Assembly (NCBI RefSeq): GCF_005930495.1
Contig: NZ_SJEX01000042.1
Coordinates: 1 to 42,369, forward strand
DNA length: 42,369 bases
Direction: 5' to 3'
Source of the DNA: Modestobacter excelsi
GTDB taxonomy: Bacteria; Actinomycetota; Actinomycetes; Mycobacteriales; Geodermatophilaceae
The position numbers and the translations under genes are program-made. This document shows, piece by piece, positions 1 through 42,369 of this stretch (positions are counted from its first letter, which is position 1; every line of letters starts with the position of its first letter). The notes below the pieces were generated by a model. The model worked only from the letters and a program-made list of their open reading frames with translations. It did no database searches and was not told the DNA's origin.

Positions 1-24
1 GGGTGAGGGGTGCGGGGGTGCTGG

Positions 25-681
25 TCACGAGTTCTCCTCCAGGGTGCGCGGAGCGGGGGTCACGACGCCGGACAGGCCGACCCAGGCCAGGTCGGTCAGC
101 TGTGCGGCGAGTTGCGGGCGGGGCACGGGGCGGTCGGCGCGCAGCCACCAGTCGGCGGCGGCGCGGACCAGGCCGATGACGCCGTGGCCCCAGGCGGCGG
201 ACGGCGCGGTGTCCTGGCCGGCCCGGGCCAGGGAGTCGGCCACCAGGCGGCCCACCTCGTCGCCGACCAGCGTGGACAGGGTCCGGATCGGGTCGGTGCC
301 GTCGTCGCCGGCCGGCGAGTGGGTGACGACGAACCGGTAGACCTCGGGATCGGCCTCGAGGAAGGCCAGGTAGGTGTCGACGGCGGCCGCGACCATCTGC
401 CGGGGGTCGGAGCTGCTGCCGATCGCCTCGCGCAGCTTGCGGGTGAGCTGGGTGGCGACCCGCTCGCAGACCGCGACGTGGAGCTCGCTGCGGTCGGCGA
501 AGTGCCGGTAGACGACGGTCTTGCTGGTGCCTGCCTCGGCGGCGATCTCCTCCATGCCGACCGCGGCGCCCGCCCGGCCGACCGCGGTCAGCGTGGCGTC
601 GACGAGCTGTTCCCGGCGGGCCCGGCGGTGCTCGTCCCACCGTGAGTCACGTCGGTCGCGCCGCGTCGTCTCCGCCTTCAC
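25..681 (-). CDS. TetR/AcrR family transcriptional regulator
   Basis: One-component repressor of the TetR type, 218 aa from the preferred start. The N-terminal helix-turn-helix is clear (EEIAAEAGTSKTVVYRHFAD, about residues 44-63), followed by an all-helical ligand-binding half with no recognisable ligand signature. The frame is open up to an ATG at 717, but I prefer the GTG at 681: a TACCGT -10 box (694-689) lies exactly 7 nt before it, which fits leaderless transcription, and the extra 12 codons would be encoded by the operator palindrome at 696-714. It is divergent from the surface-protein gene, so autoregulation is likely; control of the neighbour is possible but unproven. Confidence 0.88.
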   Translation of the reverse strand: MKAETTRRDRRDSRWDEHRRARREQLVDATLTAVGRAGAAVGMEEIAAEAGTSKTVVYRHFADRSELHVAVCERVATQLTRKLREAIGSSSDPRQMVAAAVDTYLAFLEADPEVYRFVVTHSPAGDDGTDPIRTLSTLVGDEVGRLVADSLARAGQDTAPSAAWGHGVIGLVRAAADWWLRADRPVPRPQLAAQLTDLAWVGLSGVVTPAPRTLEENS

Positions 682-688
682 GCTACGG

Positions 689-714
689 ACGGTACGCGGT
701 ACTTCCGGTACCGC
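689..714 (-). promoter_or_regulatory. Promoter and candidate operator of the TetR gene
   Basis: An inverted repeat with 7-bp arms and a 5-nt spacer (GCGGTAC at 696-702, GTACCGC at 708-714) lies just upstream of a TACCGT -10 element (694-689, minus strand). The -10 box is 7 nt before the GTG at 681. The position between -35 and -10 fits a self-repressing TetR protein. The sequence is seen; the binding is inferred. Confidence 0.5.
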
Positions 715-717
715 CAA

Positions 718-1030
718 CGGCTCTCACCCTTTCGCAGGAAGCCCTCGGGCCGCGAGAGCAGGGCGTGGGTGGGCACCGCCGGCACCGGGCCCTCGCGGCA
801 TGGTTCGGCGGGGGATGTCGTGGCGGATCGACGCCAACAGGAGCGCGGTGTTGGTTGTCGGTTCTTGATAACAAAAAGGCCGAATCGCCGCATGTAACGA
901 TTCGGTAACGCGACGTAACACGGACTCGTGCCGAAGATGTGGCTCGCCTGTGCACGTGGTGTTGTCACTTCGCGCCCGGACGTCCGGGGCACATGCCACC
1001 CGGCAGTCCGGGTTGATTCGGGGAGACACC
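718..1030 (+). promoter_or_regulatory. Divergent intergenic region with GTAAC direct repeats
   Basis: This 313-nt region has no gene. Its right half holds three GTAAC direct repeats at 894, 905 and 915, spaced 11 and 10 nt (one helical turn), typical of OmpR-type response-regulator sites; MtrA of actinobacteria binds GTAAC-type repeats and controls cell-wall genes, while AfsQ1 and GlnR use related motifs. A CGAATCG/CGATTCG inverted repeat (881-887 and 898-904) overlaps the first repeat. TTGATA at 864 may be a -35 element. The left half (718-850) shows nothing I recognise. Confidence 0.45.
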
Positions 1031-3007
1031 ATGAGCATCAAGAGCCCTGCGCGGCGTTGGAGCGGCCTGCTGGCCGTCGGCACCATCGCTGCGTCCACCG
1101 CCGTGATGAGCATGACCGGGGTCGCTCAGGCCGCCCCGGGTGCCACCACCACGACGGGCGCGGACTGCGCTCCGGTCACCAGCGACCCGGCGGCGGACGC
1201 CCGTGCCGCCGCCGACAAGGCCGCCGCTGCTGCTGCCGCCGCCAAGACCGCCGCCGACAAGGCCGCTGAGGTCGCGACGATCGCCGCCACCGCAGCCAAG
1301 TCGGCCGACGCTGCGGCGAAGGCCGCCGCCACGACCGCCACCAATGCCGCCGCCGTCGCCAAGGCTGCTGCCGATGCGGTCGCCGCTGCCCAGACCGCGC
1401 TCGACGCCGCGAAGGCGGCCGACGTCTACTCCGAGGACCTCGCAGCAGCCCAGCAGTCGCTCGCCGGCGCCATTGAGAATGCCGCGAAGGCGCAAACCGC
1501 CTCAGAGGCTGCTGACGCGGCGGCTGCCGACGCTCAGACCAAGCTCGCGGAGGCGCACGCGGCAGAACTGAGCACCACCGCAGCGGCCCAGGACACCGCC
1601 GCCGAGGCCGCTGAGGCGAAGGCACTGTCCGAGAAGGCCGCCGCCGACGTAGCCCAGCTGGAAGCTGACGGAGCTTCCGCAGACGCCCTTACGACTGCCA
1701 AGACGACAGCCCAGCAGGCGGCTGAGGCCTACGCGCTCGCCCAGAGTGCCGCTGACTCCGCGTACCAGGCTGCTGTCACCGCCGCCACGGTGGCGAGCAA
1801 GGACTACAAGGCGTCCCAGGCTGCCGACGCCATCAAGGCCGAGATGGCCACGGCGCTCACGGATGCCCAGGCCGCCGTCACGGAGGCCCAGTCCGCCCTC
1901 AAGGCGACCGAAGCCGCAGCGGCCACCCCGGAGGGAATCGCCGCCAAGAAGGCCGTTGACGACGCTGCCGCTACCCTCACCGAGAAGAAGGCCGTGCAGG
2001 CGACTGCCGACACGGCGTCCAAGACCGCTGACGCCGACCTCGCCACTAAGCAGGCGGCCGCCACGGCCGCTGACACCGCGGCCGCCACGGCCAAGACGGA
2101 CGCCGACAAGGCTGCTGCCGACGCCAAGACCGCTCAGGACGCCGCCGACAAGGCGGCTGCTGCCGCCGCGGTGTACGACCAGCCGACCTACACCGGTGGC
2201 GACTCGTCCGCCGCCATCGGCGCCATCGCTGCCGGCGACTGCGGCACCGAGGTCCCCGGCGTCGTCGTCGCCGCGCCGGTGAACGTGAAGGCCGTGGTGG
2301 GCACCTCCTCGATCAAGATCAGCTGGCATGCTCCGGCCGACACGACCGGCATCGCCGGCTACGAGGTCTTCGCCCTCCCGGGCGCCGAGCCGCAGAGCGA
2401 CGCCGGCCTGCTCACCTGCGTCGTCGACGCCGACGGGCGCGCCTGCCTGCTGGGCGTCGAGGCCGGCCAGCAGTACACGGTCGGCGTCCACGCCTTCGAC
2501 ACCGAGGGCAACCTGGGTGAGTCCGGCGAGTTCCTGGTCACCGGCGTCGTCCCGGCCCCGACGGTCGCCAAGTCCGTCCCGGCCGGCAACGCCGAGCTGA
2601 AGTCGAAGGACGGGTCGGTCGACAAGGTCACCGCCGGCCAGAAGATGACCTTCGTCGGCAGCGGCTACCTGCCCTTCTCCACCATCACCCTGGTCGTCTA
2701 CTCCGAGCCCCAGGTGGTCGGGACCGTCGTCGCCGACGAGTTCGGCAACTTCACCGTCGACGTGACCATCCCGGCGAACCTGGTCAACGGCGAGCACAGC
2801 CTGGTGGCCACGGGTGTGGACGCCGACGGCAACCCCTACGTCCTGCGCGCCGACTTCACGGTCACCGGTGGGGTCGCCTCCAGCGCCCAGCCGGGCGGCC
2901 TGGCCTACACCGGCGCCTCGATCGCGCTGCCCATGCTCGGTGGCCTCACCGCCGTCGGCGTCGGCGGTGGCCTGCTCGTCGCGGCGCGGCGTCGCAAGAA
3001 CGCCTGA
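1031..3007 (+). CDS. Secreted alanine-rich coiled-coil surface protein with LAxTG sorting signal
   Basis: Predicted cell-wall-anchored protein of 658 aa. The ATG at 1031 follows a GGGGAGA ribosome site by 5 nt; the frame is open from 950, but the signal peptide begins at 1031 (basic start, hydrophobic stretch, likely cleavage after VAQA near residue 34). Residues of about 50-400 are a low-complexity Ala/Lys/Asp/Thr/Glu region that should form a long helix or coiled coil. About residues 418-510 look like a fibronectin type III domain, and about 515-615 an Ig-like fold. LAYTG (624-628), a hydrophobic segment and the tail RRRK form the sorting signal; LAxTG is the class E sortase motif. The sortase gene follows directly, so it is the likely substrate. 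Codons in the Ala-rich part (about 1440-1960) include more A/T-ending triplets than its surroundings. Confidence 0.9.
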   Translation: MSIKSPARRWSGLLAVGTIAASTAVMSMTGVAQAAPGATTTTGADCAPVTSDPAADARAAADKAAAAAAAAKTAADKAAEVATIAATAAKSADAAAKAAATTATNAAAVAKAAADAVAAAQTALDAAKAADVYSEDLAAAQQSLAGAIENAAKAQTASEAADAAAADAQTKLAEAHAAELSTTAAAQDTAAEAAEAKALSEKAAADVAQLEADGASADALTTAKTTAQQAAEAYALAQSAADSAYQAAVTAATVASKDYKASQAADAIKAEMATALTDAQAAVTEAQSALKATEAAAATPEGIAAKKAVDDAAATLTEKKAVQATADTASKTADADLATKQAAATAADTAAATAKTDADKAAADAKTAQDAADKAAAAAAVYDQPTYTGGDSSAAIGAIAAGDCGTEVPGVVVAAPVNVKAVVGTSSIKISWHAPADTTGIAGYEVFALPGAEPQSDAGLLTCVVDADGRACLLGVEAGQQYTVGVHAFDTEGNLGESGEFLVTGVVPAPTVAKSVPAGNAELKSKDGSVDKVTAGQKMTFVGSGYLPFSTITLVVYSEPQVVGTVVADEFGNFTVDVTIPANLVNGEHSLVATGVDADGNPYVLRADFTVTGGVASSAQPGGLAYTGASIALPMLGGLTAVGVGGGLLVAARRRKNA

Positions 3008-3037
3008 TCCACACCGCCGGTAGGCGGTTCACCACCT

Positions 3038-3072
3038 GTCGGGCCCTGCTCCTCTCCGGAGCAGGGCCCGAC
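3038..3072 (+). terminator. Strong hairpin terminator after the surface-protein gene
   Basis: A perfect 15-bp stem (GTCGGGCCCTGCTCC at 3038-3052 with its complement at 3058-3072) closes a 5-nt loop. It starts 30 nt after the stop codon of the surface-protein gene. There is no T-tract, as is usual for actinobacterial hairpin terminators. A separate promoter for the sortase gene (TACGAT at 3151-3156) lies downstream. Confidence 0.8.
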
Positions 3073-3205
3073 TCGCGTCCCGGGCACCACATCCGTCCCC
3101 TGACACCTCGGTGGCCCCGCGGGGTGCCGGGGTGCGCGGCGGCGCTGACCTACGATTCGGAACGGCGCGCAGTCGTTGCGGGCAGCACGGGAACCGGGGG
3201 AGTGC

Positions 3206-4309
3206 ATGGCGGACCCGGACCAGGGCCTCGAGACGGGCCGGACCCAGCGGTGGGACCGGGTCCCCGAGCTCGGCGGACCACCGCTCCCGCAGCGCCCGCC
3301 GGTGCCCCCGCGCCGCGTCGTGGAGCCGGTGGTCGTCGTCCGGGAACCTGAGGCGGAGGCGGACACCGCCCGGCACGCGCCGGCGTCACCGGTATCCGCC
3401 GCGGTCCCGCAGCCGCAGTCCGACGCCCGTTGGCAGACCCACCAGGGCGCTCCCTCCGTCGCTGACATGCACGTCGCCGGTACCCACGACGCCGACTCCG
3501 ACGAGGACGGCGAGTGGGACGACGCGTGGGAGGACGACACCGACTGGGACGACGGCGACTGGGACGACGAGCAGCCCCGGCAGCGCGACCCGCTCTGGCG
3601 GGTGCTGGTCCGCGGCGCCGGCGAGCTGCTGGTGACCGCCGGGCTGGTCGTGCTGCTGTTCGTGGTCTACGAGGTCTACGTCACCGACCTGCTCAACGAC
3701 CGCACGCAGGGCAACCTGGCCGAGCAGATCCACGACCAGTGGGACAAGGCCGCGGCGGCACCGGAGAACCTGGTGGCCCCGGCAGTGGGCAAGCCGCTGG
3801 CCGTCCTGCACATCCCGCGGCTCGGGGAGGACTACTCGCGGGTCGTCCTCGAGGGCGTCAGCGAGGAGCAGCTGGCGGAGGGGCCGGGGCACTACATCGG
3901 CACCGCCCTGCCCGGGCAGCAGGGGAACCTGGCGATCGCCGGGCACCGGGTCGGCAAGGGCTCACCGTTCCTGGACACCGACCAGCTCGTCCCCGGTGAC
4001 CCGATCGTCGTGGAGACGGCGCAGAACTGGTACGTCTACCGGGTCCTCGGGGACGCCGCCACCGGCGACTACACGACCGACGCGAGCGGCATCCCCGGGC
4101 AGCAGATCGTCAAGCCCTCCGACGTCTCGGTGATCGCCCCGACCCCGGACGCCGCCGACGCCGCTCCCAGCGGGGCGTACCTGACACTGACCACCTGCCA
4201 CCCCAAGTACTCGGCGCGGCAGCGGCTGATCGTGCACGCCGTGCTGGACGGCAGCCCGGTCAGCAAGGCCGACTTCCCCGATGGCCCGCCGGCCCTGACC
4301 GAAGGCTAA
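3206..4309 (+). CDS. Class E sortase
   Basis: Membrane-bound transpeptidase that cleaves LAxTG-type signals and joins the protein to cell-wall peptide; 367 aa. The start is the ATG at 3206 after a GGGGGAG site. Residues 1-125 are a proline-rich then very acidic Asp/Trp/Glu cytoplasmic tail, residues of about 141-159 are a single membrane anchor, and the rest is the sortase barrel. Catalytic His247 lies in IAGHRVGKGS, Cys331 in TLTTCHPKYS, and Arg338/Arg340 in ARQRL. The long charged N-terminal tail is typical of actinobacterial E-class enzymes. The gene has its own -10 element (TACGAT) after the upstream terminator and is followed 8 nt later by the 52-aa membrane peptide. Confidence 0.95.
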   Translation: MADPDQGLETGRTQRWDRVPELGGPPLPQRPPVPPRRVVEPVVVVREPEAEADTARHAPASPVSAAVPQPQSDARWQTHQGAPSVADMHVAGTHDADSDEDGEWDDAWEDDTDWDDGDWDDEQPRQRDPLWRVLVRGAGELLVTAGLVVLLFVVYEVYVTDLLNDRTQGNLAEQIHDQWDKAAAAPENLVAPAVGKPLAVLHIPRLGEDYSRVVLEGVSEEQLAEGPGHYIGTALPGQQGNLAIAGHRVGKGSPFLDTDQLVPGDPIVVETAQNWYVYRVLGDAATGDYTTDASGIPGQQIVKPSDVSVIAPTPDAADAAPSGAYLTLTTCHPKYSARQRLIVHAVLDGSPVSKADFPDGPPALTEG

Positions 4310-4317
4310 GGACCACC

Positions 4318-4476
4318 GTGTACGGCTTCATCTGGCGCCACCTGCCCGGCCCGACCGCGGCGAAGGCAGTGATCGCGCTGGTCCTGGTCCTGGCGGTCGT
4401 CGCGCTGCTGCTGTTCGTCGTCTTCCCGTGGGTCGAGCCCCGGTTGCCGTTCAACGACGTAACCGTCGACCACTGA
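4318..4476 (+). CDS. Small single-span membrane protein, sortase-linked
   Basis: A 52-aa protein starting at a GTG, 8 nt after the sortase stop codon, with AAGGACC as ribosome site. It has a short aromatic and basic N-terminus (YGFIWRHLPGP), one hydrophobic span of about 23 residues (VIALVLVLAVVALLLFVVF) and a short tail PWVEPRLPFNDVTVD. Small proteins of this pattern, with FPWVEP...PFNDVTV after the span, are from memory found beside class E sortase genes in many actinobacteria, often in the crgA-sortase-trpG region. Their function is unknown to me. It probably shares a transcript with the sortase and may assist it in the membrane; that role is inference. Confidence 0.8.
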   Translation: MYGFIWRHLPGPTAAKAVIALVLVLAVVALLLFVVFPWVEPRLPFNDVTVDH

Positions 4477-4477
4477 A

Positions 4478-4533
4478 GGACCCCGCTGCCCCCCACGCCT
4501 CGCACGCTCGGCGCGGGCCCCTGCAGCGGGGCC
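4478..4533. terminator. 56-nt structured repeat, copy 1 (terminator-like)
   Basis: Begins two bases after the stop codon of the 52-aa gene and lies between convergent genes. The outer stem pairs CCCCGCTGC (4481-4489) with GCAGCGGGG (4523-4531), with a bulged A. An inner stem CGCC/GGCG closes the 10-nt loop TCGCACGCTC. The same element follows the MarR gene (22854-22909) and, on the minus strand, the MaoC gene (18505-18560). Its position suggests a bidirectional terminator. Confidence 0.75.
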
Positions 4534-4556
4534 GGAGAACGGGCCGAAGGGCGGGG

Positions 4557-6341
4557 TCAGCGGCCGCTGCGGCTGGGGCGTCGTCCCTGACGGGACCCCG
4601 ACCGCGAACCGGGCCGGGGACGACGGGAGTCGCGGCCGCCGCCCTCCCGCGCGCCACGGCCAGCGGGACCGCGGGTGCTGCAGGGCCGGCAGGTGCTGAA
4701 CCACGGGGCGATCGCGGTGCCGCACTCGCTGCACTTGCCGGAGCGACCCAGCGAGATCGCGCCGGGGAGCATCTCGGTGATCGTCTCGGAGCACTCCTCC
4801 TCGACCCAGGCGGCGTCGTCGCTGCTCAGCCCGGCGACCCCTGGGAACTGGCGGAGCAGGGTCTGCGCGTCGCGCGCGGCGGCCGCGGTCTGCTCGAACT
4901 CCTCGACGCTGCCGCCCACCGGGAGGTCGGGGAGGACCAGCTCCGGCGGCACCGGGAGCCCGACGGCGTGCTGCAGCGCGGCCTTGGCCAGCACCAGCCA
5001 ACGGGTGCGCCGCGGCGGGTTGTAGTCGATCGCCAGGTTCACCAGCCGCCAGACGGTGTCCAGGTCACCGGCCGCACCGAGCGGGCCGCGCAGCAGCGGC
5101 AGCAGGGCGTGCACCCGCAGCACGAGGCTGGTCACGTCGTCCGCCGTCATCGCCTGGTCGCGGGTGGCGGCCCGGGCCCACGCCATCCACCGGGTCAGCG
5201 CCTCGGGCAGGTCCACGGCCTCGTGGGCGCCGAGGTCGGCGAGCTCCGGGCGCAGCCGGGGGGCCCGCTTGGGCAGGTCGCTCATCTCGTCACCGCGGGC
5301 CACCGCGGCACCGGCACCGACGAGCGCGGCGACCGGCTTGAGCCCGCTGATGCCGATCAGGATGCCGACCGAGCCGTGCCCGGTGAGCCCGTACCGGCCG
5401 GCGCGCCCGGCGATCTGGGCGGCCTCCCAGGTGCGCAGCGGCCGGAGCTCCTGGCCGTCGAACTTCGTCGTCTCGGCGAAGAGCACCGTGGTCGCCGGCA
5501 CGTTGATCCCGTGGCCGATGACGTCGGTGGTCACCAGCACGTCGAGCTCGCCGGTGGTGAACCGCTCGATGACCTCGCGGCGGGTGGCCGGCGGCAGCGC
5601 GCCGTAGAGGACGCCGACCTTGCCCGGGCGGTGCTGGTCCAGCTCCGCGGCGACGGCGTAGACCGTCTTGCGGGAGAAGGCGACGACCAGCGTCTGCGGT
5701 CGGACGGCCTCCGGCCGGACCGGGCCACGGAGGACGTCGAGCCGGGACAGCCGCTTGTGGTTGACGACCTCGACGTGCTCGGCGTCGGCGACCAGCGGCT
5801 TGAGGACCAGGTAGGCCTCGGCCGCGGAGATCAGGTGCATCTCCCGGTACTCGCCGGTCAGGAGCAGGCGTGCCCAGTGGTGGCCGCGGTCGGCGTCGGT
5901 GACCCAGTGGGCCTCGTCGAGCACCAGCATCTCGCCGCGGTCGGGAGCCTTCTCCACGGTGCAGCAGACGATCGGCGCGTTGGGGTCGATCTCCTCCTCA
6001 CCGGTGGAGAGGCCGACGGTGCCCTCCGGCAGCTGGGCGGAGAGCTTGGCGTAGGCCTCATGGGCGAGCTGCCGCAGCGGGGCGGCGTAGACGCCGGAAC
6101 CCATGGCGGCCAGCGCCTGCAGCGACTCGTAGGTCTTGCCGGAGTTGGTCGGGCCGAGGTGGAAGACGACGTTCTCGGGCCGGGTGGCTCGGGTGGGGAG
6201 CTCGGGGGCGGCGCCGTCGACCCAGATCTGCTGGGCGCGCTTCTCGTCGCGGGCGGCGGTCCGGTCGGCCTCGCGAGTGGCGGCCTCGCGCGAGGCGCTG
6301 CGCTCACGGCGACGGGAGGAGGAGTGCTGCGGGGCGGTCAC
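4557..6341 (-). CDS. SUV3-like DExH-box RNA helicase
   Basis: Superfamily 2 helicase, 594 aa, related to the mitochondrial RNA-degradation helicase SUV3. Seen: Walker A GPTNSGKT (63-70) in the SUV3-typical context HLGPTNSGKTYESL, Walker B VLDEAHWV (near 147), motif VTTDVIGHGINVP and the arginine-finger motif QIAGRAGRYG. The C-terminus has a four-Cys zinc-ribbon-like element (CSECG then STCRPC) and a basic Gly/Arg/Ser tail. I chose the GTG at 6341 because the conserved part starts soon after it; the open frame to 6749 has no family similarity. SUV3-type proteins unwind structured RNA for exonucleases in mitochondria; the bacterial role is less well known. It converges on the 52-aa gene with a 56-nt repeat between them. 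Confidence 0.9.
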   Translation of the reverse strand: MTAPQHSSSRRRERSASREAATREADRTAARDEKRAQQIWVDGAAPELPTRATRPENVVFHLGPTNSGKTYESLQALAAMGSGVYAAPLRQLAHEAYAKLSAQLPEGTVGLSTGEEEIDPNAPIVCCTVEKAPDRGEMLVLDEAHWVTDADRGHHWARLLLTGEYREMHLISAAEAYLVLKPLVADAEHVEVVNHKRLSRLDVLRGPVRPEAVRPQTLVVAFSRKTVYAVAAELDQHRPGKVGVLYGALPPATRREVIERFTTGELDVLVTTDVIGHGINVPATTVLFAETTKFDGQELRPLRTWEAAQIAGRAGRYGLTGHGSVGILIGISGLKPVAALVGAGAAVARGDEMSDLPKRAPRLRPELADLGAHEAVDLPEALTRWMAWARAATRDQAMTADDVTSLVLRVHALLPLLRGPLGAAGDLDTVWRLVNLAIDYNPPRRTRWLVLAKAALQHAVGLPVPPELVLPDLPVGGSVEEFEQTAAAARDAQTLLRQFPGVAGLSSDDAAWVEEECSETITEMLPGAISLGRSGKCSECGTAIAPWFSTCRPCSTRGPAGRGAREGGGRDSRRPRPGSRSGSRQGRRPSRSGR

Positions 6342-6757
6342 AGACAGGGAGTGTCCTTCGGTGAGGGGCAGGCGGTGGGAGGTCGACGCGCGCGTACACG
6401 GACCTTCATGGATGTGGAACACCGCCGTCCCGCACATCATGCCCGATGAAGAGAGTGCAGTGGTCCCTGAGGGATCGTGGGCACATCCTGACCACCATGA
6501 GGCCGTCCGCGGCACCGGATCGGGCGTGACACTTGGCGGGATGTACCGGTGAACTGCACCGATGTACACAGGTTTCGATCGGACAACGCTCCGCAACGTC
6601 GGCTCGGCGGGCGGTGGGTGCGCTGGAGGCGAGTGGTCAGGTGTCCCAGAACCCGGCCGTCCGGGTGACGAGCCCGGCGTTCCGGGCACCATCCCCCAGG
6701 AGCTCGATGTGCGGGCCGGAATCCTTGCGGGCCGGGGCGCTAGCCTCAACGCCGCCG
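6342..6757. other. Intergenic region upstream of helicase and tRNA-Ser
   Basis: A stretch of 416 nt with no supported gene. It should hold the helicase promoter (minus strand) and the tRNA promoter (plus strand). The one clear structure is an imperfect inverted repeat at 6542-6568, with TGTACCGGTG on the left, CACCGATGTACA on the right, a 5-nt loop and a 2-nt bulge. Open frames here (for example on the plus strand from 6562) run into the tRNA and lack any protein signature. Confidence 0.4.
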
Positions 6758-6844
6758 GGAGGGCTCGCCTAGTGGCCGATGGCGGCGGTCTTGAAAACCG
6801 CTATGGGGTGAAACCCATCGTGGGTTCGAATCCCACGCCCTCCG
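6758..6844 (+). tRNA. tRNA-Ser(UGA)
   Basis: An 87-nt class II tRNA. The acceptor stem GGAGGGC (6758-6764) pairs fully with GCCCTCC (6837-6843), discriminator G. The anticodon loop CTTGAAA sits between GCGGT and ACCGC, giving anticodon UGA that reads UCA. A long variable arm (ATGGGGTGAAACCCATC) and the T arm GTGGGTTCGAATCCCAC complete it. CCA is not encoded. Its 3' half is repeated at 13747-13803, so this is the attachment gene of the island that follows. Confidence 0.97.
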
Positions 6845-6847
6845 CTC
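6791..6847 (+). repeat. attL-type direct repeat (3' half of tRNA-Ser)
   Basis: This 57-nt segment, from the anticodon loop to three bases past the tRNA end, recurs in the same direction at 13747-13803. The last 35 nt (6813-6847) are identical in both copies; the upstream part differs at a few positions. Tyrosine recombinases commonly use the anticodon-to-T-arm region of tRNAs as the att core. Confidence 0.85.
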
Positions 6848-6898
6848 CGAGCAGCGGTTTGCGTTGGTGCGACGGGGCGCTGGGCTCCTTGACGGAGC

Positions 6899-7150
6899 TC
6901 AGCGCCCGCGTCGTGCCCGCGGCGTGCCCGTACGGTTCACGCTCGTGCCCGCCGCGAGGCGACCCAGCCGTGCCGCGACCTCGGCGTCTCGTCGCTCTGC
7001 TGCGTGCTGGTGGATCATCGCTGCCCGCGATGAGGAGTGGCCGGCCCGCCGCATCTCCTCGGCGAGCGTGGCTCCGCTCCGGGCCGCCAGCGTCAGGCCG
7101 GCATGGCGGAGGTCGTGCAGGTGGACGAGCGGGCCTGCTCCCCGCCGCCG
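6899..7150 (-). pseudogene. Tyrosine recombinase/integrase remnant, C-terminal part
   Basis: The minus strand encodes the C-terminal catalytic region of a phage-type integrase. LHDLRHAGLTLAARSG carries the HxLRH motif, and AEEMRRAGHSSSRAAM carries the second His. The catalytic Tyr, expected in a pattern like AMIYQHA, is replaced by His (AMIHQHA, CAC for TAC), so the product could not cut DNA. The N-terminal two thirds, including the first catalytic Arg, are missing. Upstream sequence (7150-7264) is open but carries no integrase similarity. Its position against the tRNA att site shows it came with the island. Confidence 0.85.
6913..6951 (+). repeat. GTGCCCG heptamer cluster, left end (candidate arm-type sites)
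   Basis: Three direct GTGCCCG copies start at 6913, 6924 and 6945 (spacing 11 and 21 nt, whole helical turns). The first two lie in a 26-nt block (6910-6935) that recurs at the right end (13618-13643) with only 3 mismatches. Short phased repeats near the att core are typical of integrase arm-binding sites. They overlap the 3' end of the integrase remnant. Confidence 0.5.
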
Positions 7151-7394
7151 ATGATCACGACCGTGGGCGCCGCCGGAGGGTGCTACGCGTCCCTTCGGGA
7201 TGGGCCTCCGGCCCACCCTTCCCCCGTCACCCACGACCCGCGAGAGGTCAGCTGCGGGAAGCAAGCGAGGATCTGGGAACGGTGCGTGGGGTCAGCGCCA
7301 GGTCCGTGACACCGCCCTGAGGGCGGCTTCGGGGACACCCCTGACAGCACGGACTGGCGCACCGCCGGCGCTCCCCGGCGCAGGGCGGGCCTCC

Positions 7395-7400
7395 TACAAT
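7395..7400 (+). promoter_or_regulatory. -10 promoter element of the DUF3237 gene
   Basis: TACAAT, one base from the consensus, lies 31 nt before the ATG at 7431; a GGCGGAG ribosome site follows at about 7422. No convincing -35 element is seen. Confidence 0.5.
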
Positions 7401-7430
7401 CGACACCTCGAACGCACCCAAGGCGGAGTC

Positions 7431-7919
7431 ATGGCAGACAACGCACCCGCAGCTCAGCTCGTCGAGGAGTTCGCCTTTTACGCCGATCTTGACGTGGTCA
7501 TGGTCGGGCCTGGGCCATTCGGGCAACGCGCCATTGCCACGATAACGGGCGGGGAGCTCACCGGTGAGCGCCTCAAGGGTGCACTCGTGGGAGCCGGCGC
7601 CGACTGGAGCCTCATCGGCCCTGACGGTTACCTCCGTGTCGACGTTCGAACAACCCTGCGGACCCTCGACGGCGCCCACATCTACTTCCAGTACTCCGGG
7701 TTCATCGAAGTGACGCCGGCCTTCGTCGCTCTCAACCGTGGCGAGAACGTGTCAACCGACTTCGGGGATCAGTACTTCTTCACCAGCCTCCGTCTCGAGA
7801 CTGGTGACGAGCGCTACTCCTGGGTCAACCACACGATGTTCCTCGGGCAGGGCCGGCTACTCTCTGGACCCCGCGTGGACTATCGGGTGTATCGGGTGAC
7901 CAACGCTCCAGAGCAGTAG
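7431..7919 (+). CDS. DUF3237 domain-containing protein
   Basis: A 162-aa protein matching the DUF3237 family as I know it: a start like VGPGPFGQRAIATITGG, then LKGALVGAGADWSLIGPDGY, the segment VRTTLRTLDGAHIYFQYSGF, and a C-terminal YRVYRV strand. The family forms a small beta-barrel of unknown, possibly enzymatic, function. The ATG at 7431 has a GGCGGAG site 3-9 nt upstream and a TACAAT -10 box; the open frame to 7200 lacks similarity. It is one of the few intact genes of the island and stands alone, followed by a 46-nt palindromic repeat. Confidence 0.85.
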   Translation: MADNAPAAQLVEEFAFYADLDVVMVGPGPFGQRAIATITGGELTGERLKGALVGAGADWSLIGPDGYLRVDVRTTLRTLDGAHIYFQYSGFIEVTPAFVALNRGENVSTDFGDQYFFTSLRLETGDERYSWVNHTMFLGQGRLLSGPRVDYRVYRVTNAPEQ

Positions 7920-7968
7920 AACGCAGCTCGCCGCGCGGGAGCCGGCCTCCGAGACGGCTCCCTCACCG

Positions 7969-8014
7969 TGTCCCTGAATGGGCCGCTATGGGACAGAGGG
8001 CGGCTTCAGGGACA
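7969..8014. repeat. 46-nt palindromic repeat, copy A
   Basis: Ends are perfect 10-nt inverted repeats (TGTCCCTGAA and TTCAGGGACA), continued by GCCGC/GCGGC after a 3-nt bulge. A diverged copy of equal length lies at 8771-8816, on the other side of the TIGR03086-like gene. A partial copy sharing GGGCGGCTTC is at 7321-7338. This looks like a small non-coding mobile palindrome. Confidence 0.65.
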
Positions 8015-8142
8015 TTCCTTGGTCGTTCTCACAATCAGGCGACTGGATGGCCTCCGGGTGTACCAGGGCCGGTACGAATTCATTGCCGTCGGCAGCAGGA
8101 TCGGGTAGAGATCCTGGACCTGAACAGTGGGGAGGTCCGAGC

Positions 8143-8709
8143 ATGGATCCGATTGCCGCCCTCGACGCCTCCGCCGCCCGAGTCGTGCAATTGGTCGGGC
8201 AGGTGGATCGGTCGCAGTGGTCCCGTGCCACGCCTTGTGCGGACTGGAACGTCCGCGAACTCGTCGGACACCTGATCGCCACCATGCTCGGCCACGTTGA
8301 CCTGCTGCACGGTGCTCCAGCGAGCGACCTGGCCACCCTCATCCAGCAGCAGGCCCTAGCGGGAGGCAACGACCTCCTGACGGCCGTCGCCGACGCGGCG
8401 ACAGCTGTCCGTGCCGCGTTCACCGAGCCGGGGGCCCTGGAACGCACGGTGCACCACTTCATCGGCGACGTGCCCGGCAGCCGCCTGCTGGACATTCGCA
8501 CAACCGAGAACGTCCTGCACGGCTGGGACCTGTCCACAGCCCTCGGCTTGCCCGCCACGATCGACGACGCCCTGGCCGATCACGTCTACCAGTACCTCGC
8601 CCCCAGAGCTGAGTTGCTCCCTTCCACCGGCTACTACGCCCCGCCGAAGCGGACCCCGGCCACCGATGCAGGGGTCCAGGAGCGACTGCTCGCCCTGGCC
8701 GGTCGCTGA
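8143..8709 (+). CDS. TIGR03086-like metal-binding protein (MDMPI/DinB fold)
   Basis: A 188-aa protein of the mycothiol-dependent maleylpyruvate isomerase/DinB-like superfamily. Seen: the N-terminal pattern WSRATPCADWNVRELVGHLI with the first metal His, and the later HGWDLSTALG motif with the second conserved His. Members use a four-helix bundle and a divalent metal; some use mycothiol as cofactor, but most have no known reaction. The ATG at 8143 is preceded by GGGGAGG (8129-8135). It lies between two copies of the 46-nt repeat, within the island. A paralogue outside the island is at 14502-15116. Confidence 0.88.
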   Translation: MDPIAALDASAARVVQLVGQVDRSQWSRATPCADWNVRELVGHLIATMLGHVDLLHGAPASDLATLIQQQALAGGNDLLTAVADAATAVRAAFTEPGALERTVHHFIGDVPGSRLLDIRTTENVLHGWDLSTALGLPATIDDALADHVYQYLAPRAELLPSTGYYAPPKRTPATDAGVQERLLALAGR

Positions 8710-9028
8710 CTCCCCACTGCGTGAACTCAGATCAGACACTCGTAGATGCCCGCTGTGCGACTCGCTCGGCTCGCCCTGAACGGGCCGCAAAGGGACAGGG
8801 GGCGGCTTCAGCGACTCGTGTCCGTCGACGGCGGGACCGGCCCCTGGCGTAGCGCCGCCCAGATCTTCTGCCCAGCGCCCGTCGCCCTCCAGGCGGCTTC
8901 AAGGCGACGTTCCACGCGCTCGAGGGCGACACGCCTCCCGCCTGCAGGAGGGGCCGGCTCTCCACCGGGAGACGGCTCGGGCCGGCGCCACTCAGCGGTC
9001 CAACCGGACTCGCACCGCCTGGCCAGGA
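8710..9028. other. Non-coding stretch with repeat copy B
   Basis: Between two genes inside the island. The only recognisable element is the 46-nt repeat at 8771-8816. Open frames on both strands here have no protein similarity I can see. Confidence 0.4.
8771..8816. repeat. 46-nt palindromic repeat, copy B
   Basis: Same length and layout as copy A (7969-8014), with a near-identical centre (GGGACAG then GGGCGGCTTCAG) but worn ends (TCGCCCTGAA, TTCAGCGACT), so its terminal pairing is weaker. Confidence 0.6.
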
Positions 9029-9637
9029 TCAGATGTCGAGGTCCTCGACGTCGGGGCCGCCACCCTTTCCGGTGAGGTTGTCGTAGAAATCGGCCGGCAT
9101 CTTGTCGCGCAACTCCTCGAGGCTGTCGGCGACGTCGAGGGCTTCCTCGGTCGGGCCCCACCACGAGCCGCGGGAGACCTCGCGGCGGAGAGTCTCCTTG
9201 AGTCCCTGCTTGAAGTCGCGCCAGTTCTCGGCCGGATTGCCGCCGCGCTCGCGGTCCCAGCGGTCCCAGTCCCAATGCCAGCCGCCGCGCCAGGTCTCCG
9301 GGTCCGACCACGCCGCCCAGTCGGGCATCCGACTGGTGTGCAGCGCGAATTTCTCTTTCGGGGTCCGGTAGACCCGGAACCGCTCGATGCGCCGGTCGGC
9401 GGTGGGGTGTCGCCACTCGCCGAGCAGGACGCCGGAGAACCGCTGCTCGCGGCGGTCGGGGCCGCTGCCGGCCCGCACCGTCACCTGCTCGTAGCCACCC
9501 TGGCGGGCCTCCTCAGCGTCGACGAACCGGCGAAGGGCCCGGGACACGGCCGCGGAGAGGTTTCCGCCGGCCAGGGCCTGGGCCCGCTCGTACAGCGCAA
9601 TGTCGTCGTCGGACACGTAGATCGTCTTGTTGGGCAT
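9029..9637 (-). CDS. EXLDI-type protein with N-terminal ribbon-helix-helix domain
   Basis: A 202-aa protein. Residues 1-45 (MPNKTIYVSDDDIALYERAQ..., SAAVSRALRRFV) look like a CopG/Arc-type ribbon-helix-helix DNA-binding domain. The middle is Trp-rich (WRGGWHWDWDRWD), and the chain ends in VEDLDI, the C-terminal E-x-LDI signature for which the family is named. Function is unknown to me beyond likely DNA binding. The start is firm: GGAGGAG lies 6 nt before the ATG. A GTATACGTATAC palindrome 34 nt upstream is a good candidate for its own operator. It is intact although its neighbours in the island are decayed. Confidence 0.8.
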   Translation of the reverse strand: MPNKTIYVSDDDIALYERAQALAGGNLSAAVSRALRRFVDAEEARQGGYEQVTVRAGSGPDRREQRFSGVLLGEWRHPTADRRIERFRVYRTPKEKFALHTSRMPDWAAWSDPETWRGGWHWDWDRWDRERGGNPAENWRDFKQGLKETLRREVSRGSWWGPTEEALDVADSLEELRDKMPADFYDNLTGKGGGPDVEDLDI

Positions 9638-9670
9638 CCGGGCTCCTCCGCTTTGCCGTCACCAGGGTGG

Positions 9671-9688
9671 GTATACGTATACAAGTAT
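9671..9688 (-). promoter_or_regulatory. Candidate RHH operator GTATACGTATAC
   Basis: A perfect 12-bp palindrome (9671-9682) made of two GTATAC hexamers, followed directly by a third related unit AAGTAT (9683-9688). It is AT-rich in a GC-rich surrounding and lies upstream of the EXLDI-type gene, where its -10 region should be (TATACC on the minus strand). RHH proteins bind tandem short palindromes of this size. Confidence 0.5.
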
Positions 9689-9846
9689 TGGACCGGCTCT
9701 CGGCTCATCGGTCAAGAGGGGCTGGACGGGCGCTGGCCGCGAGCGTGGCGAGAGCCATGCCCGACGTGGTGTCCCCGATAGGGTCGGCGCGAGCGCGCCT
9801 GTCTCGGGTACCGGACAGCGTGGCCGGGATCTTCCGAGCGGTGTCG

Positions 9847-10150
9847 ATGAACGTGCGGGAGCGCCTGCGTACAGGTGTCCCGGGTGCGCTCGAGCAGCGG
9901 GACAAGGCATTGGTGGCCGTGCTGCGAGCCACGCTCGCTGCTCCGGACAACGCTGAAGCGGTCGCGCTCACGGATGATCAGGAGCCTCGCGCTGCAGGAG
10001 ACCCCGGTCGGGGTCGGTGTCCTGGAGGTCGCGCGCCGAAAGCTGTCGGATGAGGACATGGAGCTTCTCGTACGCGCCGCGATCGACGAGCGGCAGACGG
10101 CGGCACGGGGCTACGAGCAGGCGGCGAGCACCAGGGCGGTCGGCGACTGC
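9847..10150 (+). pseudogene. GatB/YqeY-domain protein, frameshifted
   Basis: Frame 1 from the ATG at 9847 reads MNVRERLRTGVPGALEQRD, then LRATLAAPDNAEAVAL, the N-terminal half of a YqeY protein. The second half continues in the next frame (ETPVGVGVLEVARRKLSDED, ELLVRAAIDERQTAARGYEQ), so one indel lies near 9975-9995. The last part (GGRRLRHG) appears in the third frame, implying a second indel near 10120. YqeY proteins may aid tRNA amidation. This copy is dead and is a passenger of the island. Confidence 0.8.
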
Positions 10151-11490
10151 GCCATGGGGTCGACACGCCCACCGCCGTCGCCGCACTGCCCCACGCATCC
10201 GAGACGCCGCCGGACGACCGAACCCAATGACTTGACCGCTGACATCGCCGCAGCCTTCATCCGAGGGCTGATCAACGTCACCCCGAGCTGCCTGAAGTCA
10301 GTACACCTCTTGCGCGTGCGGTACGACTCGACCGGGACCCGTCGCGGGCGACGTAGCGACGGTGCTCCCTGCGAGGGGCTGGCTGGGGGCAATACATGTG
10401 CCGGCCATGATCTTGATCAATCGTGGGAGGCGGGCATGGCGCGCGCGCACGACGACGGGCCTTGATCAGATTGGGCGGCTGGGGTGGGCGCGGTGATCGG
10501 CGCTGTCAATGCCTCCGGGATCACCTCCACAGGCAGACTGGCAGCGGCCGCTGGGAGCGGCCCTTCCGCAGCGGACAGATCGCACCCCACGGCGGGCCCT
10601 GAGTGCTGGCTCAGCGCGACGTCAACCGGAGCGGCACCCGTGGTGCTCCCATGACCACCGAGACCCGTGGCAGCGGTCATGGTGACGCCGTTGTGTTCAC
10701 GTGGCTGGTGGGTCGTAGTGCGACGAGCAGCGCGCAGACGGTGGAGCCATCCCGGGCGCCACTGACCAGCCCCGCCGCCTCCGGCCGGGGCCGGCCCGGG
10801 GCCGCTCTTTGGGCAGATGGCTGCGGCCGCCCGACCTTGGCTGGTGATGCCGGCGGGATGGATGCGCAGTTCCGGAACGGAGGTCACTCGAGCAGCGTGC
10901 CGACCGTATTCATCAGACCAGTCAGCCGCGATCGGCAGCGTGTCCATCCAGACATCCCGGTCGTCGACGTCGGGCGCGCGGTGCCGCGCCCGGGTTGGAC
11001 CCGACCGGATCACCGGCCGGGCACTGGGCACACGTTCATCGGCGTCTGCGCCGTAGGTCTGCGCCACACCTCTGTCATCGGCAGTCCTCCGCCGCCGTGG
11101 GACAGACTCTGGTCCCCCTGATGCACACCGAAGGCCGCGCCAACTGCTCTCGGGGACTGCTCCCACCAACAGCTTCCGACTCAAGCTTGCCTCGCCCTGT
11201 CAGCTCAGACGGACTCCCCGGTGGCCTCGTTCGTCGTCCCCGGGTCTGTCGTTCCCGGGGTCTGTCGTGCTCGGTTCGGGTGTCAAGGGCGCCAGCAGTG
11301 TGACGGTAGTTCGCCGACGACTGATGCCCAAAGCGGCTCCTGCACTGGCGAATGTCGGCAGTTGTGGGCTGGCCGACACGCACGAGTGGACCGCCGAGGT
11401 CGGCGAGCAGTTCCGTAGATGCCGCCCAGGGCACCTCGCGCCCGGACCCGACAGCTGTCAGATGCGCCAACCGCTGCGCGACTTCGCGTG
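10151..11490. other. Long stretch without a recognisable gene
   Basis: About 1.3 kb inside the island. The longest open frame (minus strand, 11184-10417) has no start signal, domain or sensible composition. Other frames are short and mutually overlapping. I see no repeat array, tRNA or integrase. It may be degraded coding sequence too old to read. Confidence 0.4.
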
Positions 11491-12061
11491 CGGCTCAAGC
11501 GTCTGGCGGTGCTCCCAAAGCTGGCCACCGAACTGGTCGACGAGGCCGCCGGCCGCTCGCACCGCAGCGACGCGGTCACCGGGCGGACCGGCGGGCCGGC
11601 GGGCAATGCCCGGCTGACCGCCTGGACCGGCCTGCTGCTGCTCGTGCTCTTCCTCGCCGAGCTGTCACGCTCCTCGACGTCCGGGGGCTCATCAGCTGGC
11701 ACGTGCTGAAGACGGCGGTCACCGGCTGGCGGATGCTGCGCTGCTACGCGCGGGGACGGACGGACCGGGCGGCGGGGCCGCTGAACCGGCCGCTGCGCAT
11801 CCTGGGCCCGTTCGTCGTCCTGGCGACGCTCGCGCTGCTGGGTTCCCGCCTGACCCTGATGGCACTCGGCGAGCAGCGCAGCCGCAGCAGTTCGATACCG
11901 CTCTTCGGCGACTGGGGCGGCGCAAGCAGAACCCCGGCGCCACCGGCCCGGTGCCGGGGCGGACGGCGCGCGTTGCCGTCCTCGTGCTGACCGTGGCGGT
12001 CGCCGCCGGGACCGCGGCGCTGATCCTGCCGGCCGCCTCCAGCTGGAAGAACGACGACTCC
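11491..12061 (+). pseudogene. Multi-span membrane protein, frameshifted and deleted
   Basis: Three pieces in three frames read as one protein. Frame 1 to about 11662 gives ATELVDEAAGRSHRSDAVTG and a first span TAWTGLLLLVLFLAE. The next frame (11664-11923) continues with VTLLDVRGLISWHV, LKTAVTGWRMLRCYARG and the span ILGPFVVLATLALLGS. The third frame (about 11960-12061) gives RVAVLVLTVAVAAGTAALIL. A short stretch after SWHV seems lost, as does the part between pieces two and three. The pattern recalls a conserved heme- or quinone-type membrane protein, but I cannot name it. Decay fits the rest of the island. Confidence 0.65.
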
Positions 12062-12559
12062 GGCCCGTGGTTGCGGTGTCGATGGCCGCTACGGCGATCG
12101 CCGTCGCCCAAGGCCCTGTCGCAGGTCTCGCCGATCCCGCAGTCCGGTGGCCTTCAGAACGCTGATGAGGTCGGGCGGGCCTCGGGTGATGGCGCGGTCG
12201 TCGTGGGTGAGGGCAGCGCGGAGCCGGTGCTCGCCTCGCGCTCGTCATGCCGACTGAGCGGTGGTCCAGACGGGGGCCCCGCGCGCCACGCCGATCCGGC
12301 AGGGAGAACCGGAGGTCACCGACCGCGTGGTGCGCTCACCGAGCGGAGACAGGGCAAAAGTGCAGGTCGAGGCTGTCGTTCTGTCGACACGTCGGCACCG
12401 GGGAGGGTGGTCACCGGCGCTCCGGGAGGCTCGCACAACGATTGGGTGACGGCGACGTGCGCGGCCCTTCGTGAAGGCCTCTGCCACACCCGTGACCGCC
12501 ATACGTTTCCGGCTGTCCGCGGTACTTCCCGCCGCGACGGACTCCCGAGGAGAAGCCGC
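12062..12559. other. Stretch without a recognisable gene
   Basis: About 500 nt between the membrane pseudogene and the next likely gene pair. A plus-strand frame stays open through it from 11951 but shows no start, domain or biased composition of its own until the short frame at 12560. Confidence 0.35.
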
Positions 12560-12658
12560 GTGCAACTGCCCGCGTCACCGCGCACCCACCCCGCCACCGA
12601 CGATGGACAGGTGGCGTCCTACGAGCTGCTCGCGCCTGTGCGCAGGGGCCACGCGTGA
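12560..12658 (+). CDS. Possible small upstream ORF, translationally coupled
   Basis: A 32-aa frame starting at GTG 12560, with GGAGAA 8 nt upstream, ending at a TGA that overlaps the ATG of the next gene (TGATG). The peptide (SPRTHPATDDGQ then ELLAPVRRGHA) has no known motif. The overlap and ribosome site suggest coupled translation; it may equally be the tail of decayed sequence. Confidence 0.3.
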   Translation: MQLPASPRTHPATDDGQVASYELLAPVRRGHA

Positions 12659-13596
12659 TGCTCTTCTGGCCGACGGTCTCGGCGCTCGGCTTCCTCCTCC
12701 TTGCCGGCCTGGTGATCGCCCTCGGCGTGAGCTCCACCGCGCGGTACGAGTTCGAGCGCAACCGGGTGCAGGGCCAACGGCGGCAGGCGCCCGTGCCCGC
12801 CATGGCCGGCGTTGCCGCCGTCACCGACGAAGGCAAGGCTTCTGCGGCGACCAGTGACCAGCCGCGGCCGCTGAGCGGGTCGGCCGCTTCTGAGCAGGTG
12901 GCTCCAGACGAGTCAGCTCCCGGCGAGGGAGTCGCCGGGTACGCCCTGGAGGGGCAGGGGGCGCTCGGCAGCGTCGCCACCTTGCCGCAGGCACGCCCGG
13001 CCGGGCAGCTCGTCGACGGTCGGCCGACGCCGGCCTGGTGGCTGGTGACCGAGGAGGACAACCGGGTGGTCGCCGGCCCCTTCGCCGACCGGGTGGAGGC
13101 GGACTGGGCCAGCCTCGCCGGCATGGCGGGTGCGTCGGCGCACGCGGTGCACGGCGTGCGGCGCACGGACGGTGGGGTGACGCGGCGGCAGACACCTGAG
13201 GACCGGGCTTGGCTGACCGAGCTGGGCGATCAGCTGGACCGGCTGCCGGAGGACTGGGACGAGTGGCTCGTCGATGACGACCCGACGGTCACGCTCGTGG
13301 TCGAGGTGGCCGCGGCGCTCGTCGAGGCCGGCCTCCCGCTGCACGACTGCGCGGGCGAGGGTGCGGCGGGTGGGGTGTGCCTCACGCCGGAGCCCGGGTG
13401 CGCCGGCGTGCTGATCAGCTGGCACCAGCACGACCGGATGAGCCGCGACCAGGTCCGCGGTGCCGGCATGGTCACCGCGGTGCAGCGGACGATGAACGCC
13501 GCGGTCGCCGAGTGCATGGAGCAGCTGGGCTTTCTGGTGGCGCCGTTCGGCTCGTCGAACTGCCTTCTGGTGACCGACGGTCGGACCTCGTGGTGA
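12658..13596 (+). CDS. Hypothetical membrane-anchored protein
   Basis: A 312-aa protein of unknown function. Residues of about 4-25 form a hydrophobic N-terminal span (SALGFLLLAGLVIALGVSS). Residues of about 30-125 are a disordered Ala/Pro/Glu linker. The C-terminal half is a folded domain with FADRVEADWA, an acidic patch (LPEDWDEWLVDDDPTV) and a conserved-looking end (ISWHQHDRMSRDQVRG, AVQRTMNAAVAECMEQLGF). I recognise this C-terminal pattern only as a conserved hypothetical of related actinobacteria. A GTG at 12655 is an alternative start. It is intact, the last gene of the island, and followed by hairpins. Confidence 0.7.
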   Translation: MLFWPTVSALGFLLLAGLVIALGVSSTARYEFERNRVQGQRRQAPVPAMAGVAAVTDEGKASAATSDQPRPLSGSAASEQVAPDESAPGEGVAGYALEGQGALGSVATLPQARPAGQLVDGRPTPAWWLVTEEDNRVVAGPFADRVEADWASLAGMAGASAHAVHGVRRTDGGVTRRQTPEDRAWLTELGDQLDRLPEDWDEWLVDDDPTVTLVVEVAAALVEAGLPLHDCAGEGAAGGVCLTPEPGCAGVLISWHQHDRMSRDQVRGAGMVTAVQRTMNAAVAECMEQLGFLVAPFGSSNCLLVTDGRTSW

Positions 13597-13620
13597 GGCG
13601 GCGCCCGGGAGGCTCCCGTC

Positions 13621-13650
13621 GTGCCCGCTACCTGCCCGTACGGCGGGCAC
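13621..13650. repeat. GTGCCCG repeats and hairpin, right end of island
   Basis: GTGCCCGC (13621-13628) and its inverse GCGGGCAC (13643-13650) form an 8-bp stem 25 nt after the upstream stop codon, so it can act as a terminator. The same sequence holds a second direct unit CTGCCCG at 13632, and 13618-13643 matches the left-end block at 6910-6935 in 23 of 26 positions. This fits an integrase arm site as well as a terminator. Confidence 0.5.
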
Positions 13651-13693
13651 GCAGGGGTGATCGACGGTTGAGCGCGGTGACTCGAGAGCGGAC

Positions 13694-13727
13694 CTGACCT
13701 GCGCAAACACATGTGCGCCCTGGTCAG
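13694..13727. other. Imperfect hairpin beside attR
   Basis: CTGACC (13694-13699) pairs with GGTCAG (13722-13727), and GCGCA (13701-13705) with TGCGC (13714-13718), around a CACATGTG centre. It lies 20 nt before the attR repeat. It could be part of the recombination site or a terminator; the remaining sequence from 13804 to 13979 shows nothing I recognise. Confidence 0.4.
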
Positions 13728-13746
13728 CGGTACGCGGGGAGCGAAC

Positions 13747-13803
13747 TCGAGAACCGCTACGGGGTGACACCCATCGTGGGTTCGAATCCCACGCCCTCCG
13801 CTC
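13747..13803 (+). repeat. attR-type copy of the tRNA-Ser 3' half
   Basis: Matches 6791-6847 with identity over the last 35 nt (13769-13803). It lacks the 5' half: upstream bases no longer pair with the anticodon stem, so it cannot make a tRNA. The anticodon position reads CGA instead of TGA. This marks the right border of the island. Confidence 0.85.
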
Positions 13804-13979
13804 TCATCAGCAGGTGCGTGCCAGTCCGAGCGGGTGAATGCGGTGACCGATGACTCCGGCCCGCCGTCGCAGTCATTCCTGTGTGTCCGACGCAGCACGG
13901 GCGAACTCCGGTGAACCGGACGAGCAGGCCACGGCGGCAGTGACGGGCGGCCTGCCGGCCATGACGGACGGGTCCTGAC

Positions 13980-14339
13980 ATGGCGGTGATCGAGGACGTC
14001 CGGCCGCTGGGTGCCGGACTGGAGCGCTCCTACCCGGTGTACGTGCGCGGCAGGTTGAAGTTCCGCGTCGAGCAGATCGTCTACGTGGCTTTCTCCCTCG
14101 ACGAGACCGTGATGGGCTTCGCGTTCCCCAAGGAGGAGCGGGAGGCGCTGGTCCTGGGTGAGCCGCACAAGTTCCAGCTGCCGACGGCGTCGGACATGCG
14201 GTTCAACTGGGTCCACGCGGACCTCGCTGCACTCGACCCGACCGAAGCCCGCGAGCTCGTCGTCGACGCGTGGCGCATGGTCGTCCCGAAGAAGCTGTCG
14301 CGCGCCTACGACCTCCGCCATCCGGTCGACCCGGGCTGA
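13980..14339 (+). CDS. MmcQ/YjbR-like family protein
   Basis: A 119-aa protein. The C-terminal two thirds match the MmcQ/YjbR fold as I know it: VYVAFSLDETVMGFAFPKEE, then MRFNWVHADLAALD and the closing LVVDAWRMVVPKKLSRAYDL. These small proteins have a double-wing-like DNA-binding fold, but the role of most is unknown. The N-terminus is shorter and different from the usual one (no ALPGVEE motif), which may be a subfamily trait. It is the first gene outside the island on the right, with no clear operon partner. Confidence 0.75.
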   Translation: MAVIEDVRPLGAGLERSYPVYVRGRLKFRVEQIVYVAFSLDETVMGFAFPKEEREALVLGEPHKFQLPTASDMRFNWVHADLAALDPTEARELVVDAWRMVVPKKLSRAYDLRHPVDPG

Positions 14340-14390
14340 CACCTGGGCACCAGGACGACCGCGGAACAGCCTGTCGAGTCACCATCTTCC

Positions 14391-14452
14391 TCAACCTGTG
14401 GGTTGACCACGGCTCGGTGACCCGACTAACCTGTTGTCAACCGATGGGTTGA
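14391..14452 (+). promoter_or_regulatory. Promoter with two matching 16-bp operators
   Basis: TCAACCTGTGGGTTGA (14391-14406) and TCAACCGATGGGTTGA (14437-14452) have identical 6-bp arms and start 46 nt apart. Between them lies a promoter: -35 TTGACC (14403-14408), an 18-nt spacer and -10 TAACCT (14427-14432). The first operator overlaps the -35 box and the second covers the expected start of transcription. This is a classic repressor arrangement for the gene at 14502. No regulator gene is adjacent. Confidence 0.7.
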
Positions 14453-14501
14453 GGACGATGACCTCGATCCGCTCGACGGACTGTTCGCGAAGGGACCTCC
14501 G

Positions 14502-15116
14502 ATGACATCCGCCCCCCAGAGTCCGGCCCAGCAGCACGCCCACGACGCGGCCCGGTTCACCGAGCTGGTCCGGTCCGCCTCAGCCGCCGACTGGACCCGA
14601 TCCAGTCCGGTCGCGGGGTGGACGGCTCTCGACGTCGTGCAGCACCTGGTCGAGTGGTCCCGCGGCTTCCTCATGGGTGCCGGGATCGACCTCCCGGCCC
14701 TGGACGTCGCCGCTGACCCCGTGGCCGCCTGGGAGCAGCACGTCACCGACATCCAGGCCGTCCTCGACGATCCCGCCGGACGGGTGCTCAGCAACCCGCA
14801 CACCGGCGACAAGCCGGTGGACGAGGCGATCGACCAGTTCTACACCGCCGACGTCTGGATGCACTCCTGGGACCTCGCCAAGGCGCTCGGTCGCGAGCCC
14901 GACCTGGGCCAGGAGCGGTGCAGCGCCGTGCTGGCCGCCATGGAGCCGATGGAGCAGCTGCTGCGCGACAGCGGGCAGTTCGGTCCCGCTGTGCCCGTCG
15001 ACCACGACGCCTCCCCTCAGGACAGGCTGATCGCCTTCATCGGCCGCGACCCGGCCTGGCGACCCGGCGATGGGGCGTCACGGACGAGCGTCCCGGCCCG
15101 GGACGCGGTCGGCTGA
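14502..15116 (+). CDS. TIGR03086-like metal-binding protein (MDMPI/DinB fold)
   Basis: A 204-aa protein of the maleylpyruvate isomerase/DinB-like superfamily. The first metal motif lies in SPVAGWTALDVVQHLVEWSR and the second in DVWMHSWDLAKALGREPDLG. The reaction is unknown; relatives bind a divalent metal and sometimes mycothiol. Start: ATG at 14502, with AAGGGA about 8 nt upstream. It is probably controlled by the paired operators at 14391-14452. Its 3' end overlaps an NmrA-like remnant on the other strand. A paralogue is in the island (8143-8709). Confidence 0.88.
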   Translation: MTSAPQSPAQQHAHDAARFTELVRSASAADWTRSSPVAGWTALDVVQHLVEWSRGFLMGAGIDLPALDVAADPVAAWEQHVTDIQAVLDDPAGRVLSNPHTGDKPVDEAIDQFYTADVWMHSWDLAKALGREPDLGQERCSAVLAAMEPMEQLLRDSGQFGPAVPVDHDASPQDRLIAFIGRDPAWRPGDGASRTSVPARDAVG

Positions 15117-15430
15117 GGACCACCGGGCGGCGGCCTGGTACATGCCGGGGAGGAAGCGGGCGACGAACTCCGGCCGGCCGGCCGCGACCTGGGCGGCGAC
15201 CCACTCGTCCTCGCCGGCCACCACCCGGGCGATGGTCCGCCCGGTCAGCTCGGGCGCCATCGCCGCTACCCCGTCGAACGTCGGCGCCGCGCTCGCGGTG
15301 AGCGTCGTCGGGCCGTCGTACGCGCCGTTCGAGGCGAGGACGACCGCGGGCCTCGGCGGCGTCCTCGCGCGCCGTCCAGGACACGGGTCCATCGGCCGGG
15401 AGCGACGGTGAGCAGCGACTCCTGGCCGAG
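15078..15430 (-). pseudogene. NAD(P)-binding (NmrA/SDR-type) oxidoreductase remnant
   Basis: The minus strand reads VVLASNGAYDGPTTLTASAA, TFDGVAAMAPELTGRTIARV and VARFLPGMYQAA, the C-terminal part of an NmrA-like NAD(P)H-binding protein. The preceding segment ADGPVSWTAREDAAEA lies in another frame, so there is an indel near 15360. The Rossmann N-terminus is absent, and no trace of it is seen up to 15470. It is a dead fragment, overlapping the end of the TIGR03086-like gene. Confidence 0.7.
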
Positions 15431-15758
15431 TGGCTCGACCGCGTCGTCGGCGCCCCCTCGCCCGACGCCACGAGCTGATCTCGTCCACCGGGGAGAGCTC
15501 GCCCGGTCCGGGGGGATAGGCGGCCCCGCCGGCCGGTTGGTTCGACCGACGGAGCCTCGCCCGCACGATCTCCCGGGAAGGACCGCGCAGACTCCGTTCA
15601 GTGTTCTCCTCGGAGGGGCAGACCAGCCACCCGGCGCGGGCCCGCGCCCGGAGCGTTCGAGGGCCGCGACCGGAGCGACGTTCGGCGCCTCACCCCTGAG
15701 GGTCCTCCGCTGAAAGATCGTGCCCCAGCATGTTGGGGCGACTGCCGATCCCAGGGAC
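15431..15758. other. Stretch between the NmrA remnant and the GGDEF gene
   Basis: No gene is supported here. A small hairpin, CCCCA/TGGGG, at 15722-15737 lies just upstream of the GGDEF start. A GTG at 15720 could extend the GGDEF protein by 13 residues. Confidence 0.35.
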
Positions 15759-16712
15759 ATGCGCATCCCGCGGACCACGAGGGCGCGAGACCCTCCAGCA
15801 GCAGCCAGGACGGCGGTCCTGGTGCTGCTGGTCTGCGCCGTCGTCCTGGTGGTCTTCTCCTTCTTCGGCCCCAACGCCGTGTCGGCGACCGGGATCATGG
15901 CGTCCTGGATCAGCGCGGCACTGCTCGTGGCCCTCGCCGTGGCCTTCCGGCTCACGGCGCCGGAGCGGATCGACAGCCGAGGTGGCTACGTGCTCATCGC
16001 GGTCATCGGGGTCACCCTCTGCTGCGGGATGAACTGGGTGACCAGCGACCCGTCGGCCGACGCGCAGGCGTTCCTCGCGTTCCCGGTGCTGTGGGCCGGG
16101 GTGCACCTGCGCCGGGGCGCCGTCACCCTCGTCACCGCGCTGGCCATCGGCGGTGACGGGATCGTGCTGTTCCACCTCGAGCCGGTCGGCAACGCCGTCA
16201 CCGACCTCAGCTTCTCCGGTGCCGTGCTCGCCGTCATGGCCGTGATGCTGGTCCGTGCGGGGGAGACCCAGGAGGGGCTGGTCGCGATGCTCCAGCAGCA
16301 GGCCAGCGTCGACTCGCTCACCGGGCTGGTGAACCGCCGGGTGCTCGACGAGGCACTGTCCCTGGCGCTCAGCACCCGGCCCACCGGGCAGGGCACCGCG
16401 CTGGTGATCGTCGACGTCGACTCGTTCAAGTCCATCAACGACCAGCACAGCCACCCGGTCGGCGACGACGCCCTGGCGCACATCGCCGGGGTGCTCCGCT
16501 CGGTGCTGCGCGCCGGCGACGGGGTGCTCAGCCGGATGGGCGGCGACGAGCTGGCCGTGCTGCTGCCCGACTGCCCCGCCGACGTGGCGGTCCGGCGGGC
16601 CACGGACGTGCTGGACGCCGTCCGTGCCACACCGCTGGTCCTCCCGGACGGCGGACTGCTCGCCATCCCGGTGAGCCTCGGCGCCGCCTGGGTCTTTGAT
16701 CAGGTCACCTGA
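15759..16712 (+). CDS. Membrane GGDEF protein, truncated at its C-terminus
   Basis: A putative diguanylate cyclase of 317 aa. Residues of about 15-165 hold five or six membrane spans forming a sensor region. The GGDEF domain starts at DSLTGLVNRR (near 184); the active-site motif is GGDEL (261-265), which is acceptable, but the I-site-like RxxD is one residue further away than usual. The chain stops 52 residues after GGDEL, whereas about 75-80 are normal, so the last helix region is missing. The final codons and the TGA lie inside the palindrome at 16694-16718. Activity is doubtful. The start at 15759 has AGGGAC just upstream. Confidence 0.8.
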   Translation: MRIPRTTRARDPPAAARTAVLVLLVCAVVLVVFSFFGPNAVSATGIMASWISAALLVALAVAFRLTAPERIDSRGGYVLIAVIGVTLCCGMNWVTSDPSADAQAFLAFPVLWAGVHLRRGAVTLVTALAIGGDGIVLFHLEPVGNAVTDLSFSGAVLAVMAVMLVRAGETQEGLVAMLQQQASVDSLTGLVNRRVLDEALSLALSTRPTGQGTALVIVDVDSFKSINDQHSHPVGDDALAHIAGVLRSVLRAGDGVLSRMGGDELAVLLPDCPADVAVRRATDVLDAVRATPLVLPDGGLLAIPVSLGAAWVFDQVT

Positions 16713-16777
16713 TCAAAGGGCGTCCTCCCTCACCAGCGTTGGTGCGGGAGGACGCCTTCTGATCAGGTGACCTGATC
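16694..16777. repeat. Palindrome-hairpin-palindrome cassette
   Basis: Three structures in a row. First, a palindrome (16694-16718) with 11-bp arms CTTTGATCAGG/CCTGATCAAAG around TCA. Second, a hairpin (16719-16756): GGCGTCCTCCC pairs with GGGAGGACGCC, then CACCA with TGGTG, loop GCGT. Third, a palindrome (16761-16777) with arms GATCAGG/CCTGATC around TGA. The hairpin can end transcription of both convergent genes. The first palindrome supplies the stop codon of the GGDEF gene. Confidence 0.75.
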
Positions 16778-16789
16778 CACGCCATGAAG

Positions 16790-17929
16790 CTAGAACAGCC
16801 GGCGGACCGTGGCGGCGAGCGTCCGGGCGGTCAGCCGGCCGTCGGCCAGGCCCAGCGCGACGACGTCGTCGAACACCCGCTGCTCGTCCACGGCCGCCCG
16901 CACGGCGGCGTCCATGAGCACCGGCCACCGGCTCAGCTGGGACGCGACGCCCGACGACCGCAGGTGCGCACCCAGCCGCTGGTCCAGCGCCCGCTGCAGC
17001 ACCTGCCCGGCCTGCGCCCCGGCCGCCGACGCCGCCCCGGCGAGCGCGCCGGACAGCACCGCGTAGAAGATCCCCTCGCCGGTCAGCGGGTTGATCAGGG
17101 ACTGCGCGTCCCCGGCCAGCAGCACCCGCCCGCCCGGCAGCCGCGGCCGGCCGGTCGACAGCGGCAGCCGGTGCGCCCGCAGCCCGGTCGGCTCGACCCC
17201 CGGCAGCATCCGGTGCAGCCCGGCGACGAGCTCCGCGCGGGTCACCCCGCCCGAGACGAGCTCCCCGTACCCCACGTTGGCCCGCCCGTCGCCGAGCGGG
17301 AACGACCAGGCGTACGCCGGCCAGCGCTGCTCCGTCGTCGTCACCACCTGCACGCCGTCCATCCCCGGCAGCACGGGGGCGTAGCCGCGGATCGCGACGG
17401 CCAGCCGGTCCGGCCGGTTCGGGAGCACACCCAGGGCCCGGCGGACGACGGACTCCGCGCCGTCGGCACCGACCAGCACGGGCGCGCTGAACCGGCCGTC
17501 GACCTCGACGTGCGTCGGGTGGACGACGACCGAGCGCACCGTGTGCCGCTGGAACCGGGCGCCGCCGGCCAGCACCTGATCGAGCAGCCGCCCGTCGAGC
17601 ACCGCCCGCGGGACGACGACCGACGGGCGCGCCGTCTCCCGCTCGACCGTCGTCCCGCGCGGGCTGCGCAGCCGGAGCCGGGGGACGGTGGGGAAGCCGT
17701 CGGTCAGCGCAGCGACGTCGATGCCGAGAACGGCCAGCACGTCCAGCGCCTCGGGGGCGATCCCGTCGCCGCAGACCTTGTCCCGCGGGAAGGCGGCGCG
17801 GTCGAGCACCAGCACGTCGGCGTCCGGACGGGCCCGGCGGACGGCGGCGGCACACGCGGCACCGGCCGGGCCGCCCCCGACGACGAGGACGTCCGCGCGC
17901 TCCGTGCTCAGGCGGCCGGCGGGGTCCAC
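16790..17929 (-). CDS. Geranylgeranyl reductase family FAD-dependent oxidoreductase
   Basis: A 379-aa flavoprotein. The N-terminal dinucleotide motif is [20 protein letters not shown], followed by [11 protein letters not shown], the family's CGDG-type signature, and later [20 protein letters not shown], which contacts FAD. Members saturate isoprenoid chains, for example of menaquinone or lipids; the substrate here is unknown. The start is the GTG at 17929, which overlaps the end of the LOG gene by 22 nt, so the two are probably co-transcribed. A menB gene elsewhere in the window makes menaquinone side-chain reduction conceivable, but this is not specific evidence. Confidence 0.88.
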
Positions 17930-18476
17930 TTGCGGGCCGGGTGCTCGTAGTCCCCGACGAAGGCCAGCAGCCCGGCCGCGTCGTGCACCACGCCGAGCGC
18001 CTCGAGCCGATTGGCGGCGAGGTAGCCGTCGTCGACCATCCGGCGCAGCTGGGTGAGCTGCGGCTGCCAGAACCCGTCGACGTCGAGGAACGCCGTCGGC
18101 TTGGCGTGCAGGCCGAGCATCCCCCAGGTCCAGGCCTCGAACAGCTCCTCCAGCGTGCCGGCGGCGCCGGGCAGCGCGACGAAGGCGTCGGCGAGCTCGG
18201 CCATCCGGGCCTTGCGCTCGTGCATCGTCTGCACGACCTCGATCCGCGGCAGGCCCGGGTGCGCCAGCTCGTCGTCCACCAGGTGCTGCGGGATCACCCC
18301 GACCACCTCACCGCCAGCGGCCAGCGCGGCGTCGGCGACGACGCCCATCAGCCGACGTGCCCGCCGCCGTAGACGATGCCGATCCCCGCCCGGGCCAGCT
18401 CACCGGCGAAGGTCGCGGCGGCCTGCTGGTGGGACGGCGGCCCGGCCTGGGACCCGGTGAAGACGGCGATGCGCAC
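17908..18476 (-). pseudogene. LOG-family (cytokinin riboside monophosphate phosphoribohydrolase-like) gene, split by a frameshift
   Basis: From GTG 18476 the frame reads RIAVFTGSQAGPPSHQQAAA and ends [11 protein letters not shown] at a TGA (18350-18348). The rest of the protein continues from the overlapping ATG at 18348 ([20 protein letters not shown]), with the LOG motif as [13 protein letters not shown]. An intact gene would read [17 protein letters not shown]; the loss of one C explains the break. The 42-aa and 146-aa products overlap as TGATG, so reinitiation could still make both halves. It may also be a sequencing error. LOG enzymes remove ribose phosphate from nucleotides. Confidence 0.75.
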
Positions 18477-18504
18477 GCCGCGACGGTATGCGCATCGCCG
18501 TTCC

Positions 18505-18560
18505 GGCCCCCCTGCAGGGTCCCGCCGCGAGCGTGCGAGCGGTGGGGGGCAGGGGGGTCC
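18505..18560. terminator. 56-nt structured repeat, copy 3 (terminator-like)
   Basis: Read on the minus strand it begins 4 nt after the MaoC stop codon. It has the same length and loop (TCGCACGCTC) as copy 1, but three stem positions differ, and each is matched by a change in its partner: one in the outer stem and two in the inner stem (CCGC/GCGG instead of CGCC/GGCG). Confidence 0.75.
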
Positions 18561-18564
18561 TTCC

Positions 18565-19023
18565 TCAGGCGTAGGCGCGGGTGACCCACTCGGCGATGCA
18601 GACCGGCTTGTCGCCGCCCTCGCGCTCGATGGTCACGGCGAAGGTGTTCTGCAGCCCGCCGGCGACCTCCTCGACGTCCTTGAGCGTCACCCGCGCCCGG
18701 ACCTTCGAGCCGACCGGCACGGGCGCGGGGAACCGGACCTTGTTCAGGCCGTAGTTCACGCCCATCTTCGCGTCGGTGATCTCGTAGGTCTGGGAGACCA
18801 GCGGCACGAGCAGCGACAGGGTCAGGTAGCCGTGCGCGATGGGGCCGCCGAACGGGCTCTCCTTCTTCGCGCGCTCCACGTCGACGTGGATCCACTGGTG
18901 GTCACCGGTGGCGTCGGCGAAGAGGTTGACCGCGTCCTGGGTCACCTCGTACCAGTCGCTGGTGCCGAGCTCCTGGCCCTTCAGCGAGGGCAGGTCGGCG
19001 AGGGTCGTCGTGGTGGTGGTCAT
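18565..19023 (-). CDS. MaoC-family enoyl-CoA hydratase (CouM-like)
   Basis: A 152-aa hot-dog-fold hydratase. The hydratase-2 motif is present: FADATGDHQWIHVDVERAK (catalytic Asp and His), then FGGPIAHGYLTLSL. It would add water to the double bond of an enoyl-CoA such as p-coumaroyl-CoA. It is the last gene of a four-gene operon; its ATG overlaps the ligase stop as ATGA. In the actinobacterial p-hydroxycinnamate pathway a hydratase acts between the CoA ligase and the SDR dehydrogenase, which matches this context. The operon ends with a 56-nt terminator-like repeat. Confidence 0.88.
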   Translation of the reverse strand: MTTTTTTLADLPSLKGQELGTSDWYEVTQDAVNLFADATGDHQWIHVDVERAKKESPFGGPIAHGYLTLSLLVPLVSQTYEITDAKMGVNYGLNKVRFPAPVPVGSKVRARVTLKDVEEVAGGLQNTFAVTIEREGGDKPVCIAEWVTRAYA

Positions 19024-20564
19024 GCGTCCTCCTCGGTGAGCACGAACGTGTGTCGTAGGTCTGGCTTGCGGATCTTGCCGGTCGCGGTCTTCGGGAGCTC
19101 GGCCACGTAGCGGACCTCCTTGGGCACCTTGAACCCCGCGAGGCGTTCCCGCAGCGTGGCGCGCAGCGCGTCGCCGTCCTGCGGGGTGCCGGGTGCGGGG
19201 ACGACGACGGCCAGGCCGACCTCGCCCCAGTGCGGGTCGGGCACCCCGATGACCGCGACCTCCTGCACCTCGGGCAGCTCGAGCATCACGGACTCGACCT
19301 CGGCCGGGTACACGTTCTCGCCCCCGGAGATGATCATGTCCTTGTAGCGGTCGCGGATGTAGAGGTAGCCCTCCTCGTCGGTCGAGCCGGCGTCCCCGGA
19401 GTGGTACCAGCCGTCGACGATCGCGGCCGCGGTGGCCTCGGGGGAGTTCCAGTACCCGGCCATGATGTTCGGCCCGGACAGCACGATCTCCCCGACCTCC
19501 CCGGGCGGGCACTCCGTCCCGTCGGGCCGGACCACCCTCACGTCGGTGAAGAACTGCGCCTTGCCGGCCGACCCGACGTGGCTCACCGCGTCCGCGCTGT
19601 CCAGCGACGTGCCGGCCGGCGCCGACTCGGTCATCCCGTAGGCCTGCTGCACGGTGACCCCGCGGTCGAGCCAGGTGCGCAGCAACGGCAGCGGGAGCGG
19701 TGCTCCGGCGGCGCCGATGGTGCGCAGCGCCGAGAGGTCGAGGGTCTGGAAGCCGGGCTGGCGGCTGAGCGCGTCCAGCATCGTGGGGACGGCGAAGAAC
19801 GACGTCACCCGCTGCTCGGCGATGACCGCGAGCGTGGCCGGCGGGTCGAAGCCGCGGACCAGCACCCCGCAGCCGCCGCGCATCAGGGTCGGGTTGAGCG
19901 TCCCGTTCAGCCCGCCGATGTGGAACAGCGGCGCCAGGGCGAGGGTCCGCTCGTCCGGGGCGAAGTCGAAGCCGAGCACCTGGCTCATGCACGACCAGGT
20001 CATGTTGCCGTGGGTGAGCACCGCGCCCTTGGGCCGGCCGGTGGTGCCCGAGGTGTACATGATCAGGCAGATGTCGTCGAGGGTCACCGCCTCGTCGCGC
20101 TTGACCGGGTCGGCGTCGGCGAGCAGCTGCTGCCAGTCCAGGGAGCCGGCCCCGCCGGCCAGCGGCGGTTCAGCCGCGATCCACTCTCGGACGGCGGGCA
20201 GCGCGGTGCGCAGCGTGTCCGCCGTCGTCCCGTGCTCCCGGCCGTGCACGACCAGCGACGCGCCGGAGTGCTCCAGGACGTACTGCGCCTCTGGGGCGGT
20301 GAGCCGGGCGTTGACCGGCACCCAGATCGCGCCGAGCTGGCCGCAGGCGTAGAGCGACTCCAGGCCGGCGGGGTGGTTGGCGCCGAACCAGGCGACCCGG
20401 TCACCCCGCTGGACCCCGAGCCGGGCGAGCGCCTCGGCGGCGCGCCGGACCCGCAGCGCGAACTCGCCGTGGGTGGTCGTCGTGCCCTCGAACCACAGCG
20501 CCGGCTTGTGCGGGGCGCTCCGCAGGTGCCGCTCGGGCCAGGAGCCCAGGCCGGCGTTCCTCAC
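19020..20564 (-). CDS. Acyl-CoA ligase, class I adenylate-forming (CouL-like)
   Basis: A 514-aa AMP-forming CoA ligase. Seen: P-loop MYTSGTTGRPKGAVLTHGN, AYGMTESAPAG, the A8 hinge YIRDRYKDMIISGGENVYPA and the catalytic Lys in PKTATGKIRK. The start is GTG 20564, overlapping the amidohydrolase stop as GTGA; the frame stays open far upstream but only as a shadow of that gene. Operon position suggests it activates a hydroxycinnamic acid (p-coumarate, ferulate) to its CoA thioester. Sequence alone cannot separate this from other aryl or medium-chain acids. Confidence 0.9.
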   Translation of the reverse strand: MRNAGLGSWPERHLRSAPHKPALWFEGTTTTHGEFALRVRRAAEALARLGVQRGDRVAWFGANHPAGLESLYACGQLGAIWVPVNARLTAPEAQYVLEHSGASLVVHGREHGTTADTLRTALPAVREWIAAEPPLAGGAGSLDWQQLLADADPVKRDEAVTLDDICLIMYTSGTTGRPKGAVLTHGNMTWSCMSQVLGFDFAPDERTLALAPLFHIGGLNGTLNPTLMRGGCGVLVRGFDPPATLAVIAEQRVTSFFAVPTMLDALSRQPGFQTLDLSALRTIGAAGAPLPLPLLRTWLDRGVTVQQAYGMTESAPAGTSLDSADAVSHVGSAGKAQFFTDVRVVRPDGTECPPGEVGEIVLSGPNIMAGYWNSPEATAAAIVDGWYHSGDAGSTDEEGYLYIRDRYKDMIISGGENVYPAEVESVMLELPEVQEVAVIGVPDPHWGEVGLAVVVPAPGTPQDGDALRATLRERLAGFKVPKEVRYVAELPKTATGKIRKPDLRHTFVLTEEDA

Positions 20565-21436
20565 CGCAGCCCCAGGGCCCGGATCGCGTTCTCCTTCATG
20601 ATGAGCGGCTTGACCTCCGGCTTGATGTCCAGCTGCTCGAAGTCGTTGATCCACCGCTCGGGGCGCAGCAGCGGGTAGTCCGAGCCGAAGAGCACCTTGT
20701 GCTTCAGCAGCCCGTTGGCGGCCTTCACCAGTTGCGGCGGGAAGTACTTCGGCGACCAGCCGGACAGGTCGATGTAGGCGTTGGCCTTGTGGGTGGCCAC
20801 CGAGATCGCCGAGTCCTGCCAGGGCACCGAGGGGTGCGCCATGATGATCGTCAGGCCGGGGAAGTCGGCGGCGACGTCGTCGAGCAGCATCGGGTCGGAG
20901 TAGCGCAGCTTGATCCCGCGCCCACCCGGCAGGCCGGCGCCGATGCCGGTCTGACCGGTGTGGAACAGCGCCGGGACGCCGAGGGCCTGCAGCTCCTCGT
21001 ACAGCGGGTAGACCGCGGGGTCGTTGGGCTCGAAGCCCTGCAGCGAGGGGTGGAACTTGAACCCGCGGACGCCGTGGGACTCCACCAGCTTGCGGGCCAG
21101 CCGGATGCCGGCCACCCCGCGGGCGGGGTCGACCGAGCCGAACGGGATGAGCACGTCGGGGTGCTCCGCTGCCAGGTCGGCGATCTCCTCGTTGGACAGC
21201 GCCGGCTGACCGGTGGCCATCTCGGTGTCGACGGTGAAGACGACGGCGGCCATGTTCTTGGCCCGGTAGTCCGCGGCGATGTCCGGGACCGTCGGGTCGT
21301 AGGGGTCGCCCTTGAAGTACTTCGCGGCGGCCGCGGACAGCTCGTCGTCCAGGGCCATGTGGCCGTGGGTGTCGGCGTGCACGTGGGTGTGGACGTCGAT
21401 GGCGACCAGCGCGTCGAGGTCCAGCTGCAGGGTCAC
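20561..21436 (-). CDS. Amidohydrolase-family beta-ketoacyl-CoA hydrolase (CouO-like)
   Basis: A 291-aa metal-dependent amidohydrolase. Metal ligands are visible in AIDVHTHVH (HxH), FKFHPSLQ, MAHPS and LFGSDYPLL. The best functional match is 4-hydroxyphenyl-beta-ketoacyl-CoA hydrolase, which splits the beta-keto side chain hydrolytically to give the aromatic acid and acetyl-CoA, replacing a thiolase. The call rests on the family resemblance and on the flanking SDR, ligase, hydratase and MarR genes. The start is GTG 21436, overlapping the SDR stop as GTGA. Other members of the family are decarboxylases, so activity needs a test. Confidence 0.82.
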   Translation of the reverse strand: MTLQLDLDALVAIDVHTHVHADTHGHMALDDELSAAAAKYFKGDPYDPTVPDIAADYRAKNMAAVVFTVDTEMATGQPALSNEEIADLAAEHPDVLIPFGSVDPARGVAGIRLARKLVESHGVRGFKFHPSLQGFEPNDPAVYPLYEELQALGVPALFHTGQTGIGAGLPGGRGIKLRYSDPMLLDDVAADFPGLTIIMAHPSVPWQDSAISVATHKANAYIDLSGWSPKYFPPQLVKAANGLLKHKVLFGSDYPLLRPERWINDFEQLDIKPEVKPLIMKENAIRALGLR

Positions 21437-22341
21437 TTGGGGGGCTCCGGCAGCTGCTGCCCCACCGTCTGCAGTGAGCCCTGGAAGGCCTTCGGCCAGA
21501 CCTCGGCGATGGCGTCGGCGGACCAGCCGGTGCCGTCGGCGAACTCGACGACGACCTCGCTGGGGTGCGACCACAGCGCCAGCCGGTCACCGCCGATGCC
21601 GACCGCCTGGCCGGTGATGCCGGCGGCGGCGTCGGAGGCGAGGAAGGCGACCAGCCCGGCGGCGTCCTCGGGGGAGCCGAAGCCGAGCTCCTGGCGGGCG
21701 AAGGCCGGCAGCGGCTCCCCGGCCTGCAGGGCGTCGACGTAGGGCTTGAGGAACGGCACCGTCTCGGTCATCGCGGTGGCGGCGACCGGGACGATCGCGT
21801 TCACGGTGATCTCCGCCCGGGCCAGCTCCATGGCCCAGGTGCGGACCATGCCGACGATGCCGGCCTTGGCCGCGGCGTAGTTCGTCTGGCCGAAGTTGCC
21901 GACCTGGCCGGTGGGGGAGCCCACGCAGATGACCCGCCCGCCCTCACCCTGCTCCCGCATCCGGACGACGGCCGCCCGCGTGCAGGTGAACGTCCCGCGC
22001 AGGTGGGTGGTGATCACCGCGTCGAACTGCTCGTCGGTCATCTTCCACACCGTGGTGTCCCGCAGGATGCCGGCGTTGTTGACCAGGACGTCGAGCCGGC
22101 CGAACTCGCTGACCGCCCGGTCGACCAGCGCCTGGGCCGCCTCGCTCGAGCCGACGGGCACGACCTCGGCCACGGCCGTGCCGCCGGCCTGGGTGATCGA
22201 GGCGACCGCGGCGTCGGCGACCGCGGCCTCGACGTCGTTGACCACGACGGAGGCGCCGCGGCGCGCCAGCTCGGTGGCATAGGCGAGGCCGAGGCCCCGT
22301 CCGGATCCGGTGACGACGGCGACCTTGCCGGACAGGTCCAC
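21433..22341 (-). CDS. Short-chain dehydrogenase, 3-hydroxyacyl-CoA type (CouN-like)
   Basis: A 302-aa SDR. Cofactor motif TGSGRGLG (near residue 11), structural NNAG, and a catalytic set Ser-x12-Tyr-xxx-Lys (GSPTGQ to NYAAAK). It would oxidise the beta-hydroxyacyl-CoA made by the MaoC hydratase. It is longer than a classical SDR, with a C-terminal tail (SEVVVEFADGTGW) also seen in multifunctional beta-oxidation SDRs. It is the first gene of the operon; the start is GTG 22341 with GGAG 5 nt upstream. Its promoter (TTGACA, 18 nt, TACGTT) overlaps a MarR-type operator. Confidence 0.88.
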   Translation of the reverse strand: MDLSGKVAVVTGSGRGLGLAYATELARRGASVVVNDVEAAVADAAVASITQAGGTAVAEVVPVGSSEAAQALVDRAVSEFGRLDVLVNNAGILRDTTVWKMTDEQFDAVITTHLRGTFTCTRAAVVRMREQGEGGRVICVGSPTGQVGNFGQTNYAAAKAGIVGMVRTWAMELARAEITVNAIVPVAATAMTETVPFLKPYVDALQAGEPLPAFARQELGFGSPEDAAGLVAFLASDAAAGITGQAVGIGGDRLALWSHPSEVVVEFADGTGWSADAIAEVWPKAFQGSLQTVGQQLPEPPK

Positions 22342-22376
22342 GGGTGCTCCTCAACGAGACAGGGGGTGGTCTGGGC

Positions 22377-22410
22377 AACGTAGGTGCGTATCGTGGAGCT
22401 TGTCAACGAT
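22377..22410 (-). promoter_or_regulatory. Promoter of the cou-like operon with MarR operator
   Basis: On the minus strand a perfect -35 TTGACA (22406-22401) and -10 TACGTT (22382-22377) are 18 nt apart. An inverted repeat ATCGTGG/CAACGAT (22390-22410, 7-nt spacer, one mismatch) covers the -35 box. The divergent MarR gene starts just beyond it, so one operator can control both. Confidence 0.7.
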
Positions 22411-22420
22411 GGAGGTGCGC

Positions 22421-22849
22421 ATGGGTCAGCCCCTGGCCGACGACCTGGGTTTCCTGCTCTCCCGCGCCAGCGGGCAGGTCGTGCGGGTGACGAACGCCGC
22501 CCTGGCCGAGCACGGGCTGCGCGTGCGGTCCTACTCGGTGCTGGTGCTGGCCTGCGAGGCCGCGGACGGGCTCAGCCAGCGCGAGCTGGCCACCGTGCTC
22601 GGCCTGGACCCCTCCCAGGTGGTGCTGCTGGTCGACGAGCTCGCCGCCGCCGGGCTGGTCGAGCGGCAGGCGGCGGAGGCCGACCGGCGCACCCGGCTGG
22701 TGGTCCCCACACCCGAGGGCCGACGGGTCCGCGACGCCGCCGGCCTGGACGCCGACGCCGCCGTCGAGGCCCCGCTGGGCCTGCTCGGGGACGCCGAGCG
22801 CGACCGGCTCCGGGACATGCTCACCCGCATCTGGACCGCCACCGGCTGA
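22421..22849 (+). CDS. MarR family regulator (CouR-like)
   Basis: A 142-aa winged-helix repressor. Recognition region: LSQRELATVLGLDPSQVVLL, wing: RQAAEADRRTRLVVPTPEG. The ATG at 22421 is chosen over that at 22409 because GGAGGTG (22411-22417) then forms the ribosome site. It is divergent from the SDR-amidohydrolase-ligase-MaoC operon, as couR is in the p-hydroxycinnamate cluster of Rhodococcus, where the repressor is released by p-coumaroyl-CoA. That effector is an inference here. The 56-nt repeat starts 4 nt after its stop. Confidence 0.88.
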   Translation: MGQPLADDLGFLLSRASGQVVRVTNAALAEHGLRVRSYSVLVLACEAADGLSQRELATVLGLDPSQVVLLVDELAAAGLVERQAAEADRRTRLVVPTPEGRRVRDAAGLDADAAVEAPLGLLGDAERDRLRDMLTRIWTATG

Positions 22850-22853
22850 AGAA

Positions 22854-22909
22854 GGACCCCGCTGCCCCCCACGCCTCGCAGGCTCGGCGCGGGCCCCTGC
22901 AGCGGGGCC
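22854..22909. terminator. 56-nt structured repeat, copy 2 (terminator-like)
   Basis: Almost identical to copy 1 (4478-4533), with one loop change (TCGCAGGCTC). It lies between the convergent MarR and PaaX-type genes, 4 nt after the MarR stop and 14 nt from the PaaX stop, so it can end transcripts from both sides. Confidence 0.75.
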
Positions 22910-22923
22910 GCACGGGCTGGTTG

Positions 22924-23784
22924 CTAGCGGAGGTGGGCGCGGAGGCTGCGCTCCAGGGCTGCCCGGGCGGCGGGGGCGAGGCCGTCGAAGACGCGCCGGT
23001 AGACGGCGCTGCTGACCGCGGCGGGCCAGGCCGGGCCCAGCTGGGCGGCGGGCAGGCCCGGGTCGGTGCGCAGCAGGGACAGCCAGTCCGCACCGAGCAG
23101 CGTGAGCTGGGCCAGCGACCCGGAAACCCGGGGCGGGCGGCTCCAGGCGTCGATGAACCAGGTGTGCGCCGCGCGGACGGCCGGCACGTCCCAGGCCCGG
23201 TGGACCAGGCGATGGACGTCGGTCCCCGGCAGCGGCCGGGCGGCGAAGGCGTCGGCCAGGCCGGCCACGTCGGCCAGGTCGGAGCGGCCCAGGACGGCGA
23301 CGACGTCGACCGTCCCCGGCGCGATCCACAGCCCGTCCCGCAGACCGCCGAAGCCGGCCCAGGTCAGCCGCGAGCGCACCCGGTGCCGCAGGTCGCGGCG
23401 GCTCTCCGGCACCGAGTAGCTGAGCAGCGTCCACTCGCCGTCGGGGTGCTCGAACGGCGCGGGGGAGGCGACCCGGTCGGTGGCCCGGCGCAGCACGTCC
23501 TCGGCGAGCGGGGTGAGGGCGTACTCCGCCGTCCGGCCGACCTGCCCCCGGGTGAGCAGCCCGCGCTGGGTCATCCGCTTCAGGGTGGCGCGCGCCGCCG
23601 CCTCGGTGACGCCGAGGTCGGCCAGCAGGTCGAGCAGGGTGACCGAGGGCAGCGGTGGCAGCTCGGCGTCCACGACCAGGGCGCCGAAGAAGCTGAGCAG
23701 CAGCGACTGCGGCCGGTGCGCGGCGCCCGACGCCGACGGTTCCTCGCCGCCGGGTGAGTCCTCGACGGCCGGCAGTGCGCTCAT
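22924..23784 (-). CDS. PaaX family transcriptional regulator
   Basis: A 286-aa regulator of the PaaX family. The N-terminal winged helix includes LLDLLADLGVTEAAARATLKRM; the central PaaX-like domain contains WTLLSYSVPESRRDLRHRVR and GFGGLRDGLWIAP; the C-terminal part holds FIDAWS. PaaX of enteric bacteria represses phenylacetate catabolism and responds to phenylacetyl-CoA; actinobacterial relatives sense various aryl- or acyl-CoA thioesters. The gene is divergent from the Liv-type transporter and ligase operon, with one inverted repeat over both promoters, so these are its likely targets. Confidence 0.9.
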   Translation of the reverse strand: MSALPAVEDSPGGEEPSASGAAHRPQSLLLSFFGALVVDAELPPLPSVTLLDLLADLGVTEAAARATLKRMTQRGLLTRGQVGRTAEYALTPLAEDVLRRATDRVASPAPFEHPDGEWTLLSYSVPESRRDLRHRVRSRLTWAGFGGLRDGLWIAPGTVDVVAVLGRSDLADVAGLADAFAARPLPGTDVHRLVHRAWDVPAVRAAHTWFIDAWSRPPRVSGSLAQLTLLGADWLSLLRTDPGLPAAQLGPAWPAAVSSAVYRRVFDGLAPAARAALERSLRAHLR

Positions 23785-23837
23785 GGAGCCTCCCCGGTCC
23801 CTGCCGCTGAGCCCGGCACAGCGGATCGGATGCGGGT

Positions 23838-23883
23838 AAAGCTAGACACTCTCTTGACGCACGTCGAGGTGTTCTCTAGCTTT
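23838..23883. promoter_or_regulatory. Face-to-face promoters within a PaaX-type operator
   Basis: AAAGCTAGA (23838-23846) and TCTAGCTTT (23875-23883) are perfect inverted repeats 28 nt apart. The plus-strand promoter has -35 TTGACG (23854-23859), 17 nt, -10 TAGCTT (23877-23882). The minus-strand promoter has -35 TCGACG (23867-23862), 17 nt, -10 TAGCTT (23844-23839). Each -10 box lies in one half-site, so a dimer bound here would shut both promoters. Confidence 0.75.
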
Positions 23884-23945
23884 TGCGTGACCTGGACCAC
23901 GACGACGCGCGATCGGGTCCTGCCGGCCGAACCAGGAGGACGTCC

Positions 23946-25511
23946 ATGTCCCCGCCCCTGCTGTCCGTCGAGCACCTCGACGTCGTCTACGACGGCACCA
24001 TCAGCGCCCTGTCCGACGTCTCGCTCACCGTCGACGAGGGCCAGGTCGTCGCCGTCCTGGGGTCCAACGGCGCCGGCAAGACCTCGCTGCTGCGCGCGAT
24101 CTCCCGAGCGCTGGGTCCCTACGGCGGCACGGTCACCGGGGGCACCGTCCGGTTCGCCGGCGACGACCTGGCCGATCTGGACACCGCCGCGGTCGTCCGC
24201 CGCGGACTGGTGCAGGTGCCCGAGGGGCGGCGGGTGTTCCGCGACCTGAGCGTCGAGGAGAACCTGCGGGCCGGCGGCTACACCATCCGCGACGGCAAGG
24301 CCCGGTCCGAGGCGCGGGACCGGGTGTTCGACCTCTTCCCGATCCTGGCCGAGCGGCGCGACCAGCCCGGCGGCCTGCTGTCGGGTGGTCAGCAGCAGAT
24401 GCTGGCGATGGGCCGCGCGCTGATGGCCTCCCCGAAGCTGCTGCTGCTCGACGAGCCGTCACTGGGGTTGGCGCCGCTGCTGGTCGACCAGATCGGCGAG
24501 ATCGTCACCGAGATCAACAAGCAGGGCACCGCGGTGCTGCTGATCGAGCAGAACGCGGTGATGGGCCTGCGGGTCGCCGACGCCGCCTCGGTCCTGGAGG
24601 TCGGGCGGGTCACCGCGGCCGGCACGGCTGAGGAGCTCTCGGCCAGCGACGAGGTGCAGGAGCGCTACCTGGGCGTCGCCGTTCCGGTGGTGGCCACCGA
24701 GCCGGTCGTCGTCGCCGAGCCGGAGATCCCCACCGCCCAGCCGCCGCAGCGGCTGACGGTGGAGGGGCTGACCGTCCGGTTCGGCGGCATCACCGCGCTG
24801 TCCGACGTCAGCTTCACCGTCGAGCCGGGCACCGTGCACGCGCTGATCGGCCCCAACGGCGCGGGCAAGTCCACCCTCGTCAACGTCCTGGGCGGGGCGT
24901 ACCGGGCGACCGAGGGCACCGTGCACTACGGCGACGCGGAGCTCACCGCGCTGCCGGCGCACCGGGTGGCCGGGCTCGGCGTGGCCCGCACCTTCCAGAA
25001 CATCTCCCTGGCCCTCGAGGACACCGTCGAGGACAACCTGCTCGTCGGCCGGCACCGGCTGATGCGCTCCGGGGTCGTGTCGGGGGCCTTCCGGACGCCG
25101 AGGGTGCGGCGCGAGGAGCGCGAGCACCGGGAGACCGTCGGCGGCCTCGCCGAGCTGCTCGGCATCGCGCACCTGCTGCGCACGCCGGTGCACACGCTGT
25201 CCTACGGCGACCGCAAGCGGGTGGAGATGGGCCGGGCGCTCGCCGCCCGCCCCTCGCTGCTGCTGCTCGACGAGCCGGTCGCCGGGATGACGCACGGGGA
25301 GTCGCAGGACATGGCCGAGACGATCCGGCAGGTCCGCCGCGACCTGGGGCTGTCGATCGTGCTGGTCGAGCACGACATGCCCTTCGTCATGGGGCTGGCC
25401 GAGCAGGTCACCGTCCTCGACTTCGGCAAGAAGATCGCCGAGGGCGCCCCGGCGGACGTCCAGCGCGACCCGGAAGTCGTCCGCGCCTACCTGGGAGCTG
25501 CAGCGGCATGA
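23946..25511 (+). CDS. Fused LivF-LivG ABC transporter ATPase
   Basis: A 521-aa protein with two complete ATPase units of a branched-chain amino acid (HAAT) type importer. Unit 1 (1-240, LivF-like): Walker A GSNGAGKT (39-46), signature LLSGGQQQMLAMGRAL, Walker B LLLLDEPSLGL. Unit 2 (about 270-521, LivG-like): Walker A GPNGAGKS, signature LSYGDRKRVEMGRALA, Walker B LLLLDEPVAGM. A Val/Pro/Glu linker joins them. These are normally two genes. Starts at ATG 23946 after GGAGGA. Later genes of the operon supply LivH, LivM and the binding protein. Confidence 0.93.
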   Translation: MSPPLLSVEHLDVVYDGTISALSDVSLTVDEGQVVAVLGSNGAGKTSLLRAISRALGPYGGTVTGGTVRFAGDDLADLDTAAVVRRGLVQVPEGRRVFRDLSVEENLRAGGYTIRDGKARSEARDRVFDLFPILAERRDQPGGLLSGGQQQMLAMGRALMASPKLLLLDEPSLGLAPLLVDQIGEIVTEINKQGTAVLLIEQNAVMGLRVADAASVLEVGRVTAAGTAEELSASDEVQERYLGVAVPVVATEPVVVAEPEIPTAQPPQRLTVEGLTVRFGGITALSDVSFTVEPGTVHALIGPNGAGKSTLVNVLGGAYRATEGTVHYGDAELTALPAHRVAGLGVARTFQNISLALEDTVEDNLLVGRHRLMRSGVVSGAFRTPRVRREEREHRETVGGLAELLGIAHLLRTPVHTLSYGDRKRVEMGRALAARPSLLLLDEPVAGMTHGESQDMAETIRQVRRDLGLSIVLVEHDMPFVMGLAEQVTVLDFGKKIAEGAPADVQRDPEVVRAYLGAAAA

Positions 25512-25588
25512 GCGACGAGCGAGCGAGCATCGCAGCGAGCCCTGCGAGCGAGGAGCGGAACGAGCGCGGGAGCGGGGTCAGGGCATGA
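25508..25588 (+). CDS. 26-aa mini-ORF bridging two transporter genes (repeat-like)
   Basis: An ATG overlaps the LivFG stop (ATGA, 25508-25511), and the frame ends at a TGA overlapping the LivH ATG (ATGA, 25585-25588). The peptide begins MSDERASIAAS and is encoded by a GAGCGA-rich, hairpin-prone sequence that looks like a dispersed repeat rather than a gene. It may keep ribosomes moving from LivFG to LivH. I have no evidence for a functional peptide. Confidence 0.4.
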   Translation: MSDERASIAASPASEERNERGSGVRA

Positions 25589-26478
25589 GCTACTTCCTCG
25601 AGCAGGTCCTCAACGGGCTGTCCTACGGACTGGTGCTGAGCCTGATCGCGGCCGGGTTCGCGATCGTCTTCACCTCCACCGGGGTGCTGAACTTCGCGCA
25701 CGGGTCGATCGTGCTCTTCGGTGCCTACCTGGTCGCGGTGCTGCACCCGACGATCGGCTTCTGGCCGGCGCTGCTGGTCGGGATGGCCGGCGCCGCGCTG
25801 GTCGGCGTGCTGATCAACACCCTGCTGGTGCGCCACCTGGCGGACCCCAACCCGGGCACCGCCGCCATCCTGATGCTCGGCGTGGACATCGTGCTGCTCA
25901 CCGAGCTCACCCGGCGGATCGGCAACAAGGTGCTCACCCTCGGCGCGCCGTGGGGCGCCGACGTGGTCCGCTTCGGCGACGTCTCGCTGCCGGCCGGCCG
26001 GGTGGTCGCCGCCGGCGTGACCGTGGTCGCCTTCGCCGGCCTCTGGTACCTCTTCTCCCGCACCGACCTCGGCGTCGGGATGCGGGCGGCGGCCGCCGAC
26101 GGGCCGACCGCCTCGCTGATGGGCATCCGGCTGTCCCGGACCGCAGCCACCGGCTGGGCGCTGGCCGGGGTGCTCGCCGCCGTCGCCGGCGTCTTCCTGA
26201 CCTCCTTCCCCGCGCCCGGCGTGGCCCCGACCGTCGCGCTCAGCGCCTTCGCCGCCATCCCGGCCTGGGTGCTCGGCGGGTTCGACTCCGTCCCCGGCGC
26301 GGTCGTCGGCGGCCTGCTCATCGGGCTCACCAGCGCGCTGGTCACCGGCTACGAGGGCGACCTCTCGCCTTTCCTGGGCACCGGCTTCGGCGAGGTCGCC
26401 CCGTACGTCGTCATGATCGTCGTCCTGCTCGTGCGGCCCTCGGGCCTGCTGGGCAGCAAGGAGGCCGTCCGTGTCTGA
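25585..26478 (+). CDS. LivH-type ABC transporter permease
   Basis: A 297-aa inner-membrane permease of the HAAT family with about eight spans. The start is typical (YFLEQVLNGLSYGLVLSLIA), followed by the hallmark GVLNFAHGSIVLFGAY and the conserved loop MRAAAADGPTASLMGI that meets the ATPase. It forms the channel with LivM. It starts at ATG 25585 and overlaps LivM by 8 nt. Substrate is not readable from the sequence; the PaaX-type control and downstream CoA ligase point to an aromatic or other carboxylic acid. Confidence 0.92.
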   Translation: MSYFLEQVLNGLSYGLVLSLIAAGFAIVFTSTGVLNFAHGSIVLFGAYLVAVLHPTIGFWPALLVGMAGAALVGVLINTLLVRHLADPNPGTAAILMLGVDIVLLTELTRRIGNKVLTLGAPWGADVVRFGDVSLPAGRVVAAGVTVVAFAGLWYLFSRTDLGVGMRAAAADGPTASLMGIRLSRTAATGWALAGVLAAVAGVFLTSFPAPGVAPTVALSAFAAIPAWVLGGFDSVPGAVVGGLLIGLTSALVTGYEGDLSPFLGTGFGEVAPYVVMIVVLLVRPSGLLGSKEAVRV

Positions 26479-27655
26479 GCTGCGCGCATCTCGGTTGGCC
26501 AGCCGGATCGGCGGGCTCGTCCTCGTCCTCGTCGCCCTGGCCCTGCCCCTCGTGCTGTCGGACTTCTGGTTGCAGGCCGGCCTGTTCGTCATGGCCACGG
26601 CCATCGGCGCGATCGGGCTGACCCTGCTGGTCGGCGTCGCCGGCCAGCTGTCGCTGGGACACGCGGCCTTCGCCGCGATCGGCGCCTACGTCTACGCGTG
26701 GTCGACCGGCGAGTCGACGACGACGGTCGGCGGCGCCGGCCTGCCCCCGGTGGTCGGCCTGCTGCTGGCCGCGGCCGTCAGCGCCCTGATCGGGGCTGCG
26801 TTCTCCCCGGTCGCCGGGCGGCTGCGCGGCATCTACCTGGGGCTGGCCACGCTCGGGCTGGTCTTCGTCGTCCGGCACCTGCTGGTCAACCTCGACCAGT
26901 GGACCGGCGGCTTCACCGGCCGCAACGTGGCGCCCTTCGCGATCGCCGGGTTCAGCTTCAGCAACAAGAGCCCGGACTTCCTGGCCGTCGCCGGCGTGGA
27001 GTTCGAGGGCCTGCACCGGCTCTGGTACCTCTTCCTGGTCCTCGCGCTCGCCGCCGCCTGGCTGGCCGGCAACCTGCGCTCGGGACGCACCGGGCGGGCC
27101 TGGGCCAACGTCCGCGACTCCGAGACGGCGGCCGCGGCCATGGGCATCGGGGTCGCCCGGGCCAAGGCATCGGTGTTCGTCGTCTCCTCCGCCTACGCCG
27201 GGGTGGCCGGGGCGATGCTCGCGCTGGCCTACGGCCGGATCGCCCCCGACGTCTTCAGCCTGACGGCCTCCGTCGACTTCCTGGTGATGATCGTCCTCGG
27301 CGGGCTGGGCTCGGTGGGCGGCGCCGTCGTCGGCGCGCTGTTCGTCACCGCGCTGCCACTGGTCCTGGCCGAGTACAGCGGGTCGCTGCCCTTCCTGGCC
27401 GCGCCCGGCTCGGGCGGGTTGGACCCCTCCACGGCGTCCCGGATCGTCTACGGGCTGGCGATCATCGCCGTCCTGCTGTTCCTCCGCGGCGGGCTGGCCG
27501 GCGCCGCCCGCCGGCTCCGGCACCGCGCCTCCCGCACCCCCGCCGCGCCCCCGGCGGCGAGCACCGCGAACCCCGGCACCGCATCCCCCAGCACCCAGGA
27601 CGACGGCCACCCGGCCGAGGTCACCCCCTCACGGTCGAAGGAGACCACTCGATGA
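26471..27655 (+). CDS. LivM-type ABC transporter permease
   Basis: A 394-aa permease, partner of LivH. It contains GQLSLGHAAFAAIGAYVYAW near residue 60, and the ATPase-contact segment WANVRDSETAAAAMGIGVAR near 215. The last 50 residues are a Pro/Ala/Thr-rich, probably disordered tail, longer than usual. GTG start at 26471 inside the end of LivH; its stop overlaps the ATG of the binding-protein gene (ATGA). Confidence 0.92.
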   Translation: MSELRASRLASRIGGLVLVLVALALPLVLSDFWLQAGLFVMATAIGAIGLTLLVGVAGQLSLGHAAFAAIGAYVYAWSTGESTTTVGGAGLPPVVGLLLAAAVSALIGAAFSPVAGRLRGIYLGLATLGLVFVVRHLLVNLDQWTGGFTGRNVAPFAIAGFSFSNKSPDFLAVAGVEFEGLHRLWYLFLVLALAAAWLAGNLRSGRTGRAWANVRDSETAAAAMGIGVARAKASVFVVSSAYAGVAGAMLALAYGRIAPDVFSLTASVDFLVMIVLGGLGSVGGAVVGALFVTALPLVLAEYSGSLPFLAAPGSGGLDPSTASRIVYGLAIIAVLLFLRGGLAGAARRLRHRASRTPAAPPAASTANPGTASPSTQDDGHPAEVTPSRSKETTR

Positions 27656-28911
27656 AGCACCTGCCCCGCGCCTGCGCGCTCTCGCTCGCCGCGGCCACCG
27701 CGTTGGCGATGGCCGCCTGCAGCACCGACCCGGGCGACGCGAGCAGCTCCGGCGGGTCCGGCGACCTGAAGACCGGCAACGGCGTCACCGACTCCTCCAT
27801 CAACGTCGGTGTCCTCACCGACCTGTCCGGCCCGTTCGCGGCCGGAGCCGCGGTGCAGGTGACCGAGTTCAAGGCCTACTGGGACCAGGTCAACGCCGAC
27901 GGCGGCGTGTGCGACCGGGACGTCGCCGTCGACGTGCAGGACCACGGCTACGACCCGCAGAAGGCGGTCACCCTCTACCGCAGCATGGCGCCCGACGTCA
28001 TCGCGCTGCAGCAGGTCCTCGGCGGCCCGACCAGCGCCGCGGTGCTGCCGCTGGCCCAGCAGGACGACGTCTACGTCGGCGGGGTCGGCTGGGCCGGCTC
28101 GGCGCTGCAGTACGAGAACAACCAGCTGCCCGGCGCCTCCTACGCGATCCAGGGCGCCAACGCCATCGACTACATGGTCGATGAGCTGAACGTGGCCAAG
28201 GGGTCCAAGGTCGGCGTCGTCTACTTCGCCGGGGACTACGGCAACGACGCGCTGGCCGGCGCGCAGCACGCCGCGGACGAGCGCGGCCTGGAGGTCGTGG
28301 CGCAGGAGATCACCCCGGCGACCACCGACCTGTCCGCGCAGGCATCGGCGCTGGCCCAGGAGGGCGTCGCCGGCGTGGTGCTGGGCGCCGCGCCGGCCCA
28401 GCTCGCCTCGCTGGCCGGCGTGCTCGGCTCGCAGGGGGCGAACGTGCCGATCGTCGGGCTGAACCCGACGTTCAACCCCTCGCTGCTCACCACGCCCGCC
28501 GCCGACGCGCTGCTGGCCAACGTGTACAGCATCACGGCCGTCGCCCCCTACGCCTCGGACACCCCCGCGGTGAAGACGGCGAGCGACCTGTACACCAAGG
28601 CCGACCCCCAGGGCGCCATCGGCTGGGAGGTCCCGCTGGCCTACGTGCAGGCCGAGCTGCTCAAGCAGGCCCTCGACGGCGCCTGCGACTCCGGTGACCT
28701 GACCCCGGCAGGCGTGGTGGCCGCGCTGCGCGACAGCTCCTCGGTCGACACCCAGGGCCTGCTGCCCGACGGGCTGGACTACTCCGAGGTCGGTCAGTCA
28801 CCGACCACCAGCGTCTACGTGTCCAAGGTCGACGCGCAGGCACCGGCCGGGCTCAAGCTGGTGGACGAGCTCAGCGGCCCCAGCGCGGAGTCCTTCTCCT
28901 ACGGGAGCTGA
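27652..28911 (+). CDS. LivK-like substrate-binding lipoprotein
   Basis: A 419-aa extracellular binding protein of the Leu/Ile/Val-binding (periplasmic-binding type 1) family. The signal peptide ends in a lipobox ALAMAAC with Cys23 as lipidation site, followed by a Ser/Gly-rich linker. The mature part starts INVGVLTDLSGPFAAGAAVQ, the usual first strand of this family. It captures the ligand for LivH-LivM-LivFG. Members of the family bind amino acids, but also aromatic acids such as p-coumarate (CouP of Rhodopseudomonas) and benzoate, which suits this context. Confidence 0.92.
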   Translation: MKHLPRACALSLAAATALAMAACSTDPGDASSSGGSGDLKTGNGVTDSSINVGVLTDLSGPFAAGAAVQVTEFKAYWDQVNADGGVCDRDVAVDVQDHGYDPQKAVTLYRSMAPDVIALQQVLGGPTSAAVLPLAQQDDVYVGGVGWAGSALQYENNQLPGASYAIQGANAIDYMVDELNVAKGSKVGVVYFAGDYGNDALAGAQHAADERGLEVVAQEITPATTDLSAQASALAQEGVAGVVLGAAPAQLASLAGVLGSQGANVPIVGLNPTFNPSLLTTPAADALLANVYSITAVAPYASDTPAVKTASDLYTKADPQGAIGWEVPLAYVQAELLKQALDGACDSGDLTPAGVVAALRDSSSVDTQGLLPDGLDYSEVGQSPTTSVYVSKVDAQAPAGLKLVDELSGPSAESFSYGS

Positions 28912-28914
28912 CCG

Positions 28915-30468
28915 GTGCCCGCACTCGTCGTGAGCGAGCTGCGGGCGCCGGCCGCCGGCCCGGCTGACGGCGTCCTCGGGGACGTCCTCCGCCGGGCCGT
29001 GCGGCGTGCGCCTGCGGACCTGCTGCTGTCCAGCCCGGACACCGGGGAGTCCTGGACGGCGGCCGAGCTGCTGGCCGACGCCGAGGCGGTCGCCGCCGGG
29101 CTGCTCGCCCGGCACGCCCCCGGCGCCCGGATCGCCACCTGCCTGGGCAACGGGCCCGCGCCCGTGCTGGTCCAGCTCGGGGTCGCGCTGGCCGGCATGA
29201 CCCTGGTCCCGGTCAACCCGCGGTCCCGGCCGGCCGAGGTCGAGCACGCGCTGCGGCTCTCCGGCGCCGTGCTGGCCCTGGCCGCGGAGGAGGTGGCGGG
29301 CAACCCGGTGGCCGACCTGTGCGCCGCCGTCGACGGCGTCGAGGTGGTGCGGGTCGGTGCCGACTGGCGGGCCGCGCTGCCCCGGGCGACACCCGGTGAG
29401 CTGCCCGTCGTCGCCCCGCAGTCGCTGGCCCAGGTGCAGTTCACCTCGGGGACGACCGGGCGGGCCAAGGGCGTGCGGATCACCCACGCCGGGATGGTCG
29501 CGACCGGCACGGCGTTCGCCGAGCGGCTGGGCCCGACCGCCGGGCGGGTGTGGTGCAACCCGATGCCGCTGTTCCACACCGCCGGCAACGTGCTCGGCGT
29601 GGTGGGCGCGCTCAGCGCGGGCGCCGAGCACGTCGTCCTGCCCTTCGCCCCGGAGCCGGTGCTGCAGGCGCTCGAGGGGCGCCGGGTGAGCATGCTGTCG
29701 GCCGCGCCGACACTGCTGGACCTGCTGGCCGCCGCGGGGCCGCCCGCGCTCCCCGACCTGCGCGTGCTGTTCACCGGCGGGATGACGGTGACGCCGGCGT
29801 TCGTCGACCGGGTGGAGCAGGTGTTCGGCGCCCGGCTGTCGATCACCTTCGGCATGACCGAGACCTGCGGTGCCGTCCTGCAGACCTCGCCGGAGGACCC
29901 CGACCCGGTACGCCGGGAGACCGTCGGCGCGCCGCTGGCCGGCACCGACGTCCGGATCGCCGGCCCGGACGGCGCTGCCGTCCCCCCGGGGACGCCGGGG
30001 GAGCTGTGGGTGCGTGGCGAGCGGATCACCCGGGGGTACCTCGACGACCCGGTGGCCACCGCCGAGGCGATCGACCCCGTCGGCTGGCTGCACACCGGCG
30101 ACCTCGCCGAGATGTCCCCGGCCGGCGCCTGCCGGGTGGTCGGCCGGCTCAAGGACATGATCAAGACCGGCGGTGAGAACGTGTCCCCGGTGGAGGTCGA
30201 GGAGGTGCTGGTCGAGCACCCGGACGTCGCCCGGGCCGCGGTGGTCGGCGTGCCGGACCCGCGGTGGGGCGAGCTGGTGGTGGCGTTCGTCGTCCCGGCG
30301 GGGAGCCGGGACCCGAGCCCGGCGGAGCTGACCGGGTACTGCCGGGACCGGCTCTCGCCGTTCAAGGTGCCCCGGTCCTGGCGGGTCGTCGACGAGCTGC
30401 CGATGACGGCGTCGGCGAAGGTGCAGCGTGCGGAGCTGCGCCGGATGGCCGCGGCGGAGCCCCGGTGA
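28915..30468 (+). CDS. Class I adenylate-forming acyl/aryl-CoA ligase
   Basis: A 517-aa CoA ligase. Seen: FTSGTTGRAKGVRITHAG, TFGMTETCGAV, the hinge VGRLKDMIKTGGENVSP and the catalytic Lys in MTASAKVQRAELRR. GTG start at 28915, only 3 nt after the binding-protein stop, so it belongs to the transporter operon and probably activates the imported acid. It is distinct from the cou-like ligase at 19020-20564: different hinge sequence and different operon. Substrate unknown. Confidence 0.9.
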   Translation: MPALVVSELRAPAAGPADGVLGDVLRRAVRRAPADLLLSSPDTGESWTAAELLADAEAVAAGLLARHAPGARIATCLGNGPAPVLVQLGVALAGMTLVPVNPRSRPAEVEHALRLSGAVLALAAEEVAGNPVADLCAAVDGVEVVRVGADWRAALPRATPGELPVVAPQSLAQVQFTSGTTGRAKGVRITHAGMVATGTAFAERLGPTAGRVWCNPMPLFHTAGNVLGVVGALSAGAEHVVLPFAPEPVLQALEGRRVSMLSAAPTLLDLLAAAGPPALPDLRVLFTGGMTVTPAFVDRVEQVFGARLSITFGMTETCGAVLQTSPEDPDPVRRETVGAPLAGTDVRIAGPDGAAVPPGTPGELWVRGERITRGYLDDPVATAEAIDPVGWLHTGDLAEMSPAGACRVVGRLKDMIKTGGENVSPVEVEEVLVEHPDVARAAVVGVPDPRWGELVVAFVVPAGSRDPSPAELTGYCRDRLSPFKVPRSWRVVDELPMTASAKVQRAELRRMAAAEPR

Positions 30469-31238
30469 TCGAGGACCTGCTGGCCGATCTGGCGGCCGAG
30501 GGCGCGGCGCTGGAGGAGCTGCTGGTGGCCCTCGACCCCGGCGAGTGGGCGCGGCCCACCCCCGCGGCCGGGTGGACGGTCGCCGCCCAGGTGGCGCACC
30601 TGGCCTGGACCGACGAGGTGGCGCTGCTCGCGGCCACCGACCCGGACGCGTTCCCCGCCGGCGCAGCCGACGACCCGGTGGACGACCGCGGCGCCGCGGC
30701 GGCGGACGACGTCCCGCCCACGGTGCTGCTGGCGCGGTGGCGGGCCGGCCGGCGGCGGCTGGCCGAGGCGCTGGCCGCCGCACCCCCGGGGGTCCGGCTG
30801 CCCTGGTTCGGGCCGCCGATGAGCGTCGCGTCGATGGCGACCGCGCGGCTGATGGAGACCTGGGCGCACGGCGTCGACGTCCGGGACGCGCTGGGACTGG
30901 CTGTCGAGGAGTCCCGGCGGCTGGACCACGTCGCCCACCTCGGCGTCCGCACCCGGGACTTCGCGTTCGCCGCGCACGGGCTGCCCGCGCCCGGGGCACC
31001 GGTCCGGGTGGAGCTCACCCGCGCCGACGGCTCACGCTGGTCGGCCGGACCGGAGGACGCCGAGCAGCGGGTGACCGGTCCGCTGCTGGACTTCTGCCTG
31101 CGCGTGGTGCAGCGCCGGCCCCGCGCGGCACTGCGGCTGGCCGCCGTCGGCCCGGACGCCGACCGGTGGCTGGACGTCGCCCAGGCGTTCGCCGGAGCGC
31201 CCGGGCGCGGCAGCGAGGGCCCGCCACCGCCCGGCTGA
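30465..31238 (+). CDS. TIGR03084-like metal-binding protein (MDMPI/DinB fold)
   Basis: A 257-aa protein of the maleylpyruvate isomerase-like superfamily. First metal motif in PTPAAGWTVAAQVAHLAWTD, second in LMETWAHGVDVRDALG; the C-terminal part resembles the small domain of TIGR03084 proteins. GTG start overlaps the ligase stop as GTGA, so it is the last gene of the transporter operon. A role in catabolism, possibly mycothiol-linked isomerisation or hydrolysis, is inferred from position only. Its end carries a 12-nt tandem repeat (CCCGGCTGAGCG) that duplicates the stop codon. Confidence 0.85.
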   Translation: MIEDLLADLAAEGAALEELLVALDPGEWARPTPAAGWTVAAQVAHLAWTDEVALLAATDPDAFPAGAADDPVDDRGAAAADDVPPTVLLARWRAGRRRLAEALAAAPPGVRLPWFGPPMSVASMATARLMETWAHGVDVRDALGLAVEESRRLDHVAHLGVRTRDFAFAAHGLPAPGAPVRVELTRADGSRWSAGPEDAEQRVTGPLLDFCLRVVQRRPRAALRLAAVGPDADRWLDVAQAFAGAPGRGSEGPPPPG

Positions 31239-31260
31239 GCGCCCGGCTGAGCGCCCGGCG

Positions 31261-31557
31261 TCAGACGGCGGGGGTGGCGAAGCCGATCTCCATCGACGCG
31301 ATGCCGGCCGGGAAGGTCTCGAACACCTTCGCCCGCTCCGGGCTGGCCTGGTAGGTCTCCTGGGCCGCCAGGAACGCCGCCTCGTCACCGTCGTGCGCGA
31401 CGGCCCAGGTGAAGGTCTGGTGCTCGTGCTCGGCCAGCGCGAACAGCACCCGGAAGCCGAACTGCTCACGCGTCGGGAGCAGCGTCGGGAACCAGGCCAG
31501 GAAGTCGGCCATCCGGCCGGGCTCGAGCACGTAGCGGCGCAGCTGCACGGTCTCCAT
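31261..31557 (-). CDS. NIPSNAP family protein
   Basis: A 98-aa ferredoxin-like-fold protein of the NIPSNAP type: VQLRRYVLEPGRMADFLAWF opens the domain, and the middle FRVLFALAEHEHQTFTWAVA is typical. Members are small dimeric alpha/beta-barrel proteins of unknown, often catabolic, function. ATG start at 31557. It lies 45 nt after the VOC gene on the same strand and converges on the transporter operon. Confidence 0.85.
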   Translation of the reverse strand: METVQLRRYVLEPGRMADFLAWFPTLLPTREQFGFRVLFALAEHEHQTFTWAVAHDGDEAAFLAAQETYQASPERAKVFETFPAGIASMEIGFATPAV

Positions 31558-31602
31558 GCCGCCATCCTGCCGGGCCCGGTCACCCGGGGCCCGGCAGGGA
31601 GG

Positions 31603-31953
31603 TCAGGACGGCGGTGCGTAGAACTGCAGGTCGTTGCCCTCGGAGTCCTTGAACGGCGCGATCCGGCCCCACGGGTGGTCGCTGATGCCGCCGGAGAACT
31701 CCACGCCCTTGCCCTTCAGCTCCGCCACCTCGGCCTCGATGTCGCCCTCGGGCTGGAAGGTGATGACGGCGCCGCCGTGCGAGTGGCCGGTGCCCTCCCG
31801 GGCGTTGAGCCCGATCATCAGGCCGTTGGCGTCGAACTCGCTCCAGTCCTCGGTGGTCTTCTGCTCGCTCAGGCCCAGGGTGTCCCGGTAGAACGCCCGC
31901 GCCCGGTCCATGTCGTCGACCGGGACCCACACACTCGCCACGCCACTCGCCAC
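31603..31953 (-). CDS. VOC family protein (glyoxalase/bleomycin resistance fold)
   Basis: A 116-aa single-domain VOC protein. It starts VWVPVDDMDRARAFYRDTLG, has GAVITFQPEGDIEAEVAELK and ends PFKDSEGNDLQFYAP with the conserved Glu/Asn-Asp region. Members bind a metal and act on small molecules as dioxygenases, isomerases or resistance proteins; the substrate is unknown. GTG 31953 is chosen because GGAG lies 7 nt upstream. It is divergent from the MetY gene, with a palindrome between. Confidence 0.85.
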   Translation of the reverse strand: MASGVASVWVPVDDMDRARAFYRDTLGLSEQKTTEDWSEFDANGLMIGLNAREGTGHSHGGAVITFQPEGDIEAEVAELKGKGVEFSGGISDHPWGRIAPFKDSEGNDLQFYAPPS

Positions 31954-31978
31954 GTCCGGACTCCTCGTCCCTCGTCGT

Positions 31979-31994
31979 CGGTCGTGTACGACCG
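31979..31994. promoter_or_regulatory. Candidate operator between VOC and MetY genes
   Basis: A perfect inverted repeat, CGGTCGT and ACGACCG with a 2-nt centre, lies in the 115-nt divergent region, 26 nt from the VOC start and 75 nt from the MetY start. No regulator gene is adjacent. Confidence 0.45.
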
Positions 31995-32068
31995 GGTGCC
32001 CACCTCCCCCCTCCGGCAACCACCCGCGGCAGGGGGCAGACTCGGCACGAGCCGACGAGAGGACGACG

Positions 32069-33361
32069 ATGGCCGACCGCACCTGGGGGTTCCGGACCCG
32101 TGCCCTGCACGCCGGAGGGGCGCCCGACCCGACCACCGGCGCCCGCGCCGTGCCGATCTACCAGACGACGTCGTTCGTGTTCGACTCCGCCGACGACGCG
32201 GCCAACCTCTTCGCCCTGCAGAAGTACGGCAACGTCTACAGCCGGATCGCCAACCCGACGGTGGCGGCGCTGGAGGAGCGGATCGCCTCGCTGGAGGGCG
32301 GGCTCGGCGCGGTCGCCACGTCGTCCGGGCAGGCCGCGGAGTTCCTCACCTTCGCTGCGCTCGCCGGCGCCGGTGACCACATCGTGGCCGCCGCCTCGCT
32401 GTACGGCGGCACGATCACCCAGCTCGACGTCACGCTGCGCCGGTTCGGGGTGGAGACGACGTTCGTGCGCGGCAACGACCCGGCCGACTACGCCGCGGCG
32501 ATCACCGACCGCACCAAGCTGGTGTTCGCCGAGGTGGTGGCCAACCCGGGCAGCGACGTCGCGGACATCGCCGGGCTGGCCGAGGTCGCGCACGCCGCCG
32601 GCGTGCCGCTGGTGGTCGACGCGACCACCGCCACCCCGTGGCTGTGCCGGCCGATCGAGCACGGCGCGGACATCGTCCTCCACTCGGCCACCAAGTTCCT
32701 CGGCGGCCACGGGACGACGCTCGGCGGGCTGGTCGTGGACGCCGGCACCTTCGACTGGGGCAACGGCCGCTTCCCCGGGATGACCGAGCCCAGCGACAGC
32801 TACGGCGGCATCCGCTGGTGGGACAACTTCGGCGAGTACGGCTTCCTCACCAAGCTGCGCAGCGAGCAGCTCCGCGACGTGGGTGCCACGCTCGCCCCGC
32901 ACAGCGCCTTCCTGCTGCTGATGGGCATCGAGACGCTGCCGCAGCGGATGCGCGAGCACGTGGCCAACGCCCAGCGGGTCGCCGAGTGGCTGGACGCCGA
33001 CGAGCGGGTCGCCTGGGTGCGGTACTCGGGGCTGCCGAGCCACCGCGACCACGCCCTCGCCCAGCGGTACCTGCCCGAGGGCCCGGGGGCGGTGTTCAGC
33101 TTCGGCGTCGTCGGCGGGCGGGACGCCGGGCGCCGGTTCATCGAGTCCGTCGAGCTGTGCAGCCACCTGGCCAACATCGGCGACGCCCGCACGCTGGTCA
33201 TCCACCCCGGCTCCACCACGCACGGCCAGCTGTCGGTCGAGCAGCTGGAGACCGGCGGGGTGTCACCGGACCTGATCCGCATCTCGGTCGGTCTGGAGGA
33301 CGTCGAGGACGTCCTGTGGGACCTCGACCAGGCTCTGGCCGCGGCGGTGAAGGATGTCTGA
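32069..33361 (+). CDS. metY: O-acetylhomoserine sulfhydrylase (MetY type)
   Basis: A 430-aa PLP enzyme of the Cys/Met metabolism family. It makes homocysteine from O-acetylhomoserine and sulfide. Seen: [20 protein letters not shown] at the start, [20 protein letters not shown] (phosphate-binding Tyr/Arg), [23 protein letters not shown]-binding Lys209 in [12 protein letters not shown], and [11 protein letters not shown] near the end, where the substrate carboxylate binds. Length fits MetY rather than the shorter MetB or MetC. ATG at 32069 with GAGAGGA upstream. The CoA-binding gene overlaps its end by 8 nt, so they form an operon, as often seen with MetY. Confidence 0.92.
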
Positions 33362-33854
33362 CGTGCGCACCTGGGAGGGCCCCAGCGCCCGCGAGCGGCA
33401 GGCCATCCTGGCCCGGACGACGACCGTGGCGATCGTCGGCGCCTCGGACAACCCCTCGCGGGCCAGCTACTTCGTCGCCACCTACCTGCTGTCGACGTCG
33501 CCGTACGAGATCTGGTTCGTCAACCCGCGGGCCACGGAGATCCTCGGCCGGCCGGTCTACCCGTCGCTGGCCGACGTCCCCGGCACCCCCGACGTGGTCG
33601 ACGTCTTCCGCCGGCCCAGCGACCTGCCGGAGGTGCTGGACGAGACGCTGGCGGCCGGGGCCCGCACGCTGTGGCTCCAGCTCGGGCTGTGGGACGACGA
33701 CGTCGCCTCCCGCGCGGAGGACGCCGGGCTCGAGGTCGTCATGGACCGCTGCCTGAAGATCGAGCACGCCCGGTTCGCCGGCGGCCTGCACTGGGCCGGG
33801 TTCGACACCGGGGTGATCAGCTCGCGCCGCACCCGCGGCCTGCCCACCGCCTGA
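33354..33854 (+). CDS. CoA-binding domain protein (YccU type)
   Basis: A 166-aa Rossmann-fold protein of the CoA_binding family. It has VAIVGASDNPSRASYFVATY near residue 25, WFVNPRATEILGRPVYPSLA and a conserved CLKIEH near the end. Such proteins bind CoA or a related nucleotide; their biological role is unclear. It overlaps metY by 8 nt and the NUDIX gene by TGATG, and is likely co-expressed with both. A GTG 9 nt downstream (33363) is an alternative start. Confidence 0.88.
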   Translation: MSDVRTWEGPSARERQAILARTTTVAIVGASDNPSRASYFVATYLLSTSPYEIWFVNPRATEILGRPVYPSLADVPGTPDVVDVFRRPSDLPEVLDETLAAGARTLWLQLGLWDDDVASRAEDAGLEVVMDRCLKIEHARFAGGLHWAGFDTGVISSRRTRGLPTA

Positions 33855-34318
33855 TGCTGCACCGCTCACCCACCGACGGCTGGACCACCTGCGCCCTGGG
33901 ACACCGGCACTGGGGGCTGGCCGGCGCCGCGGGTCTGCTGCTGCACCGGGCCGGCGCGTCCGGCGTCGAGGTGCTGCTGCAGCTGCGCGTCGAGTGGTCG
34001 CACCACGGCGGCACCTGGGGCACCCCGGGCGGCGCGCTCCACCCCGCGGAGTCGGCGGTCGACGGCGCGCTGCGGGAGGCGGGTGAGGAGCTCGGGCTGC
34101 GCCGGTCCGACGTCGTCCTCGGGGCCGAGTCCGTCGACGACCACGGCGGCTGGAGCTACACGACCGTGCTCGCCACCCCGGCCGGCGAGCTGGAGCCGGG
34201 CGCCCTGGCGCTGAACGAGGAGAGCGTCGGCGTCGACTGGTGGCCGCTGGCCGCACTGCCCGAGCTGCACCCGGGCTTCTCCGCCTCGCTGCCGACGCTC
34301 CGCCCGCTGCTGGCCTGA
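33854..34318 (+). CDS. NUDIX hydrolase
   Basis: A 154-aa NUDIX protein. The box Gx5Ex7REUxEExGU is complete: GALHPAE, then REAGEELGL. The conserved start GLAGAAGLLLHRAG and WGTPGG precede it. Members hydrolyse nucleoside diphosphates linked to another group; the substrate is unknown. The ATG overlaps the previous stop (TGATG). It is the last gene of the metY operon and converges on the endonuclease/phosphatase gene. Confidence 0.9.
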   Translation: MLHRSPTDGWTTCALGHRHWGLAGAAGLLLHRAGASGVEVLLQLRVEWSHHGGTWGTPGGALHPAESAVDGALREAGEELGLRRSDVVLGAESVDDHGGWSYTTVLATPAGELEPGALALNEESVGVDWWPLAALPELHPGFSASLPTLRPLLA

Positions 34319-34359
34319 GCGTCCCCACCCGGGACCACTTTCGGCGCCGGGACCGGACC

Positions 34360-35163
34360 TCAGCTGGTGCTGACCGTCACGGTCGCCAGCCGGTGGTCGC
34401 CGATCGCGAGCCGGCGGACCACCGGGCGGGCGGCGTGCACCGTCGCCGGCCCCAGCACGTGGTCGAACTGCACCCGCGGCGCGGCTGCGGGGTAGGTCGG
34501 CTCGCTGACCAGCCGCTGCCCCCCGAAGACCCGCGCCGGCAGAGGGCCGACGAGGTTGAGGTCGCCGGCCAGCAGCACCGGTCCCGGCAGGGTCGCCGCC
34601 CAGCGCCGCAGCCGGCCCAGCTGCCGGAGGGCGGTGTGCGGGGCGAAGGACAGGTGCGTGGCGATCACGGTGCACCCGTCGAGCTCGGCGGCGATCGCCA
34701 GCCGCGGCTCGTCGGGGAACCACCACCAGCGGGTCTTCCCGGTCCGCGGGTCGGGCGCCTGCAGCGGCAGCCGAGCCCGGCCGGCACCCAGCGCGAGCAC
34801 CGACCAGTGCCGCACCGGCAGCCGACTGACCAGGGCGATCCCGTAGTGCGGGCCGGTCAGCGTCTCCCAGGACCCGCGCAGCACCGGTGGGTCGACCGGC
34901 GTCCAGCTGCGGAACGGGCTGGGCGTGCCGGCGACGGCCGCGGCGAACCGCCAGTCGGTCGCGCCCAGCCCGGCGGCCACGGCGGCGGCCTGGTCGACCC
35001 CGCCCGAGCGCGGCTGGGCGACGTCGACCTCCTGGACGGCGAGGACGTCGGCGTCGACGTCGGCGAGGGCGGCGGTCAACGAGGCGGCGTCACCGGAGCG
35101 GCCCACCTCGTCCCGGCCGGAGGCGAGGTTGAGCGTGCCGATCCGCAGGTCCACGCCCGCCAT
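34360..35163 (-). CDS. Endonuclease/exonuclease/phosphatase family protein
   Basis: A 267-aa member of the EEP superfamily. Motifs in order: RIGTLNLASGRD (Asn), VLAVQEVD (metal-binding Glu), ATHLSFAPH, LLAGDLNL (Asp/Asn) and the final AIGDHRLATVTV (Asp-His pair). No signal peptide or membrane span. The substrate (nucleic acid, phospholipid or sugar phosphate) cannot be told. ATG start at 35163. A 19-bp perfect hairpin lies only 15 nt upstream of it. Confidence 0.9.
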   Translation of the reverse strand: MAGVDLRIGTLNLASGRDEVGRSGDAASLTAALADVDADVLAVQEVDVAQPRSGGVDQAAAVAAGLGATDWRFAAAVAGTPSPFRSWTPVDPPVLRGSWETLTGPHYGIALVSRLPVRHWSVLALGAGRARLPLQAPDPRTGKTRWWWFPDEPRLAIAAELDGCTVIATHLSFAPHTALRQLGRLRRWAATLPGPVLLAGDLNLVGPLPARVFGGQRLVSEPTYPAAAPRVQFDHVLGPATVHAARPVVRRLAIGDHRLATVTVSTS

Positions 35164-35178
35164 CAGACCAGTCCGCGG

Positions 35179-35237
35179 ACGCTCGTGCTCTGCTCACCAT
35201 CGTGAGCAGAGCACGAGCGTGAGCAGGTGACCTGGTC
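35179..35237. repeat. 19-bp hairpin plus CAGGTGACCTG palindrome in a divergent promoter region
   Basis: Arms 35179-35197 and 35202-35220 are perfectly complementary (19 bp) around a 4-nt loop. Directly after it, 35221-35237 is a near-palindrome with centre CAGGTGACCTG, like the one at 16761-16777. Both neighbours start here, so this is not the usual place for a terminator. A TAGGTT -10 box for menB lies at 35265-35270, 6 nt before its GTG. Confidence 0.65.
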
Positions 35238-35276
35238 GGCGAGGCAGGAGGACCCCGCGACGGCTAGGTTCGGGCC

Positions 35277-36167
35277 GTGAGTGCACGCGCGGACGTCTCG
35301 GAGATCTTCGACGCATCAGCCTGGGAGCCCGTCGCGGGCTTCGAGGGGCTCACCGACGTCACCTACCACCGCGCCGTGGACGCCGGTGTCGTGCGGATCG
35401 CCCTGGACCGGCCCGAGGTGCGCAACGCCTTCCGCCCCGAGACCGTCGACCAACTGCTCGCCGTCTTCGAGCACGCCCGGCTCAGCACCGACGTCGGCTG
35501 CGTGCTGCTCACCGGCAACGGCCCGAGCGAGAAGGACGGCGGCTGGGCCTTCTGCTCCGGGGGCGACCAGCGGGTGCGGGGCAGGTACGGCTACGAGGCC
35601 GGCGACGGGGCGAACGGCAGGCTGCACATCCTGGAGGTGCAGCGGCTGATCCGGTTCATGCCGAAGGTGGTCATCTGCGTCGTCCCCGGCTGGGCGGCCG
35701 GCGGCGGGCACAGCCTGCACGTCGTCGCCGACCTCACCCTGGCCAGCGCGGAGCACGCCCGGTTCAAGCAGACCGACGCCGACGTGGGCAGCTTCGACGG
35801 CGGCTTCGGCTCGGCCTACCTGGCCCGCCAGGTCGGTCAGAAGTTCGCCCGCGAGATCTTCTTCCTCGGTGAGGAGTACTCCGCCGAGGACGCGCACCGG
35901 ATGGGCATGGTCAACCGGGTCGTGCCGCACGCCGAGCTGGAGGCGACCGCGCTGGACTGGGGCCGCCGGGTGGTGGCCAAGAGCCCGACCGCGCAGCGGA
36001 TGCTCAAGTACTCGTTCAACCTGATCGACGACGGCCTGGTCGGCCAGCAGCTCTTCGCCGGGGAGACGACCCGGCTGGCCTACATGGCCGAGGAGGCCGT
36101 CGAGGGGCGCGACTCGTTCCTGGAGAAGCGTCCCGCCGACTTCGGCCGCTTCCCCTGGCACGTCTGA
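35277..36167 (+). CDS. menB: 1,4-dihydroxy-2-naphthoyl-CoA synthase
   Basis: A 296-aa crotonase-fold enzyme that closes the naphthoquinone ring in menaquinone synthesis. Clear MenB features: FCSGGDQRVRGRYGYE, GWAAGGGHSLHVVADLTLAS, and VGSFDGGFGSAYLARQVGQK with the catalytic Ser/Asp, then AREIFFLGEEYSAEDAHRMG. The length fits. It starts at GTG 35277 with a TAGGTT -10 box just upstream, suggesting leaderless translation. The other men genes are not in this window. A 110-aa gene follows 11 nt later. Confidence 0.95.
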   Translation: MSARADVSEIFDASAWEPVAGFEGLTDVTYHRAVDAGVVRIALDRPEVRNAFRPETVDQLLAVFEHARLSTDVGCVLLTGNGPSEKDGGWAFCSGGDQRVRGRYGYEAGDGANGRLHILEVQRLIRFMPKVVICVVPGWAAGGGHSLHVVADLTLASAEHARFKQTDADVGSFDGGFGSAYLARQVGQKFAREIFFLGEEYSAEDAHRMGMVNRVVPHAELEATALDWGRRVVAKSPTAQRMLKYSFNLIDDGLVGQQLFAGETTRLAYMAEEAVEGRDSFLEKRPADFGRFPWHV

Positions 36168-36178
36168 GAGGAGACACC

Positions 36179-36511
36179 GTGATCGTCGAGGTGATGGGTG
36201 GTGCCGACGAGGTGCCGGAGGTGCGGGTCGTGGACGTGGACGACCTGACCCGGCTGCACCTGGCCGTCGGGGCGGTGACCGACGACGAGGCGGACCAGGC
36301 GCTGCGGGCCGCCGGGCTCGGCCGGCTGGTCGACGGGGACACCGGCGTGCTCGACGTGGCCGCGCTGCGCGCCGCGGCCGAGCCGCAGGCGACCGCAGCC
36401 GACTGGGGCACGCAGTTCGACGGGATGGTCTCCTCCGCGGCCGGCAAGGGGTGGACGGCGGACGACGGCGCCGGGTTGCAGGTGCACGTCGAGCCCGCGG
36501 CATCCGCCTGA
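36179..36511 (+). CDS. Hypothetical protein downstream of menB
   Basis: A 110-aa acidic protein I do not recognise. GTG start at 36179 with GAGGAGA 5 nt upstream. It has a beta-rich start (VRVVDVDDLTRLHLAVGAVT), a helix DDEADQALRAAGLGRL, and a C-terminal Ala/Gly-rich end. No signal peptide or membrane span. The 11-nt gap to menB suggests one transcript, so a role linked to quinone synthesis is possible but unsupported by motifs. Confidence 0.75.
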   Translation: MIVEVMGGADEVPEVRVVDVDDLTRLHLAVGAVTDDEADQALRAAGLGRLVDGDTGVLDVAALRAAAEPQATAADWGTQFDGMVSSAAGKGWTADDGAGLQVHVEPAASA

Positions 36512-36613
36512 TCAGTTCCGAAACGCCGACGGAGCGGTACCGACGCGCTGTGGAATCGATCAGATTGCGCGTCGATGTTGTGGTCGCTCCACTTTCTAGG
36601 GAACGATTGCACG

Positions 36614-37243
36614 GTGACCACCACGGACGTGCCACAGCGAACCTCCGGTGCCCGCCCCCCGGGTCGGCCGCTGTCCACCGAGCTGTCCGGGCAACTGGTC
36701 GCCGTCGCGATGGACATCCTCGCCGACGAGGGGTGGGGCCGGCTCAACAGCGACCGGGTCGCCGCGCGCGCCCGCGCGGGCAAGGCGGGCATCTACCGCC
36801 GCTGGCCCACGATGGCCGCGCTCGCCCGGCACGCCCTGAGCACGACCACCCTGGTCGCCGTGCCGGAGGGCGCCGGGTCGCTGAGCGCTGACCTGTGCGC
36901 GCTGCTCCGGCCCTGGACGCGGCCGCTGAGCCGGGAGGAGCGGGCCGCCGCCAGCCTCGTGGGTGCCGCCCGGCACGACGAGGAGCTGCGCGCCGGGCTC
37001 GACGAGGCCCTGGTGCACCCGCTGGCCGGCGCGGTGCGCGAGCTCGCCGACCGGGAGGCCGGTCGCGGGCGGGAGCTCCCCGACGAGCGGGTCGCCCTCC
37101 TCGGTCAGGTGCTGCAGGCGCTGTGGTGGCAGCGCTACACGAGCTTCGGCGCCGCCCCGATGAGCACCGAACAGGTCGAGGACCTGGTCGACGACGTCCT
37201 GCTGCCGATCACCGACCCGGACCGCGCCGCGCCGCGCCGCTGA
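36614..37243 (+). CDS. TetR/AcrR family transcriptional regulator
   Basis: A 209-aa TetR protein. Helix-turn-helix NSDRVAARARAGKAGIYRRW (about 39-58). The C-terminal half, with a Trp pair in ALWWQRYTSFG, resembles the TetR C16-type domain. I prefer GTG 36614 to the ATG at 36575, since the conserved region begins just after it. The 102-nt upstream region has several short inverted repeats, among them GTGG/CCAC at 36579-36591. It converges tail to tail with the next TetR gene, with a 1-nt gap, and shares no obvious target. Confidence 0.87.
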   Translation: MTTTDVPQRTSGARPPGRPLSTELSGQLVAVAMDILADEGWGRLNSDRVAARARAGKAGIYRRWPTMAALARHALSTTTLVAVPEGAGSLSADLCALLRPWTRPLSREERAAASLVGAARHDEELRAGLDEALVHPLAGAVRELADREAGRGRELPDERVALLGQVLQALWWQRYTSFGAAPMSTEQVEDLVDDVLLPITDPDRAAPRR

Positions 37244-37244
37244 G

Positions 37245-37934
37245 TCAGCCGGCCGGGTCGAACAGCCGGCCGGCCAGGGCGCGCGCGCACCGCTCGACCT
37301 CGGTGAGCGTCCCCGCCGTCGTCCCCCGGGCGACGGACGGGCGGTGGCCGTCCGGGTCGGCGGCCAGCACGAGACGGCGGTTCTCCAGCACCAGGGCCCG
37401 ACCGGCGACCAGGAACAGGTCGGCGACGAGCCGGCTGAGCACGCGCGCCGCCGTCGGGTCCATCGCCGGTGCCGCTGACCATTCTCCGTTGGCGATCGCC
37501 GCGGTGAGCGCGACGGTGACCCGCTCACCGGTCTGCTCGACCAGGGTGCGCTCGCGGGCCTGCAGGGACGTCGAGGCATCCAGCGCCTCGACGTAGCCGC
37601 GGTTCTCCGGCCGGGCCTCCCGCTCGAGCACCTCGACGAGGTCGAGCTCCAGGTAGTCGCGCAACGCGGTCACCGGGTCGGTGCCCGGGGCGCGCCCGGT
37701 GACCGCCGCAACGGACAGCTCGACCCACGGGGTGCGCCCGGCGAAGAAGAGCGCCTCCTTGGTCTCGAAGTGGTTGAACACCGTCTGGACGGCGACGTCG
37801 GCAGCGGCGGCGACGTCGGCGATGGTGACCGCGTCGAACCCGCGCTCGGCGAACAGCCGCTGCGCCGTCTCGCGCACCGCCGCCCGGGTCTGCGCCTTGC
37901 GGCGCTCCCGGCGGCCCCCGCTGTCGGCAGTCAC
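37245..37934 (-). CDS. TetR/AcrR family transcriptional regulator
   Basis: A 229-aa TetR protein. The helix-turn-helix is VTIADVAAAADVAVQTVFNH, followed by FETKEALFF, typical of the family. The frame extends to a TTG at 37943, but GTG 37934 is likelier, as a TAGATT -10 box (37947-37942) lies 7 nt before it, fitting leaderless translation. The -10 region contains the palindrome ATCTAGAT and may be a self-operator. The upstream DUF5946 gene on the same strand ends 31 nt away, so the two may also be transcribed together. Confidence 0.88.
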   Translation of the reverse strand: MTADSGGRRERRKAQTRAAVRETAQRLFAERGFDAVTIADVAAAADVAVQTVFNHFETKEALFFAGRTPWVELSVAAVTGRAPGTDPVTALRDYLELDLVEVLEREARPENRGYVEALDASTSLQARERTLVEQTGERVTVALTAAIANGEWSAAPAMDPTAARVLSRLVADLFLVAGRALVLENRRLVLAADPDGHRPSVARGTTAGTLTEVERCARALAGRLFDPAG

Positions 37935-37965
37935 GGCGAACAATCTAGATGAATTCGTCCGTAAC

Positions 37966-38520
37966 TCATCGGCCCGCAGCTGAGCCGGTCAGCACAGCGT
38001 CCGCCGCAGCGCGGACGGCGGGGTGCGCCGCTGCCCCGTCGGTCCACACCGCGTGGGCCCACGACCGGACCAGTGCGGGCAGGTCCACCACGTCGAGGTC
38101 GGCGGCCAGGTCGGCCACGGTCGTCGTCCAGCGGACCGGCCGGGACGGCAGCCGGGGTGCCGCGTCGTCCACCCGTCCGGCCAGCCCACCGGCGCGGAGC
38201 GGGTCGGTGCCGCGCTCCAGCCACAGGCACAGCCGCAGCGCGGCTGCGGCCGGTTCCCCGGCCACCGGGTGCTGGGCGGCGTAGGCGTCGGTGGCCAGCT
38301 GCAGCAGGGCCGCGGTCCGCACGTCCTGCGCCGCCTCCTCCCGGAGCCCGCGCACGGTCACCTCGAACAGGCCGGCGCAGCTCGCGGAGGCGCCGGGCGA
38401 GCTGCCGACCGGCCCGGGGACGAGCACCGCCCCGCAGCCCGGGCAGACCTCGGCCTCCGGCCGCTCCGGGCCGGCCGGGTCCGCGGTCGCGGTGTCGGCA
38501 CGGGTCTCGGCGTCGGTCAC
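37966..38520 (-). CDS. DUF5946 family protein
   Basis: A 184-aa protein. It has a zinc-ribbon-like start (CPGCGAVLVPG) with a further Cys in GASASCAGLFE, and the phrase ATDAYAAQHP that I associate with DUF5946. The later part is helical with no catalytic motif visible. Function unknown. GTG start at 38520. It is divergent from the alcohol dehydrogenase gene. Confidence 0.75.
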   Translation of the reverse strand: MTDAETRADTATADPAGPERPEAEVCPGCGAVLVPGPVGSSPGASASCAGLFEVTVRGLREEAAQDVRTAALLQLATDAYAAQHPVAGEPAAAALRLCLWLERGTDPLRAGGLAGRVDDAAPRLPSRPVRWTTTVADLAADLDVVDLPALVRSWAHAVWTDGAAAHPAVRAAADAVLTGSAAGR

Positions 38521-38617
38521 GGTGGTCGATCGTGCCGCACCCGGCCGTCCGGTGTGCCCGCGGGCTGTCGTCGCGACCAGCCTGGCACCAGGGGTCGGGC
38601 GGTCGGCGGGCAGCGCC

Positions 38618-38623
38618 TAGCGT
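38618..38623 (+). promoter_or_regulatory. -10 element of the alcohol dehydrogenase gene
   Basis: TAGCGT, 35 nt before the ATG at 38659, in the 138-nt divergent region. GGAGA at 38648-38652 is the ribosome site. No clear -35 or operator seen. Confidence 0.4.
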
Positions 38624-38658
38624 GGTCCGGATCACCCCTGCGGACCCGGAGACGATCG

Positions 38659-39765
38659 ATGAAGACGCACGGAGCTGTGCTGCGCGGGCCCGGCGACTGG
38701 GAGGTCGTCGAGCTCGAGGTCCTCGACCCGGCGCCGGGCCAGGTGCTGGTCGAGATGGCCTTCGCCGGCCTGTGCCACTCCGACGAGCACCTGCGCTTCG
38801 AGAGCCAGCGGTACCCGATCGTCGGCGGCCACGAGGGGGCCGGCACGGTGCTCGCCGTCGGTGCGGGCGTCCGGACGGTGCAGCCCGGCGACCACGTCGT
38901 CACCTCCTTCCTGCCCGCGTGCGGGCACTGCCGGTGGTGCGCGTCGGGCCGGTCCAACCTCTGCGACCTGGGCGCGACCATCGGCACCGGGCAGCTCCCC
39001 GACGGCACCTGGCCGTTCCGGCTGGACGGCGCGGAGGTCGGCGGCTTCTGCATGGTCGGTGCCTTCGCCCGGCACTCCCTGCTGTCGGAGTTCTCCTGCG
39101 TGCGGATCGAGCCCCACCTGCCGCTGGACGTCGCCGCGCTGATGGCCTGCAGCGTGCCGACCGGCTGGGGCTCGGCGGTGAACGCCGGCCCGGTGCGGCA
39201 GGGGGACGTCGTGGTCGTCGTCGGCACCGGCGGGGTCGGCTGCAACGCGGTGCAGGGCGCGGCGATGGCCGGTGCCGGGCACGTCATCGCCGTCGACCCG
39301 GTCGAGTTCCGCCGCGAGTTCGCCCGCACGCTGGGTGCCACCCACGCGGTGGCCGGCACCAGGGAGGCCGCGTCGCTGGCCAAGGAGCTGTCCCGGGGCA
39401 CCGGCGCGGACGTCGTCGTCCTGGCCACCGGCACCACCAGCTCGGAGGTCACCGGTGGTGCCCACCGCTGCCTGGGCAAGGGCGGCACGCTGGTGCTCAC
39501 CGGCCTGGCCGACCACACGCTGGACACCACGGTCGCGCTGCCGGGCAACATCACCACCGTCTTCGAGCAGCGGGTCCAGGGCGCGCTCTACGGGATGTGC
39601 AACGCCTACCGCGACATCCCGCGGCTGCTCCGGCTCTACGAGCAGGGGACGCTCAAGGTCTCCGAGCTCATCACCCGGCGCTACGCCCTCGACGAGGTCA
39701 ACCAGGGCTACCAGGACCAGCGCGACGGGACCGTCATCCGCGGCATGCTCCAGCACCAGCACTGA
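38659..39765 (+). CDS. Zinc-dependent alcohol dehydrogenase, NDMA-dependent type
   Basis: A 368-aa medium-chain dehydrogenase. Catalytic zinc ligands: GLCHSDEH and GGHEGAG; structural zinc: the four Cys of CGHCRWCASGRSNLC; cofactor motif VVGTGGVGCNAVQGAA. The start MKTHGAVLRGPGDWEVVELE and the long insertion after the Cys cluster fit the actinobacterial NDMA-dependent (nicotinoprotein) group, which oxidise alcohols with tightly bound NAD and often have an unknown electron carrier. That carrier's genes are not in this window. The gene is followed by a strong hairpin. Confidence 0.9.
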   Translation: MKTHGAVLRGPGDWEVVELEVLDPAPGQVLVEMAFAGLCHSDEHLRFESQRYPIVGGHEGAGTVLAVGAGVRTVQPGDHVVTSFLPACGHCRWCASGRSNLCDLGATIGTGQLPDGTWPFRLDGAEVGGFCMVGAFARHSLLSEFSCVRIEPHLPLDVAALMACSVPTGWGSAVNAGPVRQGDVVVVVGTGGVGCNAVQGAAMAGAGHVIAVDPVEFRREFARTLGATHAVAGTREAASLAKELSRGTGADVVVLATGTTSSEVTGGAHRCLGKGGTLVLTGLADHTLDTTVALPGNITTVFEQRVQGALYGMCNAYRDIPRLLRLYEQGTLKVSELITRRYALDEVNQGYQDQRDGTVIRGMLQHQH

Positions 39766-39772
39766 GCGCCGC

Positions 39773-39808
39773 CCGCGGGGGACCGTGTTGGCCAACATGG
39801 CCCCGCGG
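39773..39808 (+). terminator. Terminator after the alcohol dehydrogenase gene
   Basis: CCGCGGGG (39773-39780) pairs with CCCCGCGG (39801-39808). Inside, after a 2-nt bulge, CCG pairs with TGG (one wobble) and TGTTGG with CCAACA. About 17 bp in total, 7 nt after the stop codon. Confidence 0.7.
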
Positions 39809-39844
39809 GGCGTGAGGTGGCGGTCGGTTGGGCAACTCACGGGC

Positions 39845-40510
39845 ATGACTGAACCGACCATCGCCGTCCTGGACCTCGATGGCACCCTCGTCGACTCGAA
39901 CTACCAGCACGCCCTCGCCTGGTACCGCGCCCTGCGCGCGATGGGCGAGACGTTCCCGATCTGGCGGCTGCACCGGCTGATCGGGATGGGCGGCGACCAG
40001 GTCATCAAGAGCCTGGGCGGCGACGAGCTCGAGGAGCGGATCGGCGAGGAGGCGCGCAAGCGCCAGGGCGAGGAGGTCGACGCGCTGATCGGCGAGGTCT
40101 CGCCGCTGCCCGGCGCCCGCGACCTGCTGCTCGCGATCAAGGAGCGCGGACACCGTCTCGTGCTGGCCAGCTCCGGGCAGCCGCGGCACGTCGACATCGC
40201 GGTCGACCTGCTGGACGCCCGCGAGATCGCCGACGCGATCACCTCCAGCGAGGACGCCGAGGCCACCAAGCCGGCGCCGGACCTGCTGCAGGTGGCGCGG
40301 CAGAAGCTCGGCGCCTCCGCGGACACCCACAGCGTGATGATCGGCGACTCGGTGTGGGACATCGAGGCGGCCAAGAACGCCGGCATGCCGGCGATCGCCG
40401 TCCGTTCCGGCGGGTTCGGGGACGACGAGCTGCGGGATGCCGGCGCGATCTCCATCTACGACACCCCGGGCGACCTCCGGGCCGCGCTGGACGACTCCCC
40501 GCTGGCCTAG
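39845..40510 (+). CDS. HAD-superfamily hydrolase (phosphatase)
   Basis: A 221-aa HAD hydrolase of the beta-phosphoglucomutase/phosphoglycolate phosphatase kind. Motif I VLDLDGTLVDSN (nucleophile Asp), motif II LVLASSG, motif III Lys in ATKPAPD, motif IV MIGDSVWDIEAAKNAG. An alpha-helical cap is inserted between motifs I and II. The substrate is not readable. ATG start at 39845. Its TAG stop shares the palindrome CTAG with the stop of the opposite gene. Confidence 0.92.
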   Translation: MTEPTIAVLDLDGTLVDSNYQHALAWYRALRAMGETFPIWRLHRLIGMGGDQVIKSLGGDELEERIGEEARKRQGEEVDALIGEVSPLPGARDLLLAIKERGHRLVLASSGQPRHVDIAVDLLDAREIADAITSSEDAEATKPAPDLLQVARQKLGASADTHSVMIGDSVWDIEAAKNAGMPAIAVRSGGFGDDELRDAGAISIYDTPGDLRAALDDSPLA

Positions 40511-41106
40511 GCAGGCTGGGGAGCCGGCAGCCCGGGCGCGCCGACCCGGGCCGGCGTGTCCGGCGCCCCGACGTCGGCGGCGACCGTGCGCAGCGCCACG
40601 ACGACCGCGTCGAGCGGCACCTCGGCGCGCGACGCCTGCAGCGTCGTCCCCGGGCCGGAGGCGGTGAGCAGGAGCCGCACTCCGGCGTCGTGCACCGCCC
40701 GCAGTGCGGGCAGGACGGTCGCCGGCTCGTGCCGCAGCAGCTCCTCGGGGAAGCAGAGCCCCAGCCGCTCGGGGGACAGGCCGCCGGCGGCGAGCGCGTC
40801 GGCCACGTCCTCGGGGAGGGTCCCGGCCGCGGTCAGCCCGGCCGGGAGCTGGACGCCGACGCCCACCGTGCCCGGGAACGCGGCTGCGTCGCGGCAGGCC
40901 CGGGTCAGCAGCCAGCGGCGCAGCACCGCCTGCAGCCCGGCGCGCTCGGCTGCGGACCAGGCGTCGTCGGCCGGGAGCTCGCCCCAGGTGGGGTGCACCC
41001 AGACGACGTCGGCCCGCAGCCCGGCCGGCCGGCCGGTGCCGACGTCGCTGAGCACGTCGTAGCGGAGCTGGACCTGGTGGAGCACGGGTGCGGACAGGAG
41101 CCTCAT
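40507..41106 (-). CDS. Degenerate EAL-domain protein
   Basis: A 199-aa protein with the outline of an EAL (c-di-GMP phosphodiesterase) domain but none of its catalytic residues. LRYDVLSDVGTGRPAGLRAD followed by VVWVHPTWGEL corresponds to the EAL-RW-HP region, with EAL replaced by ADV. LRRWLLTRACRDAAAFPGTV, then VGVQLPAG (normally VNLS) and LSPERLGLCFPEELL (normally E-TE) follow. VRLLLTASGPGT replaces the DDFG-type loop. It cannot be a normal phosphodiesterase; it may bind a nucleotide or a partner. It lies downstream of gpgS on the same strand. Confidence 0.72.
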   Translation of the reverse strand: MRLLSAPVLHQVQLRYDVLSDVGTGRPAGLRADVVWVHPTWGELPADDAWSAAERAGLQAVLRRWLLTRACRDAAAFPGTVGVGVQLPAGLTAAGTLPEDVADALAAGGLSPERLGLCFPEELLRHEPATVLPALRAVHDAGVRLLLTASGPGTTLQASRAEVPLDAVVVALRTVAADVGAPDTPARVGAPGLPAPQPA

Positions 41107-41209
41107 GCCGCTCCATCGACCGGCGGCCGCGCCCTCCGGAGACCGGGTGCACGGGGTTCACCCGCCCGGGCACGCCGGTCACCTGTTCGGGGTCACCCCT
41201 CGGAGAGCG

Positions 41210-42208
41210 TCACCCGACGACCCCTTCGCCGGCGTCCCGGAGCAGGGCGTACTCCGCCACCGTCGCCATCGGCGGCCGCTGGTCCACCGCCACCGCGGTG
41301 CTCATCGGGACGAACCGCTCGCCGTCGTGGCGGAACTGCGTGAGCAGGCCGCCGGGCTCCAGGCGGCGGCCGTGCCGGCCCCGCTCGGCCCGGGTCAGCA
41401 GGGTGTTCACGATCTGCCCGGCCATGGCGCCCAGCGCCTGGTCGCTCTGGTGGGAGTGCGTGCGGGTGCCCAGGTCGACCTGCGCCAGCCCGGACAGCCC
41501 GCAGACCTGCAGCAGGTCGATCAGCAGCCCGACCTCGATGCCGTAGGAGGACACGAACGGCACCTGCTCCAGCGCCGACCGGCGCCCCGCGTACTCCCCG
41601 CCGAGCGGCTGGACGAACCCGGCGAGCTCGGGCCACAGCGCGTTGAGCAGCGGGCGGGCGGTGAGCTCGGTGACCCGGCCGCCTCCGGCCGGCCGGTGCT
41701 CGCCGTCGATGCTCAGCGGACGGGTGTAGCAGCCCTTGACGTAGTCGACCCGGGCCTCGGTCAGCAGCGGGGTGAGCAGCCCCGGCACGTAGTGGCTGAC
41801 GTCGCCGAGCAGGTCGGAGTCCATGAAGACGACGAGGTCGCCGGTGGTGGCGGCCAGCGACTTCCACAGCGCCTCGCCCTTGCCCCGGCGGTCGCCGTGG
41901 GAGGGGAGCACGTCGGCCGCGGCGACGACGTCGGCCCCGGCCGCGCGGGCCACCTCCGCCGTCCGGTCGCTGGAGTTCGAGTCGACGACGACCACCTCGT
42001 CGACCAGCGGGACGTCGGTCACCCAGCGGTCGACGAGATCGCGGACGAGGACGCCGACGGTCGGCTCCTCGTCCCGGGCGGGCAGGACGACGCTGACCCG
42101 GTGCCCGCCGCGGCGCTTGGCCGACAGCAGGGCAGGGACGTCGATCTCGGCCAGGGAGGTGGCCGACGTGGTGCGGTTCTCGAACCATGCGCGGGCGTCA
42201 GGTCGCAT
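41210..42208 (-). CDS. gpgS: Glucosyl-3-phosphoglycerate synthase
   Basis: A GT-A-fold retaining glycosyltransferase of 332 aa that makes glucosyl-3-phosphoglycerate, the first step to glucosylglycerate and methylglucose lipopolysaccharides. It follows the mycobacterial enzyme closely: SVVLPARDEEPTVGVLVRDL, VVVVDSNSSDRT, RRGKGEALWKSLAATTGDLV, the DSD metal motif in VFMDSDL, TELTARPLLNALWPEL, PLGGEYAGRRSALE and YGIEVGLLIDLL. GTG 42244 would add 12 residues; I chose ATG 42208 as nearer to the usual N-terminus. The 103-nt gap to the EAL-like gene shows no strong terminator. Confidence 0.92.
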   Translation of the reverse strand: MRPDARAWFENRTTSATSLAEIDVPALLSAKRRGGHRVSVVLPARDEEPTVGVLVRDLVDRWVTDVPLVDEVVVVDSNSSDRTAEVARAAGADVVAAADVLPSHGDRRGKGEALWKSLAATTGDLVVFMDSDLLGDVSHYVPGLLTPLLTEARVDYVKGCYTRPLSIDGEHRPAGGGRVTELTARPLLNALWPELAGFVQPLGGEYAGRRSALEQVPFVSSYGIEVGLLIDLLQVCGLSGLAQVDLGTRTHSHQSDQALGAMAGQIVNTLLTRAERGRHGRRLEPGGLLTQFRHDGERFVPMSTAVAVDQRPPMATVAEYALLRDAGEGVVG

Positions 42209-42244
42209 CCGCCCACTGTCGAGCACGTCGGCCACCCCCTGCAC

Positions 42245-42369
42245 GTCGCCGGGGCGTCGTTCACATGAACGTCACGCGGCCCCTGGGACCCGGGTGCGTC
42301 GTGCGGCCCCGTCCGCCGTCCGCGCGCACGAGGGGTGGATGGGGCCGGTGGGTGCGGTGGGGCGCGACC
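42245..42369. other. Window edge, upstream region of gpgS
   Basis: The gpgS promoter should lie here. I see no clear -10 or -35 element and no other gene start before the window ends. Confidence 0.3.

Follow-up and report, generated by a model that had tools for sequence, protein, structure and literature searches.

The window, a stretch of 42,369 nucleotides from Modestobacter excelsi, contains four minus-strand genes encoding an SDR, an amidohydrolase, an acyl-CoA ligase, and a MaoC hydratase, together with a divergent MarR gene (Table 1). Each of the three junctions between the four genes is a 4-bp overlap (GTGA, GTGA, and ATGA, in the order of the genes), and 79 bp separate the MarR gene from the start of the SDR gene. 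The reading frame of the MarR gene is open over 22421-22846. The first-pass annotation had described this arrangement of overlapping genes and a divergent regulator, and the coordinates confirm that it is real. The lack of an acyl-CoA dehydrogenase and a thiolase, also remarked on there, holds for the five genes, whose Pfam domains include neither. A second acyl-CoA ligase gene and a crotonase-family gene are present elsewhere in the window.

Table 1. Genes and predicted operator of the locus (positions in the window)
Feature	Position	Strand	Remarks
couN-type SDR, predicted (3R)-3-hydroxyacyl-CoA dehydrogenase	21433-22341	-	GTG start; Pfam adh_short
couO-type amidohydrolase, predicted aryl-beta-ketoacyl-CoA hydrolase	20561-21436	-	GTG start; Pfam Amidohydro_2
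couL-type p-hydroxycinnamoyl-CoA ligase (predicted)	19020-20564	-	GTG start; Pfam AMP-binding and AMP-binding_C
couM-type MaoC enoyl-CoA hydratase, predicted R-specific	18565-19023	-	ATG start; Pfam MaoC_dehydratas
couR-type MarR repressor (predicted)	22421-22849	+	Pfam MarR
Predicted CouR box TCGTTGACAAGCTCCACGA	22391-22409	-	with TTGACA (-35-like) hexamer on the SDR-operon strand

Comparison with the RHA1 cou locus and related loci

All five proteins match one cou locus of a single reference genome with 52-70% identity, and this RHA1-like genome is almost certainly that of Rhodococcus jostii RHA1. The five members agree with the earlier statement that the gene set is the one known from R. 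jostii; their order differs from that in RHA1, where couL is separate. In the RHA1-like locus, the ligase gene lies approximately 5 kb from couR, behind an MFS gene, and the SDR, amidohydrolase, and MaoC genes follow one another without it, whereas in the window the ligase gene is placed between the amidohydrolase and MaoC genes. The two loci share the MarR gene diverging from the SDR gene, with a box in the gap between them (closer to the MarR gene in the window), and the use of an amidohydrolase instead of a thiolase. We take couN and couM of RHA1 to encode the SDR and the MaoC hydratase, respectively, and the MFS gene beside couL, from its position, to be couT. The MFS transporter CouT is accessory to the side-chain pathway, and a tblastn search (E <= 1e-3) using the MFS protein beside the RHA1-like couL as the query found no CouT-like gene in the window.

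The related loci were collected by one scan with patterns of the window amidohydrolase, which reaches close relatives only, and the best 80 of the 259 loci were compared. In 32 of these 80, the SDR, ligase, and MaoC genes are located within 6 kb of the amidohydrolase gene (full-set loci). The gene order is identical in every full-set locus, with the ligase inside the operon, and the 4-bp overlaps are retained in 24, 25, and 28 of the 32 loci at the three junctions. The recurrence of the set in a single order with mostly conserved overlaps indicates that the arrangement is not due to chance. Another 31 of the best 80 loci possess an amidohydrolase of the same subfamily without the other four genes, and thus the amidohydrolase by itself does not fix the substrate. 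The full-set loci do not form one clade in the amidohydrolase tree (four label changes), in which L024 and L050 carried the full-set label despite missing one gene each under the thresholds used, and L041 (at a contig end), L064, L066, and L081 carried the RHA1-type label. The outside material of the tree consisted of pieces of three paralogs from the M. excelsi genome, with no characterised decarboxylase included; the branches of these paralogs are saturated, so that their placement is uninformative.

We consider the locus very probably to be a cou operon with which this soil actinobacterium carries out the CoA-dependent, non-thiolytic shortening of plant p-hydroxycinnamates such as p-coumarate. 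The degradation of p-hydroxycinnamate side chains as its predicted function is supported by the sequence comparisons. The assignment would extend the cou pathway and its operator to the Geodermatophilaceae, leaving the known chemistry unchanged. A literature search combining this family with hydroxycinnamate, ferulate, and lignin found nothing on a cou-type operon, which is our sole basis for calling the family new.

The divergent regulator, its box, and its ligand pocket

The MarR protein shares 52% identity with CouR of the RHA1-like genome, its best solved relatives are the CouR entries 5cyv and 3fm5, and its next match in the M. excelsi genome scores just 31 bits, in agreement with the CouR-type regulator proposed in the first pass. 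The predicted box lies in the same MarR-SDR gap as, and resembles, the published CouR inverted repeat, given as cATTGA-N5-TCAATg (PMC4737184). Thirteen of its 19 bases are as in the RHA1-like box, a result as good as which was obtained with 3 of 2000 shuffled versions of the gap, and a TTGA-type core is present in 42 of 44 couR-couN gaps (repeats included). No further CouR box was found in the window at up to three mismatches. Across the genome, the box pattern occurs at 48 sites and the reversed pattern at 39, and hence the CouR regulon is not readable from the genome pattern. A promoter scan of 22300-22500 found no sigma-70-like promoter. The CouR-like protein would act on the single box between the divergent genes and would be released upon formation of p-hydroxycinnamoyl-CoA.

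In RHA1 CouR, His117 is described as binding the phenolic 4-hydroxyl group of the ligand, with Asp10 as the other phenol contact (PMC4737184). The window MarR protein retains Asp10, together with the contacts Gly12, Phe13, Ser16, Val22, Asn27, Arg36, Val37, Arg38, Tyr40, and Ser41; His117 is replaced with valine, and Leu23, Val26, Met62, and Val113 also differ. The residue at position 117 is other than histidine in the window, in all 26 full-set loci with a MarR gene, and in 35 of the 46 distinct regulators. This raises the alternative that the chemistry is the same but the ring is different, the 4-position bearing no free hydroxyl group, as in cinnamate, 4-methoxycinnamate, or methylenedioxycinnamate, and that the regulator is tuned to the CoA esters of these acids. 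The pipU-X genes, described as homologous to hydroxycinnamate genes and acting on piperic acid (PMC12753220), point in the same direction. We nevertheless regard this alternative as unlikely: the other phenolic hydroxyl contact, Asp10, is retained in all 46 distinct regulators, the genome has a PobA-like gene, and position 117, where V, L, A, M, Q, T, S, D, E, and H are seen, may be little constrained in view of this variety. It is also quite unlikely that the Geodermatophilaceae operon has been re-tuned, with the ligase gene placed under a single operator together with the genes of the other three enzymes and the regulator losing the His117 contact, so that the regulator responds to cinnamates bare or alkylated at the 4-position instead of p-coumaroyl-CoA. 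CouR-type regulators are used as biosensors, and a natural CouR with an altered phenol pocket offers a test case for ligand choice in these regulators.

Enzyme relationships and the proposed route

The cou-type reading of the operon draws further on its enzymes. The ligase displays 53% identity to the ligase of the RHA1-like cou locus, which ranks first among its 157 matches in the RHA1-like genome (566 bits vs 331 bits for the next; 150 of the 212 first-look candidates were scored). Its best solved relatives are 8weu (530 bits) and 8wev (528 bits), the latter named feruloyl-CoA synthetase, and the CouL-type assignment made earlier is consistent with both comparisons. The SDR and MaoC proteins are 70% and 57% identical, respectively, to their counterparts in the RHA1-like cou locus. 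The best solved relative of the SDR is the (3R)-hydroxyacyl-CoA dehydrogenase 2et6 and that of the MaoC protein is Rv0130 (2c2i), so both have R-specific enzymes as relatives. Among the best 25 of 109 NCBIfam models, the only one over its cut-off for the ligase describes a subfamily of general long-chain acyl-CoA ligases, and the binding protein of an adjoining LIV-type transporter is closest to 4n03, as might be expected if the ligase and MaoC hydratase served fatty or other acyl-CoAs and lay beside cou-type genes by chance; this is very improbable, since the gene order is kept in all 32 full-set relatives and the cou-locus ligase leads the matches in the RHA1-like genome by 235 bits.

The amidohydrolase shares 69% identity with CouO of the RHA1-like genome, as anticipated in the first-pass annotation, and falls into the same subfamily in the tree. 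A place among decarboxylases, named there as the outcome that would refute the reading, was not borne out by profile or identity. That the protein is instead a decarboxylase, leaving the four genes without a beta-oxidation-like path, is highly improbable and was rejected: the profile matches to 5-carboxyvanillate and 2,3-dihydroxybenzoate decarboxylases are weak (20-24 bits), the identity in longer matches to paralogs of its own genome is 25-27%, and the SDR, ligase, and MaoC genes accompany it in the same order in 32 of 32 full-set loci.

In the proposed cou-type route, the ligase would convert the p-hydroxycinnamate to its CoA thioester, and the MaoC hydratase would add water across the existing double bond of the side chain. 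The SDR would then oxidize the resulting (3R)-hydroxyacyl-CoA to the beta-keto thioester, which the amidohydrolase would cleave into the aromatic acid and acetyl-CoA. p-Coumarate would thus yield 4-hydroxybenzoate, which a PobA-like enzyme may convert to protocatechuate for ring cleavage, these steps being encoded elsewhere in the genome. The PobA-like gene (491 bits, below the NCBI cut-off of 538.7) and a PcaH gene approximately 1 kb from it (336 bits, above the cut-off) are on another contig than the operon. The single VanA_C match in the genome is above the cut-off (48 vs 23.5 bits) but partial, suggesting that any vanillate formed from ferulate is perhaps not degraded further.

Related pathways and the adjoining transporter

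Three other systems can be likened to the window set by their descriptions. The contiguous genes pipU, V, W, and X of Rhodococcus ruber No. 14, assigned to the side chain of piperic acid, are likewise four hydroxycinnamate-type genes for a beta-oxidation-like route, but their substrate carries a C5 side chain on a methylenedioxy ring (PMC12753220). The hydrolase HpeF of the hpe pathway of strain GD02, in which HpeE is the synthetase, has a listed identity of 95% to CouO and is proposed to cleave hydroxyphenyl-beta-ketopropionyl-CoA as a CouO-type amidohydrolase would; the beta-keto acid is made there by a different way, via phosphorylation and carboxylation of acetophenones (PMC9618137). The likeness to phd of Corynebacterium glutamicum lies in the described ligands of its repressor PhdR, which responds to ring-hydroxylated phenylpropanoids in the form of their CoA esters (PMC7593625).

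The LIV-type ABC transporter adjoining the operon is a candidate CouPSTU-like importer, CouP being described as a LivK-family protein (PMC3610893). At E <= 1e-5, its binding protein is related to four solved structures, of which 4n03 ranks first, and CouP is not among their names. In 19 of the 32 full-set loci, the flanks contain matches of 50% or more to four of the LIV-transporter genes; of the 48 other loci, 1 has such matches to three of the genes, some contigs ending early.

The operon and its RHA1-like counterpart

The window belongs to a 5.26 Mb genome in 178 contigs. Judged by the amidohydrolase, its nearest relatives with a name belong to the Geodermatophilaceae, with Modestobacter altitudinis first (96–97% identity). 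The first-pass annotation had placed here a complete cou/phd-like unit for degradation of p-hydroxycinnamate side chains, and its coordinates and 4-bp overlaps proved correct: the consecutive SDR, amidohydrolase, ligase, and MaoC genes lie on the minus strand, joined by these overlaps, with a divergent MarR gene.

Features of the window and of related loci
Feature	Location	Strand or direction	Remark
SDR	window 21433–22341	minus	
Amidohydrolase	window 20561–21436	minus	
Acyl-CoA ligase	window 19020–20564	minus	
MaoC	window 18565–19023	minus	
MarR	window 22421–22849	opposite to the four-gene run	79-bp gap before it
Predicted CouR box TCGTTGACAAGCTCCACGA	window 22391–22409	minus	13/19 bases identical to TCATTGACATTCTCAATCA of L109
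Transporter region	window 22924–30468		beside the operon
LOG-family (TIGR00730) gene	window 17908–18480		C-terminal part open from 18348 down
DUF3237 gene	L109 10047–10520		adjoins couR
Distant DUF3237 gene	window 7200–7916		32% identity over 125 residues
Streptomyces fragilis cluster	L072 4169–10894		MFS, MarR, crotonase, AMP-binding ligase, 3HCDH, and CouO-type amidohydrolase together
Streptomyces clusters	L058 3776–10930; L068 6696–10870		class III aminotransferase, acetoacetate-CoA-ligase-type gene, and CouO-type amidohydrolase clustered

The solved CouR structure (5cyv) is 100% identical to one protein of the RHA1-like genome, which was one of nine among the 28 genomes searched to give a match at E ≤ 1e-30. 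Compared with their counterparts in its cou locus (L109), the window proteins exhibited identities of 70% (SDR), 69% (amidohydrolase), 57% (MaoC), 53% (ligase), and 52% (MarR). The L109 ligase was the top match of the window ligase in that genome (566 bits, the second being 331; 157 matches, with 150 of 212 first-look candidates scored). The solved structures nearest to the ligase are 8weu (530 bits) and 8wev (528 bits), the latter named feruloyl-CoA synthetase, and the next scored 329 bits. The nearest solved relatives of the SDR and MaoC are a (3R)-hydroxyacyl-CoA dehydrogenase and Rv0130, respectively, which would suit an R-configured intermediate, a stereochemistry that we infer from these relatives.

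By profile and identity, the amidohydrolase does not fall among the decarboxylases, a placement that would have spoken against the annotation: its profile gives known decarboxylases just 20–24 bits. The uncharacterised 3irs scored 95 bits, and paralogs in the same genome showed 25–27% identity in the longer matches. In an 85-row tree, the window protein lies within a well-supported group (97/97) of 15 rows, all from loci with the SDR, ligase, and MaoC genes near the amidohydrolase (full-set loci), and the RHA1-like CouO lies inside its subfamily. Full-set loci overall do not form one clade, and the branches of the three paralog pieces are saturated. As judged from these sequences, the finding is real and the earlier reading is correct: a further family has a cou operon, and its genes are ordered differently. 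The ligase gene stands apart in the RHA1-like locus, whereas it lies within the four-gene run in the window. A cou operon here is of little surprise; the single point of interest remaining concerns the regulator, whose phenol pocket is altered.

The regulator pocket and the predicted operator

CouR is reported to recognise cATTGA-N5-TCAATg in the couR–couN gap, and p-coumaroyl-CoA to release it (PMC4737184). The same source lists ring contacts of Asp10, Gly12, Phe13, Ser16, Val22, Leu23, Val26, Val37, Tyr40, Ser41, Val113, and His117, and hydrogen bonds to the CoA part from Asn27, Arg36, Arg38, Met62, and Ser16. The alignment of the window MarR with the RHA1-like CouR spans 139 residues and is free of gaps. 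The window protein retains Asp10, Gly12, Phe13, Ser16, Val22, Asn27, Arg36, Val37, Arg38, Tyr40, and Ser41, and in it Leu23, Val26, Met62, Val113, and His117 are replaced with valine, threonine, leucine, alanine, and valine, respectively. The regulator comparison comprised 50 rows, or 46 distinct loci once the repeats L002, L089, L090, and L091 were removed. Asp10 and Arg38 were each present in all 46 and Arg36 in 45. His117 occurred in 11 of the 46, namely seven from Rhodococcus together with L044, L045, L048, and L054, and was absent from all 26 loci that combine the full set with a MarR. Within its own genome the regulator's second-best match scored 31 bits; family-wide, 38 of 112 genomes contained a match at E ≤ 1e-25. 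In those four Geodermatophilus loci retaining His117, MarR immediately adjoins the amidohydrolase, three also have the ligase, and no SDR or MaoC above the thresholds was found nearby.

A near-palindrome with a 5-bp spacer was seen in the MarR–SDR gap before comparison with the RHA1 box. Dinucleotide shuffling of the 80-base stretch gave an equally good match to that box in 3 of 2000 trials. Since 13/19 is also reached at 10494–10512 and 3681–3699 of the window, the match carries weight through its location alone. Forty distinct couR–couN gaps (44 minus four repeats; divergent genes, with identity of 45% or more for MarR and 60% or more for SDR) all gave a best match of at least 12, although, sharing descent, they do not count as independent tests. 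The match in L064 was no better than chance (27/200 shuffles equal), and L066 (6/200) and L015, L056, and L081 (4/200 each) were weaker than the rest. Excluding the window, 21 of 23 gaps in records labelled Geodermatophilaceae start TCGTTGACA; L015 has TCGTTGACG and L050 TGATTGACA.

Conservation of the unit and other settings of the amidohydrolase

Neighbouring genes were sought within 6 kb at 60% identity (MarR 50%) around the best 80 of 259 loci that a scan across genome contigs returned. SDR, ligase, MaoC, and MarR accompanied the amidohydrolase in 26 of these 80, a further six were full except for a MarR above threshold, 31 held the amidohydrolase by itself, and 17 held other subsets, some on short contigs. 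All 32 loci holding the three partner enzymes display the order SDR–amidohydrolase–ligase–MaoC, and the 4-bp overlaps are kept in 24 (SDR–amidohydrolase), 25 (amidohydrolase–ligase), and 28 (ligase–MaoC) of them. Four are from Pseudonocardiaceae (L035, L056, L057, and L071), L032 carries an unverified Bacillus label, and the remainder are named as Geodermatophilaceae or its genera.

Among 43 loci examined, 16, all without the full set, have a gene of one ligase family near the amidohydrolase, mostly directly upstream; the L058 member exceeds the cut-off for acetoacetate–CoA ligase. L074 contains PPDK_N and PEP-utiliser genes as well, and L080 has members of the same two clusters. Such gene company would fit the hpe pathway, in which HpeF is given as 95% identical to CouO (PMC9618137). 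The L072 cluster is perhaps an S-type version of the cou-like side-chain path. The L058 and L068 clusters, the former with a second aminotransferase-like gene and a GABA-permease-like gene in between, possibly form a route from beta-aryl-beta-amino acids to an aromatic acid and acetyl-CoA. Each of these contexts could end in an aryl-beta-ketoacyl-CoA, which would support the proposed reaction of the amidohydrolase; it also follows that the amidohydrolase alone does not identify the substrate.

Downstream genes and neighbours

Contig C101 of the genome carries a PobA-like gene (491 bits, under the 538.7 cut-off). PcaH, which passes its own cut-off with 336 bits, lies about 1 kb from it, so p-coumarate could be used completely. 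A weaker match adjoining PcaH (72 bits) may be PcaG. The sole VanA_C match was partial (48 bits).

The transporter region holds a PaaX-like regulator and an LIV-type transporter, made up of a fused double ATPase, two permeases, and a binding protein, along with a second acyl-CoA ligase; this transporter is linked, at times rearranged, in 19 of the 32 full-set loci. The window DUF3237 gene is separated from the end of the operon by about 11 kb and from the MarR–SDR gap by about 14 kb. The LOG-family gene has an in-frame stop just upstream of its open C-terminal part, and its N-terminal part, as judged by eye, runs on in another frame, so either the gene itself or the assembly contains a frameshift. 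Matches to this gene occupy the same place in several relatives.
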